Source: Beroe forskalii
Lineage: Eukaryota > Ctenophora > Nuda > Beroida > Beroidae
Assembly (NCBI GenBank): GCA_011033025.1
Contig: WFMF01000034.1
Coordinates: 682,001 to 746,000 of the forward strand
DNA length: 64,000 bases
Direction: 5' to 3'
The notes beneath the pieces are model-generated. The model did not search any database. It was not told the DNA's origin and saw only the letters and a list, made by a program, of their open reading frames with translations. This document shows positions 1-64,000 of this stretch, in pieces. Position numbers and translations under genes: made by a program. The stretch's first letter is position 1. Each line of letters opens with the position of its first letter.

Positions 1-535
1 CTCAGTAACGTCGTTAAGAAACACCATAGCGACACAGTAACACCGATACGACACAGTAACAGAAACACCGTTACGACCCAGTGTCACCATTACGGCAAAG
101 TAACACCGCAACGACACAGTATAATGTTGTTCCCCATCAAAAGCGCTGTTACACTGTTACCGGAAGTGCGGTCTCGGTGCGCGTAACAATGCGGGTTTAA
201 GAATGCACCAACGGGTCTTAAAAGTAAAACTAAAATGGCGTTTTCTGTCGTAACGGTGTTAGTGTGTTGCACCGGTGTTACTGTGTAGTATCAATGTTAC
301 CGAGTCGTTTCGACGTGACTTAGTCGTTCTTGTAACGACATAACTGTGTCGTTACGGTGTTACTGTGTCGTAAATACGGTGTTACTGTGTCGTAACGGTG
401 TTACTGTGACACTGTGTCGTAACGTTGTCACTGTGTCGTAACGGTGTTACTGTGTCATAACGGTGTTAGTGTAACGGTTTCACTGTTTCGTAGCGGTGTT
501 ACCGTGTCGTAATGGTGTTTCTGTGTCGAAGACTC
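1..535. repeat. Inverted ~20-bp minisatellite
   Basis: Degenerate units related to CGACACAGTAACACCGTTA run through 1-125. The reverse complement (TAACGGTGTTACTGTGTCG) runs through 244-530, so the two arrays face each other around a short non-repetitive loop. No coding sequence is supported here; the short minus-strand ORF at 90-272 reads through the array and loop. Confidence 0.8.
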
Positions 536-1180
536 CGAAGACCAATATTTTTGCGTCCAATATTGCCTTGAAATGTTCCACCAGCGCTCGAAGATGATTT
601 TACAATTTATTTGTAAGACAGATTCGTTTGCAATTCCGATTTTTGTGATGATTGATGGGATAGTTTTCCGTGATAATTTGCGTAATTATGGAATTGCGAG
701 AAAGGTTATATGACCTCTAACCCCCGACTTTTTATTCCCCCCCTCCTTTTTACCGTTAGGGTAGAGAAAACAGGACATAGGTGCGACCTACTTCCCCCTG
801 CTTGCATTTTATCTGTACTGTATTTTAAGGGGGATAAAAGGGCGCACTACCACAATAGACGGCGACTTTTTACCCTCTATGAGCTCGGTAGCAAGCAGCA
901 AATAAAAAGACGTAGATAGCAGCGGAACTACGACCTTTCATCCCCATTCATGCTTCGAATGGGGATAAAAAGTCGAACCTAGCCATAGAACTGCAAACTT
1001 TTTTCCCCTGGATCACATTCCGCAGCAGCCTCGCTGGAGGTATGGTGTGAGATATCGAGGATCCTATCCCTTGCTCCTGCTCATGCAGCTGGAAGTTTTT
1101 CTCATGATTGGGGAGGAGGGGCGTTCCTTTCACATACAGTGTAAGCGGTTGGATGACCACATGTGTAAGCGGTTGGATCA
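536..1180. other. Intergenic, no gene seen
   Basis: Only short unsupported ORFs. The motif GGGGATAAAA and its complement recur between 825 and 970, hinting at a decayed repeat. Nothing else is recognisable. Confidence 0.4.
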
Positions 1181-1182
1181 GT

Positions 1183-1285
1183 GCTGATTGATCGCCGATC
1201 GGCGCTGATCAGCGCTGGCCGCCGATGACCGCCGATGAAATTTTAAATATTTTCCATCGGCGCTTATCGGCGTCGATTGCAAGGT
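1183..1285. repeat. GATCAGCGC palindromic dispersed repeat, copy 1
   Basis: A cluster of overlapping palindromes built on GCCGATCGGCGCTGATCAGC. The same word family recurs at about 22965-23045 and 52585-52845, so it is a dispersed short repeat family, not a unique site. Confidence 0.6.
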
Positions 1286-1556
1286 GCGCATCTGCCCTCA
1301 ATTCTTGGTAAGGAGCCAAACGACCGAAACGTTGGAGCAGAAACTCCGAAAGTCCAATCTGCACCTTTTCTGGATCAGTTCTGATTGAAACTTTTCGATG
1401 TGTTGTGAATTGCATGGCCGAAGTTTGCGATTGAGCTATGTATTAGCAGGTTCATGTGAAATGTGAACTGGCGAAAAACTGAAGCTAACTTTTCTGGAAC
1501 AAGTTAAATTTTATATTCATTGTACAATATCACATGATCAGGTGAATCTTCAAAGT

Positions 1557-2565
1557 TTAGAGATCACCGTACTCGAAAGTCCAGCCCTGCTTCGTGTCAT
1601 CATCCCCAATCATTTCCAGCACTCCACTGTTGATAGCCAGGTACTGACTTCGTCCTGCAGCATCTGTGTTAGTGAGGGAACAGTCCAGGGGATTCCAAAC
1701 ATTCGTCGTGTTGGAGTGGTTGATTGGGTAGAACTTCCCATCAGGACCCAAAGACCTGCCTCCTGCATCGTTCATTATTTGTCGTGTCTGCCACATGAAT
1801 CGGATTGTCTTGTCCTGAATATTATGCTCGGGTCCAAACGAATACCCGTTGTTTTTCTTTGTGCTCGACATGGGAAGACCAGTTTCTTCTGATATGAGAT
1901 TCCATCTTCTTGAGATTCCAAGGTTAAAGCGCTGCGAGGGTGATGTCTTATTCATATCAGCAGTAGTGACCTTTGCAAGATTTACCCAGACTTTCTTTTT
2001 GAGGCGTATATTCTCGTATGAAATGTCAACTGATTTGCCAGATTCTGCATTGTGGATGTTGCAGTGAGTTAGATGCCAGTGGTCGTTTGTAATATTTAAT
2101 TTGTATTCAAAGTTCAAAGCAATGTCCCTAATGGTACCCGTGACTGGTTGCAGAGTGTTTTTCACCATGTGGTATTCTGGATGATCAAATGAGATGAATC
2201 TTCCGTAGCTGGTGTAAAATGGTGCTGCTTTTGTCTTTTCCACTGTGGTCAAGTTAAGCTGGCTGTCATTATTTTCTATTCCAATGTATTGACCAGAGGC
2301 TTCATGCTTTAGATATATAACCATTTGAGTCTTCTTAAATGCTTTCTGAGGACCGGTGGATTCTGCTCCAAAATCAGCAATTAGTTCATATTTCCCGGTG
2401 GGCGAATGTACAACCCCTTTGCAGGCTGAACCAATGAAAGCACATTTATTCTTTGAAGTTCCCCAATTCTTCGTATCATTCCTTTCTATTCCATAAATAA
2501 CTTTGTCAACGAAAGTCAATTCACCCTCATCAACTCCAGGTAGCTCAGTGAAATAAGCGTTAGCC
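1557..2565 (-). CDS. Probable C-terminal exon, beta-trefoil/fascin-like extracellular domain
   Basis: An open frame of about 336 codons runs from a candidate splice acceptor (ACGACAG|GGC, exon side at 2565) to a stop at 1557. Segments such as VIYLKHEASGQYIGIENN and SQYLAINSGVLEM look like the strand-turn-strand units of beta-trefoil or fascin-like folds, with several N-x-S/T sites suiting a secreted protein. No catalytic motif is seen. Upstream on the same strand lies the papain-like exon at 5631-6431; a 3-kb repeat element separates them, and splicing 5631 to 2565 keeps this frame open. The track frame continues into the element, so its apparent Met start is not trusted. Alternative: an independent gene whose first exon is not visible. 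The ORF is convincing, the fold tentative, the link to the protease inferred. Confidence 0.5.
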
Positions 2566-2859
2566 CTGTCGTAATCATGGGGGGATTGTAGCCCAAAAAA
2601 AACCAAGCCCTACCCTATTTTTCGATTCTTGGGCTAGGTTTTTTTTGGTTTTTTGGTTTTTTAGGTTTTTTGGGTTACATTTTGGTCATTTCTGGGGCTT
2701 TTCCAATGAATTTTGACATAAAATCTGTTGTTTTTGAACATAATTTTCACAGTCAGTGGCTTTTAAAGTTTATTTAGTGAATAGAAACGGCTATTTTCAC
2801 ATTTTCAGAGCTTGAAGGGCTTAGGTATCACCTAACAGTAAAATGCACAAAATTGCCTG

Positions 2860-4640
2860 ACTAAATGGTGTCTCTTGCTGACTTACTGGTGACTCTTGCC
2901 TCAGTGACTGGTGAACCATGCCAGACCCAGCTTGTAACTTTTGCCTAACTCACTGGTGACTATGACCTGATCCAATGGGACCTCAAACCTGAGCGGCTGT
3001 GACTCCTGGCTGACACGCTGAGTGCTGTCCAGCTTTGCAACTCTTGCCTAATTCACTGTTGATCTGACCTGACCAACTAGGGCCTCTTTCTCTCTAGCCT
3101 GACTAAATTATGACTTTTGCCTGACCTATTGGCTTTTTGGTGACCTTTACCCGTTCCAGATGGCGATTCTTGCATGACCAAATTGTGACCCAAATTGTGA
3201 CCCAAATTGTGACCCAAATTGTGACCAAGTTAGGCCTTTTGCCTGAATTCCTCAATGACTGGTGACTCCCCATTACCTGATCTCCTGGCGCCTCCTACTT
3301 GACCTACTAGCGTCTCTCATCTGGCCTACTGACAACCTTAGCTGACCTAATAAGGAAGTAAGGAACCTTATCTGGCCTACTGGCGACTCTTACCTGGCCT
3401 AGTGACGCTTCTTATCTGACCTACTGACTAATCTTCTCTGACCTACTTGCGAATCTTACCTGACCTACTTTAATACTTTCGACCATTGCCTGACCATAGG
3501 TGACAGCAGACACTTACCTGTGACCCAGCTGGTACTTCTTGCCTGATCCACTCTAGTATCAGTAAAACTTAAATTCAAAGCTCAAATAGATATAACTGTT
3601 TTAGCCATTGGCGTCTCTTGATCCTACCTGACCTACTAACGTCTTCTGATCCTACCTGACCTACTAGTCTACTAGCTTCTCCTGATCCTACCTTACCTAT
3701 TGGCATGTCCTGATCCTACCTTACCTACTGGCGTCTCCAGTACCTACCTGACCTATGACTGGCGTCTCCTGATCCTACCTGACCTACATCTGGCGTCTCC
3801 TGATCCTACCTGAGCATCGTGATCCTACCTGACCCTAATGGCATCTTCCTTAACTAGTACCTACTGGTGTCTGTCCTACTTGATCTTACCTGACCTATAA
3901 CTGGCGTCCAATTCCTGACCTATCCTGGTGTCCTGACCTATAGCTCGGCATCTTCTGACCCTACCTTTAACTACCTACCCACTGTGTCTGCTATCCACTG
4001 ATCTACTGGCATCTGGACTACCTGACCTATAACTGGCGTCTCCTGATCCTACCTGACCTATAGCTCGTGTCTCCTGATCCTACCTGACTTACTGTGCACT
4101 GATGCTCCTGATCCTACCAGACCTACTGGCGTCTTTCTGATCCTTCCTGACCTACTGGTGTCTCCCCAGTCCTACCTGACCTACTGGCATCTGGACTTAT
4201 CCTATCTGAGACCCATTGGAGACTGGCGTCTCCTGATCCTACCTGACCTATAGCTCGTGTCTCCTTATCCTACCTGACTTACTGTGCACTGATGTCTCCT
4301 GATCCTACCAGACCTACTGGCGTCTTCTGATCCTACCTGACCTACCAGATGCTCTGATCCTACCGACCTACTGGCATCTGGACTGATCCTATCTGACCCA
4401 TTGGAGACTGGCGTCTCTCTGATCCTACCTAGAGCCTCTAATCTCTACCTTACGTACTGGTTTCCTGATCCCACCTTACCTATCACTCTGATCTACCGAC
4501 CAATTTGTCTCATGATCCCGTCTGACCTACGCTGGCTCCGTCCTACCAATTGATCCGACCTAATGGCATCTTCATCTACCTCCCACTGGGCTGCTATCTC
4601 GATCTACCTATCCGGTTCCCACCTGAAACGTCTCCTGATC
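2860..4640. repeat. Degenerate CTGATCCTACCTGACCTACTGG minisatellite
   Basis: Variable units of about 25-30 bp built on TGATCCTACCTGACCTACTG followed by GCGTCTCC. The best copies lie between 3600 and 4400, with more diverged ones (TGACTGGTGACTCTTGCCTG) toward 2880. It fills most of the inserted element and has no long ORF. Confidence 0.75.
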
Positions 4641-5520
4641 CTCCTTTTAAAGCGGTATGGTTTACCCACTGCTGATCTTAGGATCAAACCCCCTTTGGGG
4701 TTTTGACGTGAATTCGGCCGGGCCCCCTTTCATGAACCAAATGCCCCGGCATCCTTTTTTAGCTCCCCTTCTCCATGTTTTTCCTTTGCTTACGGACAGT
4801 GGAACGTTTCTAACAAGTCGACCCCCAAAGGCTGGTGGCCGCCCCTTTTCCCCACAGATACGACCTCTAAAAAATATGCTGAGCAAATTTTTAGTGAAGC
4901 CTTTATCTCATCATTGCTTGGTGCTTTAAAACTGGTCTTCTGGTGATCTTGTTGGGGCCTTTGTAAATCATAATTTAAGCAAGAATGCTAAATTGCTCTC
5001 AACTGGCCGACCTTCATCTGGCGACCTTCACCTGGTGCCTTGTTGGTCCTTTCTTGCCCCTTGTGACTCCCAGCTGACTCCCTGCAACATTCTCTGGCCC
5101 TCTGGTGACACTAGTCTGACCTCCTCATGAAACATCTCGCCCTGAGATGCGATGTAACACTTGGTGAATCCTTCGTCATCCGGCCCTGGTGAGACGACCT
5201 TTGAAGGACCCTAGGGTCTTGAATAACCCCTACGTGTTGGCGGTGGCCAGAGCGCTCTTGTTTAGACCAGTATGGCCTGATTCGACACCTTTTGACCCTT
5301 TACTGTTCCTCTCTAATCACTGTTGGACCAAGGTCCCGTGCTATCTCATGATTTTCCGTTGTACCTTATCAAAAAGCACTGAGGGCTCTTAAAATGCTTC
5401 TCAAATGCTAATAAAAGAATAAAGTCCTTAAAATAGTGATTTAAGCCATCTGTAATTATTGAAAACTATTGAGTATCAATAAGAATATGTAAATAACACA
5501 AATAACACATTGGTGGAAAT
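4641..5520. other. Non-coding right part of the inserted element
   Basis: Between the minisatellite and the right terminal repeat there are only short overlapping ORFs on both strands. None has a recognisable domain or splice context. Confidence 0.35.
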
Positions 5521-5630
5521 GTCCAAAAGTTCAAAAACCCAAAAAAACCTAAAAAAAACCAAAAATAAAAAACCAAAAAACCAAGCCCTGCCCCAATCTT
5601 GGGTTTTTAGTTTAAAATCCCCAATCATAC

Positions 5631-6431
5631 CTGCATGGGTTGGAAATCCTTCCCCAAACAGAGTCCCTGGGATCTTTGTCGGCTTTTTTTTTCGTAGTTT
5701 CTGGACGATATGAAGGAGTTTGGTGTACCCCACGATGGAGTTGACATATCCTGTCTCCACCTTTCCCCTGGAAGTCTATTGCCGTTATTGTAGCAGGTAT
5801 TTATAGCCCCCCTCTGGAGTGCCATCAGTGCTAATTCTTCTGTCTTAGCTCCCCTGCTCCCAACCACCACAACGAACTGGTCTAGGAGTACGTTATAGTA
5901 GTCTGTAGGATGCCGGCTTCCACATTCCTCATAGCAGAATTCTGGGTTCTTAACGCCATCTCGGTACATACATCCTCTTTTAACATACGGACTCTCCTGC
6001 TCTGAAACAATGAAACCTGTTCTCCTGGCGTAGGAGTTCATGTTCATGGGCTGTCCTCCACCACATACAGTCTTCCTACAGTTCATAAAGTCCTGTATCG
6101 AGTAAGGGATGTAGTTCTCAGACAGAATAGCCACCCGTGATTCTAATTGCTGGACACCTGCCACAGATGCACATGAACCACACGTTGAACCTTGGTTAAT
6201 TGGGTCATGGAGCCAGCCTGATTGCCGCCAATCCAACTCTGTAGGAAGATCAGAGATATCAGTCCCAACTTCTGTATCTTCCTCATAGGCATCATCGGCA
6301 TCAGCAGGTAGTATATCTGAGACATCCTCTTCCTCAAACGACAGTTCCATTCCATCAATGTCCTCATCGTAAGCTGCATTCTGAACAACGGTAAGAGCCC
6401 ACGAGACCACGATAAGGGATATAACTCGCAT
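5631..6431 (-). CDS. Papain-like (C1A) cysteine protease, first exon, frame disturbed
   Basis: Starts at ATG 6431 with a hydrophobic signal peptide (MRVISLIVVSWALTVVQ), then a short very acidic stretch in place of the usual I29 propeptide, then a C1 core. LDWR is followed by INQGSTCGSCASVAG, where the second Cys of CGSC is the expected nucleophile but the usual next Trp is Ala. A Gln-x-Gly before it suits the oxyanion site. Next come YSIQDFMNC and CGGGQP, as in LSxQxLxxC...GCxGG. Past about 5803 the family-like text moves between frames: GAIPATITAIDF in one, GYVNSIVGYTK in another, each a one-base shift away. So there are small indels (assembly errors or pseudogene decay), or the catalytic His and Asn regions are missing. 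A donor, GCAG|GTATGA, lies at 5631/5630. The frame open there (5803-5631) joins the trefoil-like exon. Confidence 0.65.
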
Positions 6432-6514
6432 TATGTGGAATTAAGAATTATATTTTCTTCGACTGACTTAAAACGTTGGCTACCTGTAGAAATGAAGTAT
6501 TTGTAAATAGCATC

Positions 6515-6523
6515 GTATTTATA
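6515..6523 (-). promoter_or_regulatory. Candidate TATA box of the protease gene
   Basis: TATAAATAC on the minus strand lies about 85 bp upstream of the ATG at 6431, a reasonable spacing for a short 5' UTR. No initiator was checked. Confidence 0.45.
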
Positions 6524-6539
6524 TGAATAACTTTGAGAA

Positions 6540-7340
6540 CAAGCCAGATGGTTAAACAGTTGAAATCTTATATATAACCAGGAAGTCCGTTGGGCCTTCT
6601 AGGTCACAGGACACCCGACCCATTCAATGCTGGCTACAGAGTACCACAATGCTAACATATAATTGCCCTAACCAGGACCCTGGTTTCTTAAACCAGTATT
6701 TTTAAAATTCATGGATCACAACGCAGATTTCATGAATATTGAATTATAGAAATTAATGACAAAAACAATTGTTAGTAAAACGTATGAAATTGGAACATGA
6801 TCAAGTGCGTTTTAAAGTTTGGAAGTCAAATGTGATATCTAACACTAAGTCATTGATGAAATTTTTGTTATTGGGGGTGGGGGTGCAACGTAACGAAATT
6901 GCGAAATATTCACGTAGGCTTTGAAAATAAATGAAAGAATTTTACGATTGCATAATTTTACCTCAAGCAAACAGTTGGTTATTTAGAAGAACTCAAGAAC
7001 AGTTTTTTTCCAATCAAAAGTTCAGATTCGAAGAATGGATGGGCAAGAAATTTGAATCCAAGCTCATTGAAATAAAAATTGTTCGCATTTTTATTCGTTT
7101 ATAACCCACTTCTAACTTAAGTAAATACGAATTTTAAGCGTTATGAAAGTATGAATGTGGGTGAGACCGGAATCGTGAAGACCTGGGAAATAGAAATTAT
7201 TAACTGGTTTGCAGATCACCATCGACTGTTTTTAAAGTCTTAACACAATGCGCGAATTAGTTGGTGCTGTCATAATGTTCCTTTTACCGCAAATGAGCTG
7301 TCAAAACATCAAATAATCCATTGTTGGAATTGACACCGTG
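6540..7340. other. Intergenic, no gene seen
   Basis: AT-rich sequence between the protease promoter and the next repeat, with no ORF above 60 codons and no recognisable RNA gene. Confidence 0.4.
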
Positions 7341-7344
7341 TCTT

Positions 7345-7532
7345 ATCCCTTTGTCCATGCCATTACATGTGATAGGAGCCCGTGCAAGGTGTTATCAAAG
7401 CAATACGTGACCAATACCTCGAAAATTAACAATACTCCCATTGGGAGTATTGTTAATTTTACAAGTGTGGGTCACGTATTGCTTTGATAACACCTTACAC
7501 GAGCTCCTATCACAATTGTGCTGCAATGACAA
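7345..7532. mobile_element. Palindromic MITE-like hairpin
   Basis: Two arms of about 70-90 bp are inverted copies, e.g. GGTGTTATCAAAGCAATACG on the left against CGTATTGCTTTGATAACACC on the right. They meet at a central AATACTCCCATTGGGAGTATT. The outer arm ends (CTTTGTCCATGCCAT against the complement of ATTGCAGCACAATTG) are more diverged. No ORF; no target duplication identified. Confidence 0.75.
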
Positions 7533-7693
7533 GGATTAACCCACTATCTGAACATAGTGAAGGTGATCGGTGAGACGTCTTAATATTGGGAGTTGTTCCA
7601 CTTAGGGGGGACCCCTCAAAGAAATAACATGGGAAACATGCCAGTTTTCAAAAAATCTTCTGGGGGCAACCCCCCACTTTTGGTAGATGTAAA

Positions 7694-7845
7694 AAAAAGT
7701 ATACCAATAACCCCTTGCTGACTCCCTAATGACCCCCACTGGGGGTCCCCCAGGAAGTAGTCAGTTGGGGTTCGAAAGGGTCATTTATAGGGGTTCACCA
7801 AGGAGTCAGCTGGGAGTCAGCAGGGAGTCATTGGTATACTTTACT
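7694..7845. repeat. Short inverted repeat, AAGTATACCAAT ends
   Basis: AAGTATACCAAT at the left is matched by ATTGGTATACTT at the right, with arms that also share TGACTCCCT and AGGGAGTCA. It looks like a second small foldback element in the presumed intron ahead of the holocytochrome c synthase exon. Confidence 0.55.
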
Positions 7846-7935
7846 ACGACCTCACCTTTCCCTACATCCCTCACTTACAGATGTGCTTCACCTTGCATCC
7901 CTAAGATCCATGTCCCTTATCAGAGTATCAGATGT

Positions 7936-8175
7936 ACTTTCACCTTGCTATACAATGTATAGCAAGGTGAAGTATACAATGTATAACAAGGTGAAGTATA
8001 CAATGTATAGCAAGGTGAAGTATACAATGTATAGCAAGGTGAAGTATACAATGTATAGCAAGGTATACATAGTATACAATGTATAGCAAGGTATACACTA
8101 TACATAGTATACAATGTATAGCAAGGTATACAAGGTGAAGTATACAATGTATAGCAAGATATACAATGTATACAT
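7936..8175. repeat. ~22-bp minisatellite (GTATACAATGTATAGCAAGGTGAA)
   Basis: About ten head-to-tail variants of TATACAATGTATAGCAAGGTGAAG, ending just before the splice acceptor of the next exon. The ORFs read through it on both strands (CYTLYTSPCYTLY and similar) are products of the repeat, not proteins. Confidence 0.85.
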
Positions 8176-8182
8176 CCCTCAG

Positions 8183-8350
8183 ATCCTGCTGTGGGAATCT
8201 TTCTACGAGGAGGAGTGTGGGAACCCCCAGCTGGTGAAGTTCGCAGGGAAGCCCAAGGAGCTCTCGCCCCGGGCTCGCTTTAGGACCTGGATCGGATACG
8301 ATGCTCCCTTTGACAGACACGACTGGGTCGTCGACCGCTGCGGCACGCCC
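8183..8350 (+). CDS. HCCS: Holocytochrome c-type synthase (cytochrome c heme lyase), one internal exon
   Basis: This 168-bp exon is bounded by an acceptor (CATCCCTCAG|ATC) and a strong donor (GCCC|GTGAGT), both phase 0. The 56 residues include NPQLVKFAGKPKELSPRAR and FDRHDWVVDRCGT, which match the highly conserved C-terminal part of holocytochrome c synthase, the mitochondrial intermembrane-space enzyme that attaches heme to cytochrome c (family knowledge). The next family segment (roughly VRYVIDYY) should start the following exon; I did not find it downstream. I also see no earlier exons upstream, so only one exon is supported. It is visibly more GC-rich than its surroundings, as expected for a conserved exon in repeat-rich introns. 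Confidence 0.85.
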
Positions 8351-8356
8351 GTGAGT

Positions 8357-11130
8357 CCCATTGAAGATGATTTGTTTTGAACCACTCGATATGTAATAAA
8401 CAAATCAAACTAAAAACTTGCTTACAACAAAAACGAATTGTTTATCAGTTATCTTAAGTATATCATGGTGAAAAACTGTAATTGCCAAGTTCCACAGCAT
8501 AAATAACCACAACGAGCTGACTTTTTAATGCAAAGTACTTTCAAATCATCATCACTGCAAAATTCATTAAGTAACCTATTGAAAATTAACGATTAGCATG
8601 TAAATTTCAAAACCTTATTATATACCATGGCTACATAACAGTATTACACACGCAATATTCGATCTTATCAAGGCATGACTTAGAATTCGGATACTAGCTA
8701 TTCAAGTAAGTTTACGAGTGGTGCTAAAAGTTCACGAGTGGTGCTTAAAGTTTTCATGATAATTGTCCCGAAGATGATAGGGCGAAAGTCTGAATTTAAA
8801 AAACTGAGTAAAAGTCTGATAAAGTCTGAATTATTGTGCCTAACAACAACAGTCATTCTCTGAGATGTTCCTTGTTCTCCTTTACTACACTCCTGTTCTG
8901 CAGCTGCTTTAGTACCGGGTGTTATGGTTTGTCTTTTTGGGGGCGCTGGAGATGCTAGTATTCTTGCCTGCAATATTGTAAATTTTTGATGATTCTCAGA
9001 TTTGTCTGATAAGAAGAAAACTATATGAGATTTATTTAAGAGAAAGAAAAACTATTGAGACTTTTTTAATTTTCGGTTGAGTCTGCGCCATCTTCAAAAG
9101 AATAACCTTACCGGGTGTTCAGTTTACTGCTGGCAGCAGTATAGATGCAGCTCTGTGGCTTGATTATCTGAAGGATCAGCCACCTCCCTTACTCCTTGAG
9201 TGTTGTGTAGGACTCCAACTACTTGTTCCAATCCAGTAGTTCGCACCCTACGAATTACGAGTATTACTAGAAACATACTGAAACCGTCACTGAACTGCGA
9301 TTAAATCTGTGTCAGGGCGAATAAAAAAACAGGTGAAAAGTCTAGAAATGACTCACTTTTGGGCGTGCAGGTTTCAGCAAGAAGTAGGTTGTTGTGTGAC
9401 CTGTCCCCAGCTAAGAGCAGATCTCAGCTCCTCTGAATTATCCGTGTCTCGTGGTCATCAAGCTACTCAGCATTTTGCTCCTTGCAAAGTGTTGGAATAC
9501 CTGTAGATGGAGAAAAGATATTGGATGATTATTTGCCAGGATTTAATGAAGTATTAAAGTTATGATAATGAGTCATTAAGTTGTCTACTGTGCACTGGAG
9601 TAGAGTTCTAGTTAACAATATTACACTGTCTGATGCTTGCTGTGGAACGCTGGACAGACATTACTTGCTAGCGGTATCACTAAGACGAGTTGAGAAGATT
9701 GGAATAGTGGAATATAGATACCTTAGGGGTGTCGCAATAGCTACTCTGTTGTTTTTTCTCTTCTGCTTAGTCTTCTTTCGGCCTTTTCGTCTTTACACCC
9801 CCTCCCTGAAGTATTTTCCTGCACTGAGACTCAAGAGACTCATTACTGTTATATATGGTCAATTGGTCACCTCGGAATCACAATCTTACAGTTTTGAAGC
9901 TGAACTGATTACCAGTTCTTCTTGTTGTTCCTAACTTTGAGCGACGATTGTGGGAGATAGAACCAAAAGATAGGCTTACCAAACTTTAAAAAATGGTTCA
10001 AAAATGGCTATCAAATCATGACTAGCTATCCCAGCTGAATTTTTTCTTTGATGATTTTGTGGAGTTCACCTAGGGGCCTTGTTGTTTAACACTTTTGTTA
10101 AGACTTTCCAACTGCGTACGGCGTGTTTATACTACACATAATACAGGTATGCAAAATCAAACGACTTATTCGATCTTTCTATTTAACTAGAAACACCAAA
10201 ATTTTAAGGTCCTAGGTGACCGGGAACATCCTGTCTTAGACCCTGTAATATATTGAAAAAATCATCGAAAAAACGGGATCAGCGTCACGCGTCATTTTAT
10301 AGCCATTTTGAACCATTTTTTTTAAGTTTCTGCTTTGGTTCTCCCACACTCCTAATCTAATAACACCGGTATTTGAATCAATATCATATTCCAAATAATC
10401 TATAAAAATTAGGAAATTAAGAATCCTTATTCTCAATTCCATCGTTATAGGTTTTAGGGTTTTATCATCGGCCTGATCTGCATAATCCAGTCTCAGGATT
10501 TTCACAATTAAACTCTGTAATGCACCGACTCACTTTTGTTAATTCGTAACTAACTCTGTCACTCACCTCGCCTGTCTGATTCACTTCGCAACAAAGTGGA
10601 CTGCCGGATTAGTATGTGGGCTACATTGGGATTATCTGATACGCTACACTGATATACGATATCTAAGTTAACTGAAAACTGTTAATTTATAATGTATTTA
10701 TAAGGAATTAAATAATTACATACTCTTTACTCCCTGGTCCCATGCTCACACCTCTACCCTCATCTCTTGTGCGCGATACCTACGTGTTAGAGTGGTGTCT
10801 CAACCTTTCCATGCGCGGCGTATCACGCCGCGCTTGACTTGTACTTTTTTGCTCGCATATGTACTTAATTTACCTATAATGCTTTAACTATAATGCTATT
10901 ATTTGGAGAACACATTATAGCACGTTTAACGAATAGAGAGTACATTTGCGCGCAACAAAGCATAACTCATGCGCGGCGTAATACGCCACCCCGCTTGAAA
11001 AGGACTATCCGGCCCAATGTCATGTCAGTTGCTCCACGAGATCGCCTGTCTTTGCACTTACTGAAAATATACCTGTCAAATGTCGGTTTATGCAAGTTGT
11101 GTTTCTCATGAACACAAACCCAGATTGCGA
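8357..11130. other. Largely non-coding; no supported gene
   Basis: Short ORFs only. The minus-strand ORF at 8698-8973 begins next to a passable acceptor (ATATTGCAG|GCAAG). It could in principle hold a last exon of the Cys-rich gene upstream, because a phase-1 join gives a short tail and a stop, but nothing independent supports this. Two copies of CATGCGCGGCGTA(A/T) lie near 10811 and 10969. Confidence 0.35.
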
Positions 11131-11136
11131 TCTCAC

Positions 11137-12512
11137 CCGGTAAGTCCTGGCAGCAGGGGCACCCAATGCAGCCGGGTACCCAGTGCAAATCACTCTTAAA
11201 TCCGTTCCACCAATGCCCCTCACACACTTCATTTTCTGGCTCCCCGCCAGCTATGCGCTGCCGTTCCTCTGGCGAGTACCGGTAGCAGGTATTCTTACCT
11301 GAGGGGTTTGGAGTTGTTACTTAAACTTTCAAATCTTGGTGATGTATCAAAACAATATATTAGCACAGTTTTGGCATGTTTTACCTAAGTCTCTGTGGAG
11401 TTTAATCATAAGAGGGATAAGGCCTCTTATGAGATGCATGGGTGGGTAACATTTTACTACACGGTATCATTTCACCCTCCAACATCTTATCCCGTATAGC
11501 AGTAAAACAATTAAAATTCTCACTTTCTGTCTTAGTCGTGACACACACTCCTGACAAGGAGCATGTGTCCGATGAATCGCACTGAGCTGTGCACGAATTA
11601 TCCCTGTCAATTGGGATTGTCGCATCCCCCGTGTTGATCCCCCCAATTCCGTCTATTCTGCTGTAGGCCTTTACAACGCATGACACCAGATCGGTGTTTT
11701 CCTTAGAACAGCGCATCGTCACTTTGCCAGTCACTTTGCCAGTCACTTTGCCAGTCACTTTGCCAGTCACTTTGCCAGTCTTCCAACCTGTTGTCTCGAT
11801 ATCAGTTTGGAAGGTCTCGTCATCCCTTTTGAGGCAATAAGCACCAACCTGAAAAAAGGTAACAGCACATTATTCGGACGTTTCTCTGTTTTAATATGTT
11901 ATATGACTGAAAAACCGTCATAAAAACGCATAATAAGCGGGAAAAGTCATGGACAAAATATGTTTTCTGTGGAAAATATTTCATTCTTCAAATTTGAAAA
12001 GTTGAATTCACTCGCCATTTTCTACCATTCCTCGAAAAATCTCATGCCTTTAGTTCAATTGCAGCCGTGATTTAAGTAGTATTTGTTAAATCTGCCGTAA
12101 AAGTTATATCTGCCGTAATAAATATATTTCAAATATGAATAATCACCCAATCACCCGATGTGAAAATCGTCTGGACAAAATTCTCTGGGACAAAATTCGT
12201 GTTAACGCTGCCATCTTTTCGTCCTTGAGACTGAGAAATTTTGTTTATAAAACTTACCATCACTTTGGACCCTGTGTCTGATGCATGAGCAATGCAATGT
12301 TGGGAACTTTCAATTTCAATGCCATCTGACGTTGCCTGGGGCACGTTCTTTACCATATAACACTTGATCATGCGAAAAGCGGCGTTACACGTAGCTGTTG
12401 TTGTTGCCCCGGCCGATGATGCCGACCAAGGACTCCCAATTCGTCCAACATTGTCTGGCAGAGAGTGCCCTGATGCGACCAGGCAGTGGAGCACAAGCAC
12501 CAATAGCATCAT
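11137..12512 (-). CDS. Secreted cysteine-rich protein of unknown family, three exons
   Basis: Exon 1 (12512-12258) starts with two Met codons and a signal peptide (MMLLVLVLHCLVASGHS) and ends at a consensus donor, ATG|GTAAGT. Exon 2 (11848-11476) follows a strong acceptor (CCTTTTTTCAG|GTTGG). Exon 3 (11298-11137) follows CCCCTCAG|GTAAG and ends at CCGG|GTGAGA. The phases agree: 0 between exons 1 and 2, and 1 between exons 2 and 3 using the donor GAGG|GTGAAA. The joined frame is open for about 263 residues and continues into an unseen exon. Exon 3 is rich in Cys and Trp (CEGHWWNG, GCIGCPCC). Without that last splice, exon 2 would read to a stop at 11402. I recognise no family. Extracellular location is inferred from the signal peptide and many cysteines. 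Confidence 0.65.
11721..11780 (-). repeat. In-frame 12-bp coding repeat (TGKV x5)
   Basis: Five perfect copies of ACTTTGCCAGTC (plus strand) lie inside exon 2 of the Cys-rich gene, encoding Thr-Gly-Lys-Val repeats. The unit is a multiple of three, so copy-number change would not shift the frame. Confidence 0.9.
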
Positions 12513-12624
12513 TTGCTTTACTTCTATAAAGGTATTTTGGGTGAAATGACATACTTATAATCTGCCGGTTATATTACGTCATATTTTGTAGCACGCGGCA
12601 GTGCTTGGTGAATTCACATGACCG

Positions 12625-13085
12625 GCGGATTCCCGCCCTGGCCAGGGCGGTAACCCCCCGCGGTAATAGAAAAGACTGGCCAGGGTATATATTAGACGAA
12701 CGAGTGTCACAGGGTGATTCCCGCCCTGGCCAGGGCGGTAACCCCCCGCGGTAATAAAAAAGACTGGCCAGGGTATATATTAGACGAACGAGTGTCACAG
12801 GGTGATAGCATAATTCCCGCCCTGGCCAGGGCGGTAACCCCCCGCGGTAATAAAAAAGACTGGCCAGGGTATATATGAGAGAAACGAGTGTCACAGGGTG
12901 ATTCCCGCCCTGGCCAGGGCAGTAACCCCCGCGGTAAAAGAAAACTGGCCAGGGTATAAGTTAGAGATTTGAGTGTCACAGGGTGATAGATATAATTCCC
13001 ATCCTTGGGGGCAACCCCGCGGTAATAAAAAAGACTGGCCCAGGGTATATATTAGACGAACGAGTGTCACAGGGTGATATCTTAT
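12625..13085. repeat. 88-96-bp tandem repeat, about five copies
   Basis: Units start near 12629, 12717, 12813, 12901 and 12994. Each carries CCCGCCCTGGCCAGGGCGG, a GCGGTAATA motif, GACTGGCCAGGGTATAT and GAGTGTCACAGGGTGAT. CCTGGCCAGG is palindromic within the unit. The ORFs across it are repeat artefacts. Confidence 0.85.
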
Positions 13086-13139
13086 CTTACTATATATAAT
13101 GCGTGTTGTTAATATATATATATTTATTTATTTATGGCG

Positions 13140-13640
13140 ATTCGTTTTCAAGTAGGCAAAATTCTTTTTCATCGTGTTGCAAAAAACTTTATAATAAATC
13201 AGAAAAATAATATGAGATTTTTTCGGCCACCCTGAGGCGTGGTGGGCCACGCCCTTTTTTCGCAAAAATTAAAGTTTCGAATTTTTTCCAAAATTCTTTC
13301 GCCATCGAGTTGCTTATGATGAATAAAAATTTTGAGAATTATGTCCGAATTTATTGGTCACTCTGAGGAGCGTGGGAGGCCACACCCTTTTTCGCAAAAA
13401 TTAAACTTTGAATTTTTTCAAAATTCCTTGCCATCAAGTTGCTTATGATGAATAAAAGTTTTTGAGAATTTTGTCGAATTATTGGGTCACCCTAAGGGGC
13501 GTGGGAGGCCACGCCCTTTTTTCGAAAAAAAAAAGATTTTCGATTTTCAAAATTCCTTCGCTATGGAGTTGCTTATGATGAGTAAAGGTTTTAGAATATT
13601 GTCGGCAATTAAGCCGTTTAAGTTGAGGCGTGAAGCTTTT
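13140..13640. repeat. ~130-bp degenerate tandem repeat
   Basis: About four diverged copies share AAAATT(C)CTT(T)CGCCAT, GTTGCTTATGATGA(A)TAAA and GGGAGGCCACGCCCTTTTTTCG. No coding potential. Confidence 0.7.
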
Positions 13641-15590
13641 TCGTAGAAATTTAAGTTTTCAATTTCCTCAAACTTGCTCTGGTCAAAGCAACTGTCAGCG
13701 ATGTGGCTGCTAGCCATTTGTCCAGATGGGAACCGACCAGTGTTACAATATAGAGGATTCGCTTATAATTGGGGGCAAATTCAAAACAATGTCAAGCAAC
13801 GGGAAAATTTGACCAACATGGGTTTTTTGATTAAGAGGGGGAAAAAAAAAAGGCAAAAGGAAAAATCTGAGCATTTCACCTCACTCAACTTTTTATTTCT
13901 TTTTGGAAAAAAGGCTTTTTGGTTTCACCAAGAAAAAGGGAAAGCTGTCTGATTTTTCGATGTTTTTTTAGAAAATTTAAAGTTTCAAAAATTATAGGAT
14001 ATTGGGTTTCTTTTTTTCATCAGAATATTTTTCGGTCGGGAAAAAGGGTTTCCAAAAAGGGACAAAATTTTAAACGGGAGTTTTAAAGAACTGGATTTAT
14101 CTTGAGATGAGACCGGTAAAAATAGTTTCTAAAAGGAAATTGTCTTAAAATTAGGGAATTTTTATTTATTTGGGTGTGGGTGAGTCACAAAATTGGAAAC
14201 CCTTTGAAATTTTCGGTAGAACCTATTTTGGCTTTGGACACTCTAACTAAAAGGGTTTACGGATTATGTTTTTTGATCTTTTCCTTTTTTGGGACCTTGG
14301 ATTTGCTATAAAAAAGTTTAGGGGATGGTAAAAAGGTTGTCTGGGGGTCAAAAATTAACTGAAAAATGAGGGAAATTAGTTAGCAAAAATTGTCCCCTTT
14401 TTTAAATAGAGTAACTGATAATGGTTTTCCATGTCTCACAGTGAATGAGAAAATTTGATGAACGGGGGACTGAGTTCCCGGGATTTAAAAAAATGGGGTT
14501 TAAAATGGAAAAAAGGTTTTAGTTGGAAATGGTTTAAATAAATAAATAAAATTTGGGTTTATATTTAACTTTACAGGATTTGAAAATTGAAGAAATGTAT
14601 TAAAGGTTTTTCATTTTGTTGAATGAGTTAAAATAACTTTGGGAAATTAGATCTTTTATTTTGAGGGGGTTAGGATTTTCAGAAAAATTCAATTAAAAAA
14701 TTCCAAGTTAAAATTTTTGGGTTATTTGGGGGTTTTTGGTTTTAAACGGGGGTTTTCGGACTCGGAAGGGGTTACGGGTCCAACTGCCTTTAAAGTAACA
14801 GGGGTTTCCTCATAATTTCAAGTCCCCAAAAAACCGGGCGTTGGTGCAAACCCCCCGGGGTTTTGGATGGAAAAAACCCAAAAAGAGAAAAAAGGGGTGA
14901 CACATCCAAAACCGGGGGGTTTTGGCCCCCCAATTTTTAAAATTATATTAATTTGTTTAAGATTTGGAAATTTTAAAAACAATAAAATGTCAAGGGGCGG
15001 AAAATTTAGAGCCATGATCAGGCGGGTTTTTGACCCCAAGAGGAAAAATGTTAAAGTTAAAGAAGCCCCGGTGAGTCATTTTCAGTCACAATTCATTGGT
15101 ACTTGGTGAATTTTGGACCTTTTTAAATTTAATTTTGAGGCAAATGAGATACAATTTTTGTAAAAAAGATCTCAGATGTTGAATTTTATATCGGAAAAGT
15201 TCTCTTAAATTTGGATCAAAAAAAACCCATTTGGGGGGGTTTTTTTGGTGACCAGGGTCTGGGGAAAAAAGATTTTTAAAATTTTAATTTTGGGAATCAG
15301 TCTATTATGAATATAACACGTGTATGGCTATCAATTAAGTTTGAAAAACTTTATATCAGTAGATTGTGTTTCAGGCTTCCAAAAATTACATTGACCAATT
15401 TACTATATTCTATGTTTGTTTTTTTGTTCTTTGAAAGTTGAAGAGTGAAGGGAACTGTGCGCTGTGTAATGTGCGTATCTGCTATGTACATGATAATAAC
15501 CTACTCTGTACACGTTGATTGCGTTAATTGAATCTCTAGGCAGGTTCAGTCCAAAGTACTTCCTGCAATCTCCGATTTTAGTCGGTTTTC
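13641..15590. other. AT-rich homopolymer-laden region, no gene
   Basis: Long runs of A and T and scattered G-runs, with short ORFs on both strands that share no recognisable motif. This may be old decayed transposon or low-quality assembly. Confidence 0.35.
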
Positions 15591-15592
15591 CG

Positions 15593-15622
15593 AGCTTTTT
15601 CCTATTTCGTGAAATAGGAAAA
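15593..15622. repeat. Perfect short hairpin
   Basis: TTTTTCCTATTTC is followed after two bases by GAAATAGGAAAAA. It sits inside a longer, weaker inverted repeat (CGGTTTTCCGAG against CTCGGTTTTTC). Function unknown. Confidence 0.6.
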
Positions 15623-15880
15623 ATCAACTCGGTTTTTCACCCGGAAAACCGCGGATTTTCATCCGGATTTTGCTTTCTCGGTTTTTCGCACACGGAATGC
15701 CGAGCAAAAACCGGGCATGGAACTCTACACTAAGAGCCATGGGACACAGTCATGCGGGGCTGATAGCGTGCTGCTATTGGCTCCGAGAGTCACGTGGGTG
15801 GAAGTGCCCGAAATTGCATGCCTGTGTCAAATTTTTTGACGCCATTCGATGCGTATTTTCATTTCAGTGAAAAATTAGAG

Positions 15881-15940
15881 CGTAATTGGTTGATTGGCAA
15901 AATCTTGCGCCTTCGGCGCTCGATTTGTCAATCAACCAAT
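15881..15940. repeat. Inverted repeat around GCGCCTTCGGCGC
   Basis: AATTGGTTGATTGGCAAAATC at the left pairs with GATTTGTCAATCAACCAATT at the right around a central GCGCCTTCGGCGC stem-loop. A TATATA lies just downstream at about 15950. Confidence 0.7.
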
Positions 15941-16275
15941 TACTACTCATATATAGCGGCGAGGTAACTAACGGCCTCACGGCCTCACGCAGTAAGTGGC
16001 GCGTGAGAAATGGGAGAAGGGGAGAGACGTATTCCTGTGGACTACGACTAACAACCTTACCTCAAACCTCTGAACCCCTCTCTAACCCCCTAACCCCTCC
16101 CACTCCCAGCCCCCCTAACCCACCCCCAGCAGATGATTGGGTCATGATTGATCCAGTAGACCCTGAAGATCCCACTCCTGCAACCCCACCACAGCAGCGC
16201 AGGTACCCGACACGGCAGCGGCAGGCACCATCTTACCTCACTGTCTTGGGAGGTGGACCACAGAGTTATAATTAG
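15886..16275 (+). CDS. Doubtful ORF, retrotransposon-tail-like
   Basis: A 129-codon ORF. Its first part overlaps the hairpin and is unlikely to be coding. The second half is Pro-rich (about 16050-16190) and ends in RRYPTRQRQAPSYL, which resembles the basic tails often seen at the ends of LTR-retrotransposon pol proteins. No integrase, RT or LTR is seen nearby, so this is at best a fragment. Confidence 0.25.
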   Translation: MVDWQNLAPSALDLSINQLLLIYSGEVTNGLTASRSKWRVRNGRRGETYSCGLRLTTLPQTSEPLSNPLTPPTPSPPNPPPADDWVMIDPVDPEDPTPATPPQQRRYPTRQRQAPSYLTVLGGGPQSYN

Positions 16276-16500
16276 GAAGGTTTGTATTTGGGTAAGTGTC
16301 TCATCATATCGATGTGAATTTGAAATTTTGCTGTGGAATTGGAATTTAACTTGGAGACAGTAAAATTGCTTGAATTCTGTTTAAAATTCTAGTGTAGACG
16401 TATGATAAATATAACTCGGAGTCTGTGTATAGTAGGTACACAGCGTAATCTCTATTCTCTCTTCACTGTCCAGGTCCACTAACACACCGCAGGGAATCTT

Positions 16501-17100
16501 CTAACTTTCTAAGAAGTATGCATCGTATTGATGCTGGTTGGCAGCGGCCAGCTTTCTCCATAATGTTACACGATCATCCCAGGTCAAGGGATCCTGACGC
16601 ACCAGTTCCAGCTGGTTCCTCCACTCGTTGAATCTTTTACCCACTGCAAAGCGCAGCAGGTTAACATCTTTCTTGCAGAGAGTACTTTTCATGGCTTTCT
16701 CGAGGTGCTTCTTAGCCAGGCACGACACTCTCGTGATCTCTCCCTGATGGTCGGCGATGAGAGCGTTGAAAGCCGATCGATCTCTGCAGAACAAGGCAGA
16801 CGAAGTCATCCTTGTGTTAGCTAGGTTGATCTTTAACTGCACTTGCTTCTGCAAGGAAGCCATAATCTCTGCAGGAACGGGAGGATGGTTAGTGTTGTAG
16901 ACCATGGCAGCAGGAGACTTCGTGACACGAGTGATAGCGTTCAGGATATCTGGGTGTGGTCGATGGGGAGGAGGAAGAGGATTGGGAATACCTTCCAGTT
17001 CCAAGTCAGGTTCACTTTCAGGGTCTTGGTCAGATCCTATCTTCAACTTCTTAGACTGACTTTCTGCGGTTAAATCCGATTCACGTTTCTGACGGTCCAT
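16501..17100 (-). CDS. Hypothetical protein, 199 residues, intronless
   Basis: The frame is open from 17163, but the Met at 17100 (MDRQKRESD) is preferred because it has A at -3 and G at +4; the preceding 21 codons look like leader. A basic cluster near the start (ESQSKKLKIG) could be a nuclear signal. An acidic and then Pro-rich stretch follows (PNPLPPPHRPHP). The C-terminal two thirds is helical-looking, with Lys/Arg and few hydrophobic clusters (KKHLEKAMKS, FNEWRNQLELVRQ, TWDDRVTLWRKLAAAN). I do not recognise a family. The single-exon form and position among repeats suggest a gag-like or other transposon product, but a host gene is possible. A TA-type MITE lies about 100 bp upstream. Confidence 0.4.
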   Translation of the reverse strand: MDRQKRESDLTAESQSKKLKIGSDQDPESEPDLELEGIPNPLPPPHRPHPDILNAITRVTKSPAAMVYNTNHPPVPAEIMASLQKQVQLKINLANTRMTSSALFCRDRSAFNALIADHQGEITRVSCLAKKHLEKAMKSTLCKKDVNLLRFAVGKRFNEWRNQLELVRQDPLTWDDRVTLWRKLAAANQHQYDAYFLES

Positions 17101-17206
17101 GATATGAATCTTGAACGTAGACTGTAGAGTTGTAGTGTAACGAAATTCAATGTACTTGATCACTTGTATTTCTAATTGCTTTCCACTTCCTCTACACTAA
17201 CACCTA

Positions 17207-17970
17207 CCTTAGTGGTAGAAATTAAGAAGCGTACTATTTAAGGCAGTAAGCAATTTTACTGCCTTAAATAATACACTCCTTAAATTCTACAAATCTTAAT
17301 TTCTACCTACCTACCGTAATTTGTACAATACCAAAATTTTAGAAAATTTTGTTAAAGTAAAGATTTGTACATCTATACCTATCTTTTATTTCCCTAAAAT
17401 ATTAAGGCATTCTATTTTCTCACAATACAGGTTCAGAATTTTTCTGCGAAAGCATCAGTGCAGACAAAATCAAACTTGACATGATAAACAATTATCACTC
17501 GATAAAAATTACAGGCATTTCTTCAGCTTCTTCGTCTCCCTGCACATCTTCCATAATCCATATCTTCCACCTCAAGCCCAATAGAACCATATTCGATATC
17601 TTCTCCGATGTATTCATCAGGAAACGAGGCCTTCAAAATTTCAGCGGAATCATCGGCCAATCTTTTGATCAAACGGAGGCATGGTGTTGACTCTAGGATG
17701 CTCATTGACCTGTTTGCTAATCTGTTTCTCAAGAACGCCTAGTTTTACTTTTGTCTAAATTTCATAGATCCCAAATAAATTGAATTCAATGGAAAAAATC
17801 TGCCCTCTTCTTGTTTTCATATCGGTATTTTTGGTTGAAAATTGGTGAAACGACGTGAAATTTAGTCCTAGATTTGCCTGATTTTTTGTAGAAATTTTAC
17901 TGCCTTAATGAGTACACTTCTTAATTAGTACGTCCTTAATAAATACACATCTTAATTTCTACCACTAAGG
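17207..17970. mobile_element. 764-bp MITE, CCTTAGTGG TIR, TA target duplication
   Basis: The left end is TA|CCTTAGTGGTAGAAATTAAG and the right end is its exact inverse, CTTAATTTCTACCACTAAGG|TA. Next to the left TIR is a nested palindrome (TTAAGGCAGTAAG...TTTTACTGCCTTAA), partly mirrored at 17897-17915. No transposase. A TA duplication points to the Tc1/mariner-like group. Ends resemble the elements at 48603-48924 and 60282-61059. Confidence 0.85.
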
Positions 17971-18115
17971 TATTTCACAGAAACAAGAGCTTACACGCGT
18001 GATTCCATGATAGCTCAGGCGTGATCGAATTACACCGGGACACAGGAGTACAGGACCGATACATTCCCTGCCACTCCCATCTACATTCTACATTCCTGAC
18101 AAGACAAGCGGCAGA

Positions 18116-18275
18116 AAGCGGTGTGCAGTGAGACGGAGACACCTGTAGTGATACGGAGACACCTGCAGTGAGACGGAGACACCTGCAGTGAGACGGAGAC
18201 ACCTGCAGTGAGACGGAGACACCTGCAGTGAGACGGAGACACCTGTAGGGATACAGAGGTGCCTGTTATGGAAGC
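18116..18275. repeat. 20-bp minisatellite (GACGGAGACACCTGCAGTGA)
   Basis: About seven tandem units, nearly identical in the middle (18160-18240) and diverging outward. Looser GAGACACAGAC-type relatives continue to about 18970 and explain the many open frames there. Confidence 0.85.
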
Positions 18276-19430
18276 ACAGACACCCTGTGCGGTTACGGGG
18301 CCGAGACCAGCCTGGAAGACACGGTGGTGACGGAGGCACAGACATTTGTGCAATTGCGGGGTGGAGACACGCAGACGGAGTTGTGACAGGACAGCGACTG
18401 TGAGACACACAGACAGTGCGTAGTGATGGAGACACGGCGTGGTACTGGTGACGTATGGAGACACAGACGTTCCAGAGTGAGGGGTCGGATGTGACGTAAC
18501 ATAGTTACGGTGTGTATACCGCGACAGGTGTCGCGGGGCTGAAGCAGTTGTTAACAGAAGCTGGCCCGACAGGGGCAATAGGAGACATGGCAACAGCGAG
18601 GTGAAGGACATCGAAGCAATGCATTGGAGCAGACACAGGCTCCAGTCGCTTAACTGTCGATGGCAGTTATTCGAGGACAGAGTCAGTGCTTCACCCGGGC
18701 TGTCAATGGCAGCTCACGCACTGCAGTTAGCTGTTGGACAGGAGACGTCAACAGCAGACTGAGACAGTCTACGGGATCTATAGGACAACGGGGATGTACG
18801 AGCAATACAAGCCGGAAGACTCGAGTGTTGGTGACACAGTCCCCTGTGATAATTTCCGGAGACACAGACCGGACCACAGGAGTTGGACACTTTGGGACAC
18901 ACTTGAGAACACCTCGAGGACTGACAGAAGACATCTCGCGGTGTGAGACCGACCTACGGAAAAGGATGTGATGTTGACAGCCAGTCATCATCAGAACGTA
19001 GGGGGTGGAGTGTGGAGTGAGACGTAACGTTGTTACGGTAGCATACCGTGACCAGGGTGGTCACGGGAAGGGTAGGCTGACGAGGCCGAGGTATGCCACG
19101 ACGGCAGCGGATGGAGGTGTGCCAGTGCCACGAGGGCATGCTCAGAGGACGGCTGCCTACCACGAGGGTAGATGCCTACCACAAGAGTAGATGCCTGCCG
19201 CAAGAGGGCAGAGGAGCGGACATTACGAGGACATCAATCGCAGACTTCGCTTCAGCGCGTTTGAGAGTAAGTGATAGACTGCAGGTAGAGTGATTGAGGG
19301 ATAGGACTTGATTTAACACTGTGAGCAGTGACTTTATTGAGTTTAGTACCATAAGATAGCCGAGAGCAGTGACTCTAGATTCATTTTTAGCAGGAGATAC
19401 GGACTCCTTAATCCTAAGACATTTGAGCAG
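18276..19430. other. Diverged GAGACACAG-rich repeat, no gene supported
   Basis: Several ORFs overlap on both strands in all frames, as expected from a repeat poor in stop codons. None has a recognisable domain. ACCACGAGGGTAGATGCCT repeats near 19160-19200. Confidence 0.45.
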
Positions 19431-19439
19431 AGAAATAGA

Positions 19440-19690
19440 CTCTGAGAGGCCTAAAGTCGGCGGCAAATGAAAATACACTTGACTGGAAAAATGTGGATCT
19501 TCTATGGCCAAAATAAAAAGAATTGCTCATTCAAGCCAGCTGAGGGTCGTCCAGCATGTCATTTTATGATAAGTTCAGCCATTTTCAGCCGGCCCAAATG
19601 ATTGATTTCTCTTATTTTGCGGATAGAAGACACTCAAATTTTCAGTCAAGTGTATTTTCATTTGCCGTCGATTTTAAACTTAGAATACAG
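19440..19690. repeat. Inverted repeat, possible MITE
   Basis: CGGCAAATGAAAATACACTT at 19461 and its exact inverse ending at 19667 (25 matching bases in all) form arms around about 155 bp. Weaker pairing extends on both sides (TCTTCTATGG against GATAGAAGA). Confidence 0.65.
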
Positions 19691-19744
19691 AGACACAGAC
19701 TCTTCAGAAACCTAAAATTTAAGATGCAGAGCTATAGACTCTAG

Positions 19745-20470
19745 AACCCTATGAGTAAGTTTAGAGAGAAAGAGCGAGTTATAAGACTGGTTTTTCTCGT
19801 CTCACGAGTGAGACATGGAGTTTTGAATTCAGAAAGTTGGACTGAATTTAGATTTTATTAAATTATCACGGGAAAGTTTTATTTACATTATAGGGGGTAG
19901 AATTTTATGGTTAAAGATGTCTAGAAAAGTTTTATATTGGGCATTTAAAGTTTTTAGAATTTATATTTATTTAGCGGACATGTCGGAAGGAATATTCGAG
20001 CTTAGCGTTAGTGCTATACGGGTTACAGTTTTTTTTTTAGTTTTGAGCGTGTTCTGAGGACCGACTTCCAGCTCCACCACTCCTTTTTTCAGCTCGTGGT
20101 TCGAGCAGGCTTTTAGTTTTACCACACTCAGGGTGACAGTTACTCATAGTTACTCACAGTTCACCACTCTCTCACCCTGATCACACAAACATTTTTATTT
20201 TTTAGTTATCACATCCAGAACACAGTAGGTAGATCACGATCCACTCAGATGTTAGCTCCAACGCAGGCTGCTTGCGGATCTGTCGGTTTGGGGTGACATC
20301 AGAGCATCGCAAGTAGGCAGAGGAGTATTCTCCTCAGTTTCATACGTCATTTCTTATCCCAAATATGTTTCAGTTTCACCCTTCAGTTCACACCTGACTC
20401 CCACCCTGACTGTGTTAGCCGTGCGGCGCGGTGAATATTTGTCATAGCAGCAAATATTCAGTTTTTGAGG
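19745..20470. other. No gene seen
   Basis: AT-rich sequence without supported ORFs; a short T-run lies near 20030. Confidence 0.35.
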
Positions 20471-20478
20471 GGGTGAGA

Positions 20479-22001
20479 TGATGTAGTGCGGAAGTCCGTC
20501 GGTAGTTCAGACTCAGTCAGCTCTTTTTAGCTCCAGTCTCTGATCGTATCAGGAGACTGCGTACGCGCTTTCTTAGTGTTTTATTTTTAAGCTTAGCTCC
20601 GAGTGACAGTCAGCTTCTATAGGAGGGGAGTTTATTACTTGCTCCTTCCAGATTCCTTCCGGCATTCCCAGGCCAGACCACTAACGTGCTTAACTAGTAG
20701 TAGTATCTAATATCAGTCTCTAGTATTCATATCTATTTTAGTTTTACGGAGGAATTATAAAACCGCACTTACATTCTTTCCTCTCCCGACGCCCCTCGTA
20801 CCAGACTTCGTTTGTAGGTTCCACGGGCGGGCAGACTGCCGCCGTGACAAGCGGTGCTTGGTGCGAGGAATGCTCCCGGATGGGGAGCGAACATTCCGGC
20901 GGTTTTATAATTACCGGGATTTTATGATTGATTAGGACAGGATATTTAAGGGATATGGAAGTTTCCATCGGGGGTTATTCTGGCGGTTATTCTGGAAAGT
21001 GTTTGGATTGTAAACTGTGAACGTAAGCCTTGACTTGCTCGTTCCACGAGACCCGTACTCTTGCGTTTTACTCTAGGTATAACGGAGTTCGTCAATCTAA
21101 ACCCAGAACTGATTCTGTTTGGGTGTCAAAAACCTTACTCTGATTCTGAGAAGGTGTCAAAACTGCAGACAGTACAAATCGTCTCTAATTCTGAGAACGA
21201 GAGGTACCAGCTGATCAAAAGGAAAAGTAAACTGAAAGTGAAGCGGAAAAGGCGTGTCAAAAAAAATGTCCAGGCACGAGGCCACCAGGATGACGAACTC
21301 CGTTATACCTAGAGTAAAACGCAAGAGTACGGGTCTCGTGGAACGAGCAAGTCAAGGCTTACGTTCACAGTTTACAATCCAAACACTTTCCAGAATAACC
21401 GCCAGAATAACCCCCGATGGAAACTTCCATATCCCTTAAATATCCTGTCCTAATCAATCATAAAATCCCGGTAATTATAAAACCGCCGGAATGTTCGCTC
21501 CCCATCCGGGAGCATTCCTCGCACCAAGCACCGCTTGTCACGGCGGCAGTCTGCCCGCCCGTGGAACCTACAAACGAAGTCTGGTACGAGGGGCGTCGGG
21601 AGAGGAAAAAATGTAAGTGCGGTTTTATAATTCCTCCGTAAAACTAAAATAGATATGAATACTAGAGACTGATATTAGATACTACTACTAGTTAAGCACG
21701 TTAGTGGTCTGGCCTGGGAATGCCCGAAGGAATCTGGAAGGAGCAACGAAGCTGACTGTCACTCGGAGCTAAGCTAAAAATAAAACACTAAGAAAGCGCG
21801 TACGCAGTCTCCTGATACGATCAGAGACTGGAGAGCTGACTGAGTTCGTAGGATGTTACCCTACCCTCGCGCGCGGCGCAACGTTCCACATTTGGACGTC
21901 ACTTTGCGCTTTCGCCCAAAGCCATCCAGTCAGAAGAAATAGACGGGCAACGTCCGTCGATGACTGAGTCTGAACTACCGACGGACTTCCGCACTACATC
22001 A
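20479..22001. mobile_element. Foldback element with ~610-bp near-perfect inverted arms
   Basis: The left arm (20479-21093) and right arm (21292-22001) are inverted copies of almost identical sequence, around a loop of about 200 bp. The same 74-residue ORF can be read from both (20744-20968 minus and 21417-21641 plus) with one difference. The outer end is TGATGTAGTGCGGAAGTCCG. The right arm also holds an extra 116-bp insertion (21845-21960). No transposase and no clear target duplication. The shared ORF is a by-product of the arms. Confidence 0.9.
21845..21960. mobile_element. 116-bp MITE nested in the foldback arm, 8-bp duplication
   Basis: It is absent from the left arm, so the empty site is visible. 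TGACTGAG flanks it at 21837-21844 and 21961-21968. The ends are imperfect inverted repeats (TTCGTAGGATGTTACCC against TCGACGGACGTTGCCC). The words AGGATGTTACCCTACCCTC recur at about 23300 and 27464, so it has relatives in the window. An 8-bp duplication suits hAT- or P-like groups. Confidence 0.8.
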
Positions 22002-22310
22002 ATAATGGTGATTACATGGTGGTACAATGGGGTACAATCGGATCCTTGGAATAACAGTATAAGATCCCCTGCTATTGCTCATTAATTTTTGTACGACGCC
22101 CCATGCAAGTCAAAAACTCACCCTGCAAGTGCAACTTTTTGGAGGTCAGATGAAGAGAGGAAATCCTCTCTGCCAACTTCCATGATTCAAGACATCATCA
22201 ACCCCCATGCATTTCCTCCATAGGATACATTGGAGCCACTCCACCTGATGTGCTTCCAGAGGCATTGTGAAGACAATGAGTTTCTATAAAGTGAACGCTT
22301 TGAGTTGGCT

Positions 22311-22740
22311 AAAAAATGGGTGGACTTAACTCCGCGGCGGACCCGCTGCGGACCCGGTGGACCCGCTGCGGGTCCGCCGCGGACTCCACTAAAGTCCACC
22401 ATAAAAATTTTTTGGTGGACTTTGTTGGACCCGCAGCGGACTTTTTAAAACTCCGCCGCGGAGTAGTGGATCCGCTGCGGGTCCGCTCGGGCTCCGCCGC
22501 GCACTGGTGGACAGTCCGCCAGAAAAGTCCACCAAAAAAGTCCACCAGGGAAAAAAGTCCGCCGCGGATTGGAGTCCACCGCGGAGTTTTTGTCCACAGG
22601 TGGACTCCGCAGGTGAACTCCACCAGCGGACTTTGGTCCACCTGCGGAGTCCACAGGTGGAGTCCACCAGCGGAGTCCACAGGTGGAGTCCACCGGCGGA
22701 GTCGGGAGTCCACCGGCGGAGCTCACTGGTGCACTTTTAG
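22311..22740. repeat. CCGCGGAGTCCACC-rich dispersed repeat, copy 1
   Basis: It opens TGGCTAAAAAATGGGTGG, followed by a block of GGACCCGCTGCGGACCC words, a TGGTGGACTTT spacer, then an array of GGAGTCCACCGGCGGAG and variants. The same opening and order recur at 63262-63720. It is stop-poor in most frames on both strands, which produces many spurious ORFs. Confidence 0.85.
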
Positions 22741-22955
22741 GTATGTATGTTAAATGTTAATGTCTTAATGTATGTTTTGGAAATGATGAGGTACTGATGA
22801 GGTAGTATGTATGTAGGTTTGCAAAATGATGAGCTCATCACTTACGGGCGAAATTTTGACATCGACCACTCCTTGTAAAATAAGTGCATTCGCTTATTTG
22901 GAGAGGATTTGGAAATGGAAAGGTGGTGGAAAGGATAGCAAATGACCACATTGCA
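22741..22955. other. Spacer with GTATGTATG and GATGAGGTA repeats
   Basis: Short simple repeats only; no gene. Confidence 0.35.
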
Positions 22956-22959
22956 AAAT

Positions 22960-23050
22960 CGCCGACTCGGCGCCGGTCCGGCGCTGATCAGCGCCGGCTA
23001 CGCGCCGATCGGTGGTACCGCCGATCGGCGCTGATGGGAAATCATATCGG
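22960..23050. repeat. GATCAGCGC palindromic dispersed repeat, copy 2
   Basis: Contains GGCGCTGATCAGCGCCGG and GCCGATCGGCGCTGATG, as at 1183-1285 and 52585-52845. Confidence 0.65.
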
Positions 23051-23503
23051 CAACTCACTATTTCCTAAGCCCGCATAGGTGTGTGTACGCGCGCGGCGCT
23101 TCCCTGGGGAAGCGCGCCGCGCAACGCAGACAGGGATATACGTGTTTAGCAAACTCACTATAGGCCAGTTTCGCGAGGGGCGGCACCAGGCAGATTTTAC
23201 GACGCGCGAAATTTGAAAAGTACCCCCTCTTCAAGGACAACTTTCACAGTGCTAATATTCTGTTTACCACTAGAAGTGCGGTTTTTCTGATTCTTGTAGG
23301 ATGTTACCCTACCCTCCGCCGCGCACACAGCGGCGGAGGGTAGGGAGCGGTGCAACACGACCCTCCAACCCTTCGAGTGTTGCGCGCTAGGGATGGGAGA
23401 AATCCATCAATCTGATTCAAGAAAGACAGCTGATTGTCACTGTATGTTTCATTTTCCAAAATACCAACATTTCATATGGTTTCTATACTCCCAAACTTGG
23501 GCA

Positions 23504-23879
23504 ATTTGCCGTGTCTGTAACTTTTTACCACCGAATCCCACCCTTATCGGACTTTCACCCCATTCCTTTTTAGACTCTTGCCAACAACATCCAATCGGTC
23601 TTATGCCGCGGATAAGCGCGGAAAATGGTCAAATCGGCCGTCAAAGATCGGTGGTCGTAATTAAAACGACGCGATTTTCGACGTGATTACGCGTCAAATC
23701 GCGTCGGTTTCCGATAAACCACAAATCTTTGACGGCTGATTTGAGCATGTTCCGCGCTTTTCCGCGGAATAAGGCCGATTGCATGTTGTTGGCAAGAGTC
23801 TAAAAAGGAAGTGGGTGAAAGTCCGATAAGGGTGGGATTCGGTGGTAAAAAGTTACAGACACGGCAAATATCATAAAAC
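23504..23879. mobile_element. Foldback MITE, ATTTGCCGTGTCTG ends, copy 1
   Basis: Two arms of about 170-185 bp are inverted copies starting ATTTGCCGTGTCTGTAAC. The same peptide-like frame (CRVCNFLPPNPTLIGLSP) is read inward from both ends. Arms differ by several substitutions, so they are older than the large duplication around them. Confidence 0.8.
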
Positions 23880-23884
23880 AAGCT

Positions 23885-24685
23885 CAAATGTTCGTTATTA
23901 TGCAGCTAAGATAAACACGAAAAAGCGAGTATAGACAGATAGACTATATGTACATATTTCAAACACAAAGGATAATTGGAAACCATAAACCGAACTCGAA
24001 AGTGAATAAAGACTTAAAACAAATGCGAAAGTCGACTTTAAATTACTGCATAAGCATTTTTTACTCTTATCCCCTCTTATCACTCAACTGAAAATCGAAA
24101 TGAGCATTTGCATTCAGCCCAATAAAGTACTTAGATTTGCTCACTAAGTTAGTATCACGAAAAAGCTGATTAAATATGAGGCTTGACATGATTACATTCA
24201 TTAGCTTCAAACTCAAAACAACAATTAACTGTGACTATTTTACTGATATTTGATAGTGATGCCCATTCGACGAGTTGCTTTAGTTTCACACTGATCACTG
24301 CATGAATACTGCATCTGGTCCATCATCACAGTCCTGAGGCACGACTAGAGTTCCCTGAAAGAGATCTCAGTAGTCATGGGTTTATTTGAGAAGTTCAGGG
24401 AACCAATTTATCCACCATCTCCCTTACCTGAGATAGACCCATAGTGGAATCCGAAAAATATGCGCGCCGTGGAATTCGGCGCGCCACGCGCGTTAATAAT
24501 ACGGTAACTGCTTTCAGAAATCCTTTACTTTATGAAAATCTCATTTGGGAAGACCCTCAGGAGATGATTCCGCGAGGTGGATGCAATTTGAGAAAATCCG
24601 CGCGCGCTCATTATAAGCGATTGAGCTGGATCCAGTTGAGAAAATTTTCTCATTTCCTTAAAAGTGACTTCGATTGACTGAATTA
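23885..24685. other. Duplicated unit, no gene
   Basis: AT-rich sequence without supported ORFs. A GC palindrome (GCGCGCCGTGGAATTCGGCG) lies near 24462. The matching stretch in the second copy is 28045-28850. Confidence 0.4.
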
Positions 24686-24769
24686 TGACTGAGTTATGAC
24701 TGAATAGCCCATAAAAGTTGCCCTGGATGGTTTCTAAGAGTCTTAGATAGAGTCAGTCTTTCGCCGATT

Positions 24770-25910
24770 TTGGAACAAAAATGGAACAAAATCGGAACAA
24801 ATATGTAACAATTGTAAGCATATGTTTGCGGCCAGAGTTTGGTTTGGTTTGACTTTCTAATCACGTAAATGTGTTGTAGATACATTGAATCGATAGTTCT
24901 GATAAATTTTTAGGATCAGCCAGCCGTCATGGCGCCACCAGATAGCCGCCAAAGCCACCTATTTTCGTACGCATATATGCCGATTTTTTGAGCTGTTTTG
25001 ACCATTCCAAATGGGTCATAGGTACTCAAATTGTTGCTACAGATGTTCTAGAGAGTGTATCTGATGATATTTCATCCGTACGTCACGTTGGAAACGTTTG
25101 AGGAAGTGGAACATAGTTTCTGGAAAAAGTGGAACAAATGTGTAACAATTGTAAGCATATACACGTATGCGTGTAACAATTGTAAGCATATGTTTGCGGC
25201 CAGAGTTTGGTTTGGTTTGACTTTCTAATCATGTAAATGTGTTGTAGATACATTGAATCGATAGTTCTGATAAATTTTTAGGGTCACAGCCGTCATGGCG
25301 CCACCAGATAGCTGCCAAAGCCACCTATTTTCGTACACATATATGCCGATTTTTCGAGCTGTCTTGACCAGTCCAAATGGGTCATAGGTACTCAAATTTT
25401 TGCTACAGATGTTCTAGAGAGTGTATCTAATGATATTTCATCCGTACGTCACGTTGGAAACGTTTGGAGAAGTGGAACATAGTTTCTGGAAAAAGTGGAA
25501 CAAATGTGTAACAATTGTAAGCATATACGCGTATGCAACAATTGTAAGCATATGTTTGCAGCCAGAGTTCGGTTTGGTTTGACTTTCCAATCACGTAAAT
25601 GTGTTGTAGATACATTGAATCGATATTTCTGATTGGTTTTAGGGTCAGCCAGCCGTCATGCCGTCAGATAGCCGCCAAAGCCACCTATTTTCGTACGCAT
25701 ATATGCCGATTTTTCGAGCTTTTTGACCAGTCCAAATGGGTCATAGGTACTCAAAATAATGCTACAGATGTTCTAGAGAGTGTATCTGATGATATTTCAT
25801 CCGTATGTCACGTTGGAAACGTTTGGAGAAGTGGAACATAGTTTCTGAAAAAGTGGAACAAATGTAACAATTGTTATTACACGCGTATGCGTGTAACAAT
25901 TGTGCTACGT
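24770..25910. repeat. 368-bp satellite, block in copy 1 (~3 units)
   Basis: TAGATACATTGAATCG recurs at 24878, 25246 and 25606, giving a 360-368-bp period. Each unit has GCCGTCATGGCGCC, TATGCCGATTTTT, GGAACATAGTTTCTGG, and an internal palindrome of ACAATTGTAAGCATATACGC and its inverse. Confidence 0.9.
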
Positions 25911-26370
25911 ATGTTCTCCCAGCCTCGATTAATTTGCTTTTAAAATTTGGCCCCGGCCCCGTTTGATGAATCACCATCCCTGCCCCAGATTTTGGGCATT
26001 TCATCTGTATGTTTCCTAAAAATTCTGTGTCATTGAACTTGAAGTGTCATTTTCAGCTCACCTAAGACTCTGCTGGTTGATTTCTGCCTGGCCTATATAC
26101 AAAATTTCATCCCCCGGTGGACCACTGGTAACCATGACCGTATACCGCAACTTAAATAGTCGCTTAAATGAGCTTGGGATAGATTTAATAACCTATATAT
26201 CGGAATCTCGAATTCGATCAACAGAAAGTTTCCTTTCGCTGGACAGAAATTACTTTTATGTGTTACTGTATTCTTATTCTTAAAACTTAAAAGCTTTAAC
26301 CCTTTAATCACTAATCAGCCTGTGATGTATGCAGTCTCGAAACTGTGCAAGGCTTCTTGAAAACTAGTGG
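25911..26370. other. Unique-looking spacer, no gene
   Basis: After the satellite breaks down there is non-repetitive sequence with short ORFs only and no recognised domain. Confidence 0.35.
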
Positions 26371-26375
26371 CCACA

Positions 26376-26648
26376 TTTAGGCCTCCTGACAGGCGGTACC
26401 CCGTCCACTTTTTGTTGACAAGCTCTAAACAGGTTTTAGACGGGTTCAGTGAAGATTTCGAAAAGAATTTGCATCTTTTTTACCAACTCTGTGACAGGTT
26501 TTGGACGGATTTTCCAATTTCCACATTTCAAAACTAACTTTGCGACCGGTTGGGGACACGTTTTCGACAAGTTTGTGACCCTGTGACAGGTCACATTCTA
26601 TGCTCTTTTGAACAGGATTTGAGCGGGTACCGCCTTTCAGGAGAGCTT
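26376..26648. repeat. Possible small inverted-repeat element
   Basis: CTCCTGACAGGCGGTACCCC at the left is matched by GGGTACCGCCTTTCAGGAG at the right, about 265 bp apart. The interior has loose repeats of ACAGGTTTTGGACGG. Confidence 0.5.
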
Positions 26649-27237
26649 GATTTTGAGAGGTCTTCGCCGATAAATGTTGGGTTATTGACGATATTAATGA
26701 TATGTTTAAATTGTTTCACTGTCAGCAAACTTCATTTTTCTCAATCGAAGCGATACCTGTTTACAGTTGGATAAGTTTGGATTGCCAATTGTCACAAATT
26801 TTTCCCAATTTATACAAGTCTGGAAAGCGCCATGAAAATAACCTTGAATAAAGCACATTATTTTAGCAGTTAAGAAGAAGACCTAATCTATTTTAAGCAA
26901 CAGCCTTGCAGGTGCAGTATTTGCTACCGACCTCGACCGATGAGCTTCTTAATCTTAGTGTTTTAAATTCAGTTGAAACTATTATAAATCGAATTGATTG
27001 TACATTTGATCATTCAAACAAATTGTTGAATTACACTGATTTGGTTGTATACATTTAGTCCTTCATATTAACATGAGTCGGCTATATAAATGCGATGACG
27101 TCATGCAATCACGTAGCAGGAAACCGCGCCACCTAAAAAACTGTGTCGTTCGCGCGGAAATGGTCGCGAGCGCACGTACAGTAAAAAGCTTCGCCAGAAA
27201 TAGGGGTGTCGTTTCGCGACACCCCTGGTTAGGGGAA
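26649..27237. other. Spacer ahead of duplication copy 2
   Basis: No gene seen. A GGGGTGTCG...CGACACCCC hairpin lies at about 27204-27227, right before the second copy starts. Confidence 0.4.
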
Positions 27238-30085
27238 CGCATAGGTGTGTGTACGCGCGCGGCGCTTCCCTGGGGAAGCGCGCCGCGCAACGCAGACAGG
27301 GATATACGTGTTTAGCAAACTCACTATAGGCCAGTTTCGCGAGGGGCGGCACCAGGCAGATTTTACGACGCGCGAAATTTGAAAAGTACCCCCTCTTCAA
27401 GGACAACTTTCACAGTGCTAATATTCTGTTTACCACTAGAAGTGCGGTTTTTCTGATTCTTGTAGGATGTTACCCTACCCTCCGCCGCGCACACAGCGGC
27501 GGAGGGTAGGGAGCGGTGCAACACGACCCTCCAACCCTTCGAGTGTTGCGCGCTAGGGATGGGAGAAATCCATCAATCTGATTCAAGAAAGACAGCTGAT
27601 TGTCACTGTATGTTTCATTTTCCAAAATACCAACATTTCATATGGTTTCTATACTCCCAAACTTGGGCAATTTGCCGTGTCTGTAACTTTTTTACCGAAT
27701 CCCACCCTTATCGGACTTTCACCCCATTCCTTTTTAGACTCTTGCCAACAACATCCAATCGGTCTTATGCCGCGGATAAGCGCGGAAAATGGTCAAATCG
27801 GCCGTCAAAGATCGGTGGTCGTAATTAAAACGACGCGATTTTCGACGTGATTACGCGTCAAATCGCGTCGGTTTCCGATAAACCACAAATCTTTGACGGC
27901 TGATTTGAGCATGTTCCGCGCTTTTCCGCGGAATAAGGCCGATTGCATGTTGTTGGCAAGAGTCTAAAAAGGAAGTGGGTGAAAGTCCGATAAGGGTGGG
28001 ATTCGGTGGTAAAAAGTTACAGACACGGCAAATATCATAAAACAAGCTCAAATGTTCGTTATTATGCAGCTAAGATAAACACGAAAAAAGCGAGTATAGA
28101 CAGATAGACTATATGTACATATTTCAAACACAAAGGATAATTGGAAACCATAAACCGAACTCGAAAGTGAATAAAGACTTAAAACAAATGCGAAAGTCGA
28201 CTTTAAATTACTGCATAAGCATTTTTTACTCTTATCCCCTCTTATCACTCAACTGAAAATCGAAATGAGCATTTGCATTCAGCCCAATAAAGTACTTAGA
28301 TTTGCTCACTAAGTTAGTATCACGAAAAGCTGATTAAATATGAGGCTTGACATGATTACATTCATTAGCTTCAAACTCAAAACAACAATTAACTGTGACT
28401 ATTTTACTGATATTTGATAGTGATGCCCATTCGACGAGTTGCTTTAGTTTCACACTGATCACTGCATGAATACTGCATCTGGTCCATCATCACAGTCCTG
28501 AGGCACGACTAGAGTTCCCTGAAAGAGATCTCAGTAGTCATGGGTTTATTTGAGAAGTTCAGGGAACCAATTTATCCACCATCTCCTTACCTGAGATAGA
28601 CCCATAGTGGAATCCGAAAAAATATGCGCGCCGTGGAATTCGGCGCGCCACGCGCGTTAATAATACGGTAACTGCTTTCAGAAATCCTTTACTTTATGAA
28701 AATCTCATTTGGGAAGACCCTCAGGAGATGATTCCGCGAGGTGGATGCAATTTGAGAAAATCCGCGCGCGCTCATTATAAGCGATTGAGCTGGATCCAGT
28801 TGAGAAAATTTTCTCATTTCCTTAAAAGTGACTTCGATTGACTGAATTATGACTGAGTTATGACTGAATAGCCCATAAAAGTTGCCCTGGATGGTTTCTA
28901 AGAGTCTTAGATAAGTAGATAGAGTCAGTCTTTCGCCGATTTTGGAACAAAAATGGAACAAAATCGGAACAAATATGTAACAATTGTAAGCATATGTTTG
29001 CGGCCAGAGTTTGGTTTGGTTTGACTTTCTAATCACGTAAATGTGTTGTAGATACATTGAATCGATAGTTCTGATAAATTTTTAGGATCAGCCAGCCGTC
29101 ATGGCGCCACCAGATAGCCGCCAAAGCCACCTATTTTCGTACGCATATATGCCGATTTTTTGAGCTGTTTTGACCATTCCAAATGGGTCATAGGTACTCA
29201 AATTGTTGCTACAGATGTTCTAGAGAGTGTATCTGATGATATTTCATCCGTACGTCACGTTGGAAACGTTTGAGGAAGTGGAACATAGTTTCTGGAAAAA
29301 GTGGAACAAATGTGTAACAATTGTAAGCATATACACGTATGCGTGTAACAATTGTAAGCATATGTTTGCGGCCAGAGTTTGGTTTGGTTTGACTTTCTAA
29401 TCATGTAAATGTGTTGTAGATACATTGAATCGATAGTTCTGATAAATTTTTAGGGTCAGCCAGCCGTCATGGCGCCACCAGATAGCCGCCAAAGCCACCT
29501 ATTTTCGTACACATATATGCCGATTTTTCGAGCTGTCTTGACCAGTCCAAATGGGTCATAGGTACTCAAATTTTTGCTACAGATGTTCTAGAGAGTGTAT
29601 CTAATGATATTTCATCCGTACGTCACGTTGGAAACGTTTGGAGAAGTGGAACATAGTTTCTGGAAAAAGTGGAACAAATGTGTAACAATTGTAAGCATAT
29701 ACGCGTATGCGTGTAACAATTGTAAGCATATGTTTGCAGCCAGAGTTCGGTTTGGTTTGACTTTCCAATCACGTAAATGTGTTGTAGATACATTGTATCG
29801 ATATTTCTGATTGGTTTTTAGGGTCAGCCAGCCGTCATGGCGCCGTCAGATAGCCGCCAAAGCCACCTATTTTCGTACGCATATATGCCGATTTTTCGAG
29901 CTTTTTTGACCAGTCCAAATGGGTCATAGGTACTCAAAATAATGCTACAGATGTTCTAGAGAGTGTATCTGATGATATTTCATCCGTATGTCACGTTGGA
30001 AACGTTTGGAGAAGTGGAACATAGTTTCTGGAAAAAGTGGAACAAATGTGTAACAATTGTAAGCATACACGCGTATGCGTGTAAC
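27238..30085. repeat. Large duplication, copy 2
   Basis: Tandem, same-orientation copy of 23072-25905. Small indels (for example TTTTTACCACCG against TTTTTTTACCG, and A-run length) separate the two. It includes the matching foldback MITE and runs into a longer satellite block. Confidence 0.9.
27670..28033. mobile_element. Foldback MITE, ATTTGCCGTGTCTG ends, copy 2
   Basis: Same structure as 23504-23879. Carried along by the duplication, so not an independent insertion. Confidence 0.75.
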
Positions 30086-31735
30086 AATTGTAAGCATATG
30101 TTTGCGGCCAGAGTTCGGTTTGGTTTGACTTTCCAATCACGTAAATGTGTTTTAGATACATTGAATCGATATTTCTGATTGGTTTTTAGGGTCAGCCAGC
30201 CGTCATGGCGCCGTCAGATAGCCGCCAAAGCCACCTATTTTCGTACGCATATATGCCGATTTTTTGAGCTGTTTTGACCAGTCCAAATGGGTCATAGGTA
30301 CTCAAATTGTTGCTACAGATGTTCTAGAGATTGTATCTGATGATATTTCATCCGTACGTCACGTTGGAAACGTTTGGAGAAGTGGAACATAGTTTCTGGA
30401 AAAAGTGGAACAAATGTGTAATAATTGTAAGCATATACGCGTATGCGTGTAACAATTGTAAGCATATGTTTGCAACCAGAGTTTGATTTGGTTTGACTTT
30501 CTAATCACGTAAATGTTTTGTAGATACATTGAATCGATAGTTCTGATAAATTTTTAGGATAAGCCAGCCGTCCTGGCGCCACCAGATAGCCGCCAAAGCC
30601 ACCTATTTTCGTACGCATACATGCCGATTTTTTAGCTGTTTTGACCAGTCCAAATGGGTCATAGGTACTCAAATTGTTGCTACAGATGTTCTAGAGAGTG
30701 TATCTGATGATATTTCATCCGTACGTCACGTTGGAAACGTTTGGAGAAGTGGGACATAGTTTCTGGAAAAAGTGGAACAAATGTGTAATAATTGTAAGCA
30801 TATATACGCGTATGCGTGTAACAATTGTAAGCATATGTTTGCAACCAGAGTTTGGTTTGGTTTGACTTTCTAATCACGTAAATGTGTTGTAGATACATTG
30901 AATTGATAGTTCTGATAAATTTTTAGGATAAGCCATCCGTCCTGGCGCCACCAGATAGCCGCCAAAGCCACCTATTTTCGTACGCATATATGCCGATTTT
31001 TCGAGCTTTTTTGACCAGTCCAAATGGGTCATAGGTACTCAAATTGTTGCTACAGATGTTCTAGAGAGTGTATCTGATGATATTTCATCCGTACGCCACA
31101 TTGGAAACGTTTGAGGAAGTGGAACATAGTTTCTGGAAAAATTGGAACAAATGTGTAACAATTGTAAGCATATACGCGTATGCGTGTAACAATTGTAAGC
31201 ATATGTTTGCAACCAGAGTTTGGTTTGGTTTGACTTTCTAATCATATAAATGTATTGTAGATACATTGAATCGATAGTTCTGATAGGTTTTTGGGGTTGA
31301 TAAGCCGTCATGGCGCCGCCAGATAGCCGCCAAAGCCACCTATTTCCGTACGCATATATGCCGATTTTTCGAGCTGTTTTGACCATTCCAAATGGGTCAT
31401 AGGTACTCAAATTGTTGCTACAGATGTTCTAGAGATTGTATCTGATGATATTTCATCCGTACGTCACATTGGAAACGTTTGAGGAAGTGGAACATAGTTT
31501 CTGGAAAAAGTGGAACAAATGTGTAACAATTGTAAGCATATTATATACGCGTATGCGTGTAACAATTGTAAGCATATGTTTGCGGCCAGAGTTTGGTTTG
31601 GTTTGACTTTCTAATCATATAAATGTATTGTAGATACATTGAATCGATAGTTCTGATAGGTTTTTGGGGTTGATAAGCCGTCATGGCGCCGCCAGATAGC
31701 CACCAAAGTCACCTATTTTCCGTCAGAAACTATTT
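28940..31735. repeat. 368-bp satellite, expanded block (~8 units)
   Basis: Head-to-tail units of about 368 bp continue about 1.65 kb past the end of the duplication. Later units vary in the central palindrome (CATATACGCGTATGCGTGTA) and in GGATAAGCCAGCCGTCC against GGGTCAGCCAGCCGTCA. ORFs with YAYNCYTFVPLFPETM are read from the repeat. Confidence 0.9.
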
Positions 31736-32450
31736 TCCACTTCCTCAAACGTTTCCAACGTGACGTACCGATGAAATATCATCAGATACACTCTCTAGAG
31801 CATCTGTAGCAATATTTTGAGTACCTATTACCCATTTGGACTGGTCAAAACAGCTCGAAAAATCGGCATATATGCGTACGAAAATATAGGTGGCTTTGGC
31901 GTTCATCTGGCGCCGCCATGACGGCTGGCTGACCCTAAAAACCAATCAGAAATATCGATTCAATGTATCTACAACACATTTACGTGATTGGAAAGTCAAA
32001 CCAAACCGAACTCTGGCCGCAAACATATGCTTACAATTGTTACACGCATACGCGTATATGCTTACAATTGTTACACATTTGTTCCACTTTTTCCAGAAAC
32101 TGTCTTCCACTTCACCAATCGTTTCCAACGTGACGTACGGATGGAATATCATCAGATACACTCTCTAGAACATCTGTAGCAACAATTTGGGTACCTATGA
32201 CCCACTCTAAACCCTTAAAATTGCTTGAAAAAGCGGTATTTTCGAGTATGATAATAGGTGGCCTTGGCGGCTATGTAGCGTCACCATGGCGGCTTATCAA
32301 CCCTAAAAACTTATCAAAACTATTGATTCAATCCCACTACAACATATTTGCATCATCAGAACTTCAATCCTGACTGAACTCTGGTCCCTGGTATATGCTT
32401 ACAATTGTTACACGTATACGCGTATATGCTTACAATTGTTACAATTTGTT
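31736..32450. repeat. Inverted and decayed 368-bp units
   Basis: At about 31735 the orientation flips: GAAACTATTTTCCACTTCC begins about one unit in reverse orientation, followed by a more diverged one (GGCGGCTATGTAGCGTCACC). It ends at the border with the 326-bp satellite. Confidence 0.8.
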
Positions 32451-32459
32451 CCACTTTTG

Positions 32460-33485
32460 GGGAAAGATCATATGCTTAGATACTTTTGGGCCCTACAATG
32501 GGCGAAAAAAGGCCCAAAAAGGCCGAATTTTAAAATTATCCAAAAATCATTTCTATCTACTCAGATGTATTTGGACAAATCCTAGGAAGCTTTCAGCGTG
32601 GTTTTTTGGACCGAAAATCACTTGTTTCTGCCCGTAAGGCGATGAATCCTCTCCGAAAAATGTGGATACAGCTTAGGAAAATTTTTGAGAAAATGGTTTT
32701 ATACGTGTTTTAAGGCCTTAAAATGGTTGGAACATGATAGGGGAGCAAAAAAAAGGTTACTCTAGATGGTTTTTAAGAGTCTTGGTCACTTTAGGGCCTC
32801 CGATGGGTGAAAAATTTCCGGAAAGGGCCAAATTTCAACATTTCTATCATTGCACTGTATGTATCGAGACATCCTAGCAAACATTCTGCGTGGTTTTTAG
32901 ACTGCAATTCGTCCGTGAAGAGTTGAGAAAATGTGGATACAGCTTGGGAACATGTTGAGAAAATGGTTTTGGGTGTTTCTAGGCCTGAAAATGGCTGGAA
33001 CATTGCAGGATAGCAAATATGAGTTGCCCCAATAGATTTTTGGGAGTCTCGGTCAATTTTGGGTCCAAAATGGGCGTAAAACGGCCAAAAAATGCCGAAT
33101 CTTGAAATTTCTCAAACTTCATTCCTATCAATGTATAATTGCAGATATCAGAAGGAGCATTCTGTGTGGTTTTAAGATCGCAATTCGCTTATTTCCACCC
33201 ATGAGGAGTTTTATCCACGTGAGAAAATACGGTTTGATGCGTGTTTACGCCTGAAAATGAACACAAATGGTTGGAACATGAAAGTATAACGAATAGGAGT
33301 TGCCATAGACGGTTTTAACGAGTCCTGGTCACTTTAGGGCCCTACGATGGGCGAAAGAGGCTTAAAATGTCCATAAAGGCCGAATTTTGGAAATATAATT
33401 GTCCCAATTTCATTTCTATCGACTCAAATGTATTTGTAGAATTCGTTTATTTCCGCCCATGAGGAATTGTATCAATTGAGAAAAT
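32460..33485 (+). repeat. 326-bp satellite, diverged left block
   Basis: Three to four diverged units share GGGCGAAAAAGGCCCAAAAA, GGCCGAATTTTAAAATT, TTTCTATC(G/T)ACTCA(A/G)ATGTA and TTGAGAAAATGGTTTT. The array is broken at about 33485 by the KDZ element and resumes at about 41820. Confidence 0.75.
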
Positions 33486-33822
33486 CAATATGTTTTCACA
33501 CCTTCACCCAGCCCATAGAAAGATGGCTATGAAATTGGCTAAACACAACTAAATTGTGTTGAGATTTCATTAATCTTGAAAATTCATAATCTCGTGAGAA
33601 ATTTGGTAGCGTTATCAGACACAGTTCAGGTTTCTTCCACTCCTGTACTTCGTCACAGCCAGATGGAGAGTCTCATCACGCAGGTAGGTCCTACCCTTAG
33701 GTGATCATTGCAATCATTGCATGCGGCATGTGGCAAGGTGGGGACATTCCAATCATCAGTATCAAGACCATGATGGGATACGTGATGCTGACGTAGTGAC
33801 GTATCTAGAAGCAGGGGTTTAG

Positions 33823-33830
33823 TATATATA
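33823..33830 (+). promoter_or_regulatory. Candidate TATA box of the KDZ element
   Basis: TATATATA in AGTATATATACAGC, upstream of the 40-bp array. A pyrimidine-rich TTTATTTCCTTTCAG follows about 90 bp later, so a short 5' exon and intron are conceivable. Confidence 0.4.
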
Positions 33831-33925
33831 CAGCTGCTGCACTGAATCATTGCTCTCATTTTAACTCAGTTATCATCAGAGCATTTTACAGTGTTTTTCA
33901 ACACTTACTTCTTTATTTCCTTTCA

Positions 33926-34872
33926 GTGTTTGACGCTAACCTCTAGCTCACACTTACTACCTTCAGTGTTTGACGCTAATCTCTAGCTCACACTTACTAC
34001 CTTCAGTGTTTGACGCTAATCTCTAGCTCACACTTACTACCTTCAGTGTTTGACGCTAACCTCTAGCTCACACTTACTACCTTCAGTGTTTGACGCAAAT
34101 CTCTAGCTCACACTTACTACCTTCAGTGTTTGACGCTAATCTCTAGCTCACACTTACTACCTTCAGTGTTTGACGCTAATCTCTAGCTCACACTTACTAC
34201 CTTCAGTGTTTGACGCTAATCTCTAGCTCACACTTACTACCTTCAGTGTTTGACGCTAATCTCTAGCTCACACTTACTACCTTCAGTGTTTGACGCTAAT
34301 CTCTAGCTCACACTTACTACCTTCAGTGTTTGACGCTAATCTCTAGCTCACACTTACTACCTTCAGTGTTTGACGCTAATCTCTAGCTCACACTTACTAC
34401 CTTCAGTGTTTGACGCTAATCTCTAGCTCACACTTACTACCTTCAGTGTTTGACGCTAATCTCTAGCTCACACTTACTACCTTCAGTGTTTGACGCTAAT
34501 CTCTAGCTCACACTTACTACCTTCAGTGTTTGACGCTAATCTCTAGCTCACACTTACTACCTTCAGTGTTTGACGCTAATCTCTAGCTCACACTTACTAC
34601 CTTCAGTGTTTGACGCTAACCTCTAGCTCACACTTACTACCTTCAGTGTTTGACGCTAATCTCTAGCTCACACTTACTACCTTCAGTGTTTGACGCTAAT
34701 CTCTAGCTCACACTTACTACCTTCAGTGTTTGACGCTAATCTCTAGCTCACACTTACTACCTTCAGTGTTTGACGCTAATCTCTAGCTCACACTTACTAC
34801 CTTCAGTGTTTGACGCTAATCTCTAGCTCACACTTACTACCTTCAGTGTTTGACGCTAACCTCTAGCTCACA
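33926..34872 (+). repeat. 40-bp tandem array, about 24 units
   Basis: Units read TGTTTGACGCTAATCTCTAG followed by CTCACACTTACTACCTTCAG. They are exactly 40 bp and nearly identical, varying mainly at TAAC/TAAT. The array lies between the TATA box and the first ATG of the KDZ gene. It has no spacers, so it is not a CRISPR array. Confidence 0.95.
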
Positions 34873-34981
34873 TTCTGACACTCCGTGGTCGAGATTTTGC
34901 TCCCCATCAGTTTTAGTGGAAGAGTCCTTAATCCGACCCAGTTTTTGATTGGGAGTCCTTACTCCCAACTTCCCAATCATC

Positions 34982-37900
34982 ATGGATGATTCATTAATAA
35001 CGTCCTATTGCCAGTTGATAAGTAGTGAGCAGCTTATTGGCGACTACTTCGGTATCTATGTCCACAAGTTAGGGGACCCACTTCCTCCCCTATCGTGCAC
35101 ATACTCAGAAGATTTTACTGTATGTAGCTCTGTTGTGCTGCAGCTAGACTGCGGGTCTTGGGTTTTCATCACAAATGCAAAAAACCGACCCAGAGAACAA
35201 TACGTTAATCTGTTTTGCTCCAACAGGGTAAACTTCACTTACCCTCTACCTGATAGCATCAAGGTATTGATCAGACACTTTTTCCCGAGTAAGCAAACAG
35301 TAAATGTATTTTCTAGCAATACTGGCGTGGATACTAATGGTTCAGTCTTGGCCTTACTCAACCTTTATGGCACCTCTCTATTTAATCGAATGATAGATTC
35401 TGCTAAGCTAGCGCAGGAAGATGTTTATGATTCAGTGGTTAGTGCATTCAAACAGTCTGTGTCGGATAAGAGAGTCGTTCGGTTTACTGACAATGAAATG
35501 TACTCAGTATTCATCCCACTTGGGGATTGGCCGAAAGTATCATATTCAGTTGAAGTGTTCAGTGACGAGGAAATGGTTACTTACAGGGCCAATAAGTCCA
35601 AGAAGCTTCAACGTGATATCTCAGCTACTTCCAATGTTAACATTGCATCAGTAGCATCTTCGGTCACTGCTAAAACGGAAGATCCAATTTCTGACTATGT
35701 GCTGTCAAGTGACGATGATGACTTTGAGATCCCGGTCTTTTCAGACAAAAAACCAGACCAGGTTGATCCTGTCACACGTCTTGCATCAATTAGAGCACTT
35801 GTTGATGATTCCTCTGATAAACAAACATCGTATTCTAATCCCATTTCACAGTCTAATCCATCTAAAATGGAAGTTTCTGTAGCCAGCAATTCACCAATTA
35901 GAAGTTCAAAAAACCATGATGAAGTTTTTGTTGAAACATCCACTCCTTCGAATTCTATTTCAAACGGTGTTGGCAATGATAAAGTCAAACCTAAAATTCC
36001 AGTTGACACAAAAAGACTGTTGCCAAACCCACCAACACTGCGACAGTTGCCAAACCCACCTATTACTTCATCCGTCAAACGTATTCAAACTGATCCTAAT
36101 TTGGTTAATTCTGCTGATAGAAGTGATAATCCAACCAGGCGCGATATTCATATTCTTGATCAGCACCTCGGAGGCAAGGATAAAGGCTCAAAATTGGTTT
36201 CCGAATACAAATTGAGAATGAAATGTGATCTACAGTCTTGTCTGAATACTACAGTGAAATTCCCTCTGCACTATCACTGCTTATTCTGTAAGGTTTGGCA
36301 GTATAAAGATTTTAAACGTGCCGTTAGTCACATGCTGAAATGCAAAGATTCTGCGTCAAGAAGTGTGCCAGTTGGAGATGATACTGGCAGCAGTGTGCCA
36401 GTCGTAGCTGATGATACTGGCAGCAGTGTGCCAGTCGTAGCTGATACTGGCAGCAGTGTGCCAGTCGTAGCTGATACTGGCAGCAGTGTGCCAGTCGTAG
36501 CTGATACTGGCAGCAGTGTGCCAGTCGTAGCTGATACTGGCAGCAGTGTGCCAGTCGTAGCTGATACTGGCAGCAGTGTGCCAGTCGTAGCTGATACTGG
36601 CAGCAGTGTGCCAGTGTCAACTGATACTCATACTGGCAGCAGTGTGCCAGTGTCAACTGATACTGGCAGCAGTGTGCCAGTGTCAACTGATACTCATACT
36701 GGCAGCAGTGTGCCAGTGTCAACTGATACTGGCAGCAGTGTGCCAGTCGTAGCTGATACTGGCAGCAGTGTGCCAGTCGTAGCTGATACTGGCAGCAGTG
36801 TGCCAGTCGTAGCTGATACTGGCAGCAGTGTGCCAGTCGTAGCTGATACTGGCAGCAGTGTGCCAGTCGTAGCTGATACTGGCAGCAGTGTGCCAGTCGT
36901 AGCTGATACTGGCAGCAGTGTGCCAGTCGTAGCTGATACTGGCAGCAGTGTGCCAGTCGTAGCTGATACTGGCAGCAGTGTGCCAGTCGTAGCTGATACT
37001 GGCAGCAGTGTGCCAGTCGTAGCTGATACTGGCAGCAGTGTGCCAGTCGTAGCTGATACTGCCACTGGCAGCAATGTACACATCGTTGTTGAAAGCAGTA
37101 TGTCATCCTTATTAATTCCTTGTTGGGACAACAAGAAATCATCATGTGTTACTAGTAGTAGTACGAAGAGGAAGAAGGTTAAACATTATCATTGTAAATA
37201 TTGCGGCCATGCTCATGTTTCTAAGTCGAGGATGAGTAAGCATGTTCTGAAGTGCGAGGCACAGCACGTTTCGGCCCCTGTTCCTATGGTATCAAATGAT
37301 GGTCGTGCGAACAAGAAAATGCATAAAGCTGACCGATCTAATGCTTTGCAGGCAGAGCTGATATGTCCTAAGATGAGTATATGGGCAGTTAGAAACACTC
37401 TCCAGGGACCAGCTGCCCCAATCCATGTGACTTGCAATAAGAAGGGATGGGAGTGTAGTTCAAACATTTGTCAGGATACATATAACTTCCATGCAAACAA
37501 CCTGCAGCCTAGTTTTGTTTGCGATCATGTGCAAGCATGTATTGATAAAAATTCGTCCTCATCATCAGCTGTAAGTGTAGCCGACCTCTTTAATGATCAA
37601 ATTTCACTAAGTAGTTTCAGTGAATCTGACAGGGAATCTATCACCACATTTTGTGCAGATGCTAAAAACTTAGGCACCCCTGTTATCAGGCAGTATATCC
37701 CTACAATGGTGGATAGTAGCGCTACTTCTCGCTACATCTATTACAGTGTATTTGCCGGGACAGGGGATGTAAAATATTATAGTAAGATGGGCCGTGTAAT
37801 TGTAACCTACGACAGGAGACTAAAAACGCACAAGTGCGAATGTTCCACGCCTTCTTGTAACCATAAGAAAATCAGCACGTTGATATCCCAGGGTAGTACA

Positions 37901-38281
37901 GAAGTAAGTTCTGACCGCCCTGAAGATGAAATCAATCAAGAGGAGGTTACATTTGCTAACGACATGATGGATTACGTTTTAGAACATAAACCGATCCCTT
38001 TTGATATGTCTCCGTATTATGACATGAAACCGATGAAAGAGTTTGAACCATGTGAAACTTCTTGTCACAAATGTAATGTTGATCTGGTTGTTTCCAATAT
38101 CAACAGGAGGGGTACAATCTTTGAAATGTTTAAGAAAACAACGGGGGTGACTATCATAACTAAAAAATGCCCCTCGTGTTCGACTGAATTCCGTTATTCA
38201 GAACACAAGGACGGGTATTTTAATTTCAACAACAACTCTATCTTTTCATCCTTACTCATGGAAGTTGGTCTCAGGTCTTGA
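34982..38281 (+). CDS. KDZ element protein 1: zinc fingers, repeat linker, SWIM-like finger and zinc ribbon
   Basis: 1,099 codons from the first in-frame ATG (MDDSLITSYC); the frame is open 11 codons further up, but without a Met. A Ser/Asp-rich N-terminal part leads to a C-x2-C-x12-H-x3-C finger (HCLFCK...HMLKC, about 36270-36340). Next comes a linker of about 23 tandem GSSVPVVADT repeats, then a second finger of the same spacing (HCKYCG...HVLKC, about 37190-37255). Further on is CECSTPSCNH (C-x-C-x4-C-x-H, SWIM-like). Near the end are CHKC and CPSC with GYFNFNNNSIFSSLL, typical of the region just before the KDZ catalytic core. The ORF stops 15 bp before the next one opens. A 45-bp intron (38268-38312, phase 1) would join them; a frameshift is the alternative. 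Confidence 0.75.
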   Translation: MDDSLITSYCQLISSEQLIGDYFGIYVHKLGDPLPPLSCTYSEDFTVCSSVVLQLDCGSWVFITNAKNRPREQYVNLFCSNRVNFTYPLPDSIKVLIRHFFPSKQTVNVFSSNTGVDTNGSVLALLNLYGTSLFNRMIDSAKLAQEDVYDSVVSAFKQSVSDKRVVRFTDNEMYSVFIPLGDWPKVSYSVEVFSDEEMVTYRANKSKKLQRDISATSNVNIASVASSVTAKTEDPISDYVLSSDDDDFEIPVFSDKKPDQVDPVTRLASIRALVDDSSDKQTSYSNPISQSNPSKMEVSVASNSPIRSSKNHDEVFVETSTPSNSISNGVGNDKVKPKIPVDTKRLLPNPPTLRQLPNPPITSSVKRIQTDPNLVNSADRSDNPTRRDIHILDQHLGGKDKGSKLVSEYKLRMKCDLQSCLNTTVKFPLHYHCLFCKVWQYKDFKRAVSHMLKCKDSASRSVPVGDDTGSSVPVVADDTGSSVPVVADTGSSVPVVADTGSSVPVVADTGSSVPVVADTGSSVPVVADTGSSVPVVADTGSSVPVSTDTHTGSSVPVSTDTGSSVPVSTDTHTGSSVPVSTDTGSSVPVVADTGSSVPVVADTGSSVPVVADTGSSVPVVADTGSSVPVVADTGSSVPVVADTGSSVPVVADTGSSVPVVADTGSSVPVVADTGSSVPVVADTGSSVPVVADTATGSNVHIVVESSMSSLLIPCWDNKKSSCVTSSSTKRKKVKHYHCKYCGHAHVSKSRMSKHVLKCEAQHVSAPVPMVSNDGRANKKMHKADRSNALQAELICPKMSIWAVRNTLQGPAAPIHVTCNKKGWECSSNICQDTYNFHANNLQPSFVCDHVQACIDKNSSSSSAVSVADLFNDQISLSSFSESDRESITTFCADAKNLGTPVIRQYIPTMVDSSATSRYIYYSVFAGTGDVKYYSKMGRVIVTYDRRLKTHKCECSTPSCNHKKISTLISQGSTEVSSDRPEDEINQEEVTFANDMMDYVLEHKPIPFDMSPYYDMKPMKEFEPCETSCHKCNVDLVVSNINRRGTIFEMFKKTTGVTIITKKCPSCSTEFRYSEHKDGYFNFNNNSIFSSLLMEVGLRS
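36371..37065 (+). repeat. 30-bp coding minisatellite in KDZ protein 1
   Basis: About 23 units of ACTGGCAGCAGTGTGCCAGT plus CGTAGCTGAT, with a GTGTCAACTGATACTCATACT variant in the middle. CTGGCAGCAGTGTGCCAG is an imperfect palindrome. The long minus-strand ORFs here (QYQLRLAHCC) are shadows. Confidence 0.95.
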
Positions 38282-38312
38282 CATAAAAATACATCATTGA
38301 CGTCCTTCCTAG

Positions 38313-39766
38313 ATATTGTAAGTATTGCGTCAAAGTTTAAGTATAATGTCCATTTGATACTGAATGCAATTAAATCGTATTTGTCACTCAAAGACATGGG
38401 CTATACCGACAACTTTTCTTGTCTGAGGTGTGGAAATCATCCCATTTACCTTGATTATGATGTGATACGGAATGTTTGTTTCGATGTTGATCCCTCTGAC
38501 ATTGAAGATCATACATATTCTAGCTTTTCTGAGTTTTTCCAGGATTGTCGTAAACATGATTTATGCAGGTCTTACCTAAATCCCAAATCACAGCATTATA
38601 GTAGCAATGTCAACAGTTTTGCTGTCAAACTATCTCAATCCCTACCTCCATTCATTTCTCCTAAGAACTTTGACACATTAGGACCCTATACTAGGCCTTT
38701 GATTGTTAATGATCGGCCAGAAGAGATATCTCTTCCTTTAGAGAGAATTGAACAGATTGCAAAAGGCAAGAACTCGTATAGAGAGTTAAAAAATTTGTGC
38801 AAGAATTTTAAGTTAGACACTCGTGGGGGCAAGAAACACATGGTTGCTAGACTAATCGATTATGAGCGCAATGCCGAGGTGTATTCAATAATCCGTAAGA
38901 AATTCACTAAGCTGACTGGAAAATCGGGAGGCATTCTTAGAGCATTTTGTCCTCATGGTATAACATATGCACTAAAATTCCTAGTATTGCCTGAGTCAGT
39001 GGCTGATTACACTCATGTTCTATCAGGGTTCAAAATTCAGCCCAATTTCAACTTTTCTGATATAGCATCCCTCCTTGCTAAACATACCAACAATCATTAT
39101 CCTGGTTTTTTCAGACCCTATATGGGTCGCATAGATGATCCATCTGATGCCCTATCTGATTTATACAAGGATGGTAGAAAGAAGGCTATGTTTGATTTCA
39201 GCAACTATGTAACAACTCAAGTTGACGTTTCAAACCTGAACCATGATTCAGCACACCCTGTAAGTAAAATGTGCTCTGTTTTGTCACTGTATGATAGATT
39301 CCACGAGCCAAATCACCATGAATTTGACACTCATCTCAGATCTATCGACAGCACTAATTTGGTTGGTACACTGAATACTTCAGTAGCTGAGCAGCAAAAC
39401 CATGTGCTTAGTCTGAAGAAGAGCTATTGTAATGAGATGAAATCCTCTCAGCACATGAAGCTTGTAACTTTTATAAGCAGTTCACACAATCAGAGGATAA
39501 ATGATAACTGGATATCACTCCGAAAAAAGAAACAACCTGATGTCAACTTTTCTGTTGACGATCTTGGTTTTCTTTGTGTTGAGGGGATTGATAAACCTAT
39601 CCTAGATCACTGTAATTTGGACTTCGTGAGTACAAAATCACCATTTCCTGTCTCCCTCTTGCAGGATCCGTCTGGAAGTTCTTCAGCTTTAAACTCAGTA
39701 GCATATTCTCTAGCTCATTCTCATGCTGCAGACCCCGTTTGCGAGGCGACACAATGTTTGACATAG
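38313..39766 (+). CDS. KDZ transposase core with SAP domain
   Basis: Open frame from 38297 with no ATG near its start, consistent with a downstream exon (acceptor CCTTCCTAG|AT at 38312). FSCLRCGNHPIYLDYD gives a Cys pair and the likely first catalytic Asp (near 38453-38461). A SAP-like helix-turn-helix follows at about 38785-38860 (ELKNLCKNFKLD...MVARLIDYE), usually DNA-binding. CPHGITYALKFLVLPESVAD then NFSDIASLLAKHTN (Asp near 39059), and NTSVAEQQNHVLS (Glu at 39389) match the order of conserved blocks in KDZ transposases and the related vertebrate HMGXB3 domain. The catalytic assignment is inference. There is no stop within the core, so this copy may be recent. It ends TAG 7 bp before ORF3 opens. 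A 72-bp phase-0 intron (39737-39808) could join them. Confidence 0.75.
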
Positions 39767-39772
39767 CCCTTA

Positions 39773-41104
39773 TTGTCCTTTGCCAGTTGCAAAACCGATT
39801 ACTGCCAGACGACTCATTTTTCGATCAAGCAATTCGTTGATAAGAAGCTCAGTGACAATGGACTGACAGCAGATCCGATTTCTATCCTTAAATCCTGTTT
39901 CTTGCCTGATCTAAAAACAGCTGGAGTGTTGCATTCCATTCATGAAGCAACTACGTCAAACATGAGCTTATCAATGCAAAATTGCTTGAAATTCGACAAG
40001 CCCAATGATTTCATTTTTCTATCAAGGCCTTCTAAAATAGCGTATTTCAATGGACCTAAGACTCATTTCGACTTTCCGTTTCGTGGCAATGTTTTACGCT
40101 ACAAACTTGCCGCTTTTGTCTCTAAAACACATCACGACAACGTCTATTCAAGCTCGTCTTGCTTATCTGATACATACTTTACAGTTTGTAATATCAATAC
40201 AAGCAAAATTGACGAAGTAGTTTTCTTAGAAACGTCGAGAACAGCAGAATATCTGATTTTTAAACTCGATGCACCACTAAAAGCGAAGGAATCATTTACC
40301 CCCAGGGATGGTAACTTGAAAAGATCAGTGAACAATATTGCTGACGATCCTTTTGAATTCACAACACTTCCCAAATCATCGAAGAGGGTGAAAGTCAAAG
40401 TTTCTAGTAATCAACTTGTCAATTCCCCGAGTCATCAGTGGCTCCAATATTCTGATACTGGACGCCTTGATTTATTTTCAGATCAGTTCCGGATTTGTCA
40501 CTCACAGAATCAGAAATATGACGATATTATCGTTAACTCGTATGCTCGAATGTGCCAAATAAACAGGAGGAATAGCTTCATATACCAAGATAGCTGCTTA
40601 AGTACCCCTTTCACAAGCTGCTTCGGAGGGTTTAAATCAGTAGACGCCAAGTTCATTCAAATTATCAATCGAAGTAATGAGCACTGGTTTTGCGTTTCAA
40701 ATGCGTTAACATTCATCTCAGAACCCAATGTTGTTGAAATTTTCGACTCCCTGGTTCATGGCTCTCTACGTACCATGAATGTTGTTCCCCATTATTTGAC
40801 AAGGCACATTTTACAGTTGAGGCCTAACACTGATTGTATTAGGTATGTTAATGTTCAGCAACAAGCTCCAGGAACGGTTGATTGTGGACCCATGGCGCTA
40901 GGATTTCTATGGAGTCTCTCTCACGGGCACCATCCTAAAGTGTACGACCAACTTCAAGCTGGGATGATCAGGAAAAGAGTCCGGGAGAGTTTTATAAATA
41001 ACAGGTTTTGTCCTCCATGCAATACCTCACCTAGAAATTACCCTAAATCTGTTTTGAAAGAGTTTAAACTCAATGGCAGTACTGGACAATTCAACTTAGC
41101 ATAA
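39773..41104 (+). CDS. Ulp1/adenain-like C48 cysteine protease of the KDZ element
   Basis: 443 codons. The C-terminal third has the Ulp1 catalytic layout: His in NEHWFCVSN (about 40680), Asp in EIFDSL (about 40745), Gln in VQQQAPGT and nucleophile Cys in VDCGPMALGF (about 40882). C48 proteases cleave SUMO-like or polyprotein junctions and are common passengers in large DNA transposons. The N-terminal two thirds is not recognised; it has a basic patch KSSKRVKVKV. The frame starts without a useful ATG, which favours splicing from the transposase ORF. The minus-strand ORF 40144-40398 is a shadow. Confidence 0.75.
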   Translation: MSFASCKTDYCQTTHFSIKQFVDKKLSDNGLTADPISILKSCFLPDLKTAGVLHSIHEATTSNMSLSMQNCLKFDKPNDFIFLSRPSKIAYFNGPKTHFDFPFRGNVLRYKLAAFVSKTHHDNVYSSSSCLSDTYFTVCNINTSKIDEVVFLETSRTAEYLIFKLDAPLKAKESFTPRDGNLKRSVNNIADDPFEFTTLPKSSKRVKVKVSSNQLVNSPSHQWLQYSDTGRLDLFSDQFRICHSQNQKYDDIIVNSYARMCQINRRNSFIYQDSCLSTPFTSCFGGFKSVDAKFIQIINRSNEHWFCVSNALTFISEPNVVEIFDSLVHGSLRTMNVVPHYLTRHILQLRPNTDCIRYVNVQQQAPGTVDCGPMALGFLWSLSHGHHPKVYDQLQAGMIRKRVRESFINNRFCPPCNTSPRNYPKSVLKEFKLNGSTGQFNLA

Positions 41105-41815
41105 TTGCGCAGCAGAATGGAAAAATGGTTTGGTTGCTTGATTACCGAACTATTCTCTATATGATACTATTATAACATATATTTTGTATCATTTATCAAC
41201 TTATTAATGAGTTCTGTTTTTATAAAATGATATTCAACGTATTTTCAGTGACAGTAACGGCCGCAGATTCGGCTGATGTAACGATACAACATTCAACAAA
41301 ATGTATAACGAATATGACAGTCAATCAGTATGACGCCCAGGATGTTTATTAACAAACCAGTCAGTGTATTGATTTATGAATACATTAAAAATTGCCATGC
41401 CGATAAAAGTGGCAAATCTTCGATGAAGAGCCTAGGACTACGAATGCCTTCATTTTTGAAGTAGCTGGCAAAACATTATTTGAAACATTTATTTCTGATA
41501 CTTTTTAATAAGAAATAGATAAATACATCAAACTGTATTACCTATTTCTGTATTTATTTCATTATTTCAAAACAATATAAACCAGTTTACAATTGCTTAT
41601 CAGAAGCACAAGGGAGGGTAATAGATCATTGTTGTTTTCCTTTGATCGGCGGACTTAGAGGGTCACTAAATTTCAAAAATACCCTCTTTCAACCTTCACG
41701 GGGTCCCTCCTGTTGCCTCTGGGACTTTTAAAACCCAGGGAACCAAAAGTCCGTTATCTCTGCACAGATCATTAATTAACTAACGCTCATATAATCAACG
41801 GCGCAACTTTGTGTT
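41105..41815. other. 3' flank of the KDZ gene
   Basis: AT-rich non-coding sequence with several AATAAA-like words and a weak hairpin (GACTTAGAGGGT with ACCCTCTTTC) near 41650-41700. Presumed 3' UTR and right end of the element. Confidence 0.4.
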
Positions 41816-42838
41816 TTTTGGGTTTAAAAATCACGCAGAATATGTCGATAGAAATCAAATTTGGGTAGTTTTAAAATTCGGCCTTTTTGGGCCATCGTGG
41901 GGCCCAAAATTTGCCAAAATTTAGGATGTCTAAAAACACATTTGAGTCAATAGAAATCAGATGCATCCAAGTAAGAAAATGCACTTGAGAAAATGTGGAT
42001 GCATTTTCTCAACTTTAAAGAAAATGGTTTTGTGCGTGTTTTATTAAAGTATTAAGGCCTGAATATGATCAGAAATGGTTGAAACATGAAAGTATAGTAA
42101 ATTCGAGTTGCCCTAGGCGATTTTTAAGAGTTTTGGTAAATTTTGGGCTCCACAATGGCCGAAAAAGGCCCAAAAAGGCCGAATTTTAAAATTGCCCAAA
42201 TTTGATTTCTATCGACTCAAATGTGTTTGTAGACATCCTAGGACACATTCTGCGTGGTTTTTAGACCGAAAATCGCTAAAATCCGGCCCTGAGGCGATGC
42301 ATCCAAGTGAGAAAATGGACTTGAGAAAATGTGGATGCATTTTCTCAACTTTTGAGAAAATGGTTTTGTGCGTGTTTTAAGGCCTGAAAATGATCAGAAA
42401 TGGTTGAAACATGAAAGTATAGTAAATAAGAGCTGTTGCCCTAGGCGATTTTCAAGAGTTTTGGTAAATTTTGGGCCCCACAATGGCCGAAAAAGGCCCA
42501 AAAAGGCCGAATTTTAAAATTGCCCAAATTTGATTTCTATCGACTCAAATGTGTTTGTAGACATCCTAGGGTCACACATTCTGCGCGGTTTTTAGACCGA
42601 AAATCGCTAAAATCCGGCCGTGAGGCGATGCATCCAAGTGAGAAAATGGACTTGAGAAAATGTGGATGCATTTTCTCAACTTTTGAGAAAATGGTTTTGT
42701 GCGTGTTTTAAGGCCTGAAAATGATCAGAAATGGTTGAAACATGAAAGTATAGTAAATACGAGTTGCCCTAGGCGATTTTTAAGAGTTTTGGTAAATTTT
42801 GTGCGTGTTTTATTAAGGCCTGAAAAGGCCTTTTTGGG
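41816..42838 (+). repeat. 326-bp satellite, mostly plus-orientation block
   Basis: After a short reverse-oriented piece at 41830-41935, plus-oriented units follow. The same 62-63-codon frame (MPKFDFYRLKCVCRHPR) starts at 42192 and 42520. It tracks the repeat, with no sign of selection. Confidence 0.9.
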
Positions 42839-44935
42839 CCTTTTTCGGCCATTGTGGACGTTATAGTTTCAAAACTCTTAAAAATTGCCTAGGGCAATCA
42901 CTATACTTTCATGTTTCAACCATTTCTGATCATTTTCAGGCCTTAAAACACGCACAAAACCATTTTTTCTTGAGAAAATGCATCCACATTTTCTCAAGTC
43001 CATTTTCTCACTTGGATGCATCGCCTCACGGCCGGATATTTTAGATTTTGGTCTAAAACCACGCAGAATGTGTCCTAGGATGTCTACAAACACATTTGAG
43101 TCGATAGAAATCAAATTTGGGCAATTTTAAAATTCGGCCTTTTGGGCCTTTTTTCGGCCATTGTGGGGCCCAAAATTTACCAAACTCTTAAAAATCGCCT
43201 AGGGCAACTCGTATTCACTATACTTTCATGTTTCAACCATTTCTGATCATTTTCAGGCCTTAAACACGCACAAAACCATTTTTCAAAAGTTGAGAAAATG
43301 CATCCACATTTTCTCAAGTCCATTTTCTCACTTGGATGCATCGCCTCACGGCCGGATTTTAGCGATTTTCGGTCTAAAAACCACGCAGAATGTGTCCTAG
43401 GATGTCTACAAACACATTTGAGTCGATAGAAATCAAATTTGGGCAATTTTAAAATTCGGCCTTTTTGGGCCTTTTTCGGCCATTGTGGGGCCCAAAATTT
43501 ACCAAAACTCTTAAAAATCGCCTAGGGCAACTCGTATTCACTATACTTTCATGTTTCAACCATTTCTGATCATTTTCAGGCCTTAAAACACGCACAAAAC
43601 CATTTTCTCAAAAGTTGAGAAAATGCATCCACATTTTCTCAAGTCCATTTTCTCACTTGGATGCATCGCCTCACGGCCGGATTTTAGCGATTTTCGGTCT
43701 AAAAACCACGCAGAATGTGTCCTAGGATGTCTACAAACACATTTGAGTCGATAGAAATCAAATTTGGGCAATTTTAAAATTCGGCCTTTTTGGGCCTTTT
43801 TCGGCCATTGTGGGGCCCAAAATTTACCAAAACTCTTAAAAATCGCCTAGGGCAACTCGTATTCACTACACTTTCATGTTTCAACCATTTCTGATCATTT
43901 TCAGGCCTTAAAACACCCACAAAACCATTTTCTCAAAAGTTGAGAAAATGCATCCACATTTTCTCAAGTCCATTTTCTCACTTGGATGCATCGCCTCACG
44001 GCCGGGATTTAGCGATTTTCGGTCTAAAAACCACGCAGAATGTGTCCTAGGATGTCTACAAACACATTTGAGTCGATAGAAATCAAATTTGGGCAATTTT
44101 AAAATTCGGCCTTTTTGGGCCTTTTTCGCCCATTGTGGGGCCCAAAATTGACCAAGACTCTTAAAAATCGCCTAGGGCAACTTGTATTCACTACACTTTC
44201 ATGTTTCAACCATTTCTGATCATTTTCAGGCCTTAAAACACCCACAAAACCATTTTCTCAAAAGTTGAGAAAATGCATCCACATTTTCTCAAGTCCATTT
44301 TCTCACTTGGATGCATCGCCTAATTGCCGGATTTGAGCGATTTTCGGTACCGCAGAATGTGTCCTAGGATGTCTACAAACACATTTGAGTCGATAGAAAT
44401 CAAATTTGGGCAATTTTAAAATTCGGCCTTTTTGGGCCTTTTTCGGCCATTGTGGGGCCCAAAATTTACCAAAACTCTTAAAAATTGCCTAGGGCAACTC
44501 GTATTCACTATACTTTCATGTTTCAACCATTTCTGATCATTTTCAGGCCTTAAAACACGCACAAAACCATTTTCTCAAAAGTTGAGAAAATGCATCCACA
44601 TTTTCTCAAGTCCATTTTCTCACTTGGATGCATCGCCTCACGGCCGGATTTTAGCGATTTTCGGTCTAAACCACGCAGAATGTGTCCTAGGATGTCTACA
44701 AACACATTTGAGTCGATAGAAATCAAATTTGGGCAATTTTAAAATTCGGCCTTTTTGGGCCTTTTTCGGCCATTGTGGGGCCCAAAATTTACCAAAACTC
44801 TTAAAAATCGCCTAGGGCAACTCGTATTCACTATACTTTCATGTTTCAACCATTTCTGATCATTTTCAGGCCTTAAAACACGCACAAAACCATTTTCTCA
44901 AAAGTTGAGAAAATTTTCTCAAGTGCATCCAAGTG
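42839..44935 (-). repeat. 326-bp satellite, minus-orientation block (~6.5 units)
   Basis: Orientation flips at about 42838 in AAGGCCTGAAAAGGCCTTTT. The repeat then runs in reverse with a period of about 325 bp (frame starts 43446, 43771, 44096) and very high identity between units. It ends in GAAAATTTTCTCAAGTGCATCC. Confidence 0.95.
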
Positions 44936-45014
44936 CATCCAATTTGCATCCACTTTGGCGGAATCATGAACTCAAGACCCTTTTGAAAATATATTGCCAA
45001 ATTGGGACAAAGTG

Positions 45015-45060
45015 ATTGGAAAGTGATTGGAAAGTGATTGGAAAGTGATTGGATAGCAAT
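45015..45060. repeat. 11-bp repeat AAAGTGATTGG x4
   Basis: Four head-to-tail copies of GTGATTGGAAA next to the satellite end. Confidence 0.8.
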
Positions 45061-45580
45061 TGATGGATTTTTGGTTGTGTGCTATTTGCTAAGCACCTTT
45101 AAACCAGAATTTCAAAACGATGCAACTATTCATCCACGTTATAGAAGGAAGGGTTTAGTACAGACACGAATACTAGAATGGGTATATGGAAGCAGTGCAG
45201 GTTGGAAGGAGTGATTAAATTTAGCCTTAAAAGACACTTACATGATCATTATAGCAATTCAATTTATCGGAGGGGAGAAAGAGGGTTTAGCCAACAGCAG
45301 TTCTTGGATGACCGCCTGGATGTGCCGTGTGTTCTGGTCACACGATCGGACATCCCTCTCACGGCTCACCGGCATATGTTACAGGACATCGACACGCATC
45401 TTCTCTGCATTGTTCATAAATTAATGGGGCCGGGGGGAGCCCAAGTTTATATGACTATATGGGGAGGGGGGAAGGGAAAGTTAATACTTTAATACGGATT
45501 ACGGGGAAATCCAAGTCAGTAAGGAGGAGCCAAAGTTGGCAGGGGCAATGACATTGCTAAATCTGTCTTTAATTTTATGA
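45061..45580. other. No supported gene
   Basis: A 104-codon plus-strand ORF (45178-45492) and a 60-codon ORF in another frame overlap here. Neither has a recognisable motif or splice context. Confidence 0.3.
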
Positions 45581-45585
45581 AATAA

Positions 45586-46190
45586 ATTCTGATGAGAGGG
45601 GGAATAAGACGATACAAACACAGTACATTCTGATGAGAGGGGGAATAAGACGATACAAACACAGTACATTCTGATGAGAGGGGGAATAAGACGCTACAAA
45701 CACAGTGCATTCTGATGAGAGGGGGAATAAGACGATACAAACACTGTGCATTCTGATGAGAGGGGGAATAAGACGATACAAACACAGTGCATTCTGATGA
45801 GAGGGGGAATAAGACGATACAAACACAGTGCATTCTGATGAGAGGGGGAATAAGACGATACAAACACAGTGCATTCTGATGAGAGGGGGAATAAGACGAT
45901 ACAAACACAGTGCATTCTGATGAAAGGGGGAATAAGACGCTACAAACACAGTGCATTCTGATGAGAGGGGGAATAAGACGATACAAACACAGTGCATTCT
46001 GATGAGAGGGGGAATTAGACGATACAAACACAGTGCATTCTGATGAGAGTGGGAATAAGACGATACAAACACAGTGCATTCTGATGAGAGGGGAATAAGA
46101 CGATACAAACACAGTGCATTCTGATGAGAGGGGGAATTAGACGATACAAACACAGTGCATTCTGATGAGGGGAATCAGGCAATGCAAGCA
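45586..46190. repeat. 41-bp minisatellite, about 14 units
   Basis: Units of ATTCTGATGAGAGGGGGAAT then AAGACGATACAAACACAGTGC. Because 41 is not a multiple of three and the minus strand lacks stops, it reads open in all three minus frames (up to 198 codons of SSECTVFVSSYSPSHQNAL type). These are not genes. Confidence 0.95.
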
Positions 46191-46560
46191 AAGTAGGTAC
46201 TAACCTTCTGATGAGAGGGTGGGCATGGGAGTCGGGAGAGAGTCTTGTGAAGTGCCACAGAGCTCAAAGTAGAAGGCTCAACATCTGTTCAGGGAGGTGT
46301 TGTGTCAATCGTCTTCTTGGAGATGTGCGGAGTTCAATATGAATGGACAGAGGTAGAATCAGATGACAGAGCGGACTAGCAGCCTGAATATAAGACACTG
46401 TTTTAATGTAAGGAGAGCTGGTGACCTCGATTGCTTCATGATTTAATTAAAGATTATTTTTGTATGATTCCTATCTAGGTGTGATTCTTCTATATACAAA
46501 AACAGTACCTACCTTTTTGCGAAGTAGCTCCGTGGATAGAGGAGTATAGGTATCCCACTT
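46191..46560. other. Spacer, no gene
   Basis: Nothing recognisable between the 41-bp and 20-bp arrays. Confidence 0.35.
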
Positions 46561-46818
46561 CCCAGGCCCAGGATCCAGTACACTTTCCAAGGATCAAGGA
46601 GTCATGAGTCATAGAGTGCACCCTGGGATGAAGGAGTACATCCCAGGATAGATGAGTGTATCCCAGGAACAAGGAGTCACTTCCAGGATCAAGGAGTCTT
46701 TCTCAGGATCAAGGAGTCACTTCCAAGATCATGGAGTCTTTCGGCTTTCCCAGGATCAATGAGACTCCCTAGGATCAAGGAGACCCTGGCCCTCTCAGGA
46801 CCATCGAGTCTTCCCTAA
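46561..46818. repeat. 20-bp minisatellite (AGGATCAAGGAGTCTTTCCC), left part
   Basis: Diverged copies of CCAGGATCAAGGAGTC. It ends in TTCCCTAA, which forms the left target duplication of the adjacent transposon. It continues on the far side at 49955. Confidence 0.85.
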
Positions 46819-46869
46819 GTCACCCCCCCACTCAGCAAACGTTATTCTAAATGCCATTTTCGTAACTGA

Positions 46870-47325
46870 TTTGCCAGAATGGGAAGAAGCTGGGTCCAGA
46901 ATTTAGCTGTTTTGCCATCACGTGACAGCTGTTTTGCCATCACGTGACAGGGGTGCAGCCATACCACGTGATGATCATTATCGGGAAGCTGGTTCCAGAT
47001 TATAGCTGTTTTGCCAACTCGGTATCCCTCCCTTCTAGGTCACGTGACATTCGTTTTGAGAAGCTGGTTCCAGAATATAGCTGTTTTGCCAACTCTGTCT
47101 CCCTCGTTTCTAGGTCACGTGACATCCTTTATAAGAAGCTGGGATCAGATTATAGCTGTTTTGCCAACTCTGTCTCCCTCCCTTCTAGGTCACGTGACAT
47201 CCTTTATAAGAAGCTGGTTCCAGATTATAGCTGTTTTGCCAACTCTGTCTCCCTCGTTTCTAGGTCACGTGACAGCCTTAATAAGAAGCTGGTTCCAGAT
47301 TATAGCTGTTTTGCCAATGTTTGCG
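46870..47325 (+). repeat. Subterminal ~74-bp repeats, left
   Basis: Units contain AAGCTGGTTCCAGATTATAG, CTGTTTTGCCAACTCTGTCT, CCCTCCCTTCTAG and GTCACGTGAC. The perfect GTCACGTGAC palindrome recurs in each unit. The ORF reading YSCFANSVSLPSRSRDI is a by-product. Confidence 0.9.
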
Positions 47326-49195
47326 TGTAATTTGTGTACACTACACACTACCTACACACTACACAGTACACATTTGAGAAAACAGAAAGATTTAGCCTTG
47401 GTAGAAGTAAGTACATCCCAATACAATATCCAACAAGTGACCATATCCAACATGTGACAATAACGATATTGGTATTAATAAAGTAATAATATTATAATGA
47501 ATGATAAAATATAGGTAATAAAGCATATTGAATAAAGAGTTTATATGAAGAAGGGGTGTATCAGTAAAGGTACTTATATCATATCAAAACCCAATAAAAT
47601 TGGAATTGTTTGGACTTTCATACTGGTGTGTACATTAAATCCATGACTATGTATTTGTCGTTTGATTTTGTAGCTTAAAAATTAAAATAGATGAACTAAA
47701 ACTTCGAAAATTTGAATGATAAAACAAATCCTAAGAGGTAGAGCCTCCTGTATTCATTCCAAGCTCAATTCAGGATATTTTTGATGACTTCTACAGCTTA
47801 TTTTGCAACCAACTTGACCAATATTTAGTGAATGTATCCTGAAAAAGGTTTCCCAAAAGTTTCGTTATATGTGACACTTTTGCAATTTTAATCATTTGAA
47901 CGCCATAACTTTTTATCAGATCAATTGTTGCTGCTGAAAAATAAATTGGTCTTCCACCAGGGACCTGCGAGGATTTTGAAAATGTTATTGCCAAGCTTAT
48001 CGAAATACTGGCCAATTTTAGAAAAATACTCAAAAATATCCTCCGATTCCTGTCATTGGCCTTAAATGGCTGTTGAAATAGAAGTAAAACCTTCAAAAAA
48101 TGACTATTTCTTTTGAAAATAACCAAATTTATGATTGCTGTGCTGTGCTAGATGAACTTACAGAAACAACTCTTCTGAACGATTAAGTCTCTAAACTTTG
48201 AATCAATTTTGAATCTGGAACGCTCAAAAGGCAATTTAGATACAGAAGTGAATGCTCAAAATCTAGGATGTCACTGACATCCTAAATTTTGATTTGAATT
48301 GAAGAGAATTTCATGTTTGTGAATAAAATCTTCCGATATGCTTTTCGGGCATCGCACCTTTGGGTTTGACACAATACCTGTTCTGATTTTCAAGCAATTT
48401 GCAACGAGATCCGTAAAAATTGTGCTGAGAGAGACACGATGATGATTTCTGTAGTGAAAAATTTAGCTAATAGTACTTTAGTAGATATCAATTACGACTT
48501 TTATCTAGACATTTACAAAAACACTAGTAGTTTCCTCACATTTTCTTTCTCTTGAATCCTAGAAGAAGAAAGTATTGTCACTGTTATTGCCTAAAATACT
48601 TACCTTATTGGCCCTTATTTAGCCGGCCCTTCAGAACAAAACCGACTTTGAGATTTTTGTCCAAAGGGTCGGTTAAAAAATAACTGATTAAAATGGGGGC
48701 GATAAGATAAAGAAATGACCTAAATCATAATATTAGACCAGGATTTGGGTTTTTGATGCAATTTACTTAGTATAAGTTGGTTTTGTGGCTATTTTTGAGC
48801 GAAAATTTCTTGGTTTGGCAACTGCTTGCAAAAATTTTTGTCCAAAATGACTCAATTTTTGTCCATAGGGCCGGTTAAAAAAGGGCCGGTTAAAAAAAGG
48901 CCGGCTAAATAAAGGCCAATAAGGTAATAATATTTCAATTACTGTACATCTAAAATTCTTTTTAAATCTCTTTAGAAGTTAATGATCGATGAAATATCTG
49001 AATTATATCTAACCAGGTACTGTATCTTATTTGTTCACTTTGAAATTTATAGATTACAGCTGTATAACGTAATGGGTTAGATATGGGCCAAATGGCGATA
49101 AAACTCCCAATTCAATTGTTGTATACAATTGTATTCATACTTACCAAATTTATGATCTCAAGGCTGAGTATTTCTGCATAAGCAGAAAAAGTGTA
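47326..49195. other. Interior of the 3.1-kb transposon, non-coding
   Basis: AT-rich. The only ORF above 100 codons (47791-48126 minus) has no recognised motif. One MITE sits inside at 48603-48924. Confidence 0.4.
48603..48924. mobile_element. 322-bp MITE, CCTTATTGGCC TIR, TA target duplication
   Basis: The left end TA|CCTTATTGGCCCTTATTTAG and right end CTAAATAAAGGCCAATAAGG|TA are near-perfect inverted repeats. Repeats of GGGCCGGTTAAAAAA lie just inside the right end and are mirrored at the left. Tc1/mariner-like by its TA site. Confidence 0.85.
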
Positions 49196-49234
49196 GTGTG
49201 TATGTGTGTACTGTGTAGTATAAAAATGTTAATT

Positions 49235-49850
49235 TACATGCAAACATTGGCAAAACAGCTATAATCTGGACCCAGCTTCTTATTGTGACCAAGAAGGGAG
49301 GGAGACAGAGTTTGCAAAACAGCTGTTATCATTCAGTATAATCTTATTACTTAATTAATACTTTAATACCAATATCGTTATTAATAATTGTCACTTGTTG
49401 GATATTGTATTGGGATGTACTCACTTTTACCAAGGCTGAATCTTTCTGTTTTCTCAAATGTGTACTGTGTAGGTAGTGTGTAGTGTACACAAATTACACG
49501 CAAACATTGGCAAAACAGCTATAATCTGGAACCAGCTTCTTATTAAATCTGCCAGGTGACCTTAAAGGGAGGGATACAGAGTTGGCAAAACAGCTATAAT
49601 CTGGAACCAGCTTCTTATAAAGGATGTCACGTGACCTAGAAAGGAGGGAGACATAGTTGGCAAAACAGCTATAATCTGGAACCAGCTTCTTATAAAGGAT
49701 GTCACGTGACCTAGAAGGGAAGGAGACAGAGTTGGCAAAACAGCTATAATCTGGACCTAGCTTCTTATAACAGCTGTCACGTGATCTAGAAGGGAAGGGA
49801 CCAAAGTTGGCAAAACAGCTATATTCTGGAACCAACTTCTCTGCAAAATT
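49235..49850 (-). repeat. Subterminal ~74-bp repeats, right (inverted)
   Basis: Same unit as 46870-47325 on the opposite strand (TTGGCAAAACAGCTATAATC, GTCACGTGAC), about six copies. Confidence 0.9.
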
Positions 49851-49954
49851 AATCACGTGATTCACGTGATATTTCATGTGCATGGGTGCAGTTGTACGCA
49901 AATCTGGCAAATCAGCTATAAACTTGATTTACGTTTGCTGAGTGGGGGGGTGAC

Positions 49955-51890
49955 TTCCCTAGGATCAGGGAGAATCTCTCAGTCTTCTCAAGGATCAGGG
50001 AGACTCTCTCAGGATCAAGGAGACTCTCTCAGGATCAAAGAGACACTCTCCAAGGATCAAGGAGACTCTCTCAGGATCATTGAGTCTTCCCTAGGATCAG
50101 GGAGAATCTCTCAGTCTTCTCAAGGATCAGGGAGACTCTCTCAGGATCAAAGAGACTCTCTCAGGATCAGGGAGACTCTCTCAGTCTTCTCAAGGATCAG
50201 GGAGACTCTCTCAGGATCAAGGAGACTCTTTCAGGACCAAAGAGACTCTCTCAGGATCAGGGAGACTCTCTCAGGATCAAGGAGACTCTTTCAGGATCAA
50301 GGAGACTCTCTCCCAGGATCAAGGAAACTCTCTCAGGATCATTGAGTCTTCCCTAGGATCAGGGAGAATCTCTCAGTCTTCTCAAGGATCAGGGAGACTC
50401 TCTCAGGATCAAGGAGACTCTCTCAGGATCATTGAGTCTTCCCTAGGATCAGGGAGAATCTCTCAGTCTTCTCAAGGATCAGGGAGACTCTCTCAGGATC
50501 AAAGAGACTCTCTCAGGATCAGGGAGACTCTCTCAGGATCAAGGAGACTCTTTCAGGATCAAGGAGACTCTCTCCCAGGATCAAGGAAACTCTCTCAGGA
50601 TCATTGAGTCTTCCCTAGGATCAGGGAGAATCTCTCAGTCTTCTCAAGGATCAGAAAGACTCTCTCAGGATCAAGGAGACTCTCTCAGGATCATCGAGTC
50701 TTCCCTAGGATCAGGGAGAATCTCTCAGTCTTCTCAAGGATCAGGGAGACTCTCTCAGGATCAAGGAGACTCTTTCAGGATCAAAGAGACTCTCTCAGGA
50801 TCAGGGAGACTCTCTCAGGATCAAGGAGACTCTTTCAGGATCAAGGAGACTCTCTCCCAGGATCAAGGAAACTCTCCCAGGATCACTGAGTCTTCCCTAG
50901 GATCAGGGAGAATCTCTCAGTCTTCTCCAGGATCAGGGAGACTCTCTCAGGATCAAGGAGACTCTCTCAGGATCAAAGAGACTCTCTCAGGATCAGGGAG
51001 ACTCTCTCAGGATCAAGGAGACTCTTTCAGGATCAAGGAGACTCTCTCCCAGGATCAAGGAGACTCACTCAGCATCATTGAGTCTTCCCTAGAGGTAGGA
51101 TCAGGGAGACTCTCTCAGGATCATAGAGTCTTCCCAAGGAATTATATGTCCCAAGGATTTATATGTCCCAAGGATCTATCTGTCCCAAGATAGAAGAGCC
51201 TTTAACAGGTTCAAGGATTCTTTCCCAGGATCAAGGAGTCTTTCCCAGGATCATGGAGTCTTTCCCAGGATCATGGAGTCTTTCTCAGGATCATGGAGTC
51301 TTTCCCAGGATCAAGGAGTCTTTCCCAGGATCAAGGAGTCTTTCCCAGGATCAAGGAGTCTTTCCCAGGATCAAGGAGTCTTTCCCAGGATCATGGAGTC
51401 TTCCCAAGAATTTATCTGTCCCAAGGATCTATCTGTCCCAAGATAGAGGAGCCTTTAACAGGTTCAAGGATTCTTTTCCAGTATCAAGAAGTGCATCCCA
51501 GGATAAATGAGTGTATCCCAATATCAAAGAGACTGTACCAGGCCAGGATCAAGCAGACTCTTCTAGGATGAAGAATTCAATCCCATGAACAAGGAATCAG
51601 TCCTAGGGTGAAGGTGTATCCTGGGATGAAGGATTCTTTTAGATGAAGGAGTCTTTCCCAGGATCAAGGAGTCTTTCCCAGGATCAAGGAGTCTTTCCCA
51701 GGATCATGGAGTCTTTCCCAGGATCAAGGAGTCTTTCCCAGGATCAAGGAGTCTTTCCTAGGATCATGGAGTCTTTCCAAGGATCAAGGAGTCTTTCCCA
51801 GGATCATGGAGTCTTTCCAAGGATCAAAGAGTCTTTCCAAGGATCATGGAGTCTTTCCAAGGATCAAGGAAACTCTCCCATCATCAAGGA
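49955..51890. repeat. 20-bp minisatellite with higher-order structure
   Basis: Two related 20-bp units dominate: AGGATCAAGGAGACTCTCTC (to about 51130) and AGGATCAAGGAGTCTTTCCC (from about 51200). In the first half a longer block, TTCCCTAGGATCAGGGAGAA followed by CTCTCAGTCTTCTCAAGGATC, recurs near 50088, 50349, 50436, 50611, 50702 and 50892, so whole sets of units have been copied together. All ORFs here are repeat-derived. Confidence 0.95.
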
Positions 51891-51986
51891 GATGGGTGTA
51901 TCTCCAAGGCCTTTGCTAAGTCAAGGTATGTTGGTAAGTTAGAGCAGAGCACAACAATAAAAAAGTAACCAAACACAAGGATGGTA

Positions 51987-52197
51987 GGACAAAACACCAC
52001 CCGGACAAAACCCCACCCGGACATAACCCCACCTTAGAGCACAAATTGCGTGATGGGAACGTTCGTGCGAACCATACGTCCTAACCCTTACCGTGAAATT
52101 GTGTCACAGGATTACGCACGAGCGTCCCTTTCGCGCAATTTGTGCTCTAAGGTGGGGTTATGTCCGGTTGGGGTTTTGTCCAGGTGGTGTTTTGTCC
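51987..52197. mobile_element. 211-bp palindromic MITE
   Basis: Arms of about 67 bp are near-perfect inverted copies: GGACAAAACACCACCCGGAC..., then ATAACCCCACCTTAGAGCAC at the left, mirrored at the right up to TGTTTTGTCC. The loop is about 75 bp. No clear target duplication. Confidence 0.8.
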
Positions 52198-52580
52198 GCG
52201 CACCAACACAAGCAGACAGCAAACTTGACCAAACTTGCATTATCTTTGGCAAATCAGCAAATGAATTTAAAATTCCATTGTGTATATACACACTAATCTG
52301 CACTATTTGCAGAAAATTAACAGGCTTTAAAATTAAAACAAAATTGCAACTATTTGAATCATAAGGAACATAATTGATAAGATTTCAAATCTTCCATATA
52401 TTATAAAATATTTTAAGACTTTATAAAATTATTAAAATTTCAGCTAGTGCAATGGTTGACGTTGGAGTGCGCGGCGCGTCGCTATTGGAATTCGAATCAT
52501 GAATGTCGCGTCAAATTCTGACTTGTACGGCGCGCGCGACCGCCGAATTTCCGCGCACCCAGTGCCGGGGGTGCCTATAG
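52198..52580. other. No gene seen
   Basis: AT-rich, then a GC-rich CGCG-containing stretch; short ORFs only. Confidence 0.35.
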
Positions 52581-52584
52581 TGCA

Positions 52585-52845
52585 ACTTTTCATCGGCGGT
52601 CGTCGGCGCTGATCAGCGCCGGCCAGCCCCCGATCGGTGCCGACGGCGCCAATCTGCCGCCGATTAAAACACCTGTATAACGGAAGCTGTCTGGTGCATT
52701 TTATTTCAGATTTTCCCATGATTTTCCCATCGGCGTCGATCGGCGCTGATCAGCACCGACGAAAAATAATTAATTTTGGCAGATGTTGACTTTGCAATCG
52801 GCGTCGTTCAGCGCTGATCAGCGCCGATTCACTATGCGCCGATTC
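52585..52845. repeat. GATCAGCGC palindromic dispersed repeat, copy 3
   Basis: Three clusters (near 52602, 52732 and 52798) of GGCGCTGATCAGCGCCG-like palindromes, as at 1183 and 22960. It directly precedes the LINE. Confidence 0.65.
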
Positions 52846-53084
52846 GGCAATACCTATAATCCATGATGAAACTGATAATAACAATGATTCAGAAATTCGG
52901 CCAATCTGAAACTGATCAATAGCAAAAACAATGGAAATCTCAGGCCACTGAATCCTTCAATTAAAATTAAAATATTTTTATATGAACACTGCGCAATGAC
53001 TTGTCTTTTCTCAGGTGCTTCTGCTACAGCCCAATGATTGGTGGATCAAAAGCACTCTGTGTCCCCGGTCCCCTTTTCCCAACG

Positions 53085-54504
53085 ATGAACAAGACTGATA
53101 AAAAGCCAAAGACACCCCACACACAGTCACCAGAGACAGGTCCACCAAGGTCCAGGGGCAGTGGTCTTCCTAGGAGCACCAGCCTGCCCATCGCAACCAC
53201 CACACGCCCTCAAAGCCCTCTTGCAAACCCTGCTTCCCCAAACAGCAAGAGGAACAGCGCACCAATGAGGGGGCCCATCACAGCTCTCAAACCCAACACG
53301 GAAGGGGAGGATGCTGATGTATCAGTTGTGACAGGGGATCCACATCTTGAAAAGCCCAAGCCGCTTCGAGATCTCAGCAAATGCCCCTGCAACAACACGA
53401 ACAGCAGTGCTGCAACCTCCTGGAAAATCGACTGCAGTGTCTGTGAGCAGTACTGGCATGTTGATTGCTTGGGCTTAAAAGGCTTGACAGATAAAATGAT
53501 CAACAAGCTACTGAACTTCAAATGTCCTCTCTGCTGGGTATCTCCGATCCCAACCAGTCAGGAAATATCCCAAATGTGCCATGTATGCAGAAATACAAGG
53601 GCAATTCAGCATCTGAACAATGACATCGAACTCCCACTATTCAAAGAAAAGATGGCAGAAATAAAATCAGTTTGTACCAAACTTGCTGATATGGACTTGA
53701 TGAAATTTTCTGAGCAAATTGAAGTTCTCAGGGAGCTCGACATGCATGTGAAGCACATTCTCCTGAAACAAGAGGCATTTGAAGAACATCAGGAATCTGT
53801 ACAAAACATGGAAAATAAGGTTGATTCATTAACCACCACCATGGAAACGAACCTCAGCTCACTCAGCGAGCAAGTAAAAAGCCTCGAGGCTCAGATTCAA
53901 AATCTCACGGTTCCTCTAAGCCTACCTAGTAATCAGGACGACATCCTTGCTGGCATCGCGTGCAAAGTGGATAAACTCTACCACCCTGATCTGGACTTCA
54001 AAGACCAGTTTATTAAAATGCAGGACCAGATCAATGAACTCACCACCAGAGATTCTCCACCTAACTCCTCATTCAATGATGAAATAATTGAAGCGATAGG
54101 GAAAAGGCTTGAGGCACTCACTGACAATAAGCAGGAGATATCAGACAATCTAAAAGATCTTAAGAATAGGATTGGGCGAATTGAAACCAGTGCCTCAATG
54201 TCCATTACTCAGTCGGACCCATCTTTGCTTTCCACGATTCCTCATGTTCCTCTCACACCTTCTGGAAGCCTGGCTGTACCGATGCAGCACGAGGAGGTCG
54301 ATCATGGTGAATCCGCTGTCGGTAGCTCTGTGGAAGATTTCGTCACAGAAACCGTGGCCAACCAACTCACATCCCTGTTCAATCAAAGGCAGAGTGAGTT
54401 CAAGGCCGAGAGTGGCCGATCTGTTCTTTATTTCGGAGAGCAGTACCGGTACACCGGTTCATCAGCCTCAAATGAGAGATACACATCTTTCCCTCCTGAG
54501 GTCT
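53085..54504 (+). CDS. LINE ORF1, N-terminal part: PHD finger, coiled coil, start of AlkB domain
   Basis: The best start is ATG 53085 (MNKTDKKPK); an earlier in-frame Met lies at 53034. After a Pro/Ser-rich basic leader comes a PHD finger (CPCNN...CSVCEQYWHVDC...CPLCW, about 53382-53540), then a long Leu/Glu/Lys coiled coil (about 53640-54180, e.g. MENKVDSLTTTMETNLSSL). It ends with FGEQYRYTGSSASN and FPPEV, the usual opening of AlkB-like domains. The frame continues 10 junk codons to 54536 because an insertion starts after 54504. Such ORF1 proteins probably bind LINE RNA (family knowledge). The ORF is otherwise intact here. Confidence 0.8.
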
Positions 54505-56907
54505 TAGTCTTAGTAAAATGGCCAAGGTCGGGTTAATCAACCAGGCCGGTGGCAGCCATGCAGAGCATAGAGACTTCCCTATACACTAGGCCAAGGGTGT
54601 GAACTCCTGGGTGGTTTTTAGGCCACCCGACTGCCGGGTTATATCCTGAGCTGAGAGCAGAACCCAGTCCTGGACCACACAGGTCTGGAATTCTACCAAC
54701 GCCCGTGGCTTCAAACAGACTGCAAAGCAAGTCAGGGCGTGCCTGCAGATTAGGTCAGCTATCAGCTGAAGGTGGCTATACCACCTCCCTCCAACTAATG
54801 ACGCACGAGATGGTCTGCATCAGTAGTCTGAAAACATAGAGTCCCTTCTGTTTTGACTGCACAAAGATGCAGCTTCAGCCAGGTACAAAAGGGCATAAAC
54901 CCAGCCCAAAGAGTTAGTGGCTCTTTGGAGACCAAATAAGAAGTAGGTAGAAGTGTGTATTTTGGGATGTTGTACTTATTAGGATTTCATCTTCTTGCTT
55001 TCTTGGAGATATGGGCTCTGTAATTTGTGGGATTTTATTGAAGCAGGCGGATTTTGTGAAGAATTTTGTTATTTTGTGCAGGGTTGATGATAGTGGCTGC
55101 TTAGAGTTAATTATGGTCTTGGGTAGCATTCTCTGTAGGCTGGACATTTTAATTTAATACTGGGCGGCATCGCACTGAAAAGCCTCAATCGCATTTTGAA
55201 AGTGTACAACAGCTTGCCCTATTGGTGTCTATTCTATTGAGGCTGGACATTCTTCTAAGCATCTGGTTGAGCCAAAAGACAGCAGAATGACAAGTAAAAT
55301 GGGTCAGTATTCACTGTGGAGTTTGCCGAAGTGCGTTGTGATGGCACAAAGGTGAATGTTGATGTCAAAGGAGCAAATGACGGAGTGAAGTTGCAACGCG
55401 TGGTTAGGCATTACCTGGGACACTAACGCATTGTTCGACTGGTCTGCAATTATTATTTTTCTTCATTTGTATACTGAATAAAGCACTGCGTAAGAAATGG
55501 GTGCAAATAAATTAAAGATTAATAGGTCTGGTGACCGACTCATACTTTTACAAAATCAAATTCATGATTTTTACGCCGCGCATTTCTTTATATTCGGTGT
55601 GGAGGTATATCTTGAAATAACTTGCAACGCGCGCAGAGTTTCTGCCACCAGTTGCGCGCAAGATTAAAATGCGCGCGCGTCGCGTTTTGTTAGTTCAGCA
55701 ATTTTCTTTATCCCTCGGTTTTACATGTGAAGTGCTCAATAGAACTTCGTGAACTTCTCATTAATAACCGGTCCCTATAACACGCCAGGAGCATCGTTAC
55801 AAAATGCGAATTTATTTTATCGGTTGAACCTAAGTCTACTGCTTATGGAGATATTTTTGCAATAACTTCCTACTTTCCTAAACCGCCATCTTCAGTCATC
55901 CAAAATAACTTCCATGCCTCATGAACTGCGAATTTAAAAAAAATCAGCATTCAAAAGCAACATCTCGATGAACGCTGTCATGTGCTCGAATAAGCAAATG
56001 TAATATTAAGTTACGAACTGACTTCGGGGGGTTTTTGCACGTGCCAAATATAATATTCCCATAGCAACGACCCCCAAGGCTCATTTCTTTGCCCAGTCCT
56101 CCCCACACTTGATATTTTCAGGAAGCTCAAATTTAATTGTGTCTCCCACAGGCATCCCATAATTCACGTGCTCTTACGAAATTATATATAAGATAGTTTA
56201 ATATTATGGTCTTGGAAGTGGTAAATTCTCTGTAGGGAGAAGGCTGGACATTCTTCTAGAATGTGCATTGCTATCTCATCTTGGCAGAAAACGGGGTCAA
56301 TTCCACAGTTTTGTAAGTCACAATGGCTCAAAGAGGATCAAGTGCCATATTACTATCTGTGTAGGCACTATTGAGGTTATTGTGTCCAGTAATTATTTTG
56401 AGAAGGATGCACTGTTGTTAGTTTTATTATTGTGTAGCTTAGTTAGATAAATATCAAGTGTCATGTTATTTGCCCTGTCTAGTGTTCTGGGAGGTTTGTA
56501 AAGTTGGAGATAAAGCAATGTGTTACAGGTTTATTCTAACGTTTTGGCCAGTCAAGCTGGCGCTAAAATGAGACAAGTGAGCTCCCAGGAAAGGTCTACC
56601 CCCCTGCGTTATGAAAGACCCTGATCTATATTTTTTTCCAGGGTTACAACGGTGCTCTGCAATCACTGGCATCCCGACAACAAATGAATGGCTGCCTATG
56701 CCACTCACCACGGGGAGGGACCCATATATCAAATGGTGGTCTTCAAAGAAAATGGGTGATGAGACCAGGGTGCAGCCACAGCTTCGGACGAACAGCATGC
56801 CACCATACTATGGCAACCATTTAAGGGCATTATACAACGTTGCAAGGAGAACAGTGTTCCTGTACGGTCCTCGCATTGGTTGTGAAAAAGGAACAAAAAC
56901 AGTGGCT
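54505..56907 (-). mobile_element. 2.4-kb insertion inside LINE ORF1, 13-bp target duplication
   Basis: CCTCCTGAGGTCT occurs at 54492-54504 and again at 56908-56920. The AlkB reading resumes right after the second copy, so the target duplication is clear. The length of the duplication suits target-primed reverse transcription. On the minus strand, ECPAFSLQRI (about 56240) and LQRMLPKTIINSKQPLSS (about 55080-55140) look like two pieces of a LINE C-terminal tail (the HILxECP zinc-knuckle region), so it is probably one or more LINE fragments in reverse. The plus-strand ORF 56611-56922 has no recognised domain. At about 56020-56110 a short plus-strand stretch resembles this LINE's own esterase region. 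Confidence 0.7.
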
Positions 56908-57893
56908 CCTCCTGAGGTCTAATTGCACTCCTGCAGAGAATTAACAACGAACTCTGCAAAGTATCCCACCAGTCAATGACTGCCTGGTCAACAAGTACGA
57001 AGGGTCTGGTGGATTCCTTCCCCAACATTCGGACGACGAGCCTACATACATCCCAGATCTTCACGGTATCCCTCGGTACCTGAGTGCACTGTGAAGTGAC
57101 AGAATTCTTTTTGAGTGACGAACTAACTTTGAGGAAGAGTCAAGATGTATTCCGACACAAAATTGAGCAGGGTTCTATGGGTGAGGGAGTCCGTTACAGT
57201 CTCACGTTTCGTACCATCTCATGGAGAAACCGGGCAGCAACGTGTATCATCGGCGACTCCAACACCGCCGGGCTTCAGTTCGGGGAGGATCCTAAGCGGT
57301 CATTTGGCAAGGCACTTCCGGGGAGGCGAGTCGGTGCGATGCTTCTGAAGGATATCAACGCCAAAGACACACTGGGATACTCCAACGTGGTGATCATGTG
57401 CGGCATAAACGATCTGAAGCAGATGAGTATTAAGTCACCAAGTGATGTTCGGGGGGTTTTTAACATTTTAACATCCAAAATAGTTGCCATACAGAAACTT
57501 AACCCCAAGGCCCATGTTTTCGTTTGCCCAGTCCTCCCCACCAAACTGGAGGAACTGAACAGGAAGGGGATGTGTTACAATAGGTTCATAATGAACGAGC
57601 TGATCCCCTCAAATTACGGTGTGAGCTTCGTGGATGGTTTCCAGAGTTTTCTGGACGAGAGTGGGTTGTTAAACCGCTCTCTGTCTAGAGATCTCAATAG
57701 ATTCAAGAGACCAGACCACTTACACCTGAATTTGCGGGGCTTGGCGAAGCTTGGATCCTTGATCAAGAACTCAATACTCCTCAGGAAGTCAGGAGGTATT
57801 GACAGGAGGAAGAGGACGAGGGTGAACAGCACGTCGTACAGGGACATCGCAGCAGCAGGAGTACCGGAGCATGAGGGCTATCAAGCGTCATGA
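56908..57893 (+). pseudogene. LINE ORF1, C-terminal part: AlkB-like oxygenase and SGNH esterase, frameshifted
   Basis: After the target duplication the AlkB core reads NDCLVNKYEGSGGFLPQHSD (56975-57034): the N-x3-N-x-Y strand and the H-x-D metal ligands. One-base shifts follow near 56920 and 57055-57090. It then continues as SQDVFRHKIEQ (distal His) and RYSLTFRTIS (Arg for 2-oxoglutarate). From 57084 the frame is open for 269 codons and runs into an SGNH hydrolase: GDSNTAG (nucleophile Ser, about 57251), MCGINDLKQ (block III) and RPDHLHLN (Asp-His). Stop TGA is at 57891-57893. Esterases of this type occur in CR1-like ORF1 proteins, possibly acting at membranes. AlkB proteins demethylate nucleic acid; a role for it in the LINE is inference. 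Confidence 0.8.
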
Positions 57894-60800
57894 CTGCCCT
57901 AATAAAAGAGGTATGTGTTCACTGTGCAGGGAATGTTAACGTAGGTCAGTCGATTAATGAATGTAGCGTAGGTATGCGATCGCGTCATCCATACCAAATG
58001 TTTCGACAAAAAAACTTACACGTTCTTTGAAAATGATTTCTACTGTAAAGATTGTGACCATAAAGCAATAAAACGTTACAACCCATTTAAAGATGACTTT
58101 GAAAATGACGAAATTGACGAAAATGATGATATATTCAGTTTCTCAAAGATATTGACGTCGTGTAAACCCCATAAAGTAAATGAGATCAACAGCTCGTATA
58201 CAGACGTTATGAAAGACCATATGTCTATATTTTTTCAGAATATTGACGGTGCAAAATCCAATTTTGATACTTTTGTATCATCACTGGAGCGCTTTACCCA
58301 TAAATTTCCAATAATTGCAATTGCTGAAACTAATATATGCCCCGAACAAGGTAACATCTATCAAATCAGCAACTACACGCCGAAATATCAAGAGAAAATG
58401 TCTGAGAAAAGTAAAGGTACAGGAGTTGCGCTTTACGTACACAATTCGCTTAATGCAACCGAAAAAACAGAGCTTTCACAATGTACCGAAAATCTAGAAA
58501 CGTATTTTGTTACGCTTAGCAGCGACAGTAATAAGCCTACAACTATTGGCGTCGTGTACAGGCCACCCAGTGGTAACCTGGATGACGCCCTCGAGGAGCT
58601 GAAGGCCATTATCGAAGCCGCGCCAAAAGAAACTTATATCGCCGGCGACTTAAACATTGACTTGCATAATAACAATACGACAGAAGTAGAAAAGTTAGAA
58701 AGTATATTATTCAGTAAAGGTTTTTATCCCACTATCTCAAGTGCAACCCATGAGAAACCGGGATGCAAAGCCTCGTGTATAGACAATGTAATTACAAATA
58801 ATATTACGAGTATCATTGGCTCAGGCACGATACCTAACACAATCACCCACCACCATCAACTATTTGTCGTATTTGAAAGCACCACCACTAAGTTAAACAA
58901 TAGCAATAAAATTACACAGTTTTACGATTACTGTAACTCTAATGTGGAAAAGTTTGTCGAATGCCTCAGTCAAGACATTGGCAAGACTGACATTAGCAAC
59001 TTTGATATATTTACTAGATTATTCCGAGAAAACCTAGACAAGACATGTAAACTCCAAATTCCAAAATGCTCTAAACGAACTGTACAGAACAACCCATGGA
59101 TAACGAGTGGTATCATCGCATCAATCAACCAATGTGACGACCTGTATTACAAATGGCGCAAGTGTCGTAACAAGACGTGTAAAGAAGGTGAGAAAGATGA
59201 CCGGGGTGGGGGATGCTTCTGTGAAATATGTAGTAAAAAGCGCTGTGCATACTCCAAGTACAAAGACTTCCGTAAAATGCTTAAAAAAGTACGGAAGAGT
59301 GCTAAGGAGAAGTATTACAAGGGAAAGTTTGAAGAAAAATCTGGTGATATGAAAAAAACTTGGGAGACAATTAATAAATTGAGGGGTAAGAGTAAGCGTC
59401 AGATCAAACCACAATTTATGATTAACAACGAAAAGATTACCAACCGTAGAATCATCGCTAATGAATTTAATAAATACTTTGTATCATTAGCATCTAACTT
59501 AAATAACGCATATAATGAGTTGGGTGAGGTGAGCGTTACTGAAACACCCAGTTTTACCGATTACTTACCACAATCAAATCCATCTAGTATATACCTCCAC
59601 GACTGTACGCCTGAAGAAATCAATGACATCATTAGAGAATTCCAGAATGGTAAATCGAGTGACATACCAATACACGTTATCAAGGCGGCAGCTCATACTA
59701 TAAGCCCGATAATTTGCGCACTATACAATAGGTGCATGCAAAAGGGTATCTTCCCAGACGAGCTCAAAACTGGGAAAATATCTCCAATTTATAAAAAGGA
59801 AGATGAGCAACTTCTTGAAAACTATAGACCAGTGTCAACGCTACCAATATTTGGCAAAATCTTCGAAAAAGTAATATTTTCTAGAATGTGTAGCTTTGTT
59901 ACATCTAAAAATCTAATGTACGAGAACCAATATGGTTTTAGAAAAGGCCACTCCACAAATCATGCGATCAACTATTCTGTAACACATATTGAGAAGCTGA
60001 TTCGCGACAAAAAGCACGTTCTTGGCATATTTATCGACTTAAGTAAAGCTTTCGATACTATCAGTCACGATAAATTATTGTATAAGCTCAATAGATATGG
60101 AATACGAGGCAACGCTTATTCATTGATAAAGAGCTATCTATCTAATAGAAAGCAATATGTCTCGGTATTGAATGAAGACTCCGACAAATTACTAGTAGAG
60201 TACGGGGTCCCACAAGGATCAGTATTAGGACCCCTCCTCTTTATTATATACATAAATGATATTTGTAACTCAACCAAACTACCTTATTACAGGAAATATC
60301 GCCTTCAGAAAAATGAGCCTACATGTCATTAAGCTACATGAAATTAAGCCCTTTTTTGAGGCTCTAGGGCTTAATTACATGTAAGCCTAATTTGATGCAT
60401 TCTTAAATAAATGCAGCCAAATTATCATTGTGGAGTTATAAATTTCATGAGATAGAAATTTCAGCCTTGTATGCAAATAATTAAGACTTTATATGTTACG
60501 AATTAGGAATTTTTGGGCCTTATTTATTCATTTGACACGGATAGTTTAAATTACTCTCCAATTACGAATTAACACAAATAATTAAAATTGGGGAATTTTC
60601 AGAGACAATAATTACAGTACTACGAAAAAATAACCTATAGAATAAATTATCACAGCATCATGAGAATCTTATCAGGTACATCAAATAAATGATCGAATAT
60701 GTTTCCACAAAACACCACATAATAGCTGATATAAATCATAACGGCCTTGGAAACATTGCATGCTATGTAAATTCAGGTATGAAGGTTTGAAGGAGTAACA

Positions 60801-62021
60801 AGGAGTGAGCAATTTAAGATGTGTCTCTTGCATTATTGATAGTCTTGACAATACCAGTGGCTTTCAATTCAAAGCTTAATCAATACTGAATAATAAATAA
60901 TTGAAAAAAATCAATGTTTTCGAACTTATTATGTTCAAATTTGCTTAAATAATTAGTCCTCATGAAATTAAGAATACATGTCATTAAGGTGCATGAAATT
61001 AAGCCCTTTTTGAGACCTTAGGGCTTAATTATATGTAAACTTAATTTCCTGTAATAAGGTATGTAAATTTGTTTTATTTGCAGACGACACAAACATCTTT
61101 GTATCTGATAAATGCATCAAAACCCTATTCCAAACGGCAAACGAAGTACTTGAATCAATTAATCAGTACATGCGCTGTAATCTTCTGCATATAAATATAA
61201 AGAAATGCTGCTATATGTACTTCAAACCACGTGGTAAAAGTAATAATGATAACACTATAGGAGAATCGCTAAGTCTGGTACTAGGTAATAAAACCATCAG
61301 CCAGGTTACAGAAACAAAATTCCTGGGCGTACACATCGATGACAAACTATCATGGCTTCCACATATCAAATACCTGAACAAAAAACTTAAATGCGAAATT
61401 GGCAAACTTAATGCGATAGTAGGCCTTATTCCAGCTGATTTGCACAAAACCCTGTACCACACGCTATTTGAGTCACACCTTAGTTATGGTATATCAGCAT
61501 GGGGAGGTGTGTCCAAAACTTCCATAGATCCACTTTTTATTACCCAGAAGAAGTGTATTAGAGTATTATTTGGTGATAGGGAATCTTATTTAGAAAAATT
61601 TAGGACTTGTGCTAGAACGAGGATATTTGGCGAGCAAATCCTCGGCAAGGAATTCTACGAGAGAGAACACTCTAAACCGCTATTTAGAAAACATCAACTA
61701 CTCACTGTACATAACTTACACAAATACCATTGCCTACTTGAGCTTTTCAAAGCTATGAAAAGTAGGATACCGATGCCAATCTACGAACTATTCCAGCGCT
61801 CGAGAATCCGTGATGACAAACTTGTAAGTTTAAACCATTCTATTCTGTTTAACCATCAAGCCTCTAACCTCTGGATCAAATGTCGCAAATCGGATATTGA
61901 TTTTACTACCTCCATTATGATAGTGAAACGTCGACTTAAACAATCACTCCTTAATTACCAATCTGCGTACGGTGAAGATTGGCACAATTTCAACTTCGAT
62001 CTGGCCCATTTTGAATTTTAA
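57890..62021 (+). pseudogene. LINE ORF2: PHD-like finger, APE endonuclease, reverse transcriptase
   Basis: The start ATG overlaps the ORF1 stop as ATGA. A finger follows: CVHC, ECSV, then after a one-base shift near 57970 CDRVIHTKCF and FYCKDC. The APE endonuclease (about 58220-58890) shows FFQNIDGAK, IAIAETN, YVHNS, GVVYRPP, AGDLNIDL and SCIDNVITN. The usual terminal SDH is replaced by THHHQ, so it may be inactive. The RT has NYRPVSTLP, QYGFRKGHST, IDLSKAFDTI, GVPQGSVLGPLLF and FADDT. The last lies after a 778-bp MITE (60282-61059) that adds an early stop; without it the frame is continuous (CTA|TGT). The thumb and C-terminal region run to TAA at 62021 (FLGVHIDDKLSW, LSYGISAWGG). Confidence 0.85.
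60282..61059. mobile_element. 778-bp MITE in the RT, CCTTATTACAGG TIR, TA target duplication
   Basis: TA|CCTTATTACAGGAAAT and ATTTCCTGTAATAAGG|TA are perfect inverted ends. Both subterminal regions carry CATGAAATTAAGCCCTTTTT and AGGGCTTAATTA. It has no transposase. It interrupts ORF2 a few codons before FADD. Confidence 0.95.
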
Positions 62022-62081
62022 TTAATATAAATGATAGTGATGATTTTTATTCTTACTGTAGTTGCGGACTGCCCACACTCC

Positions 62082-63255
62082 AAAACGTAGTAGTGGTAAC
62101 ATCCCATTCTCATACATCGCCAATATTAAAGACATAAAGACATGATACACTCACTCCACAGCCCACATCACATTACACATACACCTTGTCAAAATCACCA
62201 ACCTAGTCAATGATACACTCATGTATAATAAGTGAGGTATGAGGATCTCTCCCCAGCTCTCTTACACGCAAGCTGCGTGTAACTAACCGCCAAAACTGGC
62301 AATCCAGAATTCGGTCGCACGAGAAGGTGTTCTAGCATTTTTGTCATAAAAGTGTCAGGATTTTACAGAATTTTACAAGAGGTTCCCCTCCATTCTTGTC
62401 ATGGATTTTACGGAATTTCCTTCAATTAAAGTATCAACAAAGAGCTCTCTGTGGCTTTGCGGCTGACATTATGTCTGCTCGATATCACGGTATATGTTTT
62501 AGGCGGTTCGACTGACGTAATTTTGACTGAGCAGTGTGGAGGCTTGATTACGCCCAATTGTCTACTAGCTTGAATGAAACCATATCCGTATCATGATATC
62601 GATTACAGATATTCTTAAAAATTAGTAGGAGTTTGTTCGTGTCCAGCTACGGAACGCGCCGCATTCTTCGTCGAGGATCAATAGGTACAACTCCTGTAAA
62701 ATCATGACCATTTTGGGCTAGAACATCTACTGGGTCGCACACTTATTTCATAATATACGTAGCGCGCAAAATAAAAACTAATTGTAACAATGTAATTTTA
62801 ACATCGACTAAAACCGCATGGCATGCACGGTACGTACCGCGCCGCGCGGCCAAAAGCAAAGAATCAAATAACACTACGTTCGTTATATTGACATTCTGAT
62901 CTTTAAGTTGACACTCTCTCACGGTGACAGCATGATACCTTTCAAGGAATCACGTATTCTATCGATTACTTTAATACACTATCATTGAGAAAAAGGTCAA
63001 CTCTGCTGCTGCCGGTGTGTGCTGTTCTCTCGATCCCCCCCCCCAATGCATTAATTACCTAATCATGAAAAAGGTCGGTGAAGTCTGTAAAGCCTATACC
63101 CACTTCAAGTACCAGAAATTCAGAAATTTAACATTGATTAACAAATTTATACTGATAACGAGCACAAGCTCACATAAGTACATGTTCTAACTAATAACTA
63201 TCCAATATCTACAAAGCTATAGACAATATAGTGAAGGGCAGCACTATTGTTCTGA
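62082..63255. other. No gene seen
   Basis: Mixed-composition sequence with short ORFs only, a C-run near 63040 and a GC-rich CGCGCCGCGCGGCC near 62840. Confidence 0.4.
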
Positions 63256-63261
63256 TTCTGG

Positions 63262-63722
63262 CTAAAAAATGGGTGGACTTAACTCCGCGGCGGACCCGCT
63301 GCGGACCCGGTGGACCCGCTGCGGGTCCGCCGCGGACTCCACTAAAGTCCACCAGAAATTTTTTTTGGTGGACTTTGGTGGACCCGCAGCGGACTTTTCG
63401 AAACTCCGCCGCGGAGTGGTGGCTCCGCTGCGGGTCCGCTCGGGCTCCGCCGCGCACTGGTGGACAGTCCACCGAAAAAGTCCACCAAAAAAGTCCACCG
63501 TGGACTAAAATAATTGTGGAGGTAAGTCCGCCGCGGAGTCAGTGGACTCCACCGGCGGAGTCCACTGGCGGAGTCGAGTCCACTGGCGGACTCCACCAGT
63601 GGAGTCCACTGGTGGACTCCACTCCACCAGTGGACTCGACTCAGCCAGTGGATTCGACTCCGCCAGCGGAGTCGACTCCGCCAGTGGACTCGACTCCGCC
63701 AGTGGACTCCGCCGGTAAGTGT
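63262..63722. repeat. CCGCGGAGTCCACC-rich dispersed repeat, copy 2
   Basis: Its first ~190 bp closely match 22311-22500. After TCCACCAAAAAAGTCCACC the two copies diverge in the number and arrangement of GGAGTCCACTGGCGGAGTC units, here including CGACTCCGCCAGTGGACTC. Spurious ORFs lie on both strands. Confidence 0.85.
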
Positions 63723-63774
63723 CCCATATAACTCTGGCTGAGTTACGTCATAGTCACGTGACTTGTCATCCAAT

Positions 63775-64000
63775 ATAAAATCATCGGATCACTAGATCAG
63801 GAACATCAGTACAATAGATCAAGGGACACAAGTACATCGGATCGAGAACACTGGAACAAGGGACAGGCACATCGGATCACTAGATCAAGAACACAGGAAC
63901 ATCAGTACAATAGATCAAGGGACACAAGTACATCGGATCGAGAACACTGGAACATGGGAAAGGCACATCGGATCACTAGATCAAGAACACAGGAACATCA
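63775..64000. repeat. ~96-bp tandem repeat, runs off the window
   Basis: CACATCGGATCACTAGATCA recurs with a period of about 96 bp (GGCAC at 63866 and 63962). Each unit contains ATCAGTACAATAGATCAAGG and ATCGAGAACACTGGAACA. The array continues past the end. Confidence 0.85.

Follow-up and report, generated by a model that had tools for sequence, protein, structure and literature searches.

The stretch of Beroe forskalii DNA analysed here (the window; 64,000 bp of contig WFMF01000034.1) carries on its plus strand three long reading frames, at 34949–38281, 38282–39766 and 39767–41104, which are consecutive stretches of one frame: together they comprise 6156 bases, or 2052 codons, with internal stops at 38279–38281 (TGA) and 39764–39766 (TAG). 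The earliest ATG consistent with sibling copies in the same genome lies at 34982, which defines a transposase gene at 34982–41104 with 2040 codons, a final stop and the two internal ones. The gene lies inside an element of 16,252 bp (28722–44973), whose real ends are found beyond it and which also holds satellite arrays, a leader array and a core promoter. The initial annotation had described three abutting ORFs, 6–15 bp apart, and had given the transposon the extent 34982–41104; the long frames do exist, and this interval stands as the limits of the gene, whereas the "gaps" of 6 and 15 bp are merely distances to the next TTG codon, and the gene limits were rejected as element limits, the ends lying at 28722 and 44973.

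The gene and its two stops

A translated search of the genome with the middle piece of the gene returned 27 matches, the window counted, some of which are fragments of one copy. Fifteen of the other 26 lie in open frames of 950–2506 codons (one with a stop inside the match) and 11 in frames of 61–860 codons, with seven of the full 27 being held by frames of 1775–2506 codons; frames of up to 2506 codons, together with a dN/dS of about 0.04 against the two nearest siblings, go beyond what chance would give. The five close siblings (L021–L025) share 92, 91, 85, 85 and 83% protein identity with the window in the middle piece, and all five align gap-free through both stop sites, with sense codons at the positions of the TGA and the TAG. 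Moreover, a search over the genome with the CxC4 model PF18717, which finds 19 places, the window counted, gives a match at 38033–38320 (37.4 bits, over the cut-off) that contains one TGA, so that the first stop sits within a domain. The continuity of the siblings and the passage of CxC4 across the first stop thus speak for one gene of 2040 codons, with neither introns nor a three-ORF polyprotein. It had been proposed that the ORFs are joined by splicing or belong to one polyprotein, and possible introns at 38268–38312 and 39737–39808 do run from GT to AG, and their lengths (45 and 72 nt) are multiples of three; three genuine ORFs are nonetheless exceedingly improbable, since the residues that such introns would excise are conserved, gap-free, in all five siblings, and since CxC4 runs on through the first stop.

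In the middle piece, comparison with L021 and L022, the nearest two siblings, gives a dS of about 1.4 and a dN of 0.053 (dN/dS 0.038–0.039), while DNA identity across the final 4.3 kb of the gene is only about 78% and neither sibling has a match outside the gene. A long-dead gene at such divergence would be expected to carry many stops, and the 2040 codons of the window gene contain only two, with zero frameshifts; the break is therefore most likely recent. With 4.0% of single substitutions creating a stop, two stops correspond to approximately 0.008 neutral substitutions per site. The stops may be an assembly error or a polymorphism, and the window copy probably yields only truncated products. 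Reading through or recoding of the stops, for instance by a suppressor tRNA or by editing, would leave the window copy active, and it would accord with the presence of just two stops and no frameshift despite the large divergence from the nearest siblings, as well as with the high conservation of the middle piece; we consider it very unlikely, however, as the siblings have sense codons at both sites, the stops are of two kinds (TGA and TAG), and their number matches the expectation from about 0.008 neutral substitutions per site. A recently broken gene, our preferred reading, only partly agrees with the earlier suggestion that long ORFs without internal stops point to recent activity: the two stops argue that the gene is now broken, although probably only recently, and other parts of the genome hold uninterrupted frames and 36 further paired-tip elements. 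Among the siblings, L022 has its own stops and a frameshift, and L023 has a stop near the N-terminus.

Domains and conserved residues

Pfam, run on three pieces of the gene, reports CxC4 (29.4 bits, cut-off 26.9), SAP (PF02037; 24.7 bits, cut-off 23.9) and the Ulp1/C48 protease domain Peptidase_C48 (PF02902; 21.8 bits, cut-off 20.7). These models over cut-off, with the tips and 8-bp duplications described below, bear out the initial classification as a KDZ-type transposon with zinc motifs, SAP and Ulp1, to which CxC4 is now added. All features of the protein are encoded on the plus strand. The first C2HC-type finger, read from the sequence, lies at 36269–36343 and the second at 37184–37255, the latter having the consensus HFHCxxC...RxxxHxxKC in the 19-row alignment A1; between them stands an in-frame 30-bp array (36362–37061; repeat TGSSVPVVAD, 22.8 copies). 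A SWIM-like CxCx4CxH motif follows at 37835–37864, its zinc ligands C, C and H being present in 18 of 18 rows of A1, while the Pfam SWIM model matches only two of 19 homologues, at a best E of 0.038. Seventeen of the 19 homologues have the CxC4 cysteine cluster (38033–38320 in the window, PF18717) at an E of 1 or below.

Downstream of this cluster lie the proposed catalytic residues: a first D at 38459–38461 (D60 of the middle piece), a second D at 39059–39061 (in SDIA; D260) and an E at 39389–39391 (in VAEQQN; E370), each unchanged across all 15 rows of alignment A2, with the SAP domain (38774–38869) between the two D residues. C47, C50, C223 and H225 of the middle piece are likewise invariant in the 15 aligned rows. 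We interpret this region as a DDE core that SAP interrupts, together with a putative zinc site built from a CxxC and a CxH pair; the conserved residues suggest that the core adopts an RNase H fold and that D, D and E are catalytic. At the C-terminal end, the Ulp1/C48 protease domain (40661–40978) has its H at 40682, D at 40745, Q within 40856–40864 and C at 40883, and among the rows of A1 with letters at these positions H is conserved in 14 of 14, D in 13 of 13 and C in 13 of 13. All motifs named at the outset could thereby be located on the plus strand: the zinc-binding motifs, SAP inside the core, CPHGITYALKF (38948–38980), NTSVAEQQ (39374–39397) and the H-D-Q-C set of Ulp1.

The KDZ core model PF18758 matches nothing in the genome, the three pieces or the 19 homologues, a point against the classification but a weak one, since the control of the genome search was likewise without a match; the element is accordingly filed, with this proviso, as KDZ/Zisupton-type. 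In the available text of the papers concerned, a 2013 paper places Zisupton among the superfamilies without a DDE transposase (PMC3706591), and a later one refers to a KDZ catalytic core (PMC12810828). No PDB sequence matches the middle piece at E up to 1. Since Pfam gives only sub-threshold matches for six middle and four N-terminal regions, the USP-like character of GNCSALNSVAYSL in siblings remains a resemblance by eye. In viral contigs, a search for relatives gave seven pattern matches, of which none was confirmed.

Termini, arrays and short relatives

The element is bounded on both sides by an exact 8-bp duplication, AAGACCCT, at 28714–28721 and 44974–44981. End A (28722–28910, plus strand) starts with the tip CAGGAGATGATTCCGC directly after the left copy, and its sequence matches the left part of L041 with 84.7% identity over 190 bp (28721–28910), a stretch beyond the 368-bp arrays. 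End B (44934–44973, minus strand) carries, read inward, the tip GAGTTCATGATTCCGCC, which is supported by genome-wide matches to the tip pattern; its outer limit is 44973, and the right copy comes directly after it. The two tips (A, CAGNAGATGATTCCGC; B, GAGTTCATGATTCCGCC) are distinct and share ATGATTCCGC in inverted orientation, with both copies of the duplication lying at an offset of 6 outside it; this constitutes a terminal inverted repeat, along with arrays inverted at 66–69% identity. L041 and L042, both on contig C241, are two 5'-partial copies that are 97.5% identical to each other and 88 and 86% identical, respectively, to the leader region of the window. The limits of their identity (L041 331–3173) were rejected as element ends because the outer breaks resemble other insertions. 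Short terminal inverted repeats adjoining the gene were sought in the window and in 18 sibling loci (L021–L038), with little to be found beyond the arrays of the window, the exceptions being low-complexity sequence in L026 and, in L035, a repeat of 99 bp (73%) that lies within its own 520-bp array.

Because the window duplication was first spotted by eye, it cannot serve as independent evidence for the ends. An independent test comes from the genome at large, where the pattern of tip A occurs at 90 places, compared with two for the reversed control (up to two mismatches), and that of tip B at 57 places, compared with none for its control (up to three mismatches). With each tip used once, inward-facing A/B pairs within 20 kb number 37, the window and C791 among them, alongside seven outward-facing and four same-strand combinations. 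Twenty pairs were picked by eye, the window and C791 being left out, and 81 bases around each end were compared. When the offset is set at 6 bases, an exact 8-bp duplication directly abuts the tips in 15 of the 20, one pair matches at 7/8 and four (C155, C717, C725:110500 and C153) at 2/8, while other symmetric offsets (3–5 and 7–10) and 380 cross-pairings attain a maximum of 6/8. The sampled pairs span 1.1–6.2 kb and 19 of them are shorter than the 6.1-kb gene, so these relatives are most likely nonautonomous.

Four of the five close siblings (C1, C717, C791 and C1002) likewise have an A-type tip, located 2.0–6.3 kb beyond the gene, and in that of C1002 the outermost six bases are altered. 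Against this, C791 has both an A and a B tip but lacks an 8-bp match at the offset of 6; a search of both contigs for a B-type tip with target duplication failed to locate the left ends of C1 and C717, and the genome listings of tip A and tip B matches contain no tip near C225. A gene-bearing element with both ends and a duplication is thus demonstrated for the window alone. Searches of the genome returned no near-identical copy of the gene (the best reaches about 78% at the DNA level), so that recent movement of the window element rests on its exact duplication. The failure to find such copies, together with strong purifying selection, would fit an immobile host gene family domesticated from KDZ, which the tips and exact 8-bp duplication around the window gene, and the many paired-tip relatives, make very improbable.

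The tips must also be weighed against those of other superfamilies. MULE elements make 9-bp duplications, and 8 bp are found here. hAT tips follow the rule 5'-YARNG; tip A does begin with CAG, but the tips CAGNAG (A) and GAGTTC (B) violate that rule. It is very unlikely that the tips come from hAT or another superfamily making 8-bp duplications, with the KDZ-like gene as a passenger: hAT also makes duplications of this length, according to the available text of PMC12730594, but between the element ends there is no stop-free frame of at least 200 codons other than those of the gene, save a reverse reading of a repeat array, and the A-type tips recur past four of the five sibling genes.

Much of the element outside the gene consists of arrays. 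On the left, 368-bp satellite arrays occupy 28976–32458 (28976–31720 direct; 31724–32458 related and inverted) and have no match in L041 or L042; they are followed by a minus-strand array of a repeat of about 325 bp (32484–33440), which is 66–69% identical, in inverted orientation, to stretches of 42827–44914. On the right, arrays of the ~325-bp repeat extend over 41960–44914 (41960–42826 minus, 42827–44914 plus). Upstream of the L023 and L024 genes there are weaker relatives of this unit (62–67%), with TRF periods of 324 and 314 bp, and L025 has a 314-bp array upstream of its gene that starts 22 bases inside its B tip. Ahead of the window gene, a TATA-type core promoter, GTATATATAC (33822–33831, plus strand), is part of a block that on visual inspection resembles those of L023, L024, L025 and L035, and a plus-strand leader array at 33922–34872 comprises 23.8 copies of a 40-bp unit with 99% matches; in L023, L024 and L025, as in the window, an amplified leader unit of 34–43 bp follows a TATA block of similar sequence, and L024 and L025 match parts of the window leader or promoter. 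As judged by eye, 15 of 19 sibling loci have tandem arrays within or across their frames, with periods that are multiples of three and with differing units, and L029, L030, L034 and L038 have no such array there. It is conceivable, and we offer it as a tentative idea, that these elements form a distinct KDZ lineage in which each element must have one A and one B tip and hence asymmetric ends, with fast-turning satellite arrays in termini and leader, recombination between inverted arrays that swaps the ends relative to the gene, and one protein serving both arrangements as well as many short nonautonomous elements.

Identity and proposed mechanism

Taken together, 28722–44973 is with high probability a 16.25-kb cut-and-paste DNA transposon of KDZ/Zisupton type with one gene that now holds two stops. 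The name Zisupton stands for zinc finger SUMO protease transposon, and the platyfish Zisupton, attributed to Boehne et al. 2012, reportedly combines zinc motifs and a C-terminal Ulp1 domain in one large element and is said to have a gene of 24 exons. Zisupton elements have terminal inverted repeats and 8-bp target duplications (PMC12730594, available text), and those of Pristionchus have 18 and 31 exons in two groups, with target duplications undetectable there (PMC9297572, available text). The window element resembles them in its zinc motifs, C-terminal Ulp1 (PF02902 over cut-off) and 8-bp duplication, but it differs from the multi-exonic Zisupton genes in that its family gene is one uninterrupted frame in siblings, as judged from genomic frames, and from Zisupton generally in its asymmetric tips, its satellite-array termini and the lack of a PF18758 match. 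Within the fungal KDZ group, the Dileera element Zisupton-1_PGr likewise makes 8-bp duplications, whereas in the Kyakuja families of the same source the duplications measure 7 bp and the CA..TG ends lack terminal inverted repeats (PMC12730594, available text); as a point of contrast with Dileera and Kyakuja, Pfam reports no TET/JBP domain in the window gene. KDZ1 of Cryptococcus (approximately 11 kb, terminal inverted repeats of 241 bp, 8-bp duplications and the zinc-chelating CxC domain CxC1; PMC12810828, available text) is similarly a large KDZ element with inverted repeats, 8-bp duplications and a CxC domain, although in the window element CxC4 replaces CxC1 and arrays replace the 241-bp repeats. 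Ginger1 and Mutator elements share a transposase with C-terminal Ulp1, but their cores differ, that of Ginger1 being Gypsy-integrase-like, and CxC4 is not mentioned in the available text of the source (PMC2836005). Our verdict is a large, intron-free-looking representative of the known KDZ/Zisupton kind, with satellite-array termini and many short relatives; literature searches found no printed account of this element family.

The full-length protein would comprise about 2040 residues: an N-terminal domain, a repeat linker flanked by zinc fingers, the SWIM-like motif and CxC4, the SAP-split DDE core and the C-terminal Ulp1-type protease. The zinc, CxC4 and SAP modules would hold DNA, and the DDE protein would recognise the A and B tips, its core cutting there and joining the tips to a target across an 8-bp stagger; the ends and the 8-base stagger are observed, and the remainder is modelled on the known behaviour of DDE transposases. 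The Ulp1 domain, whose H, D and C are invariant, is most likely active as a protease on SUMO or ubiquitin-like marks, easing transposition or protecting the protein, a role similar to that suggested for the Ulp1 of other transposons (PMC2836005, available text). The stops probably arose recently by mutation, as a result of which the window copy would no longer make full-length protein, and its ends may still be usable by the transposase of a sibling.

The locus illustrates how a broken gene can masquerade as three fused ORFs. Tips, target duplication, gene limits and short relatives are now defined for one KDZ family of a eukaryote, and with the exact tips and limits at hand, both the recognition of the ends and the role of Ulp1 become testable with defined substrates.

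The element's two ends and their placement relative to the gene

Within the window, the KDZ/Zisupton-type transposon carries end A on the 5' side of its gene (at 28722) and end B on the 3' side (at 44973), whereas four sibling copies, those on contigs C1, C717, C791, and C1002, have an A-type tip on the 3' side of their genes, with C791 also presenting a B tip 5' of the gene. This difference in placement could have arisen by inversion between inverted arrays. The left end is also caught up in a local duplication, in which window positions 23072-25903 and 27238-30091 are 98.8% identical; because the duplicated stretch includes the left flank of the element together with end A, a second copy of end A is found at 24558, with the same AAGACCCT directly ahead of it.

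The region between the core and the Ulp1 domain

The region separating the proposed DDE core from the C-terminal Ulp1 protease domain in two close sibling loci (L021, 7140-8009; L025, 7033-7875) contains the stretch GNCSALNSVAYSL, which, judged by eye, resembles a USP cysteine box. The region gave no Pfam match above threshold, and the cysteine of GNCSALNSVAYSL is not conserved in the window or in the sibling L022.

Neighboring mobile elements and the recurrent target

Further along the window, a GDSL-esterase ORF is followed by endonuclease and reverse-transcriptase ORFs (57084-62021), together forming a CR1-like LINE, and two mutually inverted 75-bp tandem arrays (46985-47317 and 49507-49840) are possibly the ends of another element. 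In L042, a 5'-partial related copy, the fragment is broken near 3107 by a short, palindromic-looking insertion, GGGATCGTTCACATATTACGTAATC, possibly a Harbinger-like MITE.

Elsewhere in the genome, B and A tips lie about 60 bp or less apart (C304:19048/19102, C544:24494/24538, and C529:123799/123859), as if elements inserted beside the ends of other elements. The flank AAAAACTAGCAAT, common to four insertions (L045, L071, L077, and L079) at slightly different offsets, is a recurrent target sequence.
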